Below, one piece after another: positions 1 through 64,000 of a DNA stretch of 64,000 bases. The notes beneath the pieces are model-generated. The model was given only the letters and a program-made list of their open reading frames with translations, did no database searches and was not told the DNA's origin. The DNA lies in NCBI GenBank assembly GCA_026014705.1, contig JAOZHU010000035.1, positions 99,446 through 163,445 of the forward strand, written 5' to 3'. The DNA comes from Candidatus Bathyarchaeota archaeon. Lineage in GTDB: Archaea > Thermoproteota > Bathyarchaeia > Bathyarchaeales > Bathycorpusculaceae. The first letter of the stretch is position 1. The number at the start of each line of letters is the position of its first letter. The translations under genes were made by a program, and so were the position numbers.

Positions 1-66
1 CACAAAAAAGAAATAAAGCCTTACCTGCTGATACTCCCTCAAGCTTAACGGAGGAAAACTCCCGCA

Positions 67-1341
67 TTGAAGCTGCTCTACGTCGTTATAGATGGCATGG
101 GCGACTTGCCAGTCAACGAGTTAAACCACAAAACACCCTTAGAAGTCGCTGAAACCCCTAACATGAATTTTCTCGCCAAGAAGGGCAAAGCAGGCTTAAT
201 GTACTCGGTAAGAAAAGGCGTTGCACCTGAAAGCGACGCCGCGGTAATTTCACTCTTAGGCTACGACCCGTTCAAGTACAGCACTGGACGCGGAATCATT
301 GAAGCCGCAGGCGCAGGCATCGCACTGAAAGACGGCGACTTGGCCTTGAGATGCAATTTCGCAACTTTAGGCGAAGGAAACAAAATAATTGATAGGCGAG
401 TGCGCAGAACCCTCACCACCGAAGAGGCAACAGAGCTGAGTGAAGCAGCCAACAGCGAGGTGAAGCTTGAGTCCTGCCCCGCCAGTTTCGAGTTCAAGAA
501 CACATTGGGACACCGCGCCGTTCTCGTAATCAAAGGCAAAAAGAAATGCCTATCTAGCAACATAACAAACAGCGACCCCGCTTACGCTATAATTAACGGC
601 ATCGGCGTGGCGACGCCAAATGCGGAAATGGTTCTGAAAAAATGCTTGCCTACGGATGATACAGAGGAAGCGCGAAACGCCGCAGCGCTTGTAAACGAAT
701 TCATCGAAAAGACCCATAAACTATGGGAGACACACAGGGTCAACAAAAAACGCGTTGCAGAAGGAAAACTGAAGGCAAACGTGGTGCTCACAAGAGACGC
801 AGGACACCTTTTACCAAAATTTTTCAACATAAACGAGCGGTACAATGTTAGATTCACTGCGCTCACAGACATGACTGCTGAGACTGGAATAGCTGGGCTC
901 GCGGGCATGGATGCATCGTTTCTGCCTCCGCCCTCAGAAAACCTGAAGGAAGACTGCGAGTTCAGAGTGAGAAAGATAGTGGAGGCGTTGCCGCGTTATG
1001 ATTGCTTCTACATACACCTTAAAGGTCCAGATGAACCCGGCCACGATGGCAACTGCCGCCGCAAAGCCAACGTGATTTCAGCCATTGACAAGCATTTCTT
1101 CGGGAACTTGCTTAAGGAAATTGACTTGAAAAACTGCGTTATCTGCATTACAGCTGACCATGCAACACCCTGCGATTTGAAGGTCCACACCGATACGCCT
1201 GTGCCCGTGCTGATATCAGGCGGTAACATCAAAGGCGACAACCTCGCTAAATTTTGTGAACGCGAATGCGAAAAAGGCAGCTTAGGCTTGCTGGAGCATG
1301 GATATGAGTTAATGCCGAAACTCATGGCGCTGTTGAAGTAG
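67..1341 (+). CDS. apgM: 2,3-bisphosphoglycerate-independent phosphoglycerate mutase, archaeal type
   Basis: 424-aa ORF, TTG start; MKLLYVVIDGMGDLP N-terminus, APESDAAVISLLGYDP, GPDEPGHDG and ITADHATPCDLKVHTDTPVPVLI alkaline-phosphatase-superfamily motifs. Confidence 0.95.
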   Translation: MKLLYVVIDGMGDLPVNELNHKTPLEVAETPNMNFLAKKGKAGLMYSVRKGVAPESDAAVISLLGYDPFKYSTGRGIIEAAGAGIALKDGDLALRCNFATLGEGNKIIDRRVRRTLTTEEATELSEAANSEVKLESCPASFEFKNTLGHRAVLVIKGKKKCLSSNITNSDPAYAIINGIGVATPNAEMVLKKCLPTDDTEEARNAAALVNEFIEKTHKLWETHRVNKKRVAEGKLKANVVLTRDAGHLLPKFFNINERYNVRFTALTDMTAETGIAGLAGMDASFLPPPSENLKEDCEFRVRKIVEALPRYDCFYIHLKGPDEPGHDGNCRRKANVISAIDKHFFGNLLKEIDLKNCVICITADHATPCDLKVHTDTPVPVLISGGNIKGDNLAKFCERECEKGSLGLLEHGYELMPKLMALLK

Positions 1342-1448
1342 TTTTTGTTGCATTTCCGCCTCTCCCGCAATGGCTTCGATTGATGGATTGGATTCAAGGA
1401 AACACGCTACTGCTTTTTGTATCTAGGCAAAGACTCAGGATTTTCCTG

Positions 1449-1700
1449 CTAAAGCTTCCTTAGTACCGATAGCGCCGCGATGACGAGGAAAGCGATTCCA
1501 GCCCACAGCAAGTTGCCCGTGAAATACCATACTGCAAACGCAACTAAGCCCGCTGGAATCAGAATCAGCAGCAGACGAATAAGCATAATAATTATCAAGC
1601 CAAGAATTACTAAGCCGATCAGCGCAACGATGTCCAGTTCAAAGCTGCCGAGAACCGCAAGAATAATCCCTATACACATTGTGTCCAACGCAATCTCCAA
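1449..1700 (-). CDS. small hydrophobic membrane protein
   Basis: 83-aa ORF dominated by Ile/Leu/Val transmembrane segments; the antisense ORF 1480..1950 looks non-coding. Confidence 0.55.
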   Translation of the reverse strand: MEIALDTMCIGIILAVLGSFELDIVALIGLVILGLIIIMLIRLLLILIPAGLVAFAVWYFTGNLLWAGIAFLVIAALSVLRKL

Positions 1701-1764
1701 AATAGCAATTAGTGCTAGAATAGTTATATGCTTTTTTCAGCGGCTGCGGCTTCAAGCGGCGGTT

Positions 1765-2277
1765 CTATGCGGTTACTTTCGCTTTTATTCTCGGCAGCAT
1801 TTCCTTCTGCATTTGGGCAATTCCAAAAGTCGTAATCCTGAATTTGTCATCAGCCGTTTTCATCACAACATCGTTTTTTACAAGTTCGCCCAAGCGTGTG
1901 CTGGTTATTTTCCCGCTTTTTCCAAGCTTCATCTGCAACTCCTCTTTTGAAAGTGCAGCGTTTTCCACCATGCCCAACTTGTGTCCCATGTAATTCGCTA
2001 AAAGCCACAACAGCAAAGTCTCATTATCCGTCAATTTCGCCTTTGCCACAAGCAAGCTTGCGCCTTCCTTTGAGAATGCAATCAATCCTTCGCAGTCTTT
2101 CGCCAGCTTCTGCAGGTCCACGTTGAGCCAGAGCCTATTCGCGATTTCGAATGAAGGAATAAATTCGCTGAAGAATTTGCTCAGCAGGAGCCATGCTTCT
2201 TCCGCGGGTGCAGAAAAGGCTTTTTCTACATTTTTATATCTTATTTGAACTTGGACATTTTCCTGTTTTTCAGTCAA
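1765..2277 (-). CDS. hypothetical protein, winged-helix-like C-terminus; last gene of a 3-gene overlapping operon
   Basis: 170-aa ORF; start overlaps the upstream stop by 4 nt; C-terminal LSKEELQMKLGKSGKITSTRLGELVKNDVVMKTADDKFRITTFG resembles a wHTH. Confidence 0.7.
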   Translation of the reverse strand: MTEKQENVQVQIRYKNVEKAFSAPAEEAWLLLSKFFSEFIPSFEIANRLWLNVDLQKLAKDCEGLIAFSKEGASLLVAKAKLTDNETLLLWLLANYMGHKLGMVENAALSKEELQMKLGKSGKITSTRLGELVKNDVVMKTADDKFRITTFGIAQMQKEMLPRIKAKVTA

Positions 2278-2744
2278 CCCATCTTTCCTCTGAGCTTTGC
2301 TAGAACCTCGTCTTCAATCCATTTTTCGCCTTGAATCGTCAGTTTAAACTCGGGCTTGGCTGGATCAGGCTTGAACACTTGTCCACGTTTGGTCATTTCG
2401 TTTAACCTTGCGGGAACCATACTTTTTATTCCGCTGGACTCCAAAAGCTTCTCCACTTGCGCCGCAGTGTTCTTTTTGTCTTCAGAAGCGTAAAGCGTTA
2501 AACCCACCGCTTCGTAATGCGTGAGCTTCTCCCGCGTCACGATAACTGGTCCTTCAGTGGTGGCTTCAATTATGCCTTTCAACTGGGCACCTGAAGGCAT
2601 CAGCCTATTCGAAACAAAGTCAGAAAGCTTCTCCACGAAGTCTGCGGGCATGTTTTCCAGCATATTTATGATTTCCTGCGGCGTGTCCGCCTCAATGACG
2701 ACTTCGCCGAAGGAAGTTTTTATCCGCGCTTCAATGCGTTTCAT
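2274..2744 (-). CDS. hypothetical two-domain protein (GE-x-E beta-hairpin plus wHTH)
   Basis: 156-aa ORF; N-terminus ARIKTSFGEVVIEADTPQEIINMLENMP; C-terminal helix-rich wHTH-like segment; 4-nt overlaps on both sides. Confidence 0.7.
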   Translation of the reverse strand: MKRIEARIKTSFGEVVIEADTPQEIINMLENMPADFVEKLSDFVSNRLMPSGAQLKGIIEATTEGPVIVTREKLTHYEAVGLTLYASEDKKNTAAQVEKLLESSGIKSMVPARLNEMTKRGQVFKPDPAKPEFKLTIQGEKWIEDEVLAKLRGKMG

Positions 2745-3289
2745 TTAGCCTTTCCTCCACCACTTGAAGCTTTCTCTTCCGCAAGTATATAAACAAACCC
2801 TGTGTTCGTATTCCAGCGCTGCACTTTTCCTTTTTCTGCAAGTGCGTCAAGCGTAGCGCTTAACATGCGCCCGGGGTACTTGAGACCATTCGATTCCATG
2901 GCTTCTTTTAACTCTTCCATGGTTCGGGGCCGCCATTTGCCCCAGTCGGTTTCTAAAAACTTCAAGACAGCCTCATCGCAGTTTGCCGGGGCAGCTATCT
3001 TGGGGTATTTCTGTGCTGCGGCTTCGGCTGCTGACGTGATTTTGTCTGCCTCTTTAGCTGGTGGCTCTGTTTTTACGGTTATTGTTGCCACTGTTTTAGG
3101 TTTTGCGATTTCCAGAGCTTTATGAATGTTTGTGAACAAGCTTGGGAGGTTTTCGATGGTTTTTGTTACTTGTTCATGGGTTCCAGTAATTTCTACTTCA
3201 TATTCGCCTAGTTTGACGCGGAAGGTGAATCCTGCTTCCTGCTTGTTTTCAGCTTTTTTGACGGGCAATTTTATCATCCACTGTTGCAA
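2741..3289 (-). CDS. hypothetical two-domain protein (GE-x-E beta-hairpin plus wHTH)
   Basis: 182-aa ORF; FTFRVKLGEYEVEITGTHEQVTKTIENLP then a linker and a wHTH-like C-terminus. Confidence 0.7.
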   Translation of the reverse strand: MQQWMIKLPVKKAENKQEAGFTFRVKLGEYEVEITGTHEQVTKTIENLPSLFTNIHKALEIAKPKTVATITVKTEPPAKEADKITSAAEAAAQKYPKIAAPANCDEAVLKFLETDWGKWRPRTMEELKEAMESNGLKYPGRMLSATLDALAEKGKVQRWNTNTGFVYILAEEKASSGGGKAK

Positions 3290-3597
3290 CTTGCCATTAT
3301 ACGGCTAATTCTTGTGGTTTTTGTGTTATGTCACAACTATGGGATATATGCAGTGAACCTTTATAAATTCATGCGCTTGGCTGCATTTGTTGTTGAAAGC
3401 CGATTAGCTTTCGGTATTTCTGGGGTTTAGAATGAGCAAATGATGTTGATCGAATGTTTTGGTGCTTGTTGGACTAGTAAGGGCTCCTCTAAACCTTTCC
3501 AGTGTAATGCAGAGGTGCTGTTGCGAAAGTTGTATAATTGCAACCATGCATGCTTTATATAAGGCTTTCCTGTACAGAAGAGTACATTACGGGCTTG

Positions 3598-5490
3598 CTA
3601 CTTCAACCGTTCCTTCAGCAGCCCGCTCACACGGTCAGGAGCAGCTTTTCCCCTAACTTCCCTCATGACTAAGCCCATTAGCATGCCAAACGCGTTTTTC
3701 CCCAGTTTGTCAATCGTTTGCTTATTAGCGGCAATTACGCGGTCAACTGCCATGGTCAGTTCTGCGTCAGAAAGCATCTTCAACCCCAACTCAGCCACGG
3801 CGTCCTGTACGCTTTTGCACTCATGCGTTGAAAGCCAAGTGAAAACCTCCGCGGCTGCTTCCTTGGCAACCTCGCCTGTGCCAATTGCCTTGAAAAGGTC
3901 TTGTAATTGTTTTTCTGGGACTTGTTCTACTGGTAATCCGTCGCGCTTCAAAGCTTTCAGAGTCTCGGTAAGGAACACCGCGACTACTGTGGCGGGTACT
4001 CTGCTTTCTTGCACCAGTGTTTCGAAAAGGGTGTTGTATTCAGAGTCTACAGTTTGTTTGGCGAGTTTATCATTCAAGCCGTATTCGCGTATGAGGCGTT
4101 CTCGTTTCTTTTCCGCTGGTTCAGGCAGGCTTAAGCGCACTTTTTCGATTAAATCGGGTGTTATGAGCGATGGGGGGATGTCTGTTTCTGGGTACATTCG
4201 CGCTGCGCCGGGTCTTGGTCGCATGTACCTTGTTGTGCCGTCTGCGTTTGCGGCTCGGGTTTCGGCGGGTACTCCGCTTATGGCTTCTCGTGCTCTTTCT
4301 ACTGCTGCTTTCAAGGCGTCTATGGTGTTTTCTGCTGTGTCTGCAACGAAAACCACGGCGTCGTCTTCATTGGCGTTCGCGGCTTTCTTTAACGCTTCAA
4401 CTTCTTCCGCGGTTACGCCGTAGGCAGGCATTTCGTCGGTGTGGAATATGCCGCCGACTCTTCCCCAGAACCGTGCTCTATCCGCCAGTTCAGTGCCGAG
4501 GCGGAAGTTGGGCATGAGCTCACACTTTAGGAAACCTGCGAATCCTGTGAGTTTCACGGCTTTGACGCAGTGGCGCTTCTCTAAGGCTTTTTGGATGACT
4601 TTGCATTTTGTCTGCTTGAAAACGTGTGTTACGTCTACTATTTCTTCGGTTAGGCATGAAGGTTCAACTTTGTTTTTCAGTTCGTTGCTTATGCGTAGGA
4701 GGTTCAGTTGGCGTTGCACTTCGTACTCCACAACACGTGAGATAAGCGCCAGTTCCTGTACGCCCTTGATTTCTACCAGCGCACCGTTTGGTATGGATAC
4801 GTTTAAGTCTTGACGTATTGTGCCTAACCCACGCATGACTCTGCCCGTGTCCCGCAAAATCTTTCCAATAGCAAAAGCAACTTCCTGCGCTTCCTGAGGA
4901 GAATAGATGACTGGTGCTGTTGCGACTTCAATAAGCGGTATTCCCAAGCGGTCTATGCGGTATCTTATGATTTTGCCGTTGTCTTCGTCGCCGGTTTTCC
5001 GTGCTGCGTCTTCCTCCAAGCTTGCGTGTTGGATTGGGATGGCTTTGTCTCCGACTTTTATGCAGCCGTTTAACGCTATGACGCAGGTGCGTTGGAAACC
5101 TGTGGTGTTTGAGCCGTCTATGACGGTTTTGCGCATGACGTGCACTTCGTCTACTGGTTCCGCATTCATCATTAGCGCCGCCATCAAAACGGTTTCGACG
5201 GCTTCCATGTTCAGCGGGTGCGGTGGTTCCTCGTCCATTTCCACGAGACAGGATGTTTCGCGGTTGGCTTCGTAGCGTATGCGTACGCCTTTCTGGAATT
5301 CAAAGTACGCTGCTGGGTCAATTTGCCCCAATTCGCTTTGGGTGGGTCTCAGCCTGCGCAGAAACACGATTTCAGGGTTTTCCTTGAAAAGGTCAGGTTT
5401 GCAGTTGCAGAATAGTTTCGCTGCTGTGGCGAGTTGCTGGTGGATTTCTAATCCCACCTTTAAGCCTATCTTGGCATAGTCAATTTGCAT
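3598..5490 (-). CDS. gatE: Glu-tRNA(Gln) amidotransferase subunit E
   Basis: 630-aa ORF; KVGLEIHQQLATAAKLFCNC and MYPETDIPPSLI GatB/E-family motifs, with GatE-specific insertion; adjacent to gatD. Confidence 0.95.
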   Translation of the reverse strand: MQIDYAKIGLKVGLEIHQQLATAAKLFCNCKPDLFKENPEIVFLRRLRPTQSELGQIDPAAYFEFQKGVRIRYEANRETSCLVEMDEEPPHPLNMEAVETVLMAALMMNAEPVDEVHVMRKTVIDGSNTTGFQRTCVIALNGCIKVGDKAIPIQHASLEEDAARKTGDEDNGKIIRYRIDRLGIPLIEVATAPVIYSPQEAQEVAFAIGKILRDTGRVMRGLGTIRQDLNVSIPNGALVEIKGVQELALISRVVEYEVQRQLNLLRISNELKNKVEPSCLTEEIVDVTHVFKQTKCKVIQKALEKRHCVKAVKLTGFAGFLKCELMPNFRLGTELADRARFWGRVGGIFHTDEMPAYGVTAEEVEALKKAANANEDDAVVFVADTAENTIDALKAAVERAREAISGVPAETRAANADGTTRYMRPRPGAARMYPETDIPPSLITPDLIEKVRLSLPEPAEKKRERLIREYGLNDKLAKQTVDSEYNTLFETLVQESRVPATVVAVFLTETLKALKRDGLPVEQVPEKQLQDLFKAIGTGEVAKEAAAEVFTWLSTHECKSVQDAVAELGLKMLSDAELTMAVDRVIAANKQTIDKLGKNAFGMLMGLVMREVRGKAAPDRVSGLLKERLK

Positions 5491-6907
5491 TTGCAGCGTC
5501 GCCTCCCTCGTTGCCTATTGTTTCTGGAAGTGTCCGCGGGGAAAACTCGCCAGCGACATTAGTCTTTAGCAGCCTTTTAGCTTCTTCTGCATCGCTGGTT
5601 TGCCCGAGCGCCCACATTAGTTTGACGAGGGCGGTTTCTGGGAAAACATCCTCCATTGGAATCACGCCACGCGCCAGCAAGTCACGCCCCGTATCATACA
5701 CGTGCATATTTACGCGTCCCCAGATGCACTGGGAAGCCAACGCGACTACAACGCCCTTCTCGATAGCATCTTCTATCGTGCCAAAGCAGTATTTGCTTAC
5801 GTGTCCTAAGCCTGAGCCTTCTAAGAGTATGCCTCGGCAGCCTTTTTCTACGTGCCAGCTTATCACCTCAGGATTCAAACCTGGGTGAAACTTGACTAAG
5901 GCTACTTTGTCGCTGAACGCGGGTTTTAGAACAAGCTTCTTAGCTGGGTCGCGCTTAGCGTAGTCGCTTGTTAGCATGGTTATTTCTTGGTTGTTTACGC
6001 GGCCTATGGGCGTGGCGTTCACGGATTTGAATGTGTCTCTGCGGCTGGTGTGGCATTTCCTTACTTTCGTGCCTCTGTTGAGCACTATCGCGGTGTCGGA
6101 AACCGTTTCGTGCATGGCTATGACGACTTCAGCGAACGGCGCTCTTCCTGCTGCCTGCACCGCTCCAATGAGGTTAGTTGCAGCATCAGAACTTGGACGG
6201 TCTGAGGAACGCTGCGCGCCTACGAGTATCACGGGCACGGGCAAATTCTGCAGCGCAAAGCTTAATGCTGCCGCCGTGTACGCCATCGTGTCCGTTCCAT
6301 GGGCAATTACCACGCCATTTACGCCCTCAGCTATGTGTTGCGCTGTTGCTTGGGCTATTTGTGACCAATGTTGGGGTGTTATGTTTTCACTGTATAAGCT
6401 GAGCAGTATCTGCGTGTCCACACGTGCGATGTCGCTGAGTTCGGGCACCACGCCATACAAGTCGCTGGCTGATAATGCAGAGCGCACGGCGCCTGTGCGG
6501 TAGTCGACGCGGCTGGCTATGGTTCCACCCGTGCTCATAATAACCACCCGCGGCAAATCGGGCTTCTGTTCCGGAAGCGCAGGCGAGGCAAACGTGGGTT
6601 TAGCACCTTTGCCTACCTTCTCTATTTTCGTATCTGGCGTTATGTGGACGCCAATGTTGTAGCCGCTCTTCAACTTGATAACCACATGTGTGGTGTCGCC
6701 TGTTTCTGAGCGGGGAATAAGAATGCCCTCATAGCTTTTTTCCCGCGTGGTGACGCGGATGACGTCGCCAACTGCGCAACCTGCCTTCTTAAGGACGTTA
6801 AGTGCTTCACCTTTGTAGCCTGAACTATCAGCCTTTGCGCTCATGCCTAATTCTCCAGCAATTAATTGGGAAAGAAGGCGTTTTAACTCTTTAACTTTAT
6901 CGCACAA
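5480..6907 (-). CDS. gatD: Glu-tRNA(Gln) amidotransferase subunit D (asparaginase-like)
   Basis: 475-aa ORF; VVIMSTGGTIASRVDYRTGAV and HGTDTMAYTAAAL asparaginase motifs; overlaps gatE. Confidence 0.95.
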   Translation of the reverse strand: MCDKVKELKRLLSQLIAGELGMSAKADSSGYKGEALNVLKKAGCAVGDVIRVTTREKSYEGILIPRSETGDTTHVVIKLKSGYNIGVHITPDTKIEKVGKGAKPTFASPALPEQKPDLPRVVIMSTGGTIASRVDYRTGAVRSALSASDLYGVVPELSDIARVDTQILLSLYSENITPQHWSQIAQATAQHIAEGVNGVVIAHGTDTMAYTAAALSFALQNLPVPVILVGAQRSSDRPSSDAATNLIGAVQAAGRAPFAEVVIAMHETVSDTAIVLNRGTKVRKCHTSRRDTFKSVNATPIGRVNNQEITMLTSDYAKRDPAKKLVLKPAFSDKVALVKFHPGLNPEVISWHVEKGCRGILLEGSGLGHVSKYCFGTIEDAIEKGVVVALASQCIWGRVNMHVYDTGRDLLARGVIPMEDVFPETALVKLMWALGQTSDAEEAKRLLKTNVAGEFSPRTLPETIGNEGGDAANAN

Positions 6908-7167
6908 CAGCGACCAGCTTGCTTACACCGGCAGCTTAACTCTAATCAGTAGTCGAGCACGAAACAAAACCACCACCCACGTGTCCCTCGTCAATCAGCA
7001 ACGCATTGCCCGCCATACCTTCGGAATTGCATAATCACCGCGGTCGCTATCGTTGGAATACTAAATCCAACAAAATTGTAGTTTTCAGATAAAGACGCAC
7101 ACAACTTCATCTTCCCTTTTCTACTAATCTACAAATAGAATCAATTGCGCTGGAGAGGCTGAAAAAA

Positions 7168-7259
7168 GGGCTCCGAGCGGAAAAAGCAACTAACACAGCA
7201 GTAGCTGTTGTTTCAAGGGTTGCATTTTCTCTCTTTTTCTCCTATGCCGCTCGGAGCCC
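7168..7259. ncRNA. candidate structured RNA or hairpin element closed by a perfect 13-bp inverted repeat
   Basis: GGGCTCCGAGCGG (7168-7180) and CCGCTCGGAGCCC (7247-7259) are exact reverse complements; inner hairpins CAGC-AGTA-GCTG and GCAAC/GTTGC; no good ORF. Confidence 0.5.
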
Positions 7260-7314
7260 TCAGAAAACTCAGCTAGAACGAACATAGCCCCTGCCCACTG
7301 AAATCGCACCCACG

Positions 7315-7515
7315 TTATACAGGCAACCTATAGTTTTCTCCAACCACCATTAAAGAGTTAACAGACTTCATTAAACTCCTCGAAGAAATGTTCGCCTCCG
7401 CCACAACTTTCGCTGAAACCACATCAAACGGCGAAAAACCAGCAACCACCAAGTACAGAAAACCAGAAACCCCCGCCGCAATCACCTCTGCACCACAAAC
7501 CAAACACAACAACAC
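7315..7515 (-). CDS. possible small membrane protein
   Basis: 66-aa ORF with one hydrophobic segment; TATA-like TTTTATATAG about 25-30 nt upstream of the start. Confidence 0.25.
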   Translation of the reverse strand: MLLCLVCGAEVIAAGVSGFLYLVVAGFSPFDVVSAKVVAEANISSRSLMKSVNSLMVVGENYRLPV

Positions 7516-7520
7516 AACGC

Positions 7521-7560
7521 AAAACTATAAAAACTATATAAAAGGGGGCTATAGTTTTCC
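7521..7560. repeat. dispersed intergenic G-run element, copy A
   Basis: AAAACTATAAAAACTATATAAAAGGGGGCTATAGTTTTCC; shares TATAAA-like tract + GGGGG + CTATAG + T-tract + CC with copies B-D. Confidence 0.55.
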
Positions 7561-7580
7561 CATGCAATAGAACTCAAAAA

Positions 7581-8609
7581 CTATTCGCTGTTAGGCTCAA
7601 TAATCACCTTCAACGAAGCCCCAGCTTCAGCCATTAACCTGAAACCCTCTGCAGCCTGCCTCAAACCAAACCTATGCGTAATCATATCTCTAACATTCAC
7701 CTTCTTCCCACCCAGAATCGCTAAAGATTCTTCCAAATCGTTCGGCGCTGCACCATAAGAAGTCTTAATCGTAATCTCATTCCTCCAAAAATCCGTCACG
7801 GGCACAGGAACCTTCACCGTTGGGTCTGGCACAGCAAAAAACAAAATCGTTCCGCCTTTGTCAACGCATTCCAATGCCGCTAAAGCTGCTTGAGTTGCTC
7901 CAGTGCACACAATCACCTTATCCACCAATCGCCCACCGTTAATCTCCTTCAACCTCCCCGCAAGATTTCCCACAGCATTTATAGCATGGCTTGCTCCAAA
8001 TTTCTCAGCCATCCCTAAACGGTAAGGATTAATGTCTGCAGCAAAAATTTCTTTCACACCATTAGCTTTCGCCAACTGGACATGAAGCAACCCTGAAATG
8101 CCACTGCCAATAATCAACACCGCATCCTCCTTCCGAACCCCCGCAAGCCTTTGCCCGCGAACAACACAAGCCAAAGGCTCAATAAACGTCCCCTCCTCAA
8201 AAGACATATCCGCAGGCAACTTGTAAACGCCACGCTCAACGTTAATCCGCGGCACACGAATAAACTGTGCGAAACCGCCTGGATAATAATTCGTCGTGTG
8301 CAACGTCTCACAAGCCGTATGATGGCCACTCAAACAGTAACGGCACTTGTTACAGGGCACATGATGGGACGCAAAAACCCTATCGCCAACACAATACCCC
8401 TGAACATTCTCGCCTGCTTTCACTATTACGCCCGTTGCTTCATGCCCCAAAACCCTCGGCGCTTTCGGAACCCGGTACCATTCTATCACGTCGCTGCCGC
8501 ATATGCCGCTTGCCATCACCTTAAGCAGCAACTCGTCAGCCGCAATTTCGGGCACTGGCATCTTTTGAATTCTAACGTCTCTGTTATTGTAGTACACTGC
8601 TGCAAACAA
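7581..8609 (-). CDS. zinc-dependent medium-chain alcohol/polyol dehydrogenase
   Basis: 342-aa ORF; GICGSDVIEWY, GHEATGVIVKAGENVQGYCVGDRV, and the CNKCRYCLSGHHTAC structural zinc site. Confidence 0.92.
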   Translation of the reverse strand: MFAAVYYNNRDVRIQKMPVPEIAADELLLKVMASGICGSDVIEWYRVPKAPRVLGHEATGVIVKAGENVQGYCVGDRVFASHHVPCNKCRYCLSGHHTACETLHTTNYYPGGFAQFIRVPRINVERGVYKLPADMSFEEGTFIEPLACVVRGQRLAGVRKEDAVLIIGSGISGLLHVQLAKANGVKEIFAADINPYRLGMAEKFGASHAINAVGNLAGRLKEINGGRLVDKVIVCTGATQAALAALECVDKGGTILFFAVPDPTVKVPVPVTDFWRNEITIKTSYGAAPNDLEESLAILGGKKVNVRDMITHRFGLRQAAEGFRLMAEAGASLKVIIEPNSE

Positions 8610-8635
8610 CAGAATTCACCAGAAAAGAAAGGCTG

Positions 8636-9433
8636 CTAAGCCTTTCCAGCTTTGATTTGCTCGAACAAGTCTTCAGCTTCGTTAGGCGTGTAATTCTCAT
8701 GAATAATCGCGCGTATAGCCTGTATCGCAGCCACTGGATGCTCAGTCTGCCAAATATTCCTGCCTAAATTCACGCCAACGGCGCCTTTCTGCATGCCGTC
8801 ATAAACGAAATCAAACACTTCACGCTGCGTGTCCACTTTGGGACCGCCAGCAATCACCACAGGCACAGGACAGCCATCCACGACTTTTTCAAACTTTTCA
8901 GCACAATAATACGTCTTAACTACTCTAGCGCCAATTTCAGCAGCCACGCGACAGCATAAAGCAAGATAACGCGCTTCACGCTTTTCTAATTCCCTGCCAA
9001 CCGCCGTAACCGCCATAACAGGCACACCATAATCCTCACAAGCATCCACGAGCTTTGCCAAATTGCTCAAGCTCTGGTGCTCATACTTGCTGCCCACAAA
9101 CACAGACATGGAAACAGCCATAGCGTTCAACCGCAGAATCTCCTGAACCGAAGTCACCAAGTTCTCATTGGCTAAATCCTCACCCACTACCGTTGCTGCA
9201 CCAGAAACTCTCAGAATAATCGGTTTCGGAATCGCTGGATCAACACAGTTCCTAAGCACACCACGCGTGAGCATTATAGCATCCGCATAAGGAATCAACG
9301 GTTTAATGGTTTCGCCTGGCTTCTCAAGCATGTGCGTTGGCCCCTGAAAATATCCGTGATCCACGGGCAAGAAAAGCGCCTTGCCATCAGGCTGAATCAA
9401 CCTGGATAGACGATTCTTCATTCCCCAATCCAT
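8636..9433 (-). CDS. class I DhnA/LsrF-type aldolase family protein
   Basis: 265-aa ORF; FLPVDHGYFQGPTHMLEKP, RVVKTYYCAEKFEKVVDGCPVPVVIAGGPK, GAVGVNLGRNIWQ. Confidence 0.85.
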   Translation of the reverse strand: MDWGMKNRLSRLIQPDGKALFLPVDHGYFQGPTHMLEKPGETIKPLIPYADAIMLTRGVLRNCVDPAIPKPIILRVSGAATVVGEDLANENLVTSVQEILRLNAMAVSMSVFVGSKYEHQSLSNLAKLVDACEDYGVPVMAVTAVGRELEKREARYLALCCRVAAEIGARVVKTYYCAEKFEKVVDGCPVPVVIAGGPKVDTQREVFDFVYDGMQKGAVGVNLGRNIWQTEHPVAAIQAIRAIIHENYTPNEAEDLFEQIKAGKA

Positions 9434-9437
9434 AATA

Positions 9438-9662
9438 TCACATCTCCTCGAAACGTTTGGGCTTTAATATTAAATAACCTTTCTCCATCAGCCAATGGTG
9501 AAACTGCCAAGTGGTGAACCTGCAAGCGATGCTGCACGTTTGCCTAACTCGCTCAAACTCTTCAGGTTTATCCTTCAGCGTGTTTAACTGCATTTGAACT
9601 GGGCATTTCACGTCATTGCAGAACTCCCTGCGCTTGTACTCCACAAATCCTTCAATGGACAT
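9438..9662 (-). CDS. small cysteine-containing conserved protein in aldolase/ADH operon
   Basis: 74-aa ORF; CNDVKC and CSIAC pairs plus FHHW; start of the same-strand cluster 7581-9662. Confidence 0.7.
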   Translation of the reverse strand: MSIEGFVEYKRREFCNDVKCPVQMQLNTLKDKPEEFERVRQTCSIACRFTTWQFHHWLMEKGYLILKPKRFEEM

Positions 9663-9756
9663 CGCTCATCGTGTGCTACTGCACCCAACAGTGCTTATAA
9701 GTATTATTTTGCCGCCTGAACGCATGGATGCCTTAAAGTAAAGGAACCCCATTAAT

Positions 9757-10398
9757 TTGCATATGACGAAACTGTATCTTCTAGGCGGAGAAAGCATAGT
9801 CAAAAGAAACGCAAAAGACATCAACGCAACCGCGTTCCAAGATGCAGGTGGAGCACCATCCGTTCTCGTAATTCCATGGGCAAGAGCATCATTTGACAAA
9901 ACCTACAAACGCCGAAAAAGACTATTTGACTACTTTAGAAATCTCGGCGCAAGCAACATAGACTTCGCAGACTATTCAGAAACGCCAGAAGAAATCGCCC
10001 TGAAAATCCAAACCTCTGACTTAATATATCTAACAGGTGGACTCACTACCGTTTTGCTCGAACGTCTAAAAAACAAAGGGGTCGACACGATGCTACGCAC
10101 CTGCAATAACGTGATAGTCGGCAGAAGCGCAGGTGCCTTGGCACTGTGCAAACACGGAATACTTATCAACAAAGACACCCAAGAGACAAAACTCGTAGCA
10201 GGTCTCAGACTGGTTGAATCAACCGTCAGAGTCCACTACAAACTCTCAGAAGACCCAACGTTGCGAAAACTGTCTGAAAGAGTAAAAATCTACGCAATAC
10301 CTGAACGCTCAGCGATCATCCATGACAACGGCGCATTATCGTTCATGGGAAACATCCACGTTTTCCAAAACGGAGAAAAAACTGCCGCGAAGCATTAA
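9757..10398 (+). CDS. peptidase S51 / dipeptidase E-like (type 1 glutamine amidotransferase fold)
   Basis: 213-aa ORF; IYLTGGLTTVLLERLKN and NVIVGRSAGALALCKHG nucleophile elbow. Confidence 0.85.
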   Translation: MHMTKLYLLGGESIVKRNAKDINATAFQDAGGAPSVLVIPWARASFDKTYKRRKRLFDYFRNLGASNIDFADYSETPEEIALKIQTSDLIYLTGGLTTVLLERLKNKGVDTMLRTCNNVIVGRSAGALALCKHGILINKDTQETKLVAGLRLVESTVRVHYKLSEDPTLRKLSERVKIYAIPERSAIIHDNGALSFMGNIHVFQNGEKTAAKH

Positions 10399-10405
10399 GA
10401 AACTG

Positions 10406-11170
10406 CTAGGAAAAGAACTCTCGCACATAAGCTCGAGTTTTCTGAATGTAAGGTGTAAGCAAAACCATCAACGCTGTGCCGATTGTGGACAGCACTATAA
10501 TGTCTCCAAAAATCCAGCCAAAGAAAACAGTTGGAAAAATGTCCACAGGTATTTCGCCGAAAACCGCAAGTGTACCTACGCCAAAAACTCCTGAAACCAA
10601 ACTAGCTACAAAAACGCCAAAAGCCAACCATGCAACCCAAACTCTTCGATTTTCGAAGACCGTTTGCACCACTAAAACCGCGATTGCCACCATGAAAGTT
10701 ATAAAAAACACTTCTGTCAAAGTCAGCACTGCAGCTACAGCTGAAATAACCATGTCCACTAACAGAAGCGCCGTCAACCCATACGTCACCTTTGGCTGTC
10801 TCAGCCTATAATCAAGCCCAATTTTGAGTTTTCTATAAACCACCAACGGAACAAAGCCCTCAAAGAAATCCGCCAGAGCCCAAACAAGCACAAACGGTAG
10901 CGAATAACCAAAATAGAAACCCATGAAAACGCAACTGATGTAACCCGCTATGCTTCCCCAAACCCCGAACCAAAGAGCTAATGGCACGTAAACTGCAGCT
11001 GCAATGTACAATCCAGAAACACCTGGCGCTGGCGGAACTGGCGCAGCAACAACAGCCCAAATAGCAAGAAAAGTGCACACGACCGTTGAAAGTGCACAAA
11101 CAAGCGGCTGCCTCCAAGTAACACCCTTGCTGTGCCCTTTTCCATCAACTTGTGACATATGGACTCTCAT
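10406..11170 (-). CDS. multi-pass membrane protein, ECF-transporter S-component-like
   Basis: 254-aa ORF with ~6 hydrophobic segments; LYIAAAVYVPLALWFGVWGSIAGYISCVFMGFYFGYSLPFVLVWALADFFEGFVP pattern. Confidence 0.65.
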   Translation of the reverse strand: MRVHMSQVDGKGHSKGVTWRQPLVCALSTVVCTFLAIWAVVAAPVPPAPGVSGLYIAAAVYVPLALWFGVWGSIAGYISCVFMGFYFGYSLPFVLVWALADFFEGFVPLVVYRKLKIGLDYRLRQPKVTYGLTALLLVDMVISAVAAVLTLTEVFFITFMVAIAVLVVQTVFENRRVWVAWLAFGVFVASLVSGVFGVGTLAVFGEIPVDIFPTVFFGWIFGDIIVLSTIGTALMVLLTPYIQKTRAYVREFFS

Positions 11171-11268
11171 TTTGTTGAGCGTTTAAATATAAAACTTGCG
11201 ACAGAGTCAAATTGAGAAAGCGGAAAAGCACATAAAAAATGCTTATTGGCTTTCCGAAAGCGACTTCA

Positions 11269-12237
11269 TCAAAGCTGCAATGTGCCCATTACCCGAAGTT
11301 TTGCACCTTCCAAATAAGCCAAAACCGCCGTGTCGCCAGAACGATAAACAAGCTCCTTTTCCAAAGCCAAAGTCACCAGCGGTTTGCGCCAGTCACCCTC
11401 ATCGCTTACCTCTTCAACCTTGCCATTGAGAAACTGCATCCAATGCCCAATATGCAGCACCATTCCTGCCTTTATTTGCGTAGACCAGTACTTAACAAGG
11501 GACACACGTGCCTTGAGCAGTTTCGACGCTTTGACTGCCGCATCATTTGTTAACACTGCACCTCTGTCAACGTCACCTACTTCAACGTTCTTAAGCGCCA
11601 AGCCCACCCTATCGCCCGCATATGCAAAATCAAACTCGTCGTCATGCTTCTGAATAGACCGAATCTGCGTTGTCTTCGCTGCAGGAAGCACATTCATCAC
11701 GCCGTGTTTCTGGATGACGCCCTCTGTTACCACACCTAAAACCACGGTTCCCACACCTTTCACGTTGAACGCGTGATCCACAGTCACTGTTCCAGAAGGG
11801 GTACCACCATCCAGCGATGCAGAAAATTTGGATTGCGCCGCTTCAGCTAGAAGCGCCTCTTTCAGCAGAGTTGAGTTGTCAACGGCAAACTCGTACTTCT
11901 CTAAAATAGTGCCCTTAACAAGCTGCTCAACTTTTTCACGAGACACATAATTCCGAAGAACAAAGTAGCCACTTTCTATCCCACAGCATTGAAGCATCAC
12001 AAGCGATTCACCTAAAGTGGAATTCAACTCGTCCACAACAACTATGGCTTTCTTGGCAACCGAACAAGCGAAGAACAACGGCGCCAACCGCTCAGGGTAA
12101 CGTGCAGGTTCAACGAATGTTATGGTATCTTCGCTTTTCTTCAGGTTATAAAGTGTAATGTCTGTTGAAGTTCCCTTCTTGCCTAAACCACTGGAATACC
12201 CAGCTGCACCGATAACAGCCACCATTAAATTGCCCAT
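11269..12237 (-). CDS. EF-Tu/SelB-like protein with degenerate GTPase domain
   Basis: 322-aa ORF; domain II-like DHAFNVKGVGTVVLGVVTEGVIQKHGVMNVLPAAKTTQIRSIQKHDDEFDFAYAGDRVGLALKNV but no P-loop GHxDxGKT, DxxG or NKxD motifs. Confidence 0.8.
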   Translation of the reverse strand: MGNLMVAVIGAAGYSSGLGKKGTSTDITLYNLKKSEDTITFVEPARYPERLAPLFFACSVAKKAIVVVDELNSTLGESLVMLQCCGIESGYFVLRNYVSREKVEQLVKGTILEKYEFAVDNSTLLKEALLAEAAQSKFSASLDGGTPSGTVTVDHAFNVKGVGTVVLGVVTEGVIQKHGVMNVLPAAKTTQIRSIQKHDDEFDFAYAGDRVGLALKNVEVGDVDRGAVLTNDAAVKASKLLKARVSLVKYWSTQIKAGMVLHIGHWMQFLNGKVEEVSDEGDWRKPLVTLALEKELVYRSGDTAVLAYLEGAKLRVMGTLQL

Positions 12238-12455
12238 TTACGAAATTCCTCGCGAATTACCGCACCATACCGCATGTTGCAGATAAGTCTTATGCACTCT
12301 GACGCGAAAAACTATAAAGCCTGATGCATTATCAACACGCGGCTGATTTTCTACAAAAAGTTAGATGGAAACAGCTATCTCCGCTGTGTTCTGGCGTGAA
12401 AAAGCGTTTAGCGCTTTATGGCTTAGCCGCATCAGCAATATCTTTAACTAAGGAC

Positions 12456-12857
12456 TCACACTATCGCTTTCCCAATTTTGTCTAAGATATCGGAAAAGTC
12501 AACTGCTTTGCCTGGCCTAATACCTTTTTTCGATACGCTGAGGGTAACGCTGTAACCTTTGCGGGATAATTCTTTTTCCAGAACTTTGAATGTGCTGCCT
12601 TTCCAGAGAGCGTACGTGCAGAACAGTATTACTTTTTTGCCTTCAGTTTTCGGCAAACTCTGCACAAACGCCAAAGTCTCCTTTGCAGGTCTGAAACCTT
12701 CCACGGGAGTACCTATCATCAGCAAAGCATAGTCGTCAACGATTTCCGGCGAAGTGCTGTTTATGTCAAATGCTGGAGCCTTTGCAGCGTCCGATATTGC
12801 CTGTGCCATGCGTTTAGTGTTTCCTGTCCGTGAGAAATACAGTATACACGTCTTCAT
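12456..12857 (-). CDS. flavodoxin family protein
   Basis: 133-aa ORF; ILYFSRTGNTKRMAQAI FMN phosphate-binding loop. Confidence 0.85.
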   Translation of the reverse strand: MKTCILYFSRTGNTKRMAQAISDAAKAPAFDINSTSPEIVDDYALLMIGTPVEGFRPAKETLAFVQSLPKTEGKKVILFCTYALWKGSTFKVLEKELSRKGYSVTLSVSKKGIRPGKAVDFSDILDKIGKAIV

Positions 12858-13021
12858 AGTTTGCTATGTCGCTTTTTCACTTTATATAACCTTCGTTTAT
12901 CATCAAGCTTCAGTCGTAAAGCAGCAACAGAGAAGCGTTTGGTAACACACTGTGGTTTCGGATGGCTTTTTTAGAAAAACTTTTAATGTATAAATGAGAC
13001 ATGTAAAGATGAGGAGTTTGT

Positions 13022-13258
13022 ATGCCTACAGCCTTTGTGTTGATAAACACCGAAATAGGTTCCGAGTCAGATGTCCTGAAAGAACTGAAAAAAGTCGAGG
13101 GAGTCGATGACTCATTCGCTGTCTACGGTGTCTACGACATAGTAGCGCGCGTTAAAGCAGACACGATGGATAAACTGAAAGAAACCGTAACTTGGCGTAT
13201 CAGACGACTTGACAAAGTACGTTCCACATTGACTATGATAGTAGTCGAAGAAAAATAG
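13022..13258 (+). CDS. stand-alone Lrp/AsnC ligand-binding (RAM) domain protein
   Basis: 78-aa ORF; AFVLINTEIGSESDVLKELKKVEGVDDSFAVYGVYDIVARVKADTMDKLKE; no HTH. Confidence 0.9.
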   Translation: MPTAFVLINTEIGSESDVLKELKKVEGVDDSFAVYGVYDIVARVKADTMDKLKETVTWRIRRLDKVRSTLTMIVVEEK

Positions 13259-13410
13259 CAACCTTCCCTTTTCTTTGTGTAGTTCACGAAAGCCGCAAGC
13301 CAGCAGTTCTACACGCTTGGCGAAAAACCGCAAACGTGAAAGAGCTATCCTTGCGCATAATCTTTTTAGTTCGTGCAATGTCATAGTTGACAGGAACAGG
13401 TTGCACTCTG

Positions 13411-14766
13411 ATGAAAAAGCGGACACTGCACATAGGACTCGATGATACTGACTCGACGAAGAGAGGCTGCACCACATATGTCGCTGCACTACTTGTAGAA
13501 CAACTAGAGGAGATAGGCGCGAGTTTTCTGGATTATCCCAACCTGATTAGACTTAATCCAAACGTACCGTGGAAAACAAGAGGCAACGGTGCTCTATGTT
13601 TGAGAATAGAGCACGACGAAAAACTCACAAGCCGCATCAAAGAAGCAACAATAAACATGGTAGAAGAACAAGCTGATTTCGAAGCAAAGGGCACAGACCC
13701 CGGAATAGTGTTTTTTGACAAGCAAACGATTCCTAAAGAGATTACGATTTTCGCTAAGAAAGCAACAACAGGCATCGTGACTCTGAAGGAAGCCCTGAGA
13801 CTCATAAACAAGTTCAAAGGAGAAGCATTAGGCTTTAACACTTACAGAGGCATAATTGGCGCTTTAGCCGCAATCGGTGAAACCCTCCAAGAGGACTACA
13901 CATATGAACTAATAGCGTATCGAGCAGCAGATAACTGTGGTTCAAAAAGAAAAGTTGACGAAGACTCAATTTTTCAAATGGATGCGCTGACGAAACCTTA
14001 CACGTTTAATAACATAGACACAGAAAAACGCAGACTCATCATCACACCAAGAGGACCTGACCCTATTCTTTTCGGGGTCAGGGGTGAAAACCCCCACATT
14101 GTAAAAGAAGCCTTCACGATGATTAAGCCGTTAGAACCCGTGGAGCGCTGGGTAATTTTCCGTTCAAATCAGGGCACTGATGCGCATCTTAAGCGAGTGC
14201 CTGCGTTGAACCAGCTAAAGCCATATAGTTCAATTATTGCTAAAGGTGTGGTTTCTCAAAATCCGTGGATTGTGCCTTTGCGGCATGTTATATTTCCAAT
14301 CAGAGACGAGAGTGGGAAGGTGGACTGCGCAGCTTATGAACCAACAGGTGTTCTCCGCAAAGTGGCAATGAAGCTTGTTGTGGGCGACAGCGTTGAAGTA
14401 TATGGTGCTGTGCGCAAGTCATCGGCGAGTAAGCGTTTAACTGTGAACCTTGAAAAAATTCGTGTTATTGGCTTGGCTCCAAAAATTGTTTATAATAATC
14501 CTTTGTGCGCGAAATGCGGTAGACGTTTGAAGTCTATGGGTAAAGCGCAAGGTTTTCGATGTGAAAAATGTGGCTCAAGATACAGTGGTTTGGCGAAGGT
14601 TGCTGTGGCTGTGGAGCGTGATTTAAAAACAGGGTTGTATGTGACGTCAACTAGGTCTCAGCGGCATTTGACTAAGCCGCTTAGGCGTTATGGATTGGAA
14701 AAAAGCGGTTGGACATCGGAAAAATTGATTGATGAGTGGCATTCATTTCAGGTGGAACTCATGTGA
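13411..14766 (+). CDS. tiaS: tRNA(Ile2) 2-agmatinylcytidine synthetase
   Basis: MKKRTLHIGLDDTDSTKRGCTTYVAALL N-terminus; OB-fold region and C-terminal CAKCGRRLKS...CEKCG zinc ribbon; start moved from the ORF-track 13387. Confidence 0.93.
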   Translation: MKKRTLHIGLDDTDSTKRGCTTYVAALLVEQLEEIGASFLDYPNLIRLNPNVPWKTRGNGALCLRIEHDEKLTSRIKEATINMVEEQADFEAKGTDPGIVFFDKQTIPKEITIFAKKATTGIVTLKEALRLINKFKGEALGFNTYRGIIGALAAIGETLQEDYTYELIAYRAADNCGSKRKVDEDSIFQMDALTKPYTFNNIDTEKRRLIITPRGPDPILFGVRGENPHIVKEAFTMIKPLEPVERWVIFRSNQGTDAHLKRVPALNQLKPYSSIIAKGVVSQNPWIVPLRHVIFPIRDESGKVDCAAYEPTGVLRKVAMKLVVGDSVEVYGAVRKSSASKRLTVNLEKIRVIGLAPKIVYNNPLCAKCGRRLKSMGKAQGFRCEKCGSRYSGLAKVAVAVERDLKTGLYVTSTRSQRHLTKPLRRYGLEKSGWTSEKLIDEWHSFQVELM

Positions 14767-14820
14767 CTGCGCATATGCGCAAAAGGGTTTTAAATTAAGT
14801 CTGCATTAAAACAGCTACCA

Positions 14821-15144
14821 GTGAGGAAGAAGCAGATGAGTGAAATACTGTCTCCCATTGTTTTTCAGCTTGGGCTAGGTGCTGTTGGCGGCTTCATCGT
14901 GGGTTTCGCGCTTAAGAAATTGGCTAAACTCTTCATTGTCATAATAGGCATATTCGTTGTTGCACTGCTCTATTTGGGCACAAGCGGAGTGATAAGCATA
15001 AATTTTGAAGCCTTATGGAGCACCATAGGTGGTTGGCTTGGCGGTGCTGCTCAAGCAGCAGCGTGGCTTGTCGGCTTAATCTCGCTTTTGCCGTTCATTG
15101 GCAGTTTCGCAGTGGGCTTTTTGCTCGGGTTGAAGATGGGGTAG
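14821..15144 (+). CDS. FUN14 family membrane protein
   Basis: 107-aa ORF; GLGAVGGFIVGFALKKLAKLFIVIIGIFVVALLYLGTSGVISINFEAL. Confidence 0.8.
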   Translation: MRKKQMSEILSPIVFQLGLGAVGGFIVGFALKKLAKLFIVIIGIFVVALLYLGTSGVISINFEALWSTIGGWLGGAAQAAAWLVGLISLLPFIGSFAVGFLLGLKMG

Positions 15145-15213
15145 AAATTCTTTAAATCCATGTAGTTCGTAAACCCTCAGTAAACCGCGATGGCAAACGG
15201 AGAGATTTGAGAG

Positions 15214-18012
15214 TTGAAGCGATTTCCAGCAGAAGAATATGCGCTTCCCTTCTTCAAAGAGGAGGGTTTCGTGAGGAAACTCTGCCCACGATGCGGAGAA
15301 TATTACTGGACACAGAATCCGAAGCAGGAGACATGTGGAGAATCCACATCAGACGAGTGTGCTTGTTACTCGTTTCTTGGTGATTCACCTGCGAAAAGGA
15401 GCTACAGTCTTCCAGAAATGCGGGAAGCTTTCCTTTCCTTCTTCGAAAAACATGGGCATACCCGTGTCAAGCCTTATCCTGTTGTGGCGCGGTGGCGGGC
15501 TGATATTTATTTGACACATGCAAGCATAATTGATTTTCAACCTTACGTTACAGAAGGTATTGCTCCTCCACCTGCTAATCCGCTTGTGATAGCTCAGCCT
15601 TGCATTAGGTTGGTGGATATTGCGAATACTGGACCAACGTTTGGTAGGCACTTGACTATTTTTGAGATGGGTGGGCATCACGCATTCAATTATCCTGACC
15701 GTGAAGTGTACTGGAAGGATCAGACGGTGCGGTATCACCACGAGTTTGTCACTGACGTGTTGGGCGTGAAGTCTGAGGATGTTACGTACAAGGAGGATGT
15801 TTGGGTTGGCGGCGGGAACGCTGGACCAGATGTGGAATGCATAATCGGCGGCTTGGAGGTTGGTACGCTTGTTTTTATGCAGTATAAGGTGGTTAATGAC
15901 GAGTTTGTCAAGTTGCCTATACGCACGGTGGATACAGGTTACGGTTTAGACCGTTTTGCGTGGCTTTCACAAGGGGCGCCAAGCTGTTTCCATGCTGTGT
16001 ACGGCGGTTTGCTGGACAAGATTTTCGACATGGCTGGAGTAACGAATGTCGACGGTGAACTATTGTTGCGTGTGGCTCGATATTCGGGCTTGGTGAGCGT
16101 GGATAAGACTGCGAACAGGTTTAATGCTAGGCGACGAGTGGCTGAACTAGTTGATGTTCCGCTGGATGTGTTGGATAAGGTGCTTGAGCCCATTGAGAAC
16201 GCGTTTGCAGTGGCTGATCACACGAAGTGTTTGAGTTTTATTCTTTCTGAGGGAGTGGTACCTTCGAATATTCATGAGGGGTATCTGGCGCGGTTGATGT
16301 TCCGCAGGGTTTACCGTTTGTTGCGAATGTTGGATATGCCTGAACGGCTTTATGACATAATGGACTTGCAAGTTGACTATTGGGGTAAGGATTACCCGCA
16401 CATCAAGACCATGCGAAACGAAATTATGGAGATGCTCAAAGTTGAAGAAGCAAAGTTCGAAGACACGATAAAGCGAGGTGAAGGGATGGTGAAGCGGATA
16501 GCTGCTGAGCTTAAGGCAAAGCGCGTTAGCCGCATGTCTGATGAGACCTTGTCTGAATTGTATGATTCGCAGGGTCTTCCGCCTGAAATAGTTAAGCAAG
16601 CCGCTGAGGCTGAGGACGTGCAAGTGGAGATTCCTGAGAATTTCTACGCGTTAATTGCGAAGCGGCATATGCAAGCAACTAAGCCTGTAGAGGAGGAAGC
16701 GGAAGTTGAACAAGCTCTTGAGGCGGCTGTGGATGGGTTACAGCCGACTGAGCAACTGTACTATGTGGACCAGTATATGCGGGAGTTTGAAGCGAAAGTG
16801 CTCAAAGTGGTGAACGGCGATTATGTTGTTCTGGACAGGACATGTTTTTATCCTGAAGGTGGTGGGCAACCTGCTGATCATGGTTTTTTGGCGTTTGATG
16901 GAGCGAAGGTGGAGGTTGTGGGTGTTCAGAAGGTTGGCAGAGTAATTGTGCATAGGCTTCACGGTTCTTTTGCGCCCAAGGAATGCGCGACTGTTAGGGG
17001 TATTATCGATTGGGAGAAGCGTTATGCGTTGATGAAGGCGCATACGGCTACGCATTTGATTAATGGTGCTGCACGTCGTGTTTTAGGTGAGCATGTGTGG
17101 CAGCATGGCACGCAGAAAGGTTTGGAGTGTTCGCGGTTGGATATTTCGCATTATCGTCGTTTGTCGTCTGAGGAGGTGCATCGGATAGAGGTGTTAGCGA
17201 ATGAGGCTGTTTTGGCGAATTTGCGGGTTGAGACTGCGTGGCTGTCGCGGAATGAGGCGGAGAGCCGTTATGGTTTCAGGCTTTATCAGGGTGGTGCTGT
17301 TCCGGGTAAGGAGATTCGGGTGGTGAAGACGGGTGATTGGGATGTTGAAGCTTGTGCGGGGACGCATTTAAGCAGCACGGGTGAAATTGGATTTATTAAG
17401 ATTGTTTATACTGAGCGTGTTCAGGATGGTGTGGAGCGGTTAGCCTATGCTGTTGGTCTTGAGGCGTTGAAGGCTGTGCAGCGGCAGGAGCGGTTGTTGT
17501 GGCGGGTTTCCGACGCGTTGAATGCGCCTGTAGAGAAACTGGATAAGACTGCTGAGAAAATGGTTAAGGATTTGAAGGATGCTAATGTGGAGAGGCGTAG
17601 GTTAATCAAAGAGTTGGCTGCTAAGGAGAGCGCTGGTTTTGGTGCAGTTGCGGCTTCTGAAGCCGCTGTGGAGATTGGCGGAGTGAGGCTTGTTAGGCGT
17701 GATTTCGGGGAGATGATTGATGTGAATCGGATGGTGGAGACTGCGAGTAAGGTAATTGAGCGCGATGAGGCTGCAGTTGCGGTGTTTTATGGTGCAGATG
17801 GGAAAACTGCTAGAGTGCTGGTTATGGCTGGGAAAGCTGCGGTTGCGAAGGGCGTTAACGCTGGTGAAGTCGTTAGAATGGTTTCGCCTGTGATTGGCGG
17901 TGGAGGCGGTGGAAGGGTGAATTTTGCTCAGGGAGGGGGAACACAGCCAGAGAAACTTCAGGAAGCTATTGCGAGGGCTGAAGATGTTATAAGAAAACAG
18001 CTGCAACATTGA
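15214..18012 (+). CDS. alaS: alanyl-tRNA synthetase, archaeal type
   Basis: 932-aa ORF; MREAFLSFFEKHGHTRVKPYPVVARWR, editing-domain HTATH, CAGTH, DHHA1-type C-terminus. Confidence 0.97.
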   Translation: MKRFPAEEYALPFFKEEGFVRKLCPRCGEYYWTQNPKQETCGESTSDECACYSFLGDSPAKRSYSLPEMREAFLSFFEKHGHTRVKPYPVVARWRADIYLTHASIIDFQPYVTEGIAPPPANPLVIAQPCIRLVDIANTGPTFGRHLTIFEMGGHHAFNYPDREVYWKDQTVRYHHEFVTDVLGVKSEDVTYKEDVWVGGGNAGPDVECIIGGLEVGTLVFMQYKVVNDEFVKLPIRTVDTGYGLDRFAWLSQGAPSCFHAVYGGLLDKIFDMAGVTNVDGELLLRVARYSGLVSVDKTANRFNARRRVAELVDVPLDVLDKVLEPIENAFAVADHTKCLSFILSEGVVPSNIHEGYLARLMFRRVYRLLRMLDMPERLYDIMDLQVDYWGKDYPHIKTMRNEIMEMLKVEEAKFEDTIKRGEGMVKRIAAELKAKRVSRMSDETLSELYDSQGLPPEIVKQAAEAEDVQVEIPENFYALIAKRHMQATKPVEEEAEVEQALEAAVDGLQPTEQLYYVDQYMREFEAKVLKVVNGDYVVLDRTCFYPEGGGQPADHGFLAFDGAKVEVVGVQKVGRVIVHRLHGSFAPKECATVRGIIDWEKRYALMKAHTATHLINGAARRVLGEHVWQHGTQKGLECSRLDISHYRRLSSEEVHRIEVLANEAVLANLRVETAWLSRNEAESRYGFRLYQGGAVPGKEIRVVKTGDWDVEACAGTHLSSTGEIGFIKIVYTERVQDGVERLAYAVGLEALKAVQRQERLLWRVSDALNAPVEKLDKTAEKMVKDLKDANVERRRLIKELAAKESAGFGAVAASEAAVEIGGVRLVRRDFGEMIDVNRMVETASKVIERDEAAVAVFYGADGKTARVLVMAGKAAVAKGVNAGEVVRMVSPVIGGGGGGRVNFAQGGGTQPEKLQEAIARAEDVIRKQLQH

Positions 18013-18070
18013 TGCTGCATAGGTGCCGTGTAGAAAGCTTTGCTGTTGTAGACGTTTCGAGCTAACGCTT

Positions 18071-18109
18071 GGAGGAGTCTATAATCCCCCTTATTTAAAG
18101 GAACTATTC
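18071..18109. repeat. dispersed intergenic G-run element, copy B (reverse orientation)
   Basis: Reverse complement GAATAGTTCCTTTAAATAAGGGGGATTATAGACTCCTCC; near-identical first 17 nt to copy C at 43719. Confidence 0.65.
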
Positions 18110-18141
18110 ATAGGAAAATACAAGTGCATACACTCTAATCT

Positions 18142-18540
18142 TTATGATGGCGGTCTTTTTTGTGCGTACTGGTACCGTCGGGGTCTGCCTATTCTTGTGA
18201 GCACGTTTTCCTTAACCAAGTCTACCAATGCGTGTGCGACGGCTGTGCGGTCGTAGTGGAAACCGCGTCGTGCAAGTTCAGTGTGCACTTCGTCTAAGCC
18301 GCGTGGTTGAGAGAACCAGTTTTCTTCCCATAGTTTTTGGATTACGCCTTTACAGGTTTCTGCTCTTGGTGGTGATGAGGTTCTTTCGGATAGGCGCGTG
18401 TCTTTGAGTCTTTCTGTGACTGTACTGAGGATGCGGTCTACGGCTGTTTGCAGTTGGTCTTCTTGGGATTCGATTTCGAATTCTATTTCGCCTATTTTCA
18501 TTTTTACGCGTATTGGGGGTTTTTGCTCGGTTTCTGGCAA
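18142..18540 (-). CDS. two-domain wHTH protein, paralogous architecture to 2741..3289
   Basis: 132-aa ORF; IRVKMKIGEIEFEIESQEDQLQTAVDRIL plus C-terminal LDEVHTELARRGFHYDRTAVAHALVDLVKENVLTRIGRPRRYQY. Confidence 0.75.
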   Translation of the reverse strand: MPETEQKPPIRVKMKIGEIEFEIESQEDQLQTAVDRILSTVTERLKDTRLSERTSSPPRAETCKGVIQKLWEENWFSQPRGLDEVHTELARRGFHYDRTAVAHALVDLVKENVLTRIGRPRRYQYAQKRPPS

Positions 18541-18619
18541 GTCGTCACCTGTTGCTTATTGTATTGTGCAAGATGCGCATGCACAACACTTAAATATTTC
18601 CACCATGCCTTATTGATTA

Positions 18620-19714
18620 TTGGTGAATTTGGTGATTGAACAATATACAATAACAACAACCCCCAAATATAACTTTCCACAACCCACCACCGACACAATA
18701 CTTCCCCAACGCTTTCTAGAGCTAAGCCTCCACTCACTACGTCAAGTGCACAACCAAGCCTTTCAAGTTAATCAACAAACCTTTCAACAACTCAGCAGCC
18801 TAGAACAAAACCCTGCAAACTTGCAGCTTAAGCGCACGCCGATACCACTCAAGCCAGACTACCATGAAACCATAATAGCTGCTGTCGATACATCCACCAT
18901 AAAAATCGGCGAAACAAGCCAAGGCATAATAATAGCCATCCGCGGCGCAACCATATGGAAACAAAACCGCAACTACCGCTACACACGCTTGGGACCATTC
19001 ATATTTCACATAACTGAAGACAACAAAAAAGAAGTCTACAATACACTCGAAACAGCATACTTCCACACATCTTATTCAAGCAGTCACCAAGTTACCCCGA
19101 ACCTCATGCAAATGCCCACGCGTCTATCAAGCTTACTCGAACGGTGGCTACAAGCCATGCTATCAAGAACCGTAACCAACGGCTTAATCCTCTTTGATGG
19201 CTCACTAACATCAGGCACCATCGATACGCCGGTGCAACGCATGAAAGAAATATTGAACATAGCGCGGAGAAACGGCAACACAGTTCTAGCCTTCTCGAAA
19301 ATGACCAACCTGCGAGTTAACGGCTACTTAATAACCGACCTGCTCCCCGAGCAGGAGCCACCCTACCTGCTGGAAACCACAGGTTTACAGTTCAAACCGC
19401 CTACAACACTGCTCGGCGACGTCTACGTCGCACGCTTAAACAAGGCAAACTACGCGTTCAGGCTGGATATCGACCGAGAAATTCCACTGCAAGACAGAAT
19501 GAGAGCGCTTGAAAAACTCATAGGCAACGACCTATACACACAAAGCTACCCTGAAACCCTGCGGCTAGCGCATATTCTGTGCACGTTCACAGCCAACGAA
19601 GTGCTCGCCATGCAGCACTTCATCACCCGCAAACACGGCATACAAATCGTCAACCGCCCAGACATGCACAGGCTTTTGTTTGGTCCATTCGGGAAAGGAG
19701 AAGGCTACGCATGA
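18620..19714 (+). CDS. nurA: NurA-domain 5'-3' nuclease
   Basis: 364-aa ORF; IIAAVDTSTIKI, GLILFDGSLTSGT acidic motifs; overlaps herA by 4 nt. Confidence 0.85.
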   Translation: MVNLVIEQYTITTTPKYNFPQPTTDTILPQRFLELSLHSLRQVHNQAFQVNQQTFQQLSSLEQNPANLQLKRTPIPLKPDYHETIIAAVDTSTIKIGETSQGIIIAIRGATIWKQNRNYRYTRLGPFIFHITEDNKKEVYNTLETAYFHTSYSSSHQVTPNLMQMPTRLSSLLERWLQAMLSRTVTNGLILFDGSLTSGTIDTPVQRMKEILNIARRNGNTVLAFSKMTNLRVNGYLITDLLPEQEPPYLLETTGLQFKPPTTLLGDVYVARLNKANYAFRLDIDREIPLQDRMRALEKLIGNDLYTQSYPETLRLAHILCTFTANEVLAMQHFITRKHGIQIVNRPDMHRLLFGPFGKGEGYA

Positions 19715-21171
19715 AACTTTACAAAAAAGAAGGCAACATCCTCCAAATCCTAAGCTTTCCAACCGAAAACGCCGAAAAAGGCGATTACTTGCTGGTTGAA
19801 GACGCAGAAGCAGGCAAAGCGTTAATTGCACAGGTAATTGATGTGCAGTTTGCTTGCATCCCAGGCGTGTTGGAGGAGTTACTACGTACATTACCAGACG
19901 GAGGCGAACCAATCCGGGGAGAAGACATTGACCCACTTGAAATCGCGCCGCACATCACATATATCCAAGACGCCAGCCTCCTCATCTGCAAAATACGCGC
20001 AACGCTGGAAAACAGCATGTTAACCCCCAGCAGTTCTTGGCTGCCCTCGCGCTCGCAGTCGCTTGTCAAGAAACTATCCATACCCATGCTGCTGAAGCTC
20101 GCCAATGTAGATGGAAAACTGCCTATAATCCTTGGCGGCACAAAAGATACCTCGCTGCTGACAATAGACGCATCAGCGCTAGACGGGCGATTAAACATTA
20201 TTACGGGCAAAAAAGAAACAGGCAAATCCCACTTATCCAAGCTTCTCATGGTAAGCTTAGTAGGCTACAAAGCCACGGTTGTCGTGTTCGACCTGAACGG
20301 CGAATACTCAAGCCTAGGCATGAGCGCAGACGGCAAACGCAACATGTACTACGACAAAATCCACGCGTTAACACCCGCGCAAAACTTCAAAGTCGCCCTC
20401 AACGAACTGCACCTAAACGTCATAATGGGCATCCTCATCCACGCCCTGCACTTACCTGGCACTTCAGCCCGCGAATTCAGACGCATCTGGAAAACACTCA
20501 AAGAAAAAGGCAACCTCACGCTGCATGAACTTGGCGAAACAATACGCAACCTGAACTGCAACCAACACGTACGCGACGCTCTGTCCTCACGTTTCCATGC
20601 CTTAGTTAACTCGGGCTTTTTCACGGACAACGCCGCCGAATCCACGCTGCTGGACGAGTGCCTGCAGAAAGCTAAGGAGCACGGCGGAGCCATTGTCGTG
20701 AACTTGCGCAACACATCGACCATCGACCGCCAAATAGTCGTTGAATACGTCCTCGGCAAACTAGTCGACTCACTAACAAACTGGAAGCTGAAAGCCGTTT
20801 TCCTATTCGCCGAGGAGGCTCACTTGTATTTGCGCGAGACTTACTGGGACGACATAGTCACCCGCATGAGGCACTTCGGAATATTCACCACATTCATCAC
20901 CAACCAGCCAGACACCATACGTGAAAGCATCTACCGCCAAGCCGACAACATCTTCCTCTTCAACTTCACCAACGAGCACGATTTAGACGTGGTTAGCCGA
21001 GCGGCACGTGTAGACGCCGAAACAGTCCGCAGCATCGCACGGGACCTGCCGCCGCAACACTGCCTCACGCTCGGACACGTCGTACGCGACTTCCCAATGG
21101 TCGCCAGAGTACGCACCTTAGATCTTAAAACAATGGGTGAAACACGCTTATTCTTCAAAGACACAAACTAA
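19711..21171 (+). CDS. herA: HerA-type DNA translocase/helicase
   Basis: MKLYKKEGNILQIL start (ORF track extends upstream to 19579); ITGKKETGKSHLSKLLMV P-loop, VVFDLNGEY, KAVFLFAEEAHLYL; RQADNIFLFNFTNEHDLDVV. Confidence 0.9.
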   Translation: MKLYKKEGNILQILSFPTENAEKGDYLLVEDAEAGKALIAQVIDVQFACIPGVLEELLRTLPDGGEPIRGEDIDPLEIAPHITYIQDASLLICKIRATLENSMLTPSSSWLPSRSQSLVKKLSIPMLLKLANVDGKLPIILGGTKDTSLLTIDASALDGRLNIITGKKETGKSHLSKLLMVSLVGYKATVVVFDLNGEYSSLGMSADGKRNMYYDKIHALTPAQNFKVALNELHLNVIMGILIHALHLPGTSAREFRRIWKTLKEKGNLTLHELGETIRNLNCNQHVRDALSSRFHALVNSGFFTDNAAESTLLDECLQKAKEHGGAIVVNLRNTSTIDRQIVVEYVLGKLVDSLTNWKLKAVFLFAEEAHLYLRETYWDDIVTRMRHFGIFTTFITNQPDTIRESIYRQADNIFLFNFTNEHDLDVVSRAARVDAETVRSIARDLPPQHCLTLGHVVRDFPMVARVRTLDLKTMGETRLFFKDTN

Positions 21172-21683
21172 AACTGCTCCAAGCGCTGCCTGTTCCACTT
21201 GAAGAAATTTCGGAAAGAACGCGTTAAATCGTACGCTTCCACTCCATTAAAAGGCACCCACACTAAAGCGTCAGCGTCGCTTGCCGCCTTAACCTCACCG
21301 CACTTCACAGCAACAAGATAATCAATAATGACAAAATGATATTTCACTTTGCCCTTCTCATCCAAACTCACGTCAGAAACAACATCAATAAGACGTGGCT
21401 CCTCAACTTCTAAACCCGTCTCCTCCCGCACTTCACGGATAACCGCTTGCTCTGGGCTTTCCCCAAGATCCACTAAACCGCCTGGAATGCTCCATTTGCC
21501 TTTGCCAGGCTCGTTTTTTCGCTTCTCAAGCAGAATTTTGCCTTCGCTGACTACCACGGCACCGACGCCTACAACTGGCTGGTCAGGGTAAAGCCTCTTC
21601 AACGCTCTGTAACCTCTTTTCACGGGCAAGTATGCTACTCGTACCTTAAAGCTTCTACGGGCTTTAGCTTCGAAGCGCGCCAC
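21168..21683 (-). CDS. NUDIX hydrolase
   Basis: 171-aa ORF; GGLVDLGESPEQAVIREVREETGLEVEEP Nudix box. Confidence 0.93.
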   Translation of the reverse strand: MARFEAKARRSFKVRVAYLPVKRGYRALKRLYPDQPVVGVGAVVVSEGKILLEKRKNEPGKGKWSIPGGLVDLGESPEQAVIREVREETGLEVEEPRLIDVVSDVSLDEKGKVKYHFVIIDYLVAVKCGEVKAASDADALVWVPFNGVEAYDLTRSFRNFFKWNRQRLEQF

Positions 21684-22966
21684 GCTGGGTACAAAGCGAA
21701 GATTACGCTGACTCCTATTCCGAAGATTAAGGCGCCCGCAAGCACAGTCGGCGTTAAGACAGGAGTTATGGTCATTAAGCCAGATTGAATTCGGGTTGCA
21801 GGTTGGGCGCTGCCGATGTTTTGGAATAAGCCGCCTCCACTGAGGACCACGGCAACAGCGTTTGCTAATCCCCAGCCTAAAACTGTGCCGAGCACCGCGC
21901 CTATTAAGCCAATTATCACTGACTCGCTGAGGAATATCATGAGCACGGTTCGGCTTTTCATGCCTAACGCTTTGAGTATACCGATTTCGCGTGTGCGCTC
22001 AATCAGCGAGACAATCATGATGTTCATTATGCCTATGCCCGCGACCAGCAGCGAAATGGCGGCTATGCCGACTAAGAAGAGCGATATGACCGAGAAAACG
22101 CTGGAAAGTATGTCGAGCACAGCGGTTGAGGATATAACGGAGACTTCGCCGTTGAAAGCATCCTCTATGGCTTCAGACACACTTTCAATCGTGGTTTTGT
22201 CGCTGCTCTTTAACTTCACAATCATCATGCTGCACTCGTCGGTTCCGAAGAAAGCTTGCGCTTGTGAAAGCGGAATGTACACACCCGTGTCTGAGGGACC
22301 ACCGAAGCTGAAACCGCCGACTTCTTTTAAAACCGCTGCAACATAACCCGTGTACGTTTCGTTCTTGGGAGGACGCGCCGTAGCGTTAGCCCACGTTATG
22401 TCAATGGCGTCATTCACGTTAAAAAGCAAGGTGCCATTTTTCCACGGGTCATGCAACCGTCTTCCTATAACAACTGTATCGTTTTCAGGTTTCAGACTTA
22501 TGCTTCCACTTTCAGCCACAAAAGTGCTACCGTAAAACTCCGCGTACTTCGCAAAATCCACGCCGTTGACGTTGATGGCGAAAGTGCGGTTTTCTGAGTG
22601 AACATAGATTACTCTTTGAATTATTGCTATTGAATCTTCGATTTCAGTTGAGGCAGCGTTAACGGTTGCAGTGTCATTGATGAATAATTTGAAGCCTGAG
22701 GTGTCGCCGCCGATTGTAGCGCCTATGCCTGCGCCTTGTCCTCCGGCACCGCTTAGGATGCTTCTGCCAGGCGTTACGACTACTGTGTCTGTTGCTAATC
22801 CCTGTTCAAGCTGCATGGCGATGGTGTTCTGCAAGCCCTGCGTGATTGAAAGCAACGCTACGATAGCAGCGATGCCTATTACGACGCCCAGCGTGGTTAA
22901 ACCTGCGCGGAGCTTTCGCAGTTTGATGGCGCTGAAAGAATAACCGAAAACATCTGTTGCTCTCAT
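21635..22966 (-). CDS. ABC transporter permease, MacB/FtsX family
   Basis: 443-aa ORF; LRAGLTTLGVVIGIAAIVALLSITQG and SLIERTREIGILKALGMKSRTVLMIFLSES. Confidence 0.92.
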   Translation of the reverse strand: MRATDVFGYSFSAIKLRKLRAGLTTLGVVIGIAAIVALLSITQGLQNTIAMQLEQGLATDTVVVTPGRSILSGAGGQGAGIGATIGGDTSGFKLFINDTATVNAASTEIEDSIAIIQRVIYVHSENRTFAINVNGVDFAKYAEFYGSTFVAESGSISLKPENDTVVIGRRLHDPWKNGTLLFNVNDAIDITWANATARPPKNETYTGYVAAVLKEVGGFSFGGPSDTGVYIPLSQAQAFFGTDECSMMIVKLKSSDKTTIESVSEAIEDAFNGEVSVISSTAVLDILSSVFSVISLFLVGIAAISLLVAGIGIMNIMIVSLIERTREIGILKALGMKSRTVLMIFLSESVIIGLIGAVLGTVLGWGLANAVAVVLSGGGLFQNIGSAQPATRIQSGLMTITPVLTPTVLAGALIFGIGVSVIFALYPAWRASKLKPVEALRYE

Positions 22967-22967
22967 G

Positions 22968-23651
22968 CTAGTTCACCATGTCCGAGCTTATTACTCCGTC
23001 AAACACCTGCACTACGCGTTTGGCTTCTCTCGCCAAATGCTGGTCATGTGTAACCATTATTATTGTCACGCCCTTCTCCTCATTCAACCGCTTAATCAGC
23101 GTCATTATTTCGCGAGCAGTTTTGGAATCAATATTTCCCGTGGGCTCATCCAGCAACAAGAACTTGGGATTGTTAGCCAAAGCACGGGCGATGGCAACGC
23201 GCTGCTGCTGTCCGCCGCTGAGTTCGGCAGGCTTATGATTCATCCGGTCCTTCAAGCCAACGGTTTCCAATAGTTCTTCTGCGCGGCGTTTTCTCTCGGC
23301 ACGGTTTACGTCAGCTATGGACATGGAAAGTTCAACATTGCCTAGTGCAGTGAAACGTGGAATAAGGTTGAAAAACTGGAACACGAAGCCTATTCTGCGC
23401 CTGAGGTCTGCTAGTTGGCTGTCGTTGAGCTTGGAGATGTCAACACCGCCAATAAGCAGCGTCCCTGCGGTTGGCTTGTCCAACGCGCCGATTAGGTTCA
23501 GCAGGGTGGATTTGCCGCTTCCTGAAGGACCGAGTATGGCGAGGAACTCGCCGCTTTCCACTTTCAAGTTTACGCCGCGGAGGGCGTCCACTGGCACTTT
23601 CCCAAGCAGGTAGGTTTTCTTTAAGTCAACAGCTTCAACAACAGGCGCCAT
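22968..23651 (-). CDS. ABC transporter ATP-binding protein, LolD/MacB family
   Basis: 227-aa ORF; GPSGSGKST Walker A, LSGGQQQRVAIARAL signature, LLLDEPTGNID. Confidence 0.95.
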   Translation of the reverse strand: MAPVVEAVDLKKTYLLGKVPVDALRGVNLKVESGEFLAILGPSGSGKSTLLNLIGALDKPTAGTLLIGGVDISKLNDSQLADLRRRIGFVFQFFNLIPRFTALGNVELSMSIADVNRAERKRRAEELLETVGLKDRMNHKPAELSGGQQQRVAIARALANNPKFLLLDEPTGNIDSKTAREIMTLIKRLNEEKGVTIIMVTHDQHLAREAKRVVQVFDGVISSDMVN

Positions 23652-23681
23652 TTTCAGTTAACTCCTCTCCTCCATGCGTGC

Positions 23682-24593
23682 CTACTTATTCAGGAATCTC
23701 CATGAAAACACTATGCCGATGGTTGTCAGCACTGCAGCGAATGCGCCGACGAAAGCGAAATCCACAGCTAACTGCGCAAAGTCTATGCTGTCGAAGATTA
23801 AGAGTTGTCTCATTCCGTCAATCGTATAGGAGATGGGGTTAACATTTGCGACCGCCTGCAGCCATGCAGGCATCTGTTTGATTGGGAAGAAAGCGCTACT
23901 GGCGAAAGTTAACGGCAAATTAAGCAGGTTCATAACTGCCATCGGCGTTTCGATTCGCGTAGAACGGATGTTGATGGCGATGAAAAGCGAAGACAAACCC
24001 AAGCACACTAGGAACAGCATCGCGAAGACGCCGAGAATGTTCAGCGGAGTGAACGCGGCGCCGAACGCGAACCCCAGCGGCAACGCAATCAAAAGAATCA
24101 CAGCAGCTTGAAACATCGACCGCAAAGTCGCTGAAAGCACTTTAGACAGAATTATCACCGCGCGAGACACGGGTGTGCTTAAGACCTTGTTTAGGAAGCC
24201 CAAGCGTCTGTCCCAGACAACAGACATGCCGCTGAACATGGTTGTGAACAGGGCGGTGAACGCCATCATGCCTACAGCCATGAAGCTAATGTAGCTGGTC
24301 GTGCCGAAGGTGCTGCCCATTATCTGGTTCTGCAATCCGCTGAAGAAACTACCTAAAGCGCTGAGTTGCGCTGGAGTGAACTGTGCCGCTAGCTCGGCGG
24401 GAAACTGAATTGAACTTGCGCTGAAAAGGCTACTGATGTTCAAGGCGTTGCCGAGCAAGCCAAGCCAAAGCACGGGTTGAATCAGCGTTAAAACAAACAC
24501 AACTGGCGCTTTGTACCATTTCTTGAGTTCGCGGTTAGTTAACGCCCACAGCCCGTGCGTCTTGCTTTTTGAATTATTATTTGATGTGCTCAC
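23682..24593 (-). CDS. ABC-2 type transporter permease
   Basis: 303-aa multi-TM ORF; DRRLGFLNKVLSTPVSRAVIILSKVLSATLRSMFQA. Confidence 0.9.
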   Translation of the reverse strand: MSTSNNNSKSKTHGLWALTNRELKKWYKAPVVFVLTLIQPVLWLGLLGNALNISSLFSASSIQFPAELAAQFTPAQLSALGSFFSGLQNQIMGSTFGTTSYISFMAVGMMAFTALFTTMFSGMSVVWDRRLGFLNKVLSTPVSRAVIILSKVLSATLRSMFQAAVILLIALPLGFAFGAAFTPLNILGVFAMLFLVCLGLSSLFIAINIRSTRIETPMAVMNLLNLPLTFASSAFFPIKQMPAWLQAVANVNPISYTIDGMRQLLIFDSIDFAQLAVDFAFVGAFAAVLTTIGIVFSWRFLNK

Positions 24594-25594
24594 ATGTGTG
24601 ACCTCCTCATCATGGCTCTCTGTGCAAACGCGGATTCACGTGACTCATCTGCAGCATCACGCATAGACTTGCCTGTGTACTGCAGGTAAACTTCGTTCAA
24701 CGTCGGCTTCGTTAAGGAAAGCTTGGTCACAACATGCCCTTCTTTTCGCAGGGCTTCGATTATTAGCGGTGCGGTTACTTCGCCGCTTTCAGACTTCACC
24801 ACGTACATGCCGTTCTCCTTCTTAACTTCTTTTACGCGCTCAATTTTCTTCACAAGACCCGTTATGTCCACATCTTGTTTGATGCTTAACGTGATTATGT
24901 CGCCGCCCAAGCTTTCTTTAAGCTCATCTGGAGTGCCGACTACCACGATTTTGCCGTGGTCAATTATGGCTATGCGGTCGCAAAGCGCATCAGCCTCCTC
25001 CAAATAATGCGTCGTTAGAAACAACGTCATACCGAACTCTTTCTTCAGCATGCGCACATAATTCCACGTAGCCGCTCTAGTCTGGACATCTAAGCCCAAC
25101 GTGGGCTCATCCAAGAACAAAACTTTGGGCCTATTGACTAATCCACATGCCAGCTCGAGTCTGCGGCGCATGCCGCCTGAATAGGTCTGAACTTTTTTGT
25201 CCTTGAACGCTGTTAATTCAACGAGTGCTAACAGTTCGTCGGCGCGTTTTTTGGAAACTTCGCGGGGAATACCGTACAGGTCAGCACATAAGAGTATATT
25301 CTCGTAGCCTGTTAAATCCTCATCAGCCGTGTACTCTTGCGGAACCACGCCGATGGCGTTTCGAACATCGTTGTTTTGCTTGGCAATATCATAACCCAGG
25401 ATTGACGCCCTGCCTTCCGTGGGTTTCAATACGGTTATCAGCATGTTTATTGTTGTGGTTTTTCCCGCGCCGTTGGGTCCTAGGAAACCGAAGATTTCAC
25501 CCTGTTTTACGCTGAAGTTCACGTGATCAACCGCTACAAGGTTGTGGTTGAAGATTTTCGTTAGCCCTTCAGCCTTGATTACGTCTTCGCTCAT
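24590..25594 (-). CDS. ABC transporter ATP-binding protein (DrrA-type exporter)
   Basis: 334-aa ORF; GPNGAGKTTTI, YSGGMRRRLELACGL, LFLDEPTLGLD. Confidence 0.95.
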   Translation of the reverse strand: MSEDVIKAEGLTKIFNHNLVAVDHVNFSVKQGEIFGFLGPNGAGKTTTINMLITVLKPTEGRASILGYDIAKQNNDVRNAIGVVPQEYTADEDLTGYENILLCADLYGIPREVSKKRADELLALVELTAFKDKKVQTYSGGMRRRLELACGLVNRPKVLFLDEPTLGLDVQTRAATWNYVRMLKKEFGMTLFLTTHYLEEADALCDRIAIIDHGKIVVVGTPDELKESLGGDIITLSIKQDVDITGLVKKIERVKEVKKENGMYVVKSESGEVTAPLIIEALRKEGHVVTKLSLTKPTLNEVYLQYTGKSMRDAADESRESAFAQRAMMRRSHM

Positions 25595-26136
25595 TTAGGT
25601 TCACCTTTCAGTTTTTTGCTTAATTCCTCGAGTTTTCCTGAAACCTCGTTCACAGCACTGAGAGCCTCGTTTAAAGCTTGCTCCGAGAAATTTTCCTGCA
25701 ATTTTTTACCAACATGGAAAAGGGCTATGGCTAATCTCCGCATCGCGTCGCGTATTTCAACTGTTTTTTCGTGTGGAATCCGCATGAAAAAATTATCAAA
25801 GAAAGGCGTTGGGAGAAAGCCAACTTCTTCCCTGACTTTGTTCCGTATCATTTCTTGCTCTTTAAGCAGTTTTTTTCCGCTTGTTGTTAACTCGTAGCGT
25901 TTTAGTCCGTTCTCCGTTGGCAACTCTTTAATGTGTCCATTGTCTTGCAGCCATGCCAGCAAAGGGTAGATGGAGCCCGGGCTGGGTTTCCAAAAACCGT
26001 TAGTGTGTTTTTCGATTTCTTCCATTATTTCTGAGCCTGACATGGGTTTTTCATTGAGGGCCTCGAGAACGTGATAGCGCAGAAAACCTTTTGGCACCAT
26101 GGCCGTGTGGCGCATCCATTTCCTGTGGGCAAACAT
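25591..26136 (-). CDS. PadR family transcriptional regulator
   Basis: FLRYHVLEALNEKPMSGSEIMEEIEKHTNGFWKPSPGSIYPLLAWLQDNGHI PadR wHTH; start reset to MFAHRKWM because the ORF-track start (26169) falls inside the tandem repeat/promoter. Confidence 0.9.
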   Translation of the reverse strand: MFAHRKWMRHTAMVPKGFLRYHVLEALNEKPMSGSEIMEEIEKHTNGFWKPSPGSIYPLLAWLQDNGHIKELPTENGLKRYELTTSGKKLLKEQEMIRNKVREEVGFLPTPFFDNFFMRIPHEKTVEIRDAMRRLAIALFHVGKKLQENFSEQALNEALSAVNEVSGKLEELSKKLKGEPK

Positions 26137-26153
26137 ACTTATCACTATCGACC

Positions 26154-26177
26154 TCAAATGCGATATCAAATGCGATA
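26154..26177. promoter_or_regulatory. tandem 12-bp direct repeat, candidate PadR operator
   Basis: TCAAATGCGATA x2 exactly adjacent, directly downstream of TATA-like TTTAAATA on the minus strand. Confidence 0.7.
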
Positions 26178-26213
26178 TTTAAACCTAGCGCATGACAAAA
26201 CCCAAAATACAAC

Positions 26214-26888
26214 TTACGTTATCACAGTGCCAACGTTCTCGCCGTTGATAGCCGCTAAAATGTTCTCGGGTTTAAAGCCGTTCACGACGACTATTTTAAC
26301 GCGTTTATGTTTCAGAAGTTTTATCGCTTCAGGATCAATTATTTGATGAATCCCCGCTGTGTGTTTGCTCTCAGAAAAAACGTTAGCCAAATCATCAAAG
26401 GATAAACGATCAAGTTTAACAGCGTCAGGGTGCTTTCTTGGGTCTTTGTTGTAAACGCCGTCTTGGTCTGTGCCCTTAACCAGCAAATCAGCGCCCACCC
26501 TCTCCACAATTAATGCTGCTACAGAGTCTGTTGTCATGCCGGGTTTCAATCCGCCCATCACGGCGATTTGCCCTTTGCTTAAGCATTTTGCCGCTTCATC
26601 AACCGTCAAGGGCACAGTGCTGCAACTGAGGGCGCCAAGTTTCTTGATGAAAAGTTGGGCGAAAACTCGTGAAACAGAAATTGCAAGCTCATCTTGCGCT
26701 TGCTCGTCGAGAGCCAAGTTTTTGGCGATTGAGATGAATTCGCGGGCTAAGGTGCCTCCGCCGACAACGACAACGATCTCGTGTCCTTGAGTTTTTAGAG
26801 TTTTCAGCAATTCAGCGTATTTGCTTATGAGTTCGGTGTTTATTGGCGAAGCTACCACCGACCCACCTATTCGCAAGATAACGCGCAT
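26214..26888 (-). CDS. pyrH: UMP kinase
   Basis: 224-aa ORF; RIGGSVVASPIN, VVVGGGTLAREFI, LVKGTDQDGVYNKDPRKHPDA. Confidence 0.92.
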   Translation of the reverse strand: MRVILRIGGSVVASPINTELISKYAELLKTLKTQGHEIVVVVGGGTLAREFISIAKNLALDEQAQDELAISVSRVFAQLFIKKLGALSCSTVPLTVDEAAKCLSKGQIAVMGGLKPGMTTDSVAALIVERVGADLLVKGTDQDGVYNKDPRKHPDAVKLDRLSFDDLANVFSESKHTAGIHQIIDPEAIKLLKHKRVKIVVVNGFKPENILAAINGENVGTVIT

Positions 26889-27050
26889 GGGTCACTCGTC
26901 CTCTGAGACTTAGTGTATATGCGGCTCGGGTTAAAAATTCTTTAGCATACTCTCGTGATATTCCGTTTTTAGGCTAAAATGTGTATTAGTGCACAAGAAA
27001 TGTTAATAGGATGTTTTTCACAAAAGTGATGCACTCAGCTGGCGATAGTC

Positions 27051-28043
27051 GTGTTTGAGGAAATCGGAATACTCGGCAGTGCAATGGTGCTTTTTGTCGC
27101 ACTCATAGCTCTCGTAAGAAGCAGCGACTTCGTCGTCACAAACGCGGTTAAGATTGCAGACAGAACAGGGTTTGGCAGAACTACAATTGGTTTCCTGCTG
27201 GTTGCGTTTTCTACGACTTTACCGGAGCTTTTCGTTTCGGTCTTTTCCGCGCTTGACCCGACAACTATAGGTGTTGCGCTTGGAAACGCTTTGGGGTCAA
27301 ACGTCACGAACATTGGTTTAATTCTCGGTATATGTTTCCTTATAGTAACGCTTAGAAAATCAGGAGCCACACCACTGTCCTCAGGCACAACAAAAGAAGA
27401 AATAAGAAGACTGCATTTCGGCCTTTTCATCGCGTCCATTGTTCCGTTAACGTTACTGTATATAGGCTCTGCAAGTCAGTTTATCGGTGTGATTCTTTTC
27501 GGAATTTTTGCCTTTAACGTCTACATGCTTTCAAAAGTTAAAAACAACAAGAACGGGGAAAACATTCAAGTCGAGGCAGAAAAAGCCAAGTTTAAGAAAG
27601 CAGTCGCTCTGTTTGCGGCAGGTGCTGCGGGAGTTGTTGCAAGCGCGTATTTTATTGTTAATTCAGCGTCGTTTATAGCTGAAAGTTTAGGCGTACCCAG
27701 TGTAGTTATTGGCGGCACGATAATTGCCTTCGGCACCAGTGTACCTGAATTGGCTAACAGCATAACTTCAACCCAGAAAGGACACTTGGATCTCGCGTTG
27801 GGTAACATAGTTGGCGCTTGCTTCATCAATATAACCCTAATTTTAGGTGTTGCGTTGATAGCTTCGCCTCTGAGCGTCGAAGTTGCCGCCTTCTCAAACG
27901 TGGCGATATTTTCTCTCATTACGACGCTGTTCTTATGGTACTTTTTGTCAAGCGAGCGGATAAGTTGGAGAGAAGGCGCAATGCTGTTGATGCTGTACGT
28001 CGTGTTTGTGGTCACAAGCTACGGCGGTTACAAAACGGCATAA
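27051..28043 (+). CDS. sodium/calcium exchanger family membrane protein (CaCA)
   Basis: 330-aa ORF; two inverted alpha repeats: GFLLVAFSTTLPELFVSVFSAL and GGTIIAFGTSVPELANSITSTQKG. Confidence 0.92.
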   Translation: MFEEIGILGSAMVLFVALIALVRSSDFVVTNAVKIADRTGFGRTTIGFLLVAFSTTLPELFVSVFSALDPTTIGVALGNALGSNVTNIGLILGICFLIVTLRKSGATPLSSGTTKEEIRRLHFGLFIASIVPLTLLYIGSASQFIGVILFGIFAFNVYMLSKVKNNKNGENIQVEAEKAKFKKAVALFAAGAAGVVASAYFIVNSASFIAESLGVPSVVIGGTIIAFGTSVPELANSITSTQKGHLDLALGNIVGACFINITLILGVALIASPLSVEVAAFSNVAIFSLITTLFLWYFLSSERISWREGAMLLMLYVVFVVTSYGGYKTA

Positions 28044-28214
28044 AAACGAAGCGTGATAAGTGCTTCTACACAAGTTTAGAGGGATACATAGCTTGTTTTT
28101 CTGATTGCTTGCGCTTCATAAACCAAATTTATTCATCAAAGAAGATTTTAGAGCGACCGCCAAGGAAAATTATCGGAAATAAAGTTGCTGTCGCCAAACC
28201 TAAATGGAACGCGC

Positions 28215-29018
28215 TTATCTGATTAATCTCTTTTTCATCAGGTTTATGCTCAACACGAAGAAGACAAAAGTGGCAGCCATTATCCAAACTAAGCCAAGCA
28301 GCATAGATGCTTCGACATTGCCGAGAATCAACCCCCTACTCAAATTAACCACGTGAGTTAGCGGCAGAAAAACCTGAGCCGCCGTCTGCACGAACGAAGG
28401 TAATGTTGAAAGCGGAAAGAAAGTGCCGCTTAACAGGAACATAGGCGTCACAAACAAGAACGCGGGGTAATTGAAAAAGTCAATGTTTGGCGCAATTGCC
28501 GTGAAGCACATTGCGATGGAGCTGAATAGCAAACCACCCAAAAACGCAAGCAGAGGCACCAACAGAAACAGCGGGCTGGAGACCAAACCGAAAGCCGCTA
28601 TCACAGCCAAAACCGTAGTGGAGTTTATAGCTGCGCGGGTGGCTCCCCAAACGAGCTCGCCAGCAATCACTTCTTCAACGCTGACAGGTGTGGCAATGAT
28701 GGCGTCAAAGGTTTTCTGGAAGTACATGCGCACAAAAGACGCGTAAGTGCACTCAAAAAATGAGCCGTACATTATTGATATGGCGACCAGCGCAGGTGCA
28801 ATGAAATTCACGTAAGGCATGCCTTCTATTGGTTGAACGAAACCGCCCAAGCCCAAACCTAAGGCTAATAGGTACAAAATCGGTTCTATGAGCGAAGGGA
28901 AAAAGTTGACCCGTATGGTTTTCATGAAGACATCCAGATTTCTTCGCCAAACGTTCCAAACTCTGTAAGTGAGCCTAGGCACTGCAAAACGGGTAGGTGA
29001 ATCAGTTATTTTGGTCAA
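28215..29018 (-). CDS. ABC-2 type transporter permease
   Basis: 267-aa ORF; FFPSLIEPILYLLALGLGLGGFV, FDAIIATPVSVEEVIAGELVWGATRA. Confidence 0.9.
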   Translation of the reverse strand: MTKITDSPTRFAVPRLTYRVWNVWRRNLDVFMKTIRVNFFPSLIEPILYLLALGLGLGGFVQPIEGMPYVNFIAPALVAISIMYGSFFECTYASFVRMYFQKTFDAIIATPVSVEEVIAGELVWGATRAAINSTTVLAVIAAFGLVSSPLFLLVPLLAFLGGLLFSSIAMCFTAIAPNIDFFNYPAFLFVTPMFLLSGTFFPLSTLPSFVQTAAQVFLPLTHVVNLSRGLILGNVEASMLLGLVWIMAATFVFFVLSINLMKKRLIR

Positions 29019-29938
29019 TCTCTAAGTCCCTTTCCAGTCAGTTTAAGAAAAACGTCTTCCAAATTGGCGTTCCGTATTGTTACGTTCTTACTTGGGAACT
29101 TGGCGAGGAAGTTTTCGAAGACACCATGTGGCTGATCTGTAAACACGTGAACACGGTCGCCGAATACTTCAAAGCGAGCAGACGGGAACTCTTTTTTCAG
29201 GGCGCGCAGCAGGTTTTCATCGTTGTCCATTTCCAGCACATCTTCTCCGACGTGCCGCTTAACGAGCTCCACTGGTGCACCCTGCTCGATGATTCTGCTA
29301 TTGTCCATAATTAGGAGCCTGTCGCAAAGCGAAGCAGCTTCATCCATATAGTGCGTTGTCAAAATTATCGTCACTCCACGTCTCCGCAAAGCGCGCACGC
29401 CTTCCCAAACTGTGCGCCGTGCTTGCGGGTCCAATCCCGTTGTGGGCTCGTCCAAAAGCAGAATCTGAGGCTCGTTAATCAAAGCCCTCGCCAAAATCAG
29501 ACGTCGCTTCATGCCTGTAGACAGTTCGGAAATAACCACATCTCGTTTCTCTTCAAGCTGAAAAAACCTCAATAGTTCTACTGCACGTTTTTCAGCCTCG
29601 GCTTTCTGTATATCAAAGTAACGGGCATAGACTAGAAGATTCTTTACAACGGTGAAGTCAGGGTCAAGATTGTCCTCTTGTGGGGCTACGCCTATTATGC
29701 GTTTTATTTCGCGTGCTTGTGCCGTGACGCTCATACCACCCACGGCTAACTCTCCCTCGGTTAAGGGCAAAAAACAGTAAATCATCCGCACGGTGGTGGT
29801 TTTCCCAGCGCCGTTTGGACCCAAAAAGCCTACACACTCACCTTTGTTAACTTCAAAGTCTATTCTGTTCACTGCCGTGAAGTTACCAAACTTCTTCGTT
29901 AACCCGCGAGCCTTAATGAGTACTTCTGAAGAGAACAT
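29015..29938 (-). CDS. ABC transporter ATP-binding protein
   Basis: MFSSEVLIKARGLTKKFGNF start; GPNGAGKTTTVRM, LSTGMKRRLILARAL, LLLDEPTTGLD; ORF-track start 30070 adds a non-homologous leader. Confidence 0.93.
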   Translation of the reverse strand: MFSSEVLIKARGLTKKFGNFTAVNRIDFEVNKGECVGFLGPNGAGKTTTVRMIYCFLPLTEGELAVGGMSVTAQAREIKRIIGVAPQEDNLDPDFTVVKNLLVYARYFDIQKAEAEKRAVELLRFFQLEEKRDVVISELSTGMKRRLILARALINEPQILLLDEPTTGLDPQARRTVWEGVRALRRRGVTIILTTHYMDEAASLCDRLLIMDNSRIIEQGAPVELVKRHVGEDVLEMDNDENLLRALKKEFPSARFEVFGDRVHVFTDQPHGVFENFLAKFPSKNVTIRNANLEDVFLKLTGKGLRD

Positions 29939-30085
29939 ACCTCTTCCTTCGCTAATCACTGCGCGTGGCTGCTTAAAAACTGCTGCTATGCTCCAAAGAA
30001 GTCCAGCGACGGCGACGACAGTCTTTTTATGTTCACCCATCATTGTTTGAGACGGGAAGCAAGTGAACAACAGGATGCAGGGAAA

Positions 30086-31290
30086 ATGATAGACGATGTG
30101 TCAAGATTCTACTCAAAGAATGTAATGAACATTAAGCGCTCCGCCATCCGAGACCTGCTGAAAATCACTCGCCAACCTGTATGATTTCGTTTGGTGGTGG
30201 CCTTCCGTCGCCAGAAACCTTCCCAATCAAAGAAATCGAGGAGATTGCGTGCCAAATGCTGCGGGAAAAGGGCACAGTGGCACTGCAATATGGACCCACG
30301 GAAGGAGAACCTGAATTGCGGGAGGAAATAACAAAATGGATGAGGCGAGAGAAAGCCGCTGTCAAACCTGAAAACATACTCGTGACCTCGGGTTCACAGC
30401 AAGGGCTAGACATAATTTCCAAAATTTTTCTGGACCCAGATGATATCATAATAGTGGAGTTGCCTTCTTACATGGGCGGTTTGCAGGCGTTCAGTGCTTA
30501 CAGGGCGAAACTGGTGGGCGTTCCTCAAGATAACGATGGCATTCGAACTGACCTGCTTGAAAAGGCGTTAGCTAAATTGGCGAGGCGTCACAGGAAGCCC
30601 AAATTCATCTATGTGGTTCCCGACTTCCAGAATCCCTCAGGCGTAACACTGACGCTTGAAAGGCGAAAGCGCTTGCTGGAGTTGGCTCATGAATATGAGG
30701 TGCCGATAATCGAAGATAGTCCTTACCGTGATCTGCGCTTCGCAGGCAACTTTGTTCCCATGATTTGCAGTTTGGACAATGAAAACCACGTAATAGCGTT
30801 AGGCACGTTTTCCAAGCTGCTCTGCCCGGGCTTGAGGTTGGCATGGATAGCGGCGCCGACAGACTGGATGGAAAGGATGGTCGCTGCAAAACAAAGCATG
30901 GACTTATCATCACCGATTTTCACTCAGCTCATAGTTGCAGAATACCTGAAACGTGGCTTGCTGCCGCAGCAGGTGGACAATATCCGCAAGTTGTACGCCA
31001 AAAAACGTGAAGCGATGATTAAAGCCCTGCAGCGTTACATGCCAAGAGAAGTAACGTGGACTGAACCTGAGGGCGGCTTATTCTTATGGGTTAAACTGCC
31101 CAATCAAATGGACACGAACGCGCTGTTTCCGAAAGCTGTTGAAAGCAAAGTAGCCTACGTGATAGTCTCTGCTTTCCACTTCAACGGCAAAGGGCAAAAT
31201 ACGATGCGACTGAACTTTTCGTACCCATCAGAGGCGCAAATCGAAGAAGGAATCAGACGGTTGGCTAATGTGATTCGTGAAAACATGTAG
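30086..31290 (+). pseudogene. PLP-dependent aminotransferase (LysN/2-aminoadipate type) with apparent 1-nt frameshift near 30176-30181
   Basis: Frame from 30086 reads MIDDVSRFYSKNVMNIKRSAIRDLLKITRQP then VstopF; frame from 30181 continues MISFGGGLPSPETFPIKEI to the end. Restoring one base (cct-GAT-atg) fuses them into the canonical N-terminus. Confidence 0.8.
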
Positions 31291-31468
31291 CAATGTCTGG
31301 GCACGTAGCCGCGTTTGCAGTTAGGGCAGATTGCTTCTTTCTCATTCGGGAAATTTTCACAGGCGGCGCTGCAAGTGGGCATTTCGTTTGCCGCTCACTT
31401 GTTTACCAGAAAAACCATACTCGCCCGAATATGCGGAAAAATGCGTGAACCCGCTAAAAGCCATTTTA

Positions 31469-34417
31469 CTATCTGAATCTTCTGCTGAGCGCTTTGCGTT
31501 CGGCTTCCAGAACCAACTCATAAAACCTGTCCGTAAGCTTCGCTTCTTTCTCCAGAACGCTTGCGATGTCTGATGATTGAACTTTCCTAGCGCTTAAGGC
31601 TACTGCCGCGGTTTTTCCATATTTTGCGATTAACTGTGCACTCTGCACTGCATGCGCCTGCAGTTTCTCTTCGCTCTTAACCAGTTTCTGCCCCCTCTTG
31701 TCAATCAGCGACAGCGCAGTTTCCTCCTCCACCTTCAATAGCCCTATCTCCTGTGAACCGCATCTGGGGCATTTGGGCTGCGCAGGCAAGTCTTTAACAC
31801 GAATCATCTCCAAGTAGTCCCAACAACGCGTGCACACGAACGTGCCCGTTTCATTCAGCAAACGCGCCTTGGCGGATTCAACCAGCACCGCGCGCAGACG
31901 TTCGGGCGGAACAAGGTCTGTTTTCATGCTTACGCGTTCAATGCCTACTCGAGCTATAGGTGTTGCGCTATCGCCGCTGTCTACTATCTGCAATCGGATG
32001 CCGCCATGGCGAATTTGACTTAAAACGTGAACAAGCCCTTCTGCATCGAGGTCTTTTGTGAATACCTCTTTTAAGCCTTCTTCGTAAATGGGCGTTTCCT
32101 CAAAACTGGTAATGAGTTTCTGCAGGCTTACATTGCTGAAGTCAGCCCATTTCTTCAAGGCGCCGAAACGCCGCGCTACATGAATCACTCGCCTCTTGAA
32201 TAAGCCTGTCTTCACAGTTGACTTTGTTAAAGTATCCTTGACAGCGTCTGCAGACATTGCACATAATTCCTCGAATATTTCGAGCAAGCGGGCAGAGTTG
32301 GCTGCGCCTAAGGTTTGCACAAAAATACGGTACGGGTCATGCTGCACCACGATGCCGTGCCCAAGCTTATCCGAGAGAATTTGCCCAAGCAACTGAGCTA
32401 AGGCACGGTTCGTAAGGGAACCGAAGTTAGCGTGAACTATGACAAAGTCTTCCCAGTCTTCCATGACTATTCGCTGCGGCGTAGGCACCGCTATGCCCGC
32501 TTGCACTTGCTCAAGCGTCTCTGCCAGAGCACGCTGAATTGTATCTGCGTCAGCCGGGTACTGCTCGCTGAGGAAGGCGGCGATTTCTTTGGGCGAAAGC
32601 CCGCTGCTCATTTTCGCCTCTACAACGCCGCGTATCGAAGCTACTTCTTGAGCCACTTCGAAGGGCACAGGGATTTCTTCGCCTATCCAGCTGGGTATGG
32701 CTCCAGTCGGGTCGTCAACAGCGCGCACGTACACTTTATCGTCAGTAGTATGCACTATTTGCCATGGGCTGCCGCGGATGATGAATTTTGTGCCCGCCTT
32801 GCCGTATTCAGCCATGAACGCCTCGTCCAGAACACCGATTGAGGTGTCGCTGGCGTCGTCAACCACGAGAAACTGTTTTTCTTCAGGAATCATGGACAAA
32901 TTGTCAAAATAGTATTCGAAAAGTGCGTTGGTTCGCTGCGGCTTGAGAACAACTTTGTCTTCGAAAGAAGCCCACGCCAAGCGCGGAAAACGCTGATGCA
33001 TGTACTTCAACACTTTTTCAACATCCGCCAGCGTCATCTCTAAGTACGGATACGCGTTCTGCGCAATCGCTAAAATCTCGCTGAACTCTAGCCGCTTGTT
33101 CTTAAGCAGCAACCCTGCAACTTGATGAGTTAAAGCGTCGTAAGGTTTATGCGGAACTGCGACTGGCTCCAACTCCTCTTTCAATGCTCTCCGCGCGATA
33201 ACCAATGCCTCCAACGTGTCGTCGGAATCCATGCCTATGATTACGCCCTCAGCTATACGCCCCACGCTGTGTCCTGCTCTGCCCACACGCTGAATTAGCC
33301 TTGTTACTTGCCGCGGGCTCATATACTGAATAACGAGGTCAATGCGACCCACATCGATGCCAAGTTCAAGGCTGCTGGTGGCAATGAGCCCTTTCAAATC
33401 GCCTTTTTTCAGCCCTGTTTCTGCGGCTATCCGCGAAGGCTTAGCCAAGGAGCCATGATGTATGGAAACTGGGAAATCCATGTCCCAAACCTTGAGGCGG
33501 CTGGCTAAAACCTCTGAAACTGAGCGAGTGTTCGTAAATAAGAGCACCGATTTGCGTTTGCTCATGTACTCGCGGATAACCCGCAGCCGTGCAGCCACCT
33601 CTGGATGCGTGTAAAGTCTTCCTGCCAGCTGTACATCTTCCTCAGTAGGCTGCGGTAAAATCACTTTCAACCGCACCATCTTGGCAACGGGCACGCGGAT
33701 GATCTCGACGCTGCGGCTGTTGCCGACGAGAAACTGCGCCACTTTATCAGGGCTGCCTATTGTTGCGGATAAACCTATCATTTGGAAGTTTCTGCCAACA
33801 AGAGCCCTAACTCGCTCCAACGCCAAGGCAAGCTGGCTTCCGCGCTTGCTGTCCGCCAACTCGTGCACTTCGTCGATCACCACCCAGCGGAGACTCTGCA
33901 GGTGCTGCCGCAGCAGCCAACCCGAAAGTATAGCCTGCAACGTTTCAGGTGTAGTTATCAAAATGTCTGGCGGACTCCGCGATTGCCTCGTGCGTTCTTT
34001 GGTGTCTGTGTCACCGTGCCTAACCGCGAGCTTTATGTCTAAATTGTTACACCACCATTCTAACCGCTCAAGCATGTCCCTGTTCAACGCTCGCAACGGC
34101 GTAATATACAACACTTTAATGCCGGGTGCCTGCGGCTGCTGAAGCAGCATGCTGAGCACGGGAAGAAACGCGGCTTCGGTTTTGCCTGTCGCCGTGGGCG
34201 AGATTAACAGGACGTTTTTGCCTTCTAGAATTCTGGGAATCGTTTTCTCCTGAGGCTCAGTGGGTTTAGGAAATCCCTTCTGCTCAACGAGCCTTCGCAC
34301 TGGCTTAACAAGCAATTCAAAAACGTTACTCGGCGCTTCTTGCACTCTTAAGTAACCCTCAGCGGCGACAACATTAGCTGAGAACCTGCTGTAAAAACAT
34401 TTTGGCACAATTTCCAT
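31469..34417 (-). CDS. Lhr-like DEAD/DEAH-box ATP-dependent helicase with C-terminal zinc-binding segment
   Basis: 982-aa ORF; ISPTATGKTEAAFLPVL, VIDEVHEL, GLSATIG, ATSSLELGIDVG, QRVGRAGHSVG; late CTRCWDYL...CPRCG. Confidence 0.92.
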   Translation of the reverse strand: MEIVPKCFYSRFSANVVAAEGYLRVQEAPSNVFELLVKPVRRLVEQKGFPKPTEPQEKTIPRILEGKNVLLISPTATGKTEAAFLPVLSMLLQQPQAPGIKVLYITPLRALNRDMLERLEWWCNNLDIKLAVRHGDTDTKERTRQSRSPPDILITTPETLQAILSGWLLRQHLQSLRWVVIDEVHELADSKRGSQLALALERVRALVGRNFQMIGLSATIGSPDKVAQFLVGNSRSVEIIRVPVAKMVRLKVILPQPTEEDVQLAGRLYTHPEVAARLRVIREYMSKRKSVLLFTNTRSVSEVLASRLKVWDMDFPVSIHHGSLAKPSRIAAETGLKKGDLKGLIATSSLELGIDVGRIDLVIQYMSPRQVTRLIQRVGRAGHSVGRIAEGVIIGMDSDDTLEALVIARRALKEELEPVAVPHKPYDALTHQVAGLLLKNKRLEFSEILAIAQNAYPYLEMTLADVEKVLKYMHQRFPRLAWASFEDKVVLKPQRTNALFEYYFDNLSMIPEEKQFLVVDDASDTSIGVLDEAFMAEYGKAGTKFIIRGSPWQIVHTTDDKVYVRAVDDPTGAIPSWIGEEIPVPFEVAQEVASIRGVVEAKMSSGLSPKEIAAFLSEQYPADADTIQRALAETLEQVQAGIAVPTPQRIVMEDWEDFVIVHANFGSLTNRALAQLLGQILSDKLGHGIVVQHDPYRIFVQTLGAANSARLLEIFEELCAMSADAVKDTLTKSTVKTGLFKRRVIHVARRFGALKKWADFSNVSLQKLITSFEETPIYEEGLKEVFTKDLDAEGLVHVLSQIRHGGIRLQIVDSGDSATPIARVGIERVSMKTDLVPPERLRAVLVESAKARLLNETGTFVCTRCWDYLEMIRVKDLPAQPKCPRCGSQEIGLLKVEEETALSLIDKRGQKLVKSEEKLQAHAVQSAQLIAKYGKTAAVALSARKVQSSDIASVLEKEAKLTDRFYELVLEAERKALSRRFR

Positions 34418-34531
34418 GATTCACTTAACTAGGCTCTGCGCTCGTACAATTTGCCTGCTCTGATTCTCTATGATGGAAATGTGCAATGGCTGATTCATGC
34501 AACAGAACCGTCTACTTATGCATAATTATGG

Positions 34532-34606
34532 TGGACTGGGCGGGATTCGAACCCGCGGCCTCCACGATGCCAACGTGGCGATCGTACCAGACTGATCTAC
34601 CAGCCC
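34532..34606 (-). tRNA. tRNA-Ala(GGC)
   Basis: Minus strand GGGCTGG...GATC..GATC, anticodon stem CCACG-TTGGCAT-CGTGG, T-arm GCGGG-TTCGAAT-CCCGC, acceptor CCAGTCC-A; followed by CCA at 34529-34531. Confidence 0.93.
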
Positions 34607-34735
34607 TCAGACACACTAAGCACAGATAAAAAACATTTAAGCATTATGTATCCTGCTCCCAGCAAGACATGGCTCGCGTAGTTATCTGCAAAAGCCTTTT
34701 AACAGGAACGCTCCCTCAGTTGATACGGGATAAAC

Positions 34736-36481
34736 ATGCTTAAGAAAACAAGTCAGCATTTGAGACATTCGCGATTCAAGCTTCGACATTTCGGCTTAGC
34801 CATACTCACTCTATCGCTATTTTTAGCTGCATTTGCTATTCTGGCTTTTCAACAATCGGCGAGGGCGCAAACTGACGAGGATTTGGCAGCAACCTACGCG
34901 CCAGTTCTTCACTTCACAAGCGGCGAGAAATTCTATCCAACCTCCGTCGACTACATCATCGAAAGCTCAGTTCTAAAGCAGCGCAACTCAGACGGAACTT
35001 CATCCATCATTGACTCTTCACCCCGCCTTAACACTCTGGGGACTCACACGTCAAGCAACCTGTTCCTCGACAACAAATTAGGCACGTTCGAAGCCATTGC
35101 GGCTGATTATGCTGCTGACGCGGCAAGCACAAGCTATTATGCGTACGTGAACGTTGCACGAAGCAGTTCACTCACAGTCATCCAGTACTGGCTCTTTTAC
35201 ATTTTCAATAACGGACCAATGAACGATCATCAAGGCGACATCGAAGTCATCCAAGTGTTCCTCGACGCTTCCGGAAACCCGCAGACGGTACTAGCCTCGC
35301 AGCATGGCGCAGGACAAAACGCGGCATGGAGCGATGTAGAGAAGTCAGACACGCACCCAGTTATCTACGTGGCGCAGGGCTCACACGCCAACTACTTCAG
35401 GTCGTATCAGGGCAAGATGGGCATAGAAAACGACATCGTGGGAAGCGACGGCAAAACAATATCCGCAAATCAACTCACACTTGTGCAGCTCAACAGTCAG
35501 AGCTGGCTGAATTTCAAGGGACGATGGGGCTACTGGGGCACAGACGCAGAAGTCGCGTTAGGCAGGGCGGGACCGCTCGGACCAAAATATAACCAAGACG
35601 GCGTCAGATGGTCACAGCCAAGCACGTATTTAGCTTCAACATTCCATGTGGACGGCGCCTACTTCATTCTCGCGTGGCTAGTAGCCAACTTCCTGCTGCT
35701 GCTCGCCATATACATCGTTGCACGCAGCGCTTGGAAAATCTACTGCATAGCTAAACTACAGAGAAAAGGTGGGCTGCTGGTGGGCAAGTTCCTAAAGGGA
35801 AGAGGAGGCATCGGATTGATAATTGGCATTGTCGCGATAGTGGTAACCGTTGCAGCTTTGTTTGTACCATGGTACAGTGTCACCGCGTCATCTGAAGCTG
35901 GACCACTGGCTCAGCAGGGTGGAGTTACTTTGGTGAATGTGGACGGGGTAAACGGCGTAACCGTCAATTTGTTCCTTGGAGCGGACAACGCGGATTCAAC
36001 CTCTGGCTACGTAAGCTTATTCTCGGCAATGCTGCCCTTCGCCATAATCATCGCCGCAGGCGTTATACTGTTGACGCTCGATGTAATCGGCGTTAGAAGC
36101 GGCAGAAAACTGGGACTAAAGCTCATAATCAGCATGGTCGGCACACTGTTGCCCGTTATTTTCATCATCGTTCTCATTTCGCAGCTTTCAGCGTTAGTGC
36201 CCTTCGCAGCGGGACTTTTACCGGGGCAAACAGTGCCCAGCCAAGTTGAAAGCATGGTGCGCTCCATCTCGTCAAGCCCGATAGGAGGAACAACAAGTTC
36301 GCAGTTCCCTGTCGTCGGCGTAACCACGGTTAACTGGGGTTTAGGCATCGGAGCATACTTGCTCATTGTGGCTGCTGTGCTCAGAATAGTGGGCGGTTTC
36401 ATAATGTACACGGCGCCAGAACTGCAGAGAGAAACCCAACTGCCGCCAGCGCCTCCGCCACCTCCACCGCCACCAGCATGA
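34736..36481 (+). CDS. membrane protein with Vps62-like extracytoplasmic domain and proline-rich C-terminus
   Basis: 581-aa ORF; signal/TM, YAPVLHFTSGEKFYPTSVDYIIE, IQYWLFYIFNNGPMNDHQGDIEVIQVFLD, HPVIYVAQGSHANYF; four later TM segments; PPAPPPPPPPPA end. Confidence 0.75.
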   Translation: MLKKTSQHLRHSRFKLRHFGLAILTLSLFLAAFAILAFQQSARAQTDEDLAATYAPVLHFTSGEKFYPTSVDYIIESSVLKQRNSDGTSSIIDSSPRLNTLGTHTSSNLFLDNKLGTFEAIAADYAADAASTSYYAYVNVARSSSLTVIQYWLFYIFNNGPMNDHQGDIEVIQVFLDASGNPQTVLASQHGAGQNAAWSDVEKSDTHPVIYVAQGSHANYFRSYQGKMGIENDIVGSDGKTISANQLTLVQLNSQSWLNFKGRWGYWGTDAEVALGRAGPLGPKYNQDGVRWSQPSTYLASTFHVDGAYFILAWLVANFLLLLAIYIVARSAWKIYCIAKLQRKGGLLVGKFLKGRGGIGLIIGIVAIVVTVAALFVPWYSVTASSEAGPLAQQGGVTLVNVDGVNGVTVNLFLGADNADSTSGYVSLFSAMLPFAIIIAAGVILLTLDVIGVRSGRKLGLKLIISMVGTLLPVIFIIVLISQLSALVPFAAGLLPGQTVPSQVESMVRSISSSPIGGTTSSQFPVVGVTTVNWGLGIGAYLLIVAAVLRIVGGFIMYTAPELQRETQLPPAPPPPPPPPA

Positions 36482-36763
36482 GAGACCCAGAAGCAAAGCC
36501 AAAAGTTTTCCCACTTTTTTCCTTTCTTTTTGCAAAACAGCACATGAAGGGGTATACTCCATGATTTGGATGGTCAATAACCTTGCTATGAATTGACTAG
36601 TCTCTTCCGAAGCGAGACAGCCAATAGTTGAGTAAAGGAACAGATTCCAAGATGCCATTGAAACTTTAGAGATTCATTACCGAGGACAACTGCCCCGACA
36701 AAACACTGAGTTAACAGAGTCCCAAAAAATAAAAGGGGGAAGTTGAGAGTTTTCTAGACCTGT

Positions 36764-39415
36764 TTACTTTTTCCTTAGCAGCAGAATCCCAACAAGGACA
36801 ACCGTGATTATTATCGCGATTGTCGCGTACACGATTGTCATCGTGTTGTCGATTGGCTGCGGGTATTCTGGTGGCGGCGATGCTGGCGGCGCTTCGTCTA
36901 CGCCTAAGTAGGTTTGCGCAAATGAGCTGCCATAGGATTTGGAGCCTGCAAATGTAGCGATGATTTGGTAGGTGCCTGGCACTTCTGGGGTGTACTTGAT
37001 TCCGTACGCGCCAGTTATGTCGCTTGTCACTGTGCCGATGTGCACGAAGTTGCCGTTAGGGTCAAGCGCGTCCAACGTGACTTCAACGCCTTTGGCGTTT
37101 CCTGGGCATGGTCGTTGCATGTAAAGGTATTCCATCCATTCTTCCATGTTTTCGTCGGATATTGCGGCTGTGCCTTTCGCTTCTGGTGAGGGCGTTTGAT
37201 CTGTGACGGTTCCTGTTATCATTACGCTTTGTCCAACAGTTATGACGTTCTGTGGCGCTGAAACTGTGGTGGCGCTTGGTCCCTTGCCGTAGCAGTAGAT
37301 TTGGTTGTCGAACAAGTTGAGTGTAACGAGGTACCCGTCTGCGATGGCTGGGCTACCTGAAGGCCAACACTGTGACTTCCATAGCAATTCGCCTGTGTTC
37401 GCATCTATGCACCATAGGAATGCGTCGCGTCTAAGCGGGACACTTGGTGAGTGCTCGCTTGAGTACAGGTAGATTTTGCCGTCAGCGATGCATGCCAATG
37501 ATAGAGGAGCGTTTTCGTACCATGTTTCGAAGCCTCTTTGTCCGCTTGTCCAGTTCCACAGAATCTTGCCGGTGGTTATGTTGTAGGCTATTAGTTGTCC
37601 GCTGTATCCGTAGCCGAAGAGCTTGCCATCATATGCGACGCTGTTCATGCCGTACATGTTCCATTGCAGTTCAGGTTCGCTCTTCCAGAGTAACTGTCCT
37701 GTTGAGAGGCTGTAAATGTAGCGTTCTCTCGTCCAGTCTTGTGTGAACTCGAAGACGCCGTATTCTGGATATACACCTCTCAAGCGCATCGTGTGGTAAG
37801 CGAATGCTGTGCTCTGTAGAGTTGTGTAGTTGGCGCTAAGCGGTGGCGTGAAAGTGATGTTCCACAGTAATGTCGGCGTGATTGAACCGTCTGCTGCGGG
37901 TTTCAGGTTCAGAGCCCACAGGTTGCCCTGAATGATGCCGCGCTCGTCATTTTGCCCTTGAGTTCCACCGATTATGTACTCGTTTTCACGAACCGCGTAA
38001 ATGCTGCCTTGTACTGCTGGGATAGAAGCGTTCAGCGAGAAGCCATTACGTCCGTCAGCTGTCCAGTTCAGATATGGTCGCCACATCCACCAAGTGTTTG
38101 TAGTCCATTGTCTAACCCAGAGGGCTCGGCTGGTGTTCCAAACTTGCAGGTAGTAGTCAGGCGTTGTGGTGCCTAGGTTGACGATGTTGTAGCGCAGTAT
38201 GCTGCCGTCTTTGCCGTAGACAGCGGTGCCAGTAGCGCCAGTGGTAATTGTTCTAGTGCCTCGGCGTTCAGTCTGCGTAGTGTTGCCTATGCTGCAAATG
38301 TAGTTACCAGTGAAGGCATCAAACATCATCCAAACGGAGGTATCTGTTCCTGTTAATCCGCCTACGTTTCCAGTGCTCCAAAGGTATGGGAAGCCGCCGT
38401 GCTGGTTCGGTGACTCATAGTTGTATATCTGACCGAACGCTAATGCTTCGCCTGATATTGCGCCTGTGCTGTCGAAGCCAGAATACGTTATGCCTGTCAC
38501 TGGTCCAGTAGTGTTGTGGAAGAACAGCGTCTCGCCTGTATAGAGATCAACGCAGTACCAACCGAACCGTGGATTAACGTTCACATTGTAGTAAAGCCTG
38601 CCGTTCAAGATTATGGGCGGAGTGAGACCGTATCCTTCATAGGATAAGCCAGTGTAGTATTGGTAGCTACTGTAGCGATAGTCCATGATGCCTCCGTCCC
38701 AATACTGCCTAGTCCACATGATGTGCGGGCTTTCAGGCGCTGAACCGTACGCGTAAGGCGTAGTGGTTCCGCCTGCGCCGCCTATCGGGTATTGCTGGGC
38801 TGCACCAGACAGCCAGTTACTGGCAACCAAGTACCAATTTCTGTTGATGCCGTTTATGGGGCGGGTCCAGAATCCTTCAGGTAGTGGTGTCTCTTCGTAA
38901 GGTTGCACTTGCGCTTCAGTCACAGTCAAGTAATAAGGCTCGCTTTCGCTTGGTTGCATCGTATCGTTCCAGTAGGCATAGCCAGCTTGCGCCGTGGTGC
39001 TGTAGGCAGGGTTCAACGGTTGACCGGTGTACGTGTGTCCTGCGAACTTGGCTACGAACTTGTACGTGCCCACTTGGGTGGGTGTGTATGAAGCGTAGCT
39101 TCCTCCTACAGGATCAGATTTGTATGGTCCCAACGTTTCTTTGGAACCGTCTGGTTTGGTGACTTCAACCGTGAAGGTCCACCTGTCGCCAAAAGCGCCC
39201 TGTGCTGTTATCGGATAATTGCTCAGCCAGAAAATGACCAGTGCTTGCTGGTTGACGCCTATTGGGTTAGGTGAAACGGTGCAATAGGTCCATGTTGGAA
39301 TAGACCATGGCGGAGAGTGCGCGTTAGCAACTGGAAATGCCAGCGAAACTGCGATGGAAAGCACAAGAAAAGTCGCAATAGTAGCAGCGGTTGTTCTGTT
39401 TTTTGACAAATGCAT
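36764..39415 (-). CDS. secreted/anchored PQQ-type beta-propeller protein with C-terminal TM anchor
   Basis: MHLSKNRTTAATIATFLVLSIAVSLAFPVANA signal peptide; repeated ...GKILWNWTSG..., ...GELLWKSQC... blades; C-terminal TIVYATIAIIITVVLVGILLLRKK. Confidence 0.85.
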   Translation of the reverse strand: MHLSKNRTTAATIATFLVLSIAVSLAFPVANAHSPPWSIPTWTYCTVSPNPIGVNQQALVIFWLSNYPITAQGAFGDRWTFTVEVTKPDGSKETLGPYKSDPVGGSYASYTPTQVGTYKFVAKFAGHTYTGQPLNPAYSTTAQAGYAYWNDTMQPSESEPYYLTVTEAQVQPYEETPLPEGFWTRPINGINRNWYLVASNWLSGAAQQYPIGGAGGTTTPYAYGSAPESPHIMWTRQYWDGGIMDYRYSSYQYYTGLSYEGYGLTPPIILNGRLYYNVNVNPRFGWYCVDLYTGETLFFHNTTGPVTGITYSGFDSTGAISGEALAFGQIYNYESPNQHGGFPYLWSTGNVGGLTGTDTSVWMMFDAFTGNYICSIGNTTQTERRGTRTITTGATGTAVYGKDGSILRYNIVNLGTTTPDYYLQVWNTSRALWVRQWTTNTWWMWRPYLNWTADGRNGFSLNASIPAVQGSIYAVRENEYIIGGTQGQNDERGIIQGNLWALNLKPAADGSITPTLLWNITFTPPLSANYTTLQSTAFAYHTMRLRGVYPEYGVFEFTQDWTRERYIYSLSTGQLLWKSEPELQWNMYGMNSVAYDGKLFGYGYSGQLIAYNITTGKILWNWTSGQRGFETWYENAPLSLACIADGKIYLYSSEHSPSVPLRRDAFLWCIDANTGELLWKSQCWPSGSPAIADGYLVTLNLFDNQIYCYGKGPSATTVSAPQNVITVGQSVMITGTVTDQTPSPEAKGTAAISDENMEEWMEYLYMQRPCPGNAKGVEVTLDALDPNGNFVHIGTVTSDITGAYGIKYTPEVPGTYQIIATFAGSKSYGSSFAQTYLGVDEAPPASPPPEYPQPIDNTMTIVYATIAIIITVVLVGILLLRKK

Positions 39416-39682
39416 TCTTCTTTTTCTCCTATCAGTTATAGCTAAGTAGCATGCAAAATTGAGTTTATAAGGGTTTTTCCAAATGGGAAAACAGGGCCTG
39501 CAAGTTCCAGTCAGAAAGCAGGGTGGTAATGAGGCTTTTATCTGCTGTTTGCGGAAAGAAATTGCGGCTGATGACATGCAAAGCTAAGTTTTTGACAGAA
39601 AGAGCAACTATTATTACCGCAAAATTAAGGACAGAGGCACTTAATGCTAAATTATATAGACAACTTTCGCTGATTTGTAGCC

Positions 39683-40399
39683 ATGGAAACCAAGCAATTA
39701 TATCTCTACGACAGTTACCGAAGGGAATTTGAGGCGAAAATTCAAAGCATGACTGATAAGCAGGTAGTTCTTGATCAGACGGCTTTTCACCCGTTGACAG
39801 GTGGCGTAGCAAACGATACGGGGTGCTTGATGAAAGGCAACGTTAAACATGAGGTTTTGCAGGTGCAAATAAACAGGGAGACGAGGGAGATAACGCATGT
39901 TCTCGGCGACGTGAGCGGCTTGGGTTCAGGCGACGTGGTCAACGGTGTGCTTGATTGGGGTAGACGACACAGGCTAATGAGGCTGCACACGGCGGCGCAT
40001 TTGATTGCCGCGATAATGTACAGGGATTATGATGCTTTGATCACTGGGGGTCAAGTGGATTGTGACCAAGCGAAATTGGATTTTAACCTTGTGAGAACTG
40101 ATCGGGAAGCGTTTGAAGATGCTGTTGGAAAGGCAAACAGTGAGGTCTGCAAGAACGTTGAACTGAAAATATATTTCCTTAACAGGAATGAAGCCCTAAA
40201 AATCCCGGGTATCGTGAAGTTGGCGGAGAAGATGCCGCCGCATGTGAGCCAATTGCGCATTGTTGAGATTCCAGGCATAGATGTGCAGGCTGATGGTGGT
40301 CCGCATGTTGGTAACACTCGGGAGATTGGCAAGATATCTTTAGTCAAGGTTGAGAATAAGGGCAAGACGCAGAGGCGCATGTATTTTACGGTGACATAA
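39683..40399 (+). CDS. AlaX-type alanyl-tRNA editing protein
   Basis: 238-aa ORF; VVLDQTAFHPLTGGVANDTG, LHTAAHLIAAIM, IDVQADGGPHVGNTREIG. Confidence 0.88.
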   Translation: METKQLYLYDSYRREFEAKIQSMTDKQVVLDQTAFHPLTGGVANDTGCLMKGNVKHEVLQVQINRETREITHVLGDVSGLGSGDVVNGVLDWGRRHRLMRLHTAAHLIAAIMYRDYDALITGGQVDCDQAKLDFNLVRTDREAFEDAVGKANSEVCKNVELKIYFLNRNEALKIPGIVKLAEKMPPHVSQLRIVEIPGIDVQADGGPHVGNTREIGKISLVKVENKGKTQRRMYFTVT

Positions 40400-40469
40400 G
40401 GTTTGCGCCATATCGATGTGACAGCAATTTTGCTGTGGCGTCTGAAAGAAAGAGGGGATGAATATAGCT

Positions 40470-41042
40470 TTAGTAGTTTTCGCACCAAACTTCAAAGTAG
40501 CTTTTTGCGTGGCTGCAGACTGGACATTTTTCAGGGGCTTCTGTGCCTTCTAAGACGTGCCCGCAGTTTCTGCATTTCCACTTTGTTGGTTTGTCTTTCT
40601 TGAACACTTTGCCTGCTTTAACGTTCTCTAACAGTTTTAAGTAGCGTCTTTCGTGGTATGCTTCAACTTGTGCGACCATGCGGAAGGTTCTAGCTATCTC
40701 TGGGAAGCCTTCTTTTTCAGCAGTTTCAGCGAAGTTCGGGTACAGGGTGCCCCATTCCAGTTTTTCTCCCGCGGCTGCCTCCTTTAGGTTTGTTGCAGTT
40801 GACGCGATTATGCCTGCTGGGTAAGCAGCGGTTATTTCCACCATGCCGCCTTTGAGGTGTTTAAAGAATAATTCGGCGTGTTCCTTCTCGTTGTCAGCGG
40901 TTTCTTGGAATATTGCGGCTATCTGCTCGTAGCCTTCTTTTCGGGCTACGCTTGCGAAGAAAGTGTATCTGTTTCGGGCTTGGGATTCGCCCGCGAACGC
41001 TTCCAAAAGGTGCTTCTCTGTTTGACTACCTTTAAGATCCAT
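40470..41042 (-). CDS. rubrerythrin
   Basis: 190-aa [34 protein letters not shown] and C-terminal [23 protein letters not shown] rubredoxin-like site. Confidence 0.95.
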
Positions 41043-41195
41043 AATTTCATCCTTCCTTGTGCATAATACTTCGCCTTGGAGAAATAAAAGGATTCTTAAA
41101 AAGTGCGCATCGTCGCTGCAACAAAGTTCGCAAGCTTATACCTGTTCATACTATACGTGAGGGGTTTTTTGTTTATATGTGCAAACTTATTCGCT

Positions 41196-41564
41196 CTATT
41201 CGTGAGGTGGATGGTGCGATTCAGCAGGTTGGTGGCTTAGCTGTTTTGCAAGCGTAGCGAAGAGCATGTCGATGCGTCTTCTTGCCCTTCCAAAATCAAC
41301 TATGGACGTGATGGTCGTGACAGGGGTTTCTGCCACAACTGAGACACGCGTTGTGTTCTCGCCTACGCTTGTCGCGCCAATTAGAAGAGTGGAGTCCCAC
41401 GAGATGAAGCCTCGTTGGGTTCTTGCTTTGATGTGGTGAACTGCGTTGTCAACATGCTCTATCGTCCACTGCAACTCCGCCAGCGTCTTTGGTATAGTTT
41501 CCCAAACTTCGGCTAAGGGATAATCTATTTCCACGGTTTCTTTCTCTTTCCGCAAATAAGCCAT
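41196..41564 (-). CDS. hypothetical protein, possibly SRPBCC-like
   Basis: 122-aa ORF; EIDYPLAEVWETIPKTLAELQWTIEHVDNAVHHIKART. Confidence 0.6.
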   Translation of the reverse strand: MAYLRKEKETVEIDYPLAEVWETIPKTLAELQWTIEHVDNAVHHIKARTQRGFISWDSTLLIGATSVGENTTRVSVVAETPVTTITSIVDFGRARRRIDMLFATLAKQLSHQPAESHHPPHE

Positions 41565-41806
41565 TCATGCCACACCCTGCGAGCCCTTATAGAAAGCACA
41601 TGTTTATTTAAAAGTTCATTTTCGATGCCGCATTTAGACCCATAAAGAAGCGGGTGGCGCATGGGTGCTATTCGCACTGCGTGTCGAGTGGTGATGGCAG
41701 CCACACTTGATTAGGCTCTCTTTTTTCAAAGGCAAATAGGGTCATTTCGGCGTTGTGTTTAAATTACATTTAGCGGAAGCAAAGACTTCCATCGAAACTC
41801 TGTTTA

Positions 41807-43336
41807 TTATTTGCTAAGGTTAGCTGCTTTGCAGCACCTTCTATATAGCAGTAGAGATATAGCCGAACAAACAATCGCAACTATGGCAATTGGTATTATC
41901 GTCATAAAGGCAGAAGGTCGTATGGTAAAGCTAACAGTAGTTGATACACCGATGTTGTGGTATAAATCACTTGCATATACGGTAATTTGATGTGTTCCTA
42001 TCTCCAGATTTGTAAGTGTGATATTTCCATTTATTGTGACGTTTTTTTGCCCATCCAAGCTATAACTAACCCAAAGAGGCTGCTTATTCGTCAAAATATT
42101 CAACGCAACATCACTACTGTAGTAAACAGTGTCTGAGGGACTAATCAATTGAACATTAGGGGCAACTGCCCAATGCGGTATTAAGTTAGGGATAGCCGAC
42201 AGGTCAACTGCATGCATCAAAGGGTAGCGGTCTAACCGATTAGCATCTATTACGTAAGGTGTATCGCCTATGCCATCAGCGTTTGAATCTACACCTTGAT
42301 AGTCACTCCAGTAGTTGCCTACTTTGTTGTTGTCGAAATAATCCTGTTGAGAAGAGAACAATGTGTTAACTTGGTAGCGGTTATTCTCCATGTTGTTATT
42401 GTAAAAGACGCTTACGTTACCATCGGGGTTTAGTAGAGAACCTGTTGTGTCAACTCCCCACAGGTTGTTTGCGATGTTGTTACCATAATAGGTATTGTTT
42501 TTGCTTGGTTGAAGAGCTATCCCGCAATGGGTTATTTGGTTTTTTATAACTGTGTTGTTTGAACCGCTAACCCATAATCCTATTGATAGATTGTCTATGA
42601 GATTATTACTAAAGATGTTATTGTCGCCGTATAATGGGAATATTGCATATGGAGCGTTAGAGACTGTATTGTCAGTAATTAGGCAATTGTTTGCTTGAAT
42701 GGAAGGCGCTCCGTTTGTAATATTATTCAAAGAGAATATCGTATATTCCCCAGTAAGACCAACACCGCCTGTTATAAAATTCTCTGATATTCTTGAATAG
42801 TTGGCTGAAAACCCAGTGTTTGAAAAATAATTGCGTGCAACATACAGATAAGAACCTGTCATAGTAAATGTCGTTTCTATTTTGTTAGCTGTTACTTGTG
42901 TGCCATTTCCATTTATTGCTACGTTGCCGCCATTTGACCTTATTGTCAGCCCGGAAAGAGCAAAGTTTGTTGCATTTACAGTCATGGCAGGGTCGTAGAA
43001 AGTGGCTGTGTGACCTAAGATATCGATTACTACCTCATGGCTTGGAGATGCGAGATTAATGATAGTAGTTTCATATCCTTCGCCTATTACTGAGAGGCTC
43101 TTGTTTGTGTAAAAAGCATTTTCTTGGTAGTTTCCGCTTCTAACAGCGATGGTGTCTCCATCCGAGGCATTTCCTATCGCTGAGGCAATCGTTGGGTAAT
43201 CATCTGGAACAACTAGCGTTTTAGCTTGGGCTTTAACTGGTGAAGATTGAAAGACAGCTATGGAAGCAAGGTACACCAATGCCATCAGTACCGCTAAGAC
43301 CTTGCCTGTTTTCCACATAACCCATTCTTTGGTCAA
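41807..43336 (-). CDS. NosD-like parallel beta-helix surface protein with C-terminal TM
   Basis: 509-aa ORF; signal peptide, LVVPDDYPTIASAIGNASDGDTIAVRSGNYQE, N-rich right-handed helix coils, GNYWSDYQGVDSNADGIGDTPYVIDANRLDRYPL. Confidence 0.88.
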   Translation of the reverse strand: MTKEWVMWKTGKVLAVLMALVYLASIAVFQSSPVKAQAKTLVVPDDYPTIASAIGNASDGDTIAVRSGNYQENAFYTNKSLSVIGEGYETTIINLASPSHEVVIDILGHTATFYDPAMTVNATNFALSGLTIRSNGGNVAINGNGTQVTANKIETTFTMTGSYLYVARNYFSNTGFSANYSRISENFITGGVGLTGEYTIFSLNNITNGAPSIQANNCLITDNTVSNAPYAIFPLYGDNNIFSNNLIDNLSIGLWVSGSNNTVIKNQITHCGIALQPSKNNTYYGNNIANNLWGVDTTGSLLNPDGNVSVFYNNNMENNRYQVNTLFSSQQDYFDNNKVGNYWSDYQGVDSNADGIGDTPYVIDANRLDRYPLMHAVDLSAIPNLIPHWAVAPNVQLISPSDTVYYSSDVALNILTNKQPLWVSYSLDGQKNVTINGNITLTNLEIGTHQITVYASDLYHNIGVSTTVSFTIRPSAFMTIIPIAIVAIVCSAISLLLYRRCCKAANLSK

Positions 43337-43519
43337 CTTCGGTTAAAAGCGTTCTCGTCTACAAACCTGCACCAAGGCAACTAGACGTTTTTTTCATTTG
43401 ATAGCGTTGATAACATGAATTTTAAGCTGATTTTGTCAGTGGCTTCTCGTTTGGTTTACATATTTTCTCTGTTGAATATATTATGGCTGCACAAAGATGC
43501 ACATAAACTGTGTAGAAAG

Positions 43520-43630
43520 TGCAGGGGGCGGGATTTGAACCCACGAACCTCTGCAGGATAGGCTCCTGAAGCATCCGCGTCCCTTTTTTAGAGGGACTCT
43601 ACGCCTTTGGCCATGCTCGGCGACCCCTGC
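43520..43630 (-). tRNA. tRNA-Leu(CAG) with predicted ~26-nt non-canonical intron in the anticodon stem
   Basis: Acceptor GCAGGGG/CCCCTGC, D-arm GCCGAGCATGGCCAAAGGC, T-arm GTGGG-TTCAAAT-CCCGC, V-arm TCCTGCAGAGGTTC. Removing AGTCCCTCTAAAAAAGGGACGCGGAT gives TAGGC-TTCAGGA-GCCTA and an 85-nt mature Leu tRNA. Confidence 0.85.
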
Positions 43631-43718
43631 ACTGAAACACCTTTCGCAGTTGTTGAAAATAACTCTTACTGATAAATACATTGCCACCATGTCATCACAC
43701 CAATTTCTAAGCAGCATC

Positions 43719-43756
43719 GAATAGTTCCTTTAAATAGGGGGGCTATAGTTTTTTCC
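43719..43756. repeat. dispersed intergenic G-run element, copy C
   Basis: GAATAGTTCCTTTAAATAGGGGGGCTATAGTTTTTTCC. Confidence 0.65.
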
Positions 43757-43933
43757 TGCGCGCTAGCGTCAACACCAAGATTTACCCGCAACATAGAAAA
43801 CACATAAGATAAGAAACATGCAGAAAAAACGCTAGCAAGCTCAACCCTGCTTTATGAAGTCTATGAAAACCTAAAACGTGATATAGCAAATAGGCATAAA
43901 GCTACATGTAACCTGCACAAGGGTGAAGCGCAA

Positions 43934-44179
43934 TTGGAACTAGAAATCGTGGTAATAATCTGCAACACACTCGTAATCTTCGCAACGTTCCTAGCCACAC
44001 TCTACCGAATAAAAATCGAACGCGACCAAATACACACTGTAAAACAAGACGTAAAAGCCAAAGAATGCCTAGCAGCACTACGCAAATACGTGCAAACAGA
44101 ACGCACCTCGCTCCTGAACATGGACAAAGAAGAACTAAAAAGCTTCCTAAACTATTTAGAACAATTAGGCGAATGCTAA
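43934..44179 (+). CDS. small single-TM, charged-helix protein
   Basis: 81-aa ORF, TTG start; N-terminal hydrophobic helix then a charged helix with KEECLAALRKY-like pattern. Confidence 0.5.
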   Translation: MELEIVVIICNTLVIFATFLATLYRIKIERDQIHTVKQDVKAKECLAALRKYVQTERTSLLNMDKEELKSFLNYLEQLGEC

Positions 44180-44262
44180 ACCCGCCACCACCAAAACCTC
44201 AATACGCATCAAACTAACACCCAAAAACCTCTTATTTCAGGAGCACCTAAAAAAAGCTAAAG

Positions 44263-46413
44263 TTGAGAACGAAAGTGAGAACGAAAACCCAAACACTTTC
44301 GGCAGCAATTCTAACACTACTGTTAGCCACCATCTTAACGCTAACTATCAACATTCAACCCGTAAAATCCACAAGCGCAATCACCATAAACACAGACGGC
44401 ACAATCGAACCCCCCACAACCCAAATCCAACGCAACGGCGACACCTATGTGCTAATTGATAACATCACAACCACCATCACAATACGCAGAAGCAACATAA
44501 TATTCAACGGAAACGGCTGCACCATCCAAGGTCAAAGAAGCGGAAGCGCAATAACCATAGAAAACGCCAACACCGTCACGATCCAAAACACCACAATCCA
44601 AGATTTCACCTCCGCAATACGTCTAACCAACACCTACAACAACACAATCACCCGCAACAACATAATCAACAACGACAACGGCATAACCCTTTCAAGCGCA
44701 TCCAACAACATCATCACGGAGAACAACATAACAAACAGCTACCTCAGAGGCATCGAACTCTACAGCGCCTCAGACGCCAATACAATCGCACTCAACAACT
44801 TCACAAAAAACTTCCGAACCATGTTCATCTCCTCATCATCCCACAACAACATCTCTGAAAACAACATCACAGGCAGCGATTACGATGGCATATGCCTCTA
44901 CTGGGCAACAAACAACACAGTCCAAAACAACAACATAACAGACTGCAACTACGATGGCATATGCCTCTACTGGGCAACAAACAACACAATCGCAGATAAC
45001 AACATGGCAGACAACACTCACAACATCGCCCTTTACGGCTCATCCCAAAACACGGTAACAAGCAACACGTTAACAAACAGCAGCGTGAGCATAGACATCT
45101 ACAGCACTTCAGAACACAACACCATTACCAGCAACACCATATTCAACAATGACCAAGGCATCAACATCTACAGCACTACACTTAACACAGTCACAGAAAA
45201 CAACATAACTCACAACAACCGCGGCATCCACCTCTACACCGCCACAAACAACCTCATCAACAAAAACACACTAACAAACAACACATACAACATCTACCTA
45301 TCAGGCTCACACAACAACACCCTCTCAGAAAACACAATAACCCAAAGCCGCCATGCAGGCATATACCTCTACGACTTATCAGAATTCAACACCATTATAC
45401 AAAACAACATTACAGACAACAAAAACGTCGGCATCTACCTCTACTGGTCCCCCAACAACACCATCGCAACCAACACAATAACAGACAACGCATATGACGG
45501 CATCTACTTTTACTGGTCAAACAACAACACCATCACGAAAAACGCCATAGCACGCAACTTCAGAGGCATCTTCTTCTGGTCATCCCACGGCAACACCATA
45601 TCCGAAAACACAAACACACACAACTACGACGGCATCTGCGTCCACGGCGCCGACAACATCATGACAGCAAATACGCTAACAAACAACGACTACGGCATAG
45701 CTCTCCATGGCTCAGGAACACTAATCGAAGCCAACACCATAGCAAACAACACCCACGGCATCAGCCTCTACGACTCAGCCCTCAACAAAATAATCCACAA
45801 CAACCTCATCAACAACACCAACCAAATCCGCCTATCACAATCAACCAGCGCTTGGAACGGCACTTACCCGTCAGGAGGAAACTACTGGAGCAACTACAAC
45901 GGCACAGACGCAGAAAGCGACGCCATCGGCGACACCGCCTACGTCATTGACCAGAACAACCAAGATTACCATCCGCTTACAGCACCCATCTACGCATTCA
46001 GCACCGCCACGATAAACGGAAACTACCAACTCGTTCAAGTAATCAGCAACTCTACAGTTGCAAGTTTCCACTTTGACTCGTCTGAAGGACAGCTTTTGCG
46101 TTTCACTGTGACTGGCACGGATGGTGCGATAGGTTTCTGCAGAGTCATCATTCCGAAAACACTCATGGCATCTTCCAACAGTTGGACAGTAAAAGTGAAC
46201 GACCAAGCAGTAGAGTCAAATGTTCTGTGGGACAACGAGAACACGTACCTCTACTTCACCTATACCCACAGCACAAAAATGATAGAAATAAGCAGCACAA
46301 TCATACCTGAACCATCAACACTCTGGCTACTAATCCTAATCGTGCTCATCGCAATTGCAGCAGCCATAGCTCCAGTAATATATAAACTCAGAAAACCCAA
46401 GAAAACGGCTTAA
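44263..46413 (+). CDS. NosD-like parallel beta-helix, Asn-rich surface protein with C-terminal TM
   Basis: 716-aa ORF; signal peptide, dozens of ~22-24-aa NNTITxNxIxxNxxGIxLYxSxxN coils, GNYWSNYNGTDAESDAIGDTAYVID, LIAIAAAIAPVIYKLRK anchor. Confidence 0.9.
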   Translation: MRTKVRTKTQTLSAAILTLLLATILTLTINIQPVKSTSAITINTDGTIEPPTTQIQRNGDTYVLIDNITTTITIRRSNIIFNGNGCTIQGQRSGSAITIENANTVTIQNTTIQDFTSAIRLTNTYNNTITRNNIINNDNGITLSSASNNIITENNITNSYLRGIELYSASDANTIALNNFTKNFRTMFISSSSHNNISENNITGSDYDGICLYWATNNTVQNNNITDCNYDGICLYWATNNTIADNNMADNTHNIALYGSSQNTVTSNTLTNSSVSIDIYSTSEHNTITSNTIFNNDQGINIYSTTLNTVTENNITHNNRGIHLYTATNNLINKNTLTNNTYNIYLSGSHNNTLSENTITQSRHAGIYLYDLSEFNTIIQNNITDNKNVGIYLYWSPNNTIATNTITDNAYDGIYFYWSNNNTITKNAIARNFRGIFFWSSHGNTISENTNTHNYDGICVHGADNIMTANTLTNNDYGIALHGSGTLIEANTIANNTHGISLYDSALNKIIHNNLINNTNQIRLSQSTSAWNGTYPSGGNYWSNYNGTDAESDAIGDTAYVIDQNNQDYHPLTAPIYAFSTATINGNYQLVQVISNSTVASFHFDSSEGQLLRFTVTGTDGAIGFCRVIIPKTLMASSNSWTVKVNDQAVESNVLWDNENTYLYFTYTHSTKMIEISSTIIPEPSTLWLLILIVLIAIAAAIAPVIYKLRKPKKTA
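44881..44988 (+). repeat. internal direct repeat: 39 identical nt at 69-nt spacing
   Basis: TACGATGGCATATGCCTCTACTGGGCAACAAACAACACA at 44881-44919 and 44950-44988. Confidence 0.9.
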
Positions 46414-46437
46414 CCACCACTGCCGCATGAGTATTGG

Positions 46438-47139
46438 CTACTTTTTCCGAAAACGCGGTATGAATGCTGGAACCTTTGCTTTGTAGCTACGGAATTCTTC
46501 ACCGAACTGCTCTTCCATATCCTTATCTTCCGATTTAGCAAGCCGATAATACAGAAAAGCCAGAATAGGCCACAACGCAAGCGTGATAATCGTTAGCCAC
46601 TGAACATTCAAGCCGAAAGTGATGAGCAGAAACCCCGTGTACTGCGGATGACGCATATAAGCGTAAAGCCCCGAAGTCACAAGCTTGCCCTCTTTGCGAG
46701 CCTTGTGAATTTGTCTCCAGCCAAAAACAATCAAAAGAATCCCAATTAACATGATAACCTTTGAAGCTGGAAAAATGAACGAGTTAAAAAGATAATAAAA
46801 CTGGGATTCACCCATCACGCCTACCAACAGAAATTCAAGCGACAAGAATTTATCGTATCCAAGTGTTCCAGCCAATACGTACATCGTCAACGGAAAACCA
46901 TACATTTCCGCGTACAATGCAACTATGAAAGCAGCATATACGCTACTGGGCAACCTTGTGTTCTTCTTTCTAATAGGAATGAATAGTATGAAAAGCGATA
47001 AAAACACGACGTTTATGGTTATGAGGACCCATTTGTCCCATGTGCCATAGCTGAAGCCTGTGAAAGTGGAGTAATAGAGGAACACAGAAGCCAAGGCTGT
47101 CACAATGATAAACAAAGCTATTTCCTTGAATTTCCCCAT
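46438..47139 (-). CDS. isoprenylcysteine carboxyl methyltransferase / PEMT-family membrane methyltransferase
   Basis: 233-aa ORF; LVTSGLYAYMRHPQYTGFLLITFGLNVQW and C-terminal EEQFGEEFRSYKAKVPAFIPRF. Confidence 0.85.
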   Translation of the reverse strand: MGKFKEIALFIIVTALASVFLYYSTFTGFSYGTWDKWVLITINVVFLSLFILFIPIRKKNTRLPSSVYAAFIVALYAEMYGFPLTMYVLAGTLGYDKFLSLEFLLVGVMGESQFYYLFNSFIFPASKVIMLIGILLIVFGWRQIHKARKEGKLVTSGLYAYMRHPQYTGFLLITFGLNVQWLTIITLALWPILAFLYYRLAKSEDKDMEEQFGEEFRSYKAKVPAFIPRFRKK

Positions 47140-47271
47140 TTACCTTTTCTCCAGCTTATCATTAAAAAGAAAACACTGCCTAAATTTCTCCTTGTGACTG
47201 AGCAGATATAAACCTTGTGTCTTCCGCTCACCCGCAATGTCCGCTTTGACAACCGAAATGCCTCCTAAATT

Positions 47272-47730
47272 TTACTCTGGTGTTGAGCGCTGTTTCGAAT
47301 TTGCATTTGCAGAACGACATTTTGATTTTCGGATTTGACGCAACCGCGTAACAAAGTAGCCGAGAAACGATGGCATAAAAACAATTGTCAAGACTACCGG
47401 AAATATCTTTATGTATGAAATAATCTGTGCGTAACCAATGCCGACTACGGCGAGCAGAAAAACCGCGAAACTGTCATGATAAGTGAAACTTGCCGATGAC
47501 AAGTATCCGAGACTACCCAGCCACATTCCTAAAAAGAGAAAAGATAAGATTTCCGGGACGTGATGCCATGCCCAACCGCGACTAGCTAACGCCTGAATCG
47601 GAAGCACAGGGTTGCCTGCCCAAACCAGAATCATCGCAGAGAAGTAACCTAAAACAACAAGATAGAGCCACGGTTTATCAAGAGCTAAGAAACGAATCAA
47701 GAACCAAGTTATAGGCCCTGTCTTCCTCAC
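47272..47730 (-). CDS. hypothetical membrane protein
   Basis: 152-aa ORF with several TM segments. Confidence 0.55.
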   Translation of the reverse strand: MRKTGPITWFLIRFLALDKPWLYLVVLGYFSAMILVWAGNPVLPIQALASRGWAWHHVPEILSFLFLGMWLGSLGYLSSASFTYHDSFAVFLLAVVGIGYAQIISYIKIFPVVLTIVFMPSFLGYFVTRLRQIRKSKCRSANANSKQRSTPE

Positions 47731-47949
47731 TTCACGTGCCCTTCAACTCTTTGGCTTTGAAGACTTAAAAGACTTTTCAAAAGTGGTTTCACAACTAATT
47801 ATCTCTCCAATCAATATTTGCAGAAACAAACTAGGAAAAAGCCTGCACAGGCAATCGTGAAACGCGGCTTGTTACGCCATTGAAACCTTTAGGCAACATC
47901 GAAAAGGCTTTAACCACTACAGCCTTTACCCTGAATCCGAGGGAACACT

Positions 47950-48552
47950 GTGCCTGAACAAGAAATAGTGCTCAAGCAAGAACCAGGAGTTAAAGCCTAC
48001 AATTCAGAATCTCCCCCGTCAATCGGGTTAAAGGCAGGTGCCTTTGCAGAAGTGGGCACTCTAATACTTACCAACCAGCGATTAGTGTATGTTTCCAAAG
48101 GTGGCGCTTCCAGAGCGGCTGCATGGGCTTTGGGTGGCGCCCTCACCGCAGGAGCAATCGAGAAAAGTGTTTCAAAAGCCGAGTTAGACGATTTGATGCA
48201 GTATGAAGGAAGTTATTACGTTCCTCTCCAAGAAATTACCAGAGTCGAAACTGCGCGCAAGATGGGTTCAGCATATCTCCGTGTGGATAATTGCAGCCAT
48301 GGGCAGAAGCCAAGCCGCTCCTACATTCTGGGAAGCGGCTGGTCGAAAAACGAGGATTGGGTCAACGCCATCAACTCAGCGAAAACTGAATTGCTTTCTA
48401 ATCAGAATGCATCAGCAACAGGTTTTCTTCCTCCGCCTCCCCCGCCACCGCCAGAGCATGCCCCACCAGTTTGCCCATCCTGTGGTAAGCCACTGAGTTA
48501 CATTCACCAGTATCAGAGATGGTACTGCTACAAAGAAAAGAAATACCTGTAG
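47950..48552 (+). CDS. PH/GRAM-like domain protein with proline linker and C-terminal zinc ribbon
   Basis: 200-aa ORF; GTLILTNQRLVYVSKGG, LQEITRVETARKMGSAYLRVD, PPPPPPPPEHAPPVCPSCGKPLSYI. Confidence 0.7.
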   Translation: MPEQEIVLKQEPGVKAYNSESPPSIGLKAGAFAEVGTLILTNQRLVYVSKGGASRAAAWALGGALTAGAIEKSVSKAELDDLMQYEGSYYVPLQEITRVETARKMGSAYLRVDNCSHGQKPSRSYILGSGWSKNEDWVNAINSAKTELLSNQNASATGFLPPPPPPPPEHAPPVCPSCGKPLSYIHQYQRWYCYKEKKYL

Positions 48553-48780
48553 CAACAGCTTCCATTTTTTTCAGCGTTCATGCAATGAAACATTGGCTGC
48601 GTGTATTGTGCAGAAACTGAATAGAATGTTAGCTGACTAGTGATAGCGTCATTCCTGTATTTCAAGTCTTATGTAGCACTGGCAGGTTTGCAGATGCTCG
48701 GCTATTTCACTTGGAAAATATTGTGCTGTTTGGAATAACGTGTTATAAGCTCTGTTTGCTCCCTTTGCGTAAAGGAGACT

Positions 48781-48891
48781 GTGTCAGATTTGAAGTGTCC
48801 TGTTTGCAGTGGAAGGTTAGATATTGACGCTAAATCGAAATCTGCTCAATGCCACGGTTGCGGCTGGAGCAAAATTTTTAAAAGAGAATAA
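48781..48891 (+). CDS. 36-aa double-CxxC zinc-ribbon mini-protein (not in ORF track)
   Basis: VSDLKCPVCSGRLDIDAKSKSAQCHGCGWSKIFKRE, GTG start with AAAGGAG Shine-Dalgarno-like sequence just upstream. Confidence 0.7.
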   Translation: MSDLKCPVCSGRLDIDAKSKSAQCHGCGWSKIFKRE

Positions 48892-48912
48892 TGTTTTCTA
48901 ACGCCTAACCTT

Positions 48913-49653
48913 TTAATGCAGCATCTTATCATGCCAACATCGCTCCAGCGCCGCTGGAAGCTGGTTTAGGCTTTTAATAATTTCATCTGGATGCGTATGT
49001 TCAATCTCTTTTTGTGGTCTTCTTTCGATGTATATCGTCTTCATTCCCATGCTTTTAGGACCCTGAATATCTGCATCAACCGTGTCGCCCACAAAAACCG
49101 TGCTTTCAGCATCCACGCCTAATTTTTCAAGTGCCTTCTGGAAGATTTCTGGGCTTGGCTTCCGCTTGTTAACTGCCCCCGACACAACAACAACATCAAA
49201 AAACCCGGTTAGATTATGCCTCTCCAACAGCTTAAACACGCATTCAGGAATCGCAAAGTTAGACACTATCCCCAACTTGTATTTCCCATGCAGCTTTGCG
49301 ACCGTGCTTTCTGCGTGTTCATCAATGCGCACGTAACGCATAAACTCCTCGCAAAACGCAAGTGTTGCACCGCACACTACACCGCTTGAACCATCAAAAT
49401 TGTAGCCTAAACTTTGCAAGGCATTTACTATTCTTACGTTAAAATGTGGTTCCTCCATTTGCGCGTCAGCCACAGTGTAAAGTGCATCTCGTGCCTTAAC
49501 ATAGGCAGTGCTAAAAACTTTAAATGAAACATTAACGCCGTTCTGAACCAGAAATCTGTGAGTTTTTTTCAGCGAAGGCTGATAGAATGCGTGGTTATGT
49601 TCAATCATCATCAATGTATCGAACATGTCAAATAATACTGCTTTGAGCGGCAT
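48913..49653 (-). CDS. HAD-superfamily hydrolase
   Basis: MPLKAVLFDMFDTLMM motif I, KRKPSPEIFQKALEKLG, VFVGDTVDADIQGPKSMGM; start trimmed from 49731. Confidence 0.92.
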   Translation of the reverse strand: MPLKAVLFDMFDTLMMIEHNHAFYQPSLKKTHRFLVQNGVNVSFKVFSTAYVKARDALYTVADAQMEEPHFNVRIVNALQSLGYNFDGSSGVVCGATLAFCEEFMRYVRIDEHAESTVAKLHGKYKLGIVSNFAIPECVFKLLERHNLTGFFDVVVVSGAVNKRKPSPEIFQKALEKLGVDAESTVFVGDTVDADIQGPKSMGMKTIYIERRPQKEIEHTHPDEIIKSLNQLPAALERCWHDKMLH

Positions 49654-49765
49654 CGAGCTTTTTCCCAGAATCCAAACGTTCCCAAGGTTTAAAACGCTTT
49701 TGTCAATCTTCCTGCTCTTTTCCGTTTGCACAAGGCTACCGCGTTGGATGCTGAATTATCTTCTC

Positions 49766-50674
49766 CTAACTGCTACGTTTAAGATGCTTTCTGGTTTTGT
49801 GCAGCAAAAGATAACACGCTATGGCAATAATAGCTATTGCGGTCATCAGAATTGCCACCTCAATGTAAGACAGCAGCTCTGAAGATTCATCTTGAACGGT
49901 GAAGAGTTCAGGCAGCAAAATTACCTTAAAACCGTTTTCCTTAAGATACTGCATTTGCTCGCGGAAATTCTGAACCGAAATGTACGTTTCCTTTGAGGCT
50001 TCGTCTGAAAGAAAATGATACGTCAAGACGACAACTTCGTCTTCACTTGCGTTGGAAAGGATCTCTTTGAAAACGTCTAAACTCTGATTAGTAATCTGCC
50101 ATGAGCAGATGCGGAATCTTGCGTCTGGGTCAGTATTCTTTAAGGAGTAGACTTGGGGTTTTGCTCCTCTAGCGCATAAGTAACCTGCACTTTTGACATA
50201 GTTCACGATTGTATCGTTCCATTCGCCAAACGGGTAAACAAACGTGTTCACGTCGAATCCCAGTTGCGTCAAAGCGTCTTTTGAAGTAACAATTTCTTCA
50301 TATAGCTGGCTGCTTGTGAGGTTTATCATGTGCGAGTGCGTTTTTGTGTGGCACGCAATATTCATTCCATATGCTTGCAGTTCTTTAAGTTCTTCGATGT
50401 TCATTCTGCTGGCAAAAGTGCCTCTGTCTAACCCGATGCTCTCGGTGGCAATGGCGAAAGAAGCCTTGAGACCGTGTGATTTCAAGATGGGAAACGCAAC
50501 ATCATATTGGTTCTGCCAGCCATCATCAAAGAACAAGCAAACTTTCCGTTCAGCCTCGAATTCTCCAGCAACATGCAGCCTGAGTGAAGCTAAACCTAAG
50601 ACACTTATCGCCATGATGCAAAGCAAAACCGTTAAGCTAATTAGTCGTCTATTCCCCATCCTTTTCCACTTCAT
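49766..50674 (-). CDS. membrane-anchored polysaccharide deacetylase
   Basis: 302-aa ORF; VCLFFDDGWQNQYDVAFPIL, HTKTHSHMINL, FVYPFGEWNDTIV NodB-like motifs; TM at both ends. Confidence 0.9.
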   Translation of the reverse strand: MKWKRMGNRRLISLTVLLCIMAISVLGLASLRLHVAGEFEAERKVCLFFDDGWQNQYDVAFPILKSHGLKASFAIATESIGLDRGTFASRMNIEELKELQAYGMNIACHTKTHSHMINLTSSQLYEEIVTSKDALTQLGFDVNTFVYPFGEWNDTIVNYVKSAGYLCARGAKPQVYSLKNTDPDARFRICSWQITNQSLDVFKEILSNASEDEVVVLTYHFLSDEASKETYISVQNFREQMQYLKENGFKVILLPELFTVQDESSELLSYIEVAILMTAIAIIAIACYLLLHKTRKHLKRSS

Positions 50675-50749
50675 CTTTCAGGTCGAACTCCTAACGCTTG
50701 ATAGAGCGCCTAAACTTCATTCAGACTTATTTTCTCCAAATGCACATGG

Positions 50750-52015
50750 TCAAGATTTATGCCAATTTCCACGTTTACCCATCATGTACTGAATTAATGT
50801 TGTAAATTTGGCGAAGATATTAATGAATCGGAGCAAAAAGTAAAGAGGCATATACCATAGTAGTTGCCGATGATTGTATTTACTGTAAGCGAATTTCAGG
50901 GCTATCGCTTGCTGAGTCAACCCAACGATTAGCACTAGCAGCATGAAAAACGCCAAGTTCAGGAGATAGAATATGCGGTCAGGTGCAAACCAAAAGAAAA
51001 CCACTGTGCTCAGCAATGCTATCAGCTCCAATGCTGCACCCAAAAAACCAGGCACTAGACTGTACCACAAAAACAGCGTCAGCCAACGCTTGTTCCACAA
51101 TAAATCACGGTGAATCGCTAATTGATTATGCAGCCATCCAATTGACCAGCGTAAACGCTGCCGCCAAAACCACTTTAGCGTAGTCGGCGCCAAAGTCGTG
51201 CTCCTTGCTGCATCATCATACCCGATTTTCATGTTTTTCTTTTGCATCTCCAAAGTGAACTCCAAATCTTCAGTTACAGATTTCACTTGTTTCTCATTCA
51301 GCAACTGCCTCAGCACTTCACTCCGATAAAGCCCCATGGGTCCAGGCACAACAGTTACCGCGTTTCCTAACGCTTCTGCTCGCCTCAGAATACCCAAGCC
51401 TTGGCTGTATTCTAGCTGCTGCAAAATCACAAACAATTTATGTTCTTTTACTCCGTCTGAAGGATGAATGTAGCCGCTTGCCGCTAAAGTCATAGTTGAA
51501 TTCATGTAGTCCACGAGCTCTGTCAACCCATGCGACTCCCAACATGTATCCGCGTCAACGATTGCCACGTACTCGCCCATCGCTTTGTTCACTCCACTCC
51601 GCAGCGCTTCAGCTTTGCCTAAATTTGATGTGTGCCGCACAACACGGGTGCGAATATGCCCTAGTTCTTCAGGTTTAGACTTTATCGTGTTCCAAGCTGC
51701 TTCGTAAGTGTTGTCCGTGCTGCCATCGTCAACCACAACAACCTCGATGGCGCCTCGGAATTTCACAGCACAATTGAAGAGACTGTTGAGGCAGTGCGTG
51801 ATGTTTTGCTCCTCATTATAAGCTGGCACGACAAACGAAACCATCGGGTAACTACGCTCAGTTTCGGGTGTTGCCCTCTGTTTCCATGACCAAGCGGCAA
51901 CAAGCAAGAAGCCGCTTACTCCGATGGCGAAAAACACGTACCATGTGTAGAAGAAGTTTAATGGCAAATTCCAAATCAGTGGGGAAGGTTGAGTGGGCGC
52001 AGGGTAGTGTAACAA
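50750..52015 (-). CDS. family 2 processive-type glycosyltransferase, membrane
   Basis: 421-aa ORF; VSFVVPAYNEEQNI, VVVDDGSTDNTYE, AIVDADTCWE, VTEDLEFTLEM, QRLRWSIGW (QxxRW) motif. Confidence 0.93.
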   Translation of the reverse strand: MLHYPAPTQPSPLIWNLPLNFFYTWYVFFAIGVSGFLLVAAWSWKQRATPETERSYPMVSFVVPAYNEEQNITHCLNSLFNCAVKFRGAIEVVVVDDGSTDNTYEAAWNTIKSKPEELGHIRTRVVRHTSNLGKAEALRSGVNKAMGEYVAIVDADTCWESHGLTELVDYMNSTMTLAASGYIHPSDGVKEHKLFVILQQLEYSQGLGILRRAEALGNAVTVVPGPMGLYRSEVLRQLLNEKQVKSVTEDLEFTLEMQKKNMKIGYDDAARSTTLAPTTLKWFWRQRLRWSIGWLHNQLAIHRDLLWNKRWLTLFLWYSLVPGFLGAALELIALLSTVVFFWFAPDRIFYLLNLAFFMLLVLIVGLTQQAIALKFAYSKYNHRQLLWYMPLYFLLRFINIFAKFTTLIQYMMGKRGNWHKS

Positions 52016-52195
52016 GTCAATTAGTAGGAACCTGACAAGAGGAGGGTAAAATTGCCAAACAATGGCGGCTACTATTAACGGTAAAATAAATAGCCAGCGT
52101 GTCCTCTTGACCTTTGCTCCCTCCTCCTCTTCTGTTTGATTGCCTTCTAGTGTTGTTTAGGTGCGTTAGGCTCATAAAAATGCTTAGTGTCTGGG

Positions 52196-52303
52196 GAATA
52201 TTACATTTGCCAGAATATTACCGCTTGATTTGGCTGCTTGTGTGGTGTGATTCGTGTTTGTGGGGGTGTTTTTACTCTGTTGAGTTGGAAATGGTAATAT
52301 TCC
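52196..52303. promoter_or_regulatory. three copies of GAATATTAC(C), two direct and one inverted
   Basis: GAATATTAC at 52196-52204, GAATATTACC at 52213-52222 (17-bp offset), GGTAATATTC at 52293-52302. Confidence 0.4.
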
Positions 52304-52372
52304 GTGGTGGGAAAAAGCCTTATATTGTGTATCCAGTCATAAGATTTGCTCGTCTGTGCCGGTGATCATTTA

Positions 52373-52489
52373 ATGAGGAGCCATCAAAACATTGAAGAAA
52401 TCCGCTGGCAAGTTGTGAAAGCCATGCTAGATGATTTTCCTGAGTTAAGAGGAAAAGTTAAAAGCTACGTTGAAAAAACAGAAAACTGA
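52373..52489 (+). CDS. possible 38-aa small protein
   Basis: MRSHQNIEEIRWQVVKAMLDDFPELRGKVKSYVEKTEN; amphipathic charged helix; not in ORF track; no strong SD. Confidence 0.35.
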   Translation: MRSHQNIEEIRWQVVKAMLDDFPELRGKVKSYVEKTEN

Positions 52490-52557
52490 ACATTGTTCAA
52501 GTTTCTTTTTTGCTTTTAACAGTCCGGAAAACAGCGTACAAGCTAAGAGAAAACGGT

Positions 52558-52905
52558 TTAAGCCTTTTTGAGTAAGCTCCGTGGAAGCGTCTTAACGCCG
52601 TTTCTGGGTCTTTCAGCGCTTTCATGCCCTTCATCCAACATTATCGCCAGTTCAGCATGCTTCTGGAGAAACTCTGAACCTTTCTCTGTTGCTACATATA
52701 CTTCTTTCTTGTTGACTTCCAGTTTCTCGAGCAATCCCGTTTTCAGCATGTAATCAAGATACTCATTAAGTTGCACAAAACTCAGGTTTGCCTTGTACAT
52801 AACTTGGGTTTTCAAAGTGCCATCCTTGGCTATTTCTAAAATTTGCGCAATTATGCCTAGTTTGTCCCTGCGCTTCGACGCCGTATCTGTTATCCAAGAG
52901 TTCAC
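52558..52905 (-). CDS. archaeal winged-helix transcriptional regulator
   Basis: 115-aa ORF; IIAQILEIAKDGTLKTQVMYKANLSFVQLNEYLDYMLKTGLLEK. Confidence 0.82.
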   Translation of the reverse strand: MNSWITDTASKRRDKLGIIAQILEIAKDGTLKTQVMYKANLSFVQLNEYLDYMLKTGLLEKLEVNKKEVYVATEKGSEFLQKHAELAIMLDEGHESAERPRNGVKTLPRSLLKKA

Positions 52906-53084
52906 TTCTATTACCTTCCTTTAGAGTTGTCTTCTATAATTAAGCTCCACAACAGGCGTTTTAAACCGTGTTTCGCAAGTCTTCATATATCCAATGTGGT
53001 AATACTCTAGAACAATCCTCTACACTCAACCACTAGAGAAGCCTTTATTTTCGACCAATGTAAAATTCAAATCCAGTGAACTCC

Positions 53085-53582
53085 ATGTTAATCGGGATAA
53101 TCTCGGACACGCATGACAACTTGCCTATGGTCAAAAGAGCAGTTGAAAAACTAAACGCCGCCAAAGTATCACTCGTGCTCCACGCAGGCGATTATGTAGC
53201 GCCTTTTGTTATACCAAAATTCAAAGCATTAAACACCAGACTCATTGGCGTTTTCGGCAACAACGACGGCGACCACGAATTATTAAAGAAGAGATGCAGC
53301 GAATGCGAAAACTGCGAAATCCGCGGCAGGTTCGCTGAAATCAACGCAGACGGCTTCAAAATTGCATTGTTACATGGTGATGAGCTTGAACTGTTGGGGG
53401 CACTTGTTAACTGTGGTAACTTTGACGCTGTAGTTCACGGACACTCACACACCGTTGGCGCCAGCAAAAAAGGGAAAACTTTGGTGATTAACCCTGGGGA
53501 AGTCTGCGGTTACTTGACAGGAAAATGTACGCTGGCATTATTGGACACTGCTAGAGGCGAAGCACAAATCGTGGAGCTATAG
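53085..53582 (+). CDS. YfcE-family metallophosphoesterase
   Basis: MLIGIISDTHDNLPMV, LHAGDYV, GVFGNNDGD, VHGHSHTVGASKKGKTLVINPG. Confidence 0.93.
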   Translation: MLIGIISDTHDNLPMVKRAVEKLNAAKVSLVLHAGDYVAPFVIPKFKALNTRLIGVFGNNDGDHELLKKRCSECENCEIRGRFAEINADGFKIALLHGDELELLGALVNCGNFDAVVHGHSHTVGASKKGKTLVINPGEVCGYLTGKCTLALLDTARGEAQIVEL

Positions 53583-53681
53583 CGTTAGTGCGTCTCAGTT
53601 CAAGAATCACGTTTCCGCTTTACGCGGGAAGATAGTTTGTAAGAGACTGTTGTTCTGCAGAGAATATTTATATTAGGCTTC

Positions 53682-54188
53682 ATGATTTTACTGCAAGGAA
53701 AAACGTTAAAGGAACAGAATATCTTGACAACTCCACATGATGTCCCAGCAGCAAAATTCATAGGGAAACTAGCTAAATATCTGAAAGAGAACGTTGACGA
53801 AGTGCAACCTCCCGCGTGGGCCGCCGTTGCCAAAACCGGTTCGCATGTAGAAAAGCAGCCTCAAGACGCTAGCTGGTGGTACACTCGCAGCGCTTCAGTG
53901 CTCCGCAAAGTCTATGTTCACGGTCCCATAGGCATAGAAAAACTGCGTGCGGACTACGGCGGAAGGAAGAGTTTCGGTACAAAACCCAATCATGCCTCTA
54001 AGGCAGGTGGCAGTAACATACGTAAGATTCTGCAGCAACTGGAGCAGGCAGGGTTGATTCAAACTGCAGGCACTCAGGGAAGAGCAATGTCTCCGAAAGG
54101 GAGAAAGCTTCTTCAAGAGATAGCGCAGGATTTGCACAAGGAACTGGTGAGAGCTGTTCCTGCGCTCAGGAAGTATCAGGGCGAGTAA
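53682..54188 (+). CDS. rps19e: 30S ribosomal protein S19e
   Basis: PPAWAAVAKTGSHVEKQPQDASWWYTRSASVLRKVYVHGPIGIEKLRADYGGRKSFGTKPNHASKAGGSNIRKILQQLEQAGL. Confidence 0.96.
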   Translation: MILLQGKTLKEQNILTTPHDVPAAKFIGKLAKYLKENVDEVQPPAWAAVAKTGSHVEKQPQDASWWYTRSASVLRKVYVHGPIGIEKLRADYGGRKSFGTKPNHASKAGGSNIRKILQQLEQAGLIQTAGTQGRAMSPKGRKLLQEIAQDLHKELVRAVPALRKYQGE

Positions 54189-54191
54189 GCG

Positions 54192-54521
54192 ATGTCAGAT
54201 GAAGAGCTTGAAGCAATCCGCAGACGAAAACTTTTAGCCATGCAGCAGAAAGCAACTGATGAGCAGCGGCAAGCGCAAGCAGAAGCGCAGATGGAAGCAC
54301 AAAAGCAGGAGTTGCTGAGGCAGATATTGTCTCCTGAAGCTAGGCAAAGGCTTACAAATCTGAAAATGATTAAGCCTGAGTTCACTGAGCAGTTGGAACT
54401 TCAATTAATTCAGTTGGCGCAGATGGGTAAAATCCCAGTTCCGATGTCGGATGCTCAACTGAAGCAAATATTGATTCAGCTTCAATCTCGGAAGCGTGAA
54501 CTAAAAATAAGAAGGATATGA
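54192..54521 (+). CDS. PDCD5-related DNA-binding protein
   Basis: 109-aa ORF; helical N-terminus with [39 protein letters not shown]. Confidence 0.92.
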
Positions 54522-54523
54522 AC

Positions 54524-54682
54524 ATGGCACGAGTTAAACCTCCAGCTAAAAAGCACAGGTTAGCTAAGGCTACTAAGCAGAAAGAGGCAGTTCCCACGTG
54601 GGTGATAGCACGAACTTCAGGGAAAGTCAGGACGAACCCTAAACACCGAAGGCAGTGGAGAACACGGAAACTGAAAGCGTAG
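54524..54682 (+). CDS. rpl39e: 50S ribosomal protein L39e (not in ORF track)
   Basis: [52 protein letters not shown], 52 aa. Confidence 0.95.
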
Positions 54683-54695
54683 GAGTATTGAAACT

Positions 54696-55187
54696 ATGAG
54701 CAAAAAAGAAAAAGACGAACCGCAAGAAACACAGCAAAACGAAGCAGTGAGCACTGCAGAAGAGGAAGAAACTGATGCAGAACTTGAGGAAATACTAGCT
54801 GAAGAAACCGCTGAGGAAAGACCTGAAGAGAAAACTGCATCAGGTGAAGAAAAAGAGGAGAAACCTCCTTCCAAGAAAAAAGGCGAAGAGGAAGAAGACA
54901 TTGTTGAAGAAAGAACCTACACGATTCCATTGGGTAAGGCGCTGATTAGACCACCGAAGAAACGAGCGCCGAGAGCCATGCACATGATTCGCGAGTTCAT
55001 AACTAAGCACATGAAACTCAATATGCCTGCTGAGGAAGAGGAAGAAAAAGAACTGCCTAAACTTGTAATCAGCAAAGAAGTAAACGAGAAAGTCTGGAGC
55101 GAAGGGATAGAGAAGCCGCCGAGGAAAATCCGTGTGCGCGCAGCTAAAGACAAAGATGGCAACGTCACGGTTTACTTGGCCGAGTAG
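54696..55187 (+). CDS. rpl31e: 50S ribosomal protein L31e with long acidic N-terminal extension
   Basis: C-terminal YTIPLGKALIRPPKKRAPRAMHMIREFITKHMKL...LVISKEVNEKVWSEGIEKPPRKIRVRAAKDKDGNVTVYLAE; N-terminal ~70 residues E/K-rich. Confidence 0.92.
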   Translation: MSKKEKDEPQETQQNEAVSTAEEEETDAELEEILAEETAEERPEEKTASGEEKEEKPPSKKKGEEEEDIVEERTYTIPLGKALIRPPKKRAPRAMHMIREFITKHMKLNMPAEEEEEKELPKLVISKEVNEKVWSEGIEKPPRKIRVRAAKDKDGNVTVYLAE

Positions 55188-55241
55188 AAATGACCTAACA
55201 CTAATTTTTTGCTATATTGTTTTCTCATTAAACTGCTGTAG

Positions 55242-55586
55242 TTATGTTGATAGTTGTTCTTGCGTTGGACTTGATGGTGTCCAGTTGCAAAGGTTTTGTG
55301 CGGCACATCGGTTGGAAGCTTGAGGTTTGCGAACTTTCTGCGTTATTAACCGTTTTTGCTGGAACTCGTAGCCGCATTCGCATTTGAATCCCACAACCTC
55401 GTTGTTCTTTGTTAGCAGGCTGTGAAGGCGTGTTGCTTTACAGTTTGTTAATTGCTTGTGCATTCGCCATGTCAACGCTAGGTCATCTAAGGTTAACGGT
55501 TGGAGCGTTTTTGCTTTGAAGAGGTACCAGAGGCAGTAAGCTGCGAAAGCTAGCCAAATTCCCAGCGCTAGGAGTTCTAGCATCAT
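55242..55586 (-). CDS. single-TM protein with C-terminal Cys-rich (zinc-binding?) domain
   Basis: 114-aa ORF; LLALGIWLAFAAYCLWYLF TM; CKATRLHSLLTKNNEVVGFKCECGYEFQQK. Confidence 0.6.
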   Translation of the reverse strand: MMLELLALGIWLAFAAYCLWYLFKAKTLQPLTLDDLALTWRMHKQLTNCKATRLHSLLTKNNEVVGFKCECGYEFQQKRLITQKVRKPQASNRCAAQNLCNWTPSSPTQEQLST

Positions 55587-55837
55587 TTTTGTTCAGCCTT
55601 TTTCAGTTGGAAAGTTTATTGTGGATTCTTTGGCTTAGGGTATTTAGCTTCTGTGAAGAGGCGATAGCTACTGGTAATCAGGCATATTCCGAATCAGAGC
55701 TAGATGATGCGGTGAGGACTGCGTGATTTTTTCCAGTAGTTCTTTGCGGCGGAACCTCAATCTGCACCACAAAATAAAAAAGGAAGCGTGGGCACATTTT
55801 GCCGTTAATAGCCCGTTTAGTTAAAGGAGAATAGTTC

Positions 55838-56518
55838 GTGGCAGTTTACTTATCTAGCATCGTTGGTAGCGCAAGCATAGGTGTGTACTCGCTTGTTACT
55901 GAAAAAATAGTTTTGGTTCCAGCAATGTTTCCCTTGGAGAAGGCTGAGCGTATGGCTGAGTGGCTTAAAGTGAAGCTTGTACATACTTCCATTGGCGGTT
56001 CCGTGTTGGCTGGCGCGTTAGCTTCTGCGAATTCGCATGGAATCTTGCTTCCTCACTTTATCCGCGGGGAAGAGTTCACGTGTGTCCGTTCATTGTTTGA
56101 AGGCAACATCGCAGTGATGGAAACTAAGAAGACGGCTTACGGGAATTTGGTTTTGGCAAATGATTATGGTGCGCTTGTTGATCCGCGTCTCAAGGAAACG
56201 CAGATACGGCAGATTGCCGACACGTTGGGTGTGGAGGCTGTTCCTGGTGAAATTGCGGGGTTGCCGTATGTTGGCGCTTTGGCGGTGGCTACGAACAAAG
56301 GGGTTTTGGCTCATCCTTTGTTGAAGGATGAGGAGCGTAAGGTTTTGGAAAGTGTGTTTAAGGTGCCTGTGGATGTGGGTACCGTGAACTGCGGTTTGCC
56401 TTATGTTGGCACGGGTTTAATTGCGAATTCGCATGCGGCTGTTGCTGGTTCTTTGACAACTGGACCCGAGATGTTTATAATTGGGAATGCATTGGATGTT
56501 GTGCAGGAAGCTGAATGA
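55838..56518 (+). CDS. eif6: translation initiation factor aIF6
   Basis: 226-aa ORF; five pseudo-repeats: GSVLAGALASANSHGILLPHF, NDYGALVDPRL, ATNKGVLAHPLL, NSHAAVAGSLTTGPE. Confidence 0.96.
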   Translation: MAVYLSSIVGSASIGVYSLVTEKIVLVPAMFPLEKAERMAEWLKVKLVHTSIGGSVLAGALASANSHGILLPHFIRGEEFTCVRSLFEGNIAVMETKKTAYGNLVLANDYGALVDPRLKETQIRQIADTLGVEAVPGEIAGLPYVGALAVATNKGVLAHPLLKDEERKVLESVFKVPVDVGTVNCGLPYVGTGLIANSHAAVAGSLTTGPEMFIIGNALDVVQEAE

Positions 56519-56519
56519 G

Positions 56520-56747
56520 ATGAAGGTTTTCAGGGTAACAGGCGAAATTCAGAAGCCGAAGTTGAATACGCCGTTTCAGAAGGAAGTGTTAGCGGATAAG
56601 TCTGAGCATGCCGTGGAGAAGGTGTATTCTGAAATTGGCAGTAAACACCGTGTGAAACGGTTTTATATGAAGATTTTGAAGGTTGAAGAGATTCCCGCTG
56701 AGGAAATTGAGAATCCTGTTCTGAAGAAGATTGTTACTGGGGAATAA
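56520..56747 (+). CDS. rpl18ae: 50S ribosomal protein L18Ae (LX)
   Basis: MKVFRVTGEIQKPKLNTPFQKEVLADKSEHAVEKVYSEIGSKHRVKRFYMKILKVEEI. Confidence 0.93.
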   Translation: MKVFRVTGEIQKPKLNTPFQKEVLADKSEHAVEKVYSEIGSKHRVKRFYMKILKVEEIPAEEIENPVLKKIVTGE

Positions 56748-56750
56748 GCG

Positions 56751-57203
56751 TTGGCTAGCCGAAGCAGGGAAGAAGAGGAACTTCGAAGGCTTAGCGTTCA
56801 GCTGCGTCTTATGGAGCAGACGGCTGAAACTTTGCAGTCACGTATCGGCATGTTGAATGCGGCGATAACGGATTTGACTTATGCGAATATGACGCTTGAT
56901 GGCGTGGAGAAAGAGAAGGAAAACTCGGAGTTGCTGGTGCCCATTGGTGGAAGTTCCTACGTGCGAGTGAAACTTGCTGAGCCTGACAAAGTGGTTGTAG
57001 GCTTAGGTGCAGGTGTTTCCGTTGAGAAACCGCTATCAGAGGCTAAAGCGTTGCTCAAGGAACGCTTAGACGAACTGACGAAAAGCATGCAGGCAGCGCA
57101 GCAGCAGTTCACGCAGGTTGCTGAGCGGATAAACGCGGATAGGAATAGGCTGGAGAGTTTGCTTGCTGCTGTGAGGCAGGGGAAAACTTCGGGCGATGTT
57201 TGA
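56751..57203 (+). CDS. pfdA: prefoldin subunit alpha
   Basis: 150-aa coiled-coil ORF; LLVPIGGSSYVRVKLAEPDKVVVGLGAGVSVEKPLSEAKALLKERLDEL. Confidence 0.93.
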   Translation: MASRSREEEELRRLSVQLRLMEQTAETLQSRIGMLNAAITDLTYANMTLDGVEKEKENSELLVPIGGSSYVRVKLAEPDKVVVGLGAGVSVEKPLSEAKALLKERLDELTKSMQAAQQQFTQVAERINADRNRLESLLAAVRQGKTSGDV

Positions 57204-58101
57204 GAAACTGAAATCAGGTTTCAAAGGGCTAGTCAGCAAGGTTACTACAATTGAACTGAAAGCTGAAAACTTGAAGCCTATCTTATCAGAGTTCAAAATG
57301 AGTTTAGCAGAGAATGATGTTGCTTTCCCTGTGGCAGACCGAATCTGCGACGAACTGGAAAAGCGCTTGGTAGGCGTGCAAGTTAAGCGTTTAGAGGACC
57401 GCAAGAAAATCGTGTATGATAACTTGCGGCAAGTGCTTTTGGAAGTTATGCTTACAAGCAACAGCATTGACTTGCTGAAAAGGGTTGAAGAGAAACGCAA
57501 GAGGAACGAGCCGTTCACTTTGCTTTTTGTGGGCATAAATGGCACAGGCAAGACCACAACCATAGCGAAGGTTGCTCGGTTTCTGCGTGAGAAGGGTTAT
57601 TCTGTTGTGTTGGCGGGAAGTGACACTTATCGTGCGGGTTCCATTGAGCAGTTGGAGGAGCATGCGAAGCGGTTGGGTATGCGGATTATCAAGCATAAGT
57701 ATGGTGCTGATCCTGCAGCGGTGGCTTATGACGCGATTAGCCATGCGAAGGCGCATGGTGTTAATGTGGTTTTGATTGATACAGCAGGCAGAATGCAGAC
57801 GAACCAGAATTTGATGAATGAGCTTGCGAAGGTGAAACGGGTTGTGGCGCCTGATTTGACGGTTTTGACTGTGGATTCGCTTATTGGGAACGATGCGGTA
57901 CAGCAGGCTGAGGAGTTTCATTCATGCATTGGTGTGGATGCGACGATTTTGACCAAGGTGGATGCAGACGTGAAGGGTGGCTCTGCTTTGAGCGTTACTT
58001 ATGTGACTCAGAAACCTATTCTGTTTATTGGTGTAGGTCAGGCGTATGAGGATTTGGAGTTGTTTAATCCGGAGAAATTCGTGAACATGATATTGCGGTA
58101 G
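57196..58101 (+). CDS. ftsY: signal recognition particle receptor FtsY
   Basis: 301-aa ORF; GINGTGKTTTIAKVARFLREKGYSVVLAGSDTYRAGSIEQLEEHA, DTAGRMQTNQNLMNEL, TKVDADVKGGSALSV. Confidence 0.96.
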   Translation: MFEKLKSGFKGLVSKVTTIELKAENLKPILSEFKMSLAENDVAFPVADRICDELEKRLVGVQVKRLEDRKKIVYDNLRQVLLEVMLTSNSIDLLKRVEEKRKRNEPFTLLFVGINGTGKTTTIAKVARFLREKGYSVVLAGSDTYRAGSIEQLEEHAKRLGMRIIKHKYGADPAAVAYDAISHAKAHGVNVVLIDTAGRMQTNQNLMNELAKVKRVVAPDLTVLTVDSLIGNDAVQQAEEFHSCIGVDATILTKVDADVKGGSALSVTYVTQKPILFIGVGQAYEDLELFNPEKFVNMILR

Positions 58102-58303
58102 GCGCTTTTTGCTTTTTGTTGTTTGCTTGCAGTGTTTTGTTCGAGATTGCGTGGAAGTGTTCTCTGGAGGGTACGTTGATGTGTGGTTGGAAACGGGTGG
58201 TTGCTGTTTCAAGTGTTGTGCCTGCGATGCTCAGATGGTTTTGTAACAGTGAACCTGTTGATTTTGGCCTGTTTAGCTCAGGGTAGGGGTCTGAACGAAT
58301 GCG

Positions 58304-58342
58304 TGGAAAAATCTATAGCCCCCCTATTTGAACTATAAATAG
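58304..58342. repeat. dispersed intergenic G-run element, copy D (reverse orientation)
   Basis: Reverse complement CTATTTATAGTTCAAATAGGGGGGCTATAGATTTTTCC. Confidence 0.65.
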
Positions 58343-58519
58343 CGGCGCTGTTGTGCTCAGAGCGTTTTATGGTTCCTCATATATACTTGCTTTATATAGT
58401 TCTGCTTTGTCGGTTTGGTTTGAAAAGGGGCACAGCAATTGCAGAGAACAAGCTTTACTGGGACGTTGCCTTTTTAGCCTGTTACTTGTATGGAAACATT
58501 TGCGAGGCAGGGAGTGAAA

Positions 58520-59590
58520 TTAGGTTTTCTCCGTTTTTGTGGTGTTTGATGAGGTGACTATTGGCTTTAGTTCTATCCATTGTTGTGCTATGAAGCCTAT
58601 GAAGAATCTGAGCCATAGCGTTATGATTCTGGAGAGTATGGTTGCGGTGGCGCTTATGTCGGCTGGTGCGCCCAGTCCAACGTAGAGTGTGGTCATTGTT
58701 ATTTCTGGAAGCCCAACTTCGAATGGGACGCCTATGGGTACGGATTTGACGGCTACAATTATCGAGGAGGTTATGAGAATCACGCTCCATGAAACTGGAA
58801 ATCCAAGGGACAAGAACACCAGATACGGGATGCTCAGGCTGCAGGTCCAGTTCACCGCGAGCAGCACCAGTGAAGCGGCGACTGCTCGGGGTTTGCGCCT
58901 GTATTCCTGCATTGAGTCATGGAACATTTTCGCCGAGTTGAATGCTTCTTCTTTAAGTTTGTTGAAAAGTTTCCATTTGCCTCGGGTGATGAAGTCGCCG
59001 ATGCGTATCAGCGCATTTATTACTTTTAGGCTTAGGTTTTCTTTAAACGAGAAAACTATGAACAGGAGCAGAATGGCGGCGATGGCGACGGTGAAGAACA
59101 GGATGATGTTGAATATCACCGGGTTTATTTGCGCTTCGCCGAGTAACAAGCCTATGCCAATCATGAGCGCAGCAACGTTTATTCCCATGCCTAACAGCCT
59201 ATGCAGAACGAGTGAAGCTAAGACTTTGCCGCTTGTGCCGCCTTGTTCTCGCGTGACCAAGTATACTCTGCAGAGTTCGCCGCTGACGGATTCGGCTGGA
59301 ACAATTATGTCCATGAAGAGTCCATACCACGTGAACAAGTATGATTTTATGACGGAGATTTTCACTTGGAGTGCGTTGAGCAGCGTGCGCCATGAAACGG
59401 CGTGAAAGAACACTTCTGCTAAACTGATGAGTATGGCTGAGGAGTAAAGCAGAGGGTCTGCTCGCTGCGCCGTCGCGATTACGCCTTGAATATCCACATT
59501 GAAGAGGTAAATATACAAGAAGAACGCAACTAAACCTATAATCGGCAACAGTACTGTTTTACGTGTTACCTTCGGCTTAGCTGTCGCCAT
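58520..59590 (-). CDS. lysylphosphatidylglycerol synthase TM-domain / flippase-like membrane protein
   Basis: 356-aa multi-TM ORF; IVPAESVSGELCRVYLVTREQG, SVPIGVPFEVGLPEITMTTLYVGLGAP. Confidence 0.85.
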   Translation of the reverse strand: MATAKPKVTRKTVLLPIIGLVAFFLYIYLFNVDIQGVIATAQRADPLLYSSAILISLAEVFFHAVSWRTLLNALQVKISVIKSYLFTWYGLFMDIIVPAESVSGELCRVYLVTREQGGTSGKVLASLVLHRLLGMGINVAALMIGIGLLLGEAQINPVIFNIILFFTVAIAAILLLFIVFSFKENLSLKVINALIRIGDFITRGKWKLFNKLKEEAFNSAKMFHDSMQEYRRKPRAVAASLVLLAVNWTCSLSIPYLVFLSLGFPVSWSVILITSSIIVAVKSVPIGVPFEVGLPEITMTTLYVGLGAPADISATATILSRIITLWLRFFIGFIAQQWIELKPIVTSSNTTKTEKT

Positions 59591-59993
59591 GCGGTTTATT
59601 CACCTTATGCTGAACGCGCAGAGAAATGTTGCCCTGCGGTTAAATATGCTTTGCCCATTTCCCACGTTTCCCCCACAGCGGAGAATCCCCACTTTTTGGC
59701 GTGTTATTGATGAGACTCCTTCCTTTTCCAGTTGTAGTTAACTAGACAATGCTCTAAAAACTATCATGAGAGGCACCTTTGCCTCCAGCACAAATAGGTT
59801 TTGGGCACCACTTTGCGGTAAGCTGGGACAAAATGAAAGCGGCACCTTGCACGGCTCTTTGGAATGTGCGAAGAATATCAGCATCATCATTGAGAAGGTT
59901 AATGTAGACAGTTGAGCATTAGAAAAGCGCAGTTGTGTTGTACATAGTTTTTTATCCCAAGAAGGACAAAGAATCAGCCAATGGTGTGTTTTA

Positions 59994-60488
59994 ATGTCCG
60001 ACCCTGAAGCTGAGGGTTACAGTGAAGAGAAAATCGCGATTCCTCTAAAAGCTGAAGATGTAATGGCTACGGAGGTTCTGACCTTGGACGAGAACACGTC
60101 TGTTAAGGAAGCGGCGGAAATAATGGCTAAAGAGGGTTTCAGCTATGGAATTGTCACGGCAGATGGAAAAGCTGTGGGCATAATGACTGAACGAGACATC
60201 CTGAAACGCATAGTTGCAGAAGACAGAGACCCCAGAAAAACCAAAGTGAAACACATAATGTCCAGCCCCCTCGTAGTAATTGAGCGTGGCACTGACTTGG
60301 AAAAAGCATCCCGCCTAATGTTTGAGAAAGAAATCAAGAATTTACCCGTTGTGGACAACAACCGATTAGTCGGCTTGGTTAACCTGACAGACATTTGCCG
60401 TGTTCAACCAGAGATATTCAAAGCTCTAAAGCAGACGATGGAGACACCGAAGAACATCAAGAAAATCTTAGACCGCTACATTGTATAG
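59994..60488 (+). CDS. CBS-domain pair protein
   Basis: 164-aa ORF; VMATEVLTLDENTSVKEAAEIMAKEGFSYGIV...GIMTERDILKRIV, HIMSSPLVVIERGTDLEKASRLMFEKEIKNLPVVD. Confidence 0.95.
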   Translation: MSDPEAEGYSEEKIAIPLKAEDVMATEVLTLDENTSVKEAAEIMAKEGFSYGIVTADGKAVGIMTERDILKRIVAEDRDPRKTKVKHIMSSPLVVIERGTDLEKASRLMFEKEIKNLPVVDNNRLVGLVNLTDICRVQPEIFKALKQTMETPKNIKKILDRYIV

Positions 60489-60645
60489 CACAAAAACTCG
60501 CCATCAAACGATACACTACATAAAAACAGAATTTGAGCAGCCTCACTGGACTCTGCCTCAACTACCCATTCTTAGTATAAAGAGACTCCAAACTCTAAGT
60601 TTTGCACGGAAGTAGGGTCACCACTAAATCTTCATCATGATGCCT

Positions 60646-60677
60646 CCTTAAGAAAACCAAAAAATTTATTCTTAAGG
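60646..60677. repeat. perfect 9-bp inverted repeat
   Basis: CCTTAAGAA (60646-60654) / TTCTTAAGG (60669-60677), AT-rich 14-nt loop. Confidence 0.6.
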
Positions 60678-60757
60678 AACAAAAGGAGAAAACAGTATAG
60701 ATGCGTAAATATTTTGGCGCCGCCGAAAGGAAACGCTACTCCAGAGGGACATTTGTA

Positions 60758-60791
60758 CTGAAAATATCCCCCCTTTCTTTAGTCTAAATAG
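60758..60791. repeat. possible divergent copy E of the intergenic G-run element (reverse orientation)
   Basis: Reverse complement CTATTTAGACTAAAGAAAGGGGGGATATTTTCAG. Confidence 0.35.
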
Positions 60792-60953
60792 ATTTAGGGT
60801 CATTATTTTGGGTCTGCTGGGATTTGCTACTGAGTCCCAGTGGCGAGGGCTCCCGCCGCCCTTTTTTTGTTTCGATGGAAATTGACGCGAAGCCTTCGCC
60901 TATCAAGTTATGCAGAGATTTATAGCTATCACAACTGATTATTATCGAGCAAG

Positions 60954-61844
60954 TTGGAGAAAGCAAACCGAGTAATCTATGAGCATACGCGAGTAGAAAA
61001 GATGCTTCACCCAGTGATCGTGTGGTTTCTCCCTTTCAGGTGGGGAACCAACACTTACAGAGGCTGCGAATACAACTGCGTCTACTGCAACGCAAGGTAC
61101 ACACACGAATACCTGGGCTTGGGCACCAAAGAATTCTCACACAAAATAATTGTGAAAGACAACGCGGCTGAAGCTTTGGACAAGGAGTGTTCAAGGCCAA
61201 ACTGGAACAAACTGAAAACCGTCAACTTGTCCACGGTTACTGACCCCTACCAACCGGCTGAAAGCGAATTCAAAATTACCCGAAGCGTTTTGGAAGTGTT
61301 TTTGAAACATCATAATGCCTTGCTTCTCACAACGAAATCTGACCTTGTTCTAAGAGACTTAGATTTGGTTACTGAGATAGGGAAAACGGGCTTTCTTAAT
61401 GTAGTGATTACCCTGCCCACTGTTGATGAGGGCTTGAGACATAAAATCGAGCCAAATGCACCCAGCGTAGAAAGAAGGTTAAAAACAATTCAGCAGCTGC
61501 ACCAGGCAGGCATCAAAACAGGCGTAACCGCGATCCCACTTCTGCCACTCATATCGGACGACGCCGCAAGCGTTGAGAGCCTAGTTAAGGCGGTTTCTGA
61601 GGCAGGAGCTGACTACATGATTGTGGACTTGCTGAATTTCCGCGGGGAAACAAGAAACCGATTCATGGGATTTATAAACGCTAATTATCCAGAGCTGAGA
61701 ACCGAATATGAGCGGCTTTATAAAGCAGACTACTGCGATAAGGACTATTCAAAACAGGTGAGAAAGCAAGTTAATGCCCTCATTAAGAAAGCTAAATTGG
61801 ACAATTACGAGCTCATGTTCTCCTACAGAAAAAGCGTGCGCTAA
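60954..61844 (+). CDS. radical SAM protein, spore-photoproduct-lyase-like subfamily
   Basis: 296-aa ORF; NTYRGCEYNCVYCNARYTHEYLG (CxxxCxxC), TVTDPYQPAESEFKITRSVLEV. Confidence 0.9.
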   Translation: MEKANRVIYEHTRVEKMLHPVIVWFLPFRWGTNTYRGCEYNCVYCNARYTHEYLGLGTKEFSHKIIVKDNAAEALDKECSRPNWNKLKTVNLSTVTDPYQPAESEFKITRSVLEVFLKHHNALLLTTKSDLVLRDLDLVTEIGKTGFLNVVITLPTVDEGLRHKIEPNAPSVERRLKTIQQLHQAGIKTGVTAIPLLPLISDDAASVESLVKAVSEAGADYMIVDLLNFRGETRNRFMGFINANYPELRTEYERLYKADYCDKDYSKQVRKQVNALIKKAKLDNYELMFSYRKSVR

Positions 61845-61870
61845 GGGCTGATTAGGTTCACCGTGTGCTG

Positions 61871-62434
61871 CTAAATATTTTGGAGTAAGAGGCTTAATCC
61901 CAATAGAAAAAGCAGTGCCGCTCCGAAGATTTGCCCTTTGTAAACTCCGATTTTCTCTCCAATTTTGAATCCGGCGAATCCGCCTGCGTACGCTGAAAAG
62001 TAAGTGAAGACCCAGAGGACAATCATCAGAATCCAGATGCTTTCTTCCAATAGCCCCAGCGTTATTCCCACTGATAAAACGTCGAAGCTGGTTGCGATTA
62101 CTAAGAATAGAATGATCTTTAAACCGAGGTGGCGGTAGGGCATAACTGAATTTTTGCGTTTCTTTAAGGCGTCAATTACCAAATAGATGCTTAAGAGAGT
62201 AAGAAGCGCAAATCCTGCCCAAGGGCCGATGCCCACTATGAATTGGGCAATGAAGCTGCCCAGCCACCAGCCTACCGCTATAAAAAAGACCTGTCCGATT
62301 GCGCAAGTAAGCCCAACAATATTCATGTTTTTTAGGAACGTGGCTTTGGTTTCGACTAAGCCAAAAGACACTGCAATCGTAAAAGAATCTATGATAAGCG
62401 CTAAGCTCAACAAGAGGGTTTCTACGAACTGCAT
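61871..62434 (-). CDS. MntP-like (DUF204) putative Mn2+ efflux membrane protein
   Basis: 187-aa ORF; LALIIDSFTIAVSFGL and IATSFDVLSVGITLGL duplicated Asp-containing motifs. Confidence 0.85.
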   Translation of the reverse strand: MQFVETLLLSLALIIDSFTIAVSFGLVETKATFLKNMNIVGLTCAIGQVFFIAVGWWLGSFIAQFIVGIGPWAGFALLTLLSIYLVIDALKKRKNSVMPYRHLGLKIILFLVIATSFDVLSVGITLGLLEESIWILMIVLWVFTYFSAYAGGFAGFKIGEKIGVYKGQIFGAALLFLLGLSLLLQNI

Positions 62435-62526
62435 AACTACCCAAACATCTCAAACCCTAATAATGCTTCGCGTACAAATTGCGAATATCTTCTAAGCGAA
62501 TGCGCACTCGAGAAGCTCAAAGGATG

Positions 62527-63753
62527 TCAAATTGATGGATTGGCGGGTGTTTGAAAAGATGTTCTTGCTCTGTTAAGCGTTACTATAGCGCCAACTTGCA
62601 GGAGCAAAACAAGTCCAGCCAAAACAATCCATGAATAACCATAGTCGAGGAGGAAACCAAAGATTACCCCGCTTGCCAGCGTGCCAACACCCAAAACCGT
62701 GTTGAAAACCCCGTATGCTGTGCCTCTCTTGCATAACGGGATAAACTCGCATACTGCAGCGCGGTAAATCGACTCTTGCATGCCCAAAACGAGACCAAAC
62801 ATTACACAAGCCGCGATTACGCCTGCAAGGCCTCCAAAAGAAACTAGCAACACTGGGAAAACAGATAACACGAACGGGAGGGCAAGAATCTTCATGCCCA
62901 ATTTATCAAACAAGTGACCAGAAACAAGCGCCATAGGCGCGTCAACTGCTTGTACCACCACGTAGAGAAGCGGCACCATCCACGCTTGACCAAGGGGCTG
63001 CAGAATCAACGAGCCACTGAAGAGTATAAGTGCAACTGGGATGAGCCCTAGAGTGTTCAAGAAAACTGCTAAGCAGTATATCCAGAAGCCACAGCTGAGC
63101 GGAACTTTCTCATCTATGTCTTTTACCACTTCGGCTTCTACGCTTTTGCCGACTTTTCTGTAAGTGTAAATGATTGCCATAACCATTAACGCGAAGGGGA
63201 TTAGCAGAAATCCGAAGGCTGCAGGGTAGCTGTTTGCAGTAAACAACAGAACTGCACTGAAGATTAGGGGACCGATTATGGCGCCTATTTGGTCTATGGC
63301 TTCGTGAAGTCCGAACGCCTTTCCAGTGCCGACGTTTTTGCTGATTATGGACACAACGGTGTCTCTTGACGGAGACCTTAACGCTTTGCCCAACCTCTCC
63401 AAAAGGAGCAGCACAATAACTAGTTCGAGGCTGAATGTGAAGCCCATAAGTGGTATCGCAAGGATAAGCCCGTAACCGGCGAAAATGAACAGCCAGTACG
63501 CCTTGCTTCTGTCTGAGAGACTTCCGCTGACAAGCCTGGCGCTGTAGCCTACGAATTCTCCGACGCCACTGACTGCGCCAACGAGCAGTGCTGAGGCACC
63601 TAGGAACAGCAAATAGTCGGGGGCGATTCCTCTGCCTGACTCATAAACGATATCTCCAAGCATGCTAACGATGCCCATAGCCAGAATTGCTATGTAGGCA
63701 GTTCGTTTTGAAATCTTCAAGCCGTCAGCCAGGCTTTCGCCTCCTATTGACAC
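62527..63753 (-). CDS. major facilitator superfamily transporter
   Basis: 408-aa, 12-TM ORF; VGEFVGYSARLVSGSLSDRSKAYW, LERLGKALRSPSRDTVVS. Confidence 0.93.
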   Translation of the reverse strand: MSIGGESLADGLKISKRTAYIAILAMGIVSMLGDIVYESGRGIAPDYLLFLGASALLVGAVSGVGEFVGYSARLVSGSLSDRSKAYWLFIFAGYGLILAIPLMGFTFSLELVIVLLLLERLGKALRSPSRDTVVSIISKNVGTGKAFGLHEAIDQIGAIIGPLIFSAVLLFTANSYPAAFGFLLIPFALMVMAIIYTYRKVGKSVEAEVVKDIDEKVPLSCGFWIYCLAVFLNTLGLIPVALILFSGSLILQPLGQAWMVPLLYVVVQAVDAPMALVSGHLFDKLGMKILALPFVLSVFPVLLVSFGGLAGVIAACVMFGLVLGMQESIYRAAVCEFIPLCKRGTAYGVFNTVLGVGTLASGVIFGFLLDYGYSWIVLAGLVLLLQVGAIVTLNRARTSFQTPANPSI

Positions 63754-63810
63754 TTTTTGGCAAGCTAACCCTTTAACTTCTTTGCTTGTTTAAGAAGAAT
63801 TCACCTTGTA

Positions 63811-63978
63811 TTAGGTGTTAAATCTGATTTCCATCTGCTGTTCAGAGGGCTTAAAGAAAACGTTCTCAAAGAACAGTTCCACGTACTCACTTCTGGACCT
63901 TTGCTGTTTTGAGGCTTCTTGGTCTATCCGCTGCAAGACGCGTTTTGAGAGAGCTAAGCTCACTGGGTGCTTACGCAT
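63811..63978 (-). CDS. ribbon-helix-helix DNA-binding protein (not in ORF track)
   Basis: MRKHPVSLALSKRVLQRIDQEASKQQRSRSEYVELFFENVFFKPSEQQMEIRFNT (55 aa); classic RHH beta strand, helix, RSRSEYV helix; GAGGAG upstream. Confidence 0.8.
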   Translation of the reverse strand: MRKHPVSLALSKRVLQRIDQEASKQQRSRSEYVELFFENVFFKPSEQQMEIRFNT

Positions 63979-64000
63979 AAGAAGGCTCCTCTGAATGCTT

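Follow-up and report, generated by a model that had tools for sequence, protein, structure and literature searches.

The window analysed here, a stretch of 64,000 nucleotides, comes from contig C24 in a Candidatus Bathyarchaeota genome of 1.99 Mb in 44 contigs, and carries four copies (A to D) of a short intergenic element (Table 1). Copy B has a 1-base insertion ahead of TATAG. Copy C is flanked by divergent, repeat-rich genes of NosD-like beta-helix type (41807-43336 on the minus strand and 44263-46413 on the plus strand), the second of which contains about a dozen repeats of 66-69 bases. About 90 bp from copy C, positions 43523-43632 of the minus strand look like a leucine-type tRNA gene with an intron in the anticodon region, which was called neither by ARAGORN (bacterial setting) nor by Rfam.

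Table 1 Element copies, core parts and skew tracts in the window; tract ends are estimated from cumulative skew
Feature	Position	Strand	Profile score	Description
Possible degenerate copy	7304-7347	+	2.6	CTATAGTTTTCTCCAA; 221 bp upstream of A; below cut-off, weak
Copy A	7525-7568	+	41.6	Points right; left end of segment A-B; plus-strand A/C skew starts here
Skew tract inside A	7569-11783	+		A+C-rich though most genes there are on the minus strand; skew 0.15-0.26 per kb
Skew tract inside B	14191-18064	-		A+C-rich; covers alaS (15214-18012, +) antisense
Copy B	18065-18109	-	20.9	Points left; right end of segment A-B; between convergent gene ends
Copy C	43719-43762	+	35.0	Points right; exact GGGGGGCTATAG
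Copy C, TATA-box-like part	43729-43736	+		TTTAAATA; core positions 0-7; TWTWWAWA in 67 strong copies
Copy C, G-run and CTATAG	43737-43748	+		Defined from 67 copies
Copy C, T-tract, CC and predicted start region	43749-43758	+		Position 28 is T here
Skew tract inside C	43763-47522	+		Strongest in the window, 0.43-0.45 over 2 kb
Skew tract inside D	55162-58298	-		A+C-rich; covers ftsY (57196-58101, +) antisense
Copy D	58299-58342	-	46.9	Points left; between convergent gene ends

A scan with a 44-bp profile, using a score of at least 10 as the cut-off and the reversed sequence as the control, recovered copies A to D at the positions and with the common core reported in the first-pass annotation of this DNA. 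A fifth, weaker copy claimed there (E; 60748-60791, minus strand) was rejected because it scores 1.9, well under the cut-off, and has no strand skew on its inner side. Base-by-base examination covered about 46% of the genome, in stretches picked around elements, and these 909 kb contain 78 profile sites, compared with 0 in the reversed controls. All but one of the sites (77 of 78) are intergenic, whereas 79% of the scanned sequence is called as coding by a simple codon model that can fail where DNA is strongly skewed; the sole exception, C37:40474, starts within a predicted ORF. Over the whole genome, TWTAWATARGGGGGNTATAG gave 62 matches when up to two mismatches were allowed, and its reversed form gave 0. 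Within the family, copies are numerous in the present genome (G000), G024, G017 and G012, and the same pattern gave none in G002, G007, G014, G022 and G023. The clear excess over both controls and the uneven distribution with respect to coding sequence uphold the earlier description of a dispersed element lying outside genes. In 1.41 Mb taken from three genomes, the cut-off of 10 is reached by 131 sites (reversed controls, 0). In an exact-pattern scan of GTDB genomes, 70 of the 76 matching contigs belong to Candidatus Bathyarchaeota and the other 6 are scattered bacterial contigs with one chance-like match each; the element is almost confined to Bathyarchaeia. Variant cores occur in genomes G001 and G003, of related genera (GGGGGGTCTAG; GGGGGTTAAAA), and the part comprising the G-run and TATA therefore seems older than CTATAG.

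The core, as defined from 67 strong copies, consists of CTATTTATAG or a similar AT-rich decamer, TWTWWAWA, A or G, GGGGG, CTATAG, an A/T-rich and then T-rich stretch, CC, a purine and, further downstream, roughly ACGCGC or AAGCRC. G occurs in at least 96% of these copies at four or five positions, and the TATA of CTATAG is near-invariant. TWTWWAWA (positions 0-7) is compatible with binding by TBP, and the A/T variation stays within what a TATA box tolerates. C is found at position 27 in 73% of copies and a purine at position 28 in 77%; position 28 is 24-25 bases away from the centre of the TATA box, where an archaeal start would fall, and the pyrimidine-purine step is thus at the spacing of an initiator (22-27 bases downstream). 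The core therefore reads as an archaeal promoter with a predicted start, with the addition of an invariant GGGGG-CTATAG block that archaeal core promoters lack. The elements are, however, placed independently of gene starts. The downstream gene is on the same strand in 23 cases and on the opposite strand in 15 in this genome, and in 41 and 31 cases, respectively, on the contigs recovered in the collection scan (~5 chance hits included). With neighbouring genes in either direction, the element does not behave as a gene promoter, and we rejected that reading. The near-random orientation around all copies agrees with the first-pass view that no ordinary mRNA promoter is expected at B and D, which do sit between convergent gene ends.

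Beyond the core of about 45 bp, most copies are unrelated. Nine or ten of them have a further ~80 bp upstream in common (~125 bp in total, with 80-91% identity), from which it follows that the family once spread by copying, and at a few loci cores occur in tandem, ~52 bp apart. The first-pass annotation listed as possible roles an ncRNA promoter, a terminator or processing site, a site for a chromatin or replication protein, and the remnant of a small mobile element. Its view of a dispersed, intergenic and functional-looking element is supported; a miniature transposon of recent origin finds no support, as most copies are alike over ~45 bp only, vary by the rules of a TATA box and have no Rfam match (the window gave only a tRNA and five element loci gave no credible match).

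The main point, which the first-pass annotation missed, is that the elements form facing pairs and bound tracts of strand skew. Neighbouring sites occur in plus-then-minus order in 26 of 42 cases, compared with 10.6 expected under shuffling (P < 1e-4); all 26 facing pairs are 2.1-14.6 kb apart, and no divergent neighbours lie closer together than 14 kb. The segments between facing elements hold ordinary, usually housekeeping, genes. In the window, A and B delimit one such segment. The pairing of C with D is doubtful, given that the skew changes sign at 0.79 of the interval and that in genome G041 the segment corresponding by orthology to the D side starts near window position 53 kb. Sequence similarity within pairs is slightly over chance (P ~ 0.014), and in two pairs the ends are long inverted repeats that are nearly identical: C33:70489 and C33:74304 form a perfect 90-bp inverted repeat that includes the flanks, and C37:40474 and C37:47538 share 73 bp at 97%. 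These near-identical ends suggest that the two ends of one pair may exchange sequence.

Inward of an element, the strand on which the element reads is rich in A (~0.32) and C (~0.30) relative to G (0.175) and T (0.20), irrespective of gene direction, and inner-minus-outer skew is positive at 68 of 73 sites. The A+C content of fourfold sites is 0.53 far from elements; in inner genes it is 0.73 when read along the element and 0.29 when read against it. Within pairs the sign flips at 0.51 +/- 0.14 of the pair length, mostly within genes, and at unpaired elements the skew fades by ~3-4 kb. Outside the element, the skew declines within a few hundred bases, beyond which a weak skew of opposite sign extends for several kilobases; the sign change sits 0.2-0.7 kb outside the element and not at it, and inner skew (~0.2) is about twice the outer skew (~0.08). 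The steepest rises in skew fall within 800 bp of an element in 24 of 34 cases (13% by chance), compared with 1 of 75 falls. Strong rises without an element include those at C1:3755, C18:7510 and C36:12074. Facing pairs and skew of the same sign are also present in G024 and G041, which belong to other genera. The skew is weaker in fen_992 and is absent altogether at the five sites of FK_Sedi.

Comparison between genera shows that gene adjacency is lost at elements: it is kept across 0 of 22 elements and across 12 of 42 element-free gaps of at least 200 bases (P = 0.005), in a small sample and with large intergenic gaps being less conserved anyway. Of 35 orthologue comparisons for inner genes, 18 show an inward-pointing element retained at the corresponding gene end, against a background of ~10% of all gene ends; the counts are small, and there is overlap between comparisons because each genome pair was compared both ways. 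Copy D marks an end of ftsY that also carries an element in G041, and the start of moeA has one in three genera. The one-gene segment C10:7755-9807 is found in G024 at C62:5912-8001, and the segment C43:7693-13041 recurs there with the same genes at C31:185-5579; both ends are marked in each case and the neighbours differ.

Paired elements, with a strand bias running inward from each, indicate that some process acts on bounded segments from both ends. Our leading proposal, a tentative one, is that an element is the end of a 2-15-kb segment that would be treated as a unit by a process working on the DNA inwards from its two ends. What appears to explain the data best, although we place it short of an even chance, is a recombination or processing boundary at which one strand becomes exposed through 5' resection. 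Free ends or strand breaks would occur at the element or up to ~0.7 kb outside it, and the 5' strand would be resected inwards, leaving a 3' single strand of which the C and A would mutate more; repair would fix these mutations, making the opposite strand A+C-rich. Recombination at segment ends would also account for the rearranged neighbourhoods, and the promoter-like core would be a candidate binding platform, either for TBP/TFB or for a specific protein. The bias amounts to a loss of C and A, inside the ends, from the strand complementary to the element, which fits 5'-to-3' resection that leaves this strand single, and the weaker opposite skew outside is as expected from resection on the other side of the break. 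Cytosine deamination alone would not be expected to mutate A besides C.

In human meiotic breaks, C and A are mutated on the exposed strand over ~2 kb on each side, and at the hotspots the mutation of A has been ascribed to error-prone repair synthesis (PMC7615360). The elements resemble these PRDM9/SPO11 hotspots, which likewise combine a dispersed motif with strand-asymmetric C/A mutation over ~2 kb per side (PMC7615360), in that the asymmetry matches theirs in sign and length and is opposite on the two sides, with A+C to the right of the site, and in that rearrangements are concentrated at the site (the small sample of 0/22 versus 12/42). Unlike the hotspots, they are archaeal, directional and paired, and the asymmetry is centred 0.2-0.7 kb outside the motif. 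This offset counts against breaks and resection, as do the promoter-like core and the skew boundaries at which no element is detectable, and the twofold excess of inner over outer skew would call for a further rule of direction; the resection model accounts neither for the inward preference nor for the offset. Skew is also an indirect sign of single-strand exposure. A promoter-like core may coexist with a process at the DNA level. In a more elaborate version, which we consider unlikely, inward-facing elements would constitute a programmed system, defining host-gene cassettes that would be cut or opened at each end, with resection to the middle followed by recombination, and with shuffled gene order and mirrored asymmetry as the outcome. 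Facing motif pairs that bound domains are also known from the convergent CTCF loop anchors of vertebrates; by contrast, the pairs described here are of kilobase scale and enclose a flip in strand composition.

The main rival is that the elements are strong inward-firing promoters that drive sense and antisense transcripts of 1-5 kb, the skew being a mutational footprint of transcription; we judge this somewhat unlikely. TWTWWAWA, the T-rich region and the C-purine step 24-25 bases from the box centre fit archaeal promoters, for which one published account (PMC8553660) gives a TATA box ~28 nt upstream of the start, and the tracts are finite, at ~3 kb for single elements. The skew, however, begins 0.2-0.7 kb upstream of the predicted start. 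The tracts are almost evenly divided between bases sense (89 kb) and antisense (82 kb) to genes, and their ends do not track gene ends. Fourfold bias changes or reverses along the length of PGK, EF-2, MoeA and alaS, with A+C falling to 0.04-0.31 in alaS, and antisense RNA would have to dominate much of these genes. Thermosome and EF-2 genes, presumed to be highly expressed, are not strongly A+C-rich in the sense direction, and the sign of the skew is opposite to that of the usual transcription bias. The ribosomal-protein operon on contig C3, which runs in a single direction from 8614 to the contig start, was set aside as support for transcription-driven skew once the contig start proved to contain a flip: fourfold A+C is 0.85-0.92 and then 0.08-0.36 further along. 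A flip within one transcript means that expression does not set the bias. No element was found at the start of this operon (C3:1-8700) despite its full mirrored skew, so some boundaries of this kind are without a recognisable core. Selection on translation was rejected, since the shift is alike in all fourfold families and opposite in antisense genes, and the ribosomal-protein operon flips; so was selection against T-runs (read-through), as T5 runs are barely low and runs of C and G are lower still.

Less probable still, and in our view improbable, is that old cassettes of host genes, either mobile or exchangeable, have the elements as their terminal inverted repeats. Like the ends of transposons and MITEs, the elements are dispersed, related copies that face each other at both ends of a unit (26 pairs); the similarity within pairs, the two sets of long near-identical ends and the recurrence of the C43 and C10 segments in G024 among other neighbours would all suit such cassettes. 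Against this, the contents are essential single-copy host genes, and the cores are mostly short, diverged and constrained in the manner of binding sites. The translated proteins of 12 pairs read only as housekeeping types and included no shared transposase or integrase.

Very unlikely is a role in initiating replication or stopping forks, with the skew as ordinary replication asymmetry: the sign does reverse at each element and again between elements, as at origins and termini, but a pair of origins predicts outer arms at least as strong as the inner ones (the observed outer arms are weaker), a fork-stopping version puts initiation mid-segment, inside genes without a motif, no ORB-like site was noticed in the core, and ~80 sites in 2 Mb far exceed the origins known in archaea.

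We know of no prokaryotic chromosome that is divided by paired, inward-facing intergenic elements with mirrored strand asymmetry, and none was found in the open literature (subscription papers being outside the scope of the search). Either cause, breaks or transcription, would be surprising. If breaks with resection are responsible, an archaeal counterpart of the recombination hotspot becomes testable; if transcription is, the antisense promoters that oppose PGK, EF-2 and other essential genes are stronger than the genes' own promoters. The codon use of genes near elements reflects position and not selection, which should serve as a warning. The 16S (C14:5599-7093) and 23S (C1:33249-36270) rRNA genes of this genome are on separate contigs, and an element lies ~0.7 kb downstream of the 16S gene.
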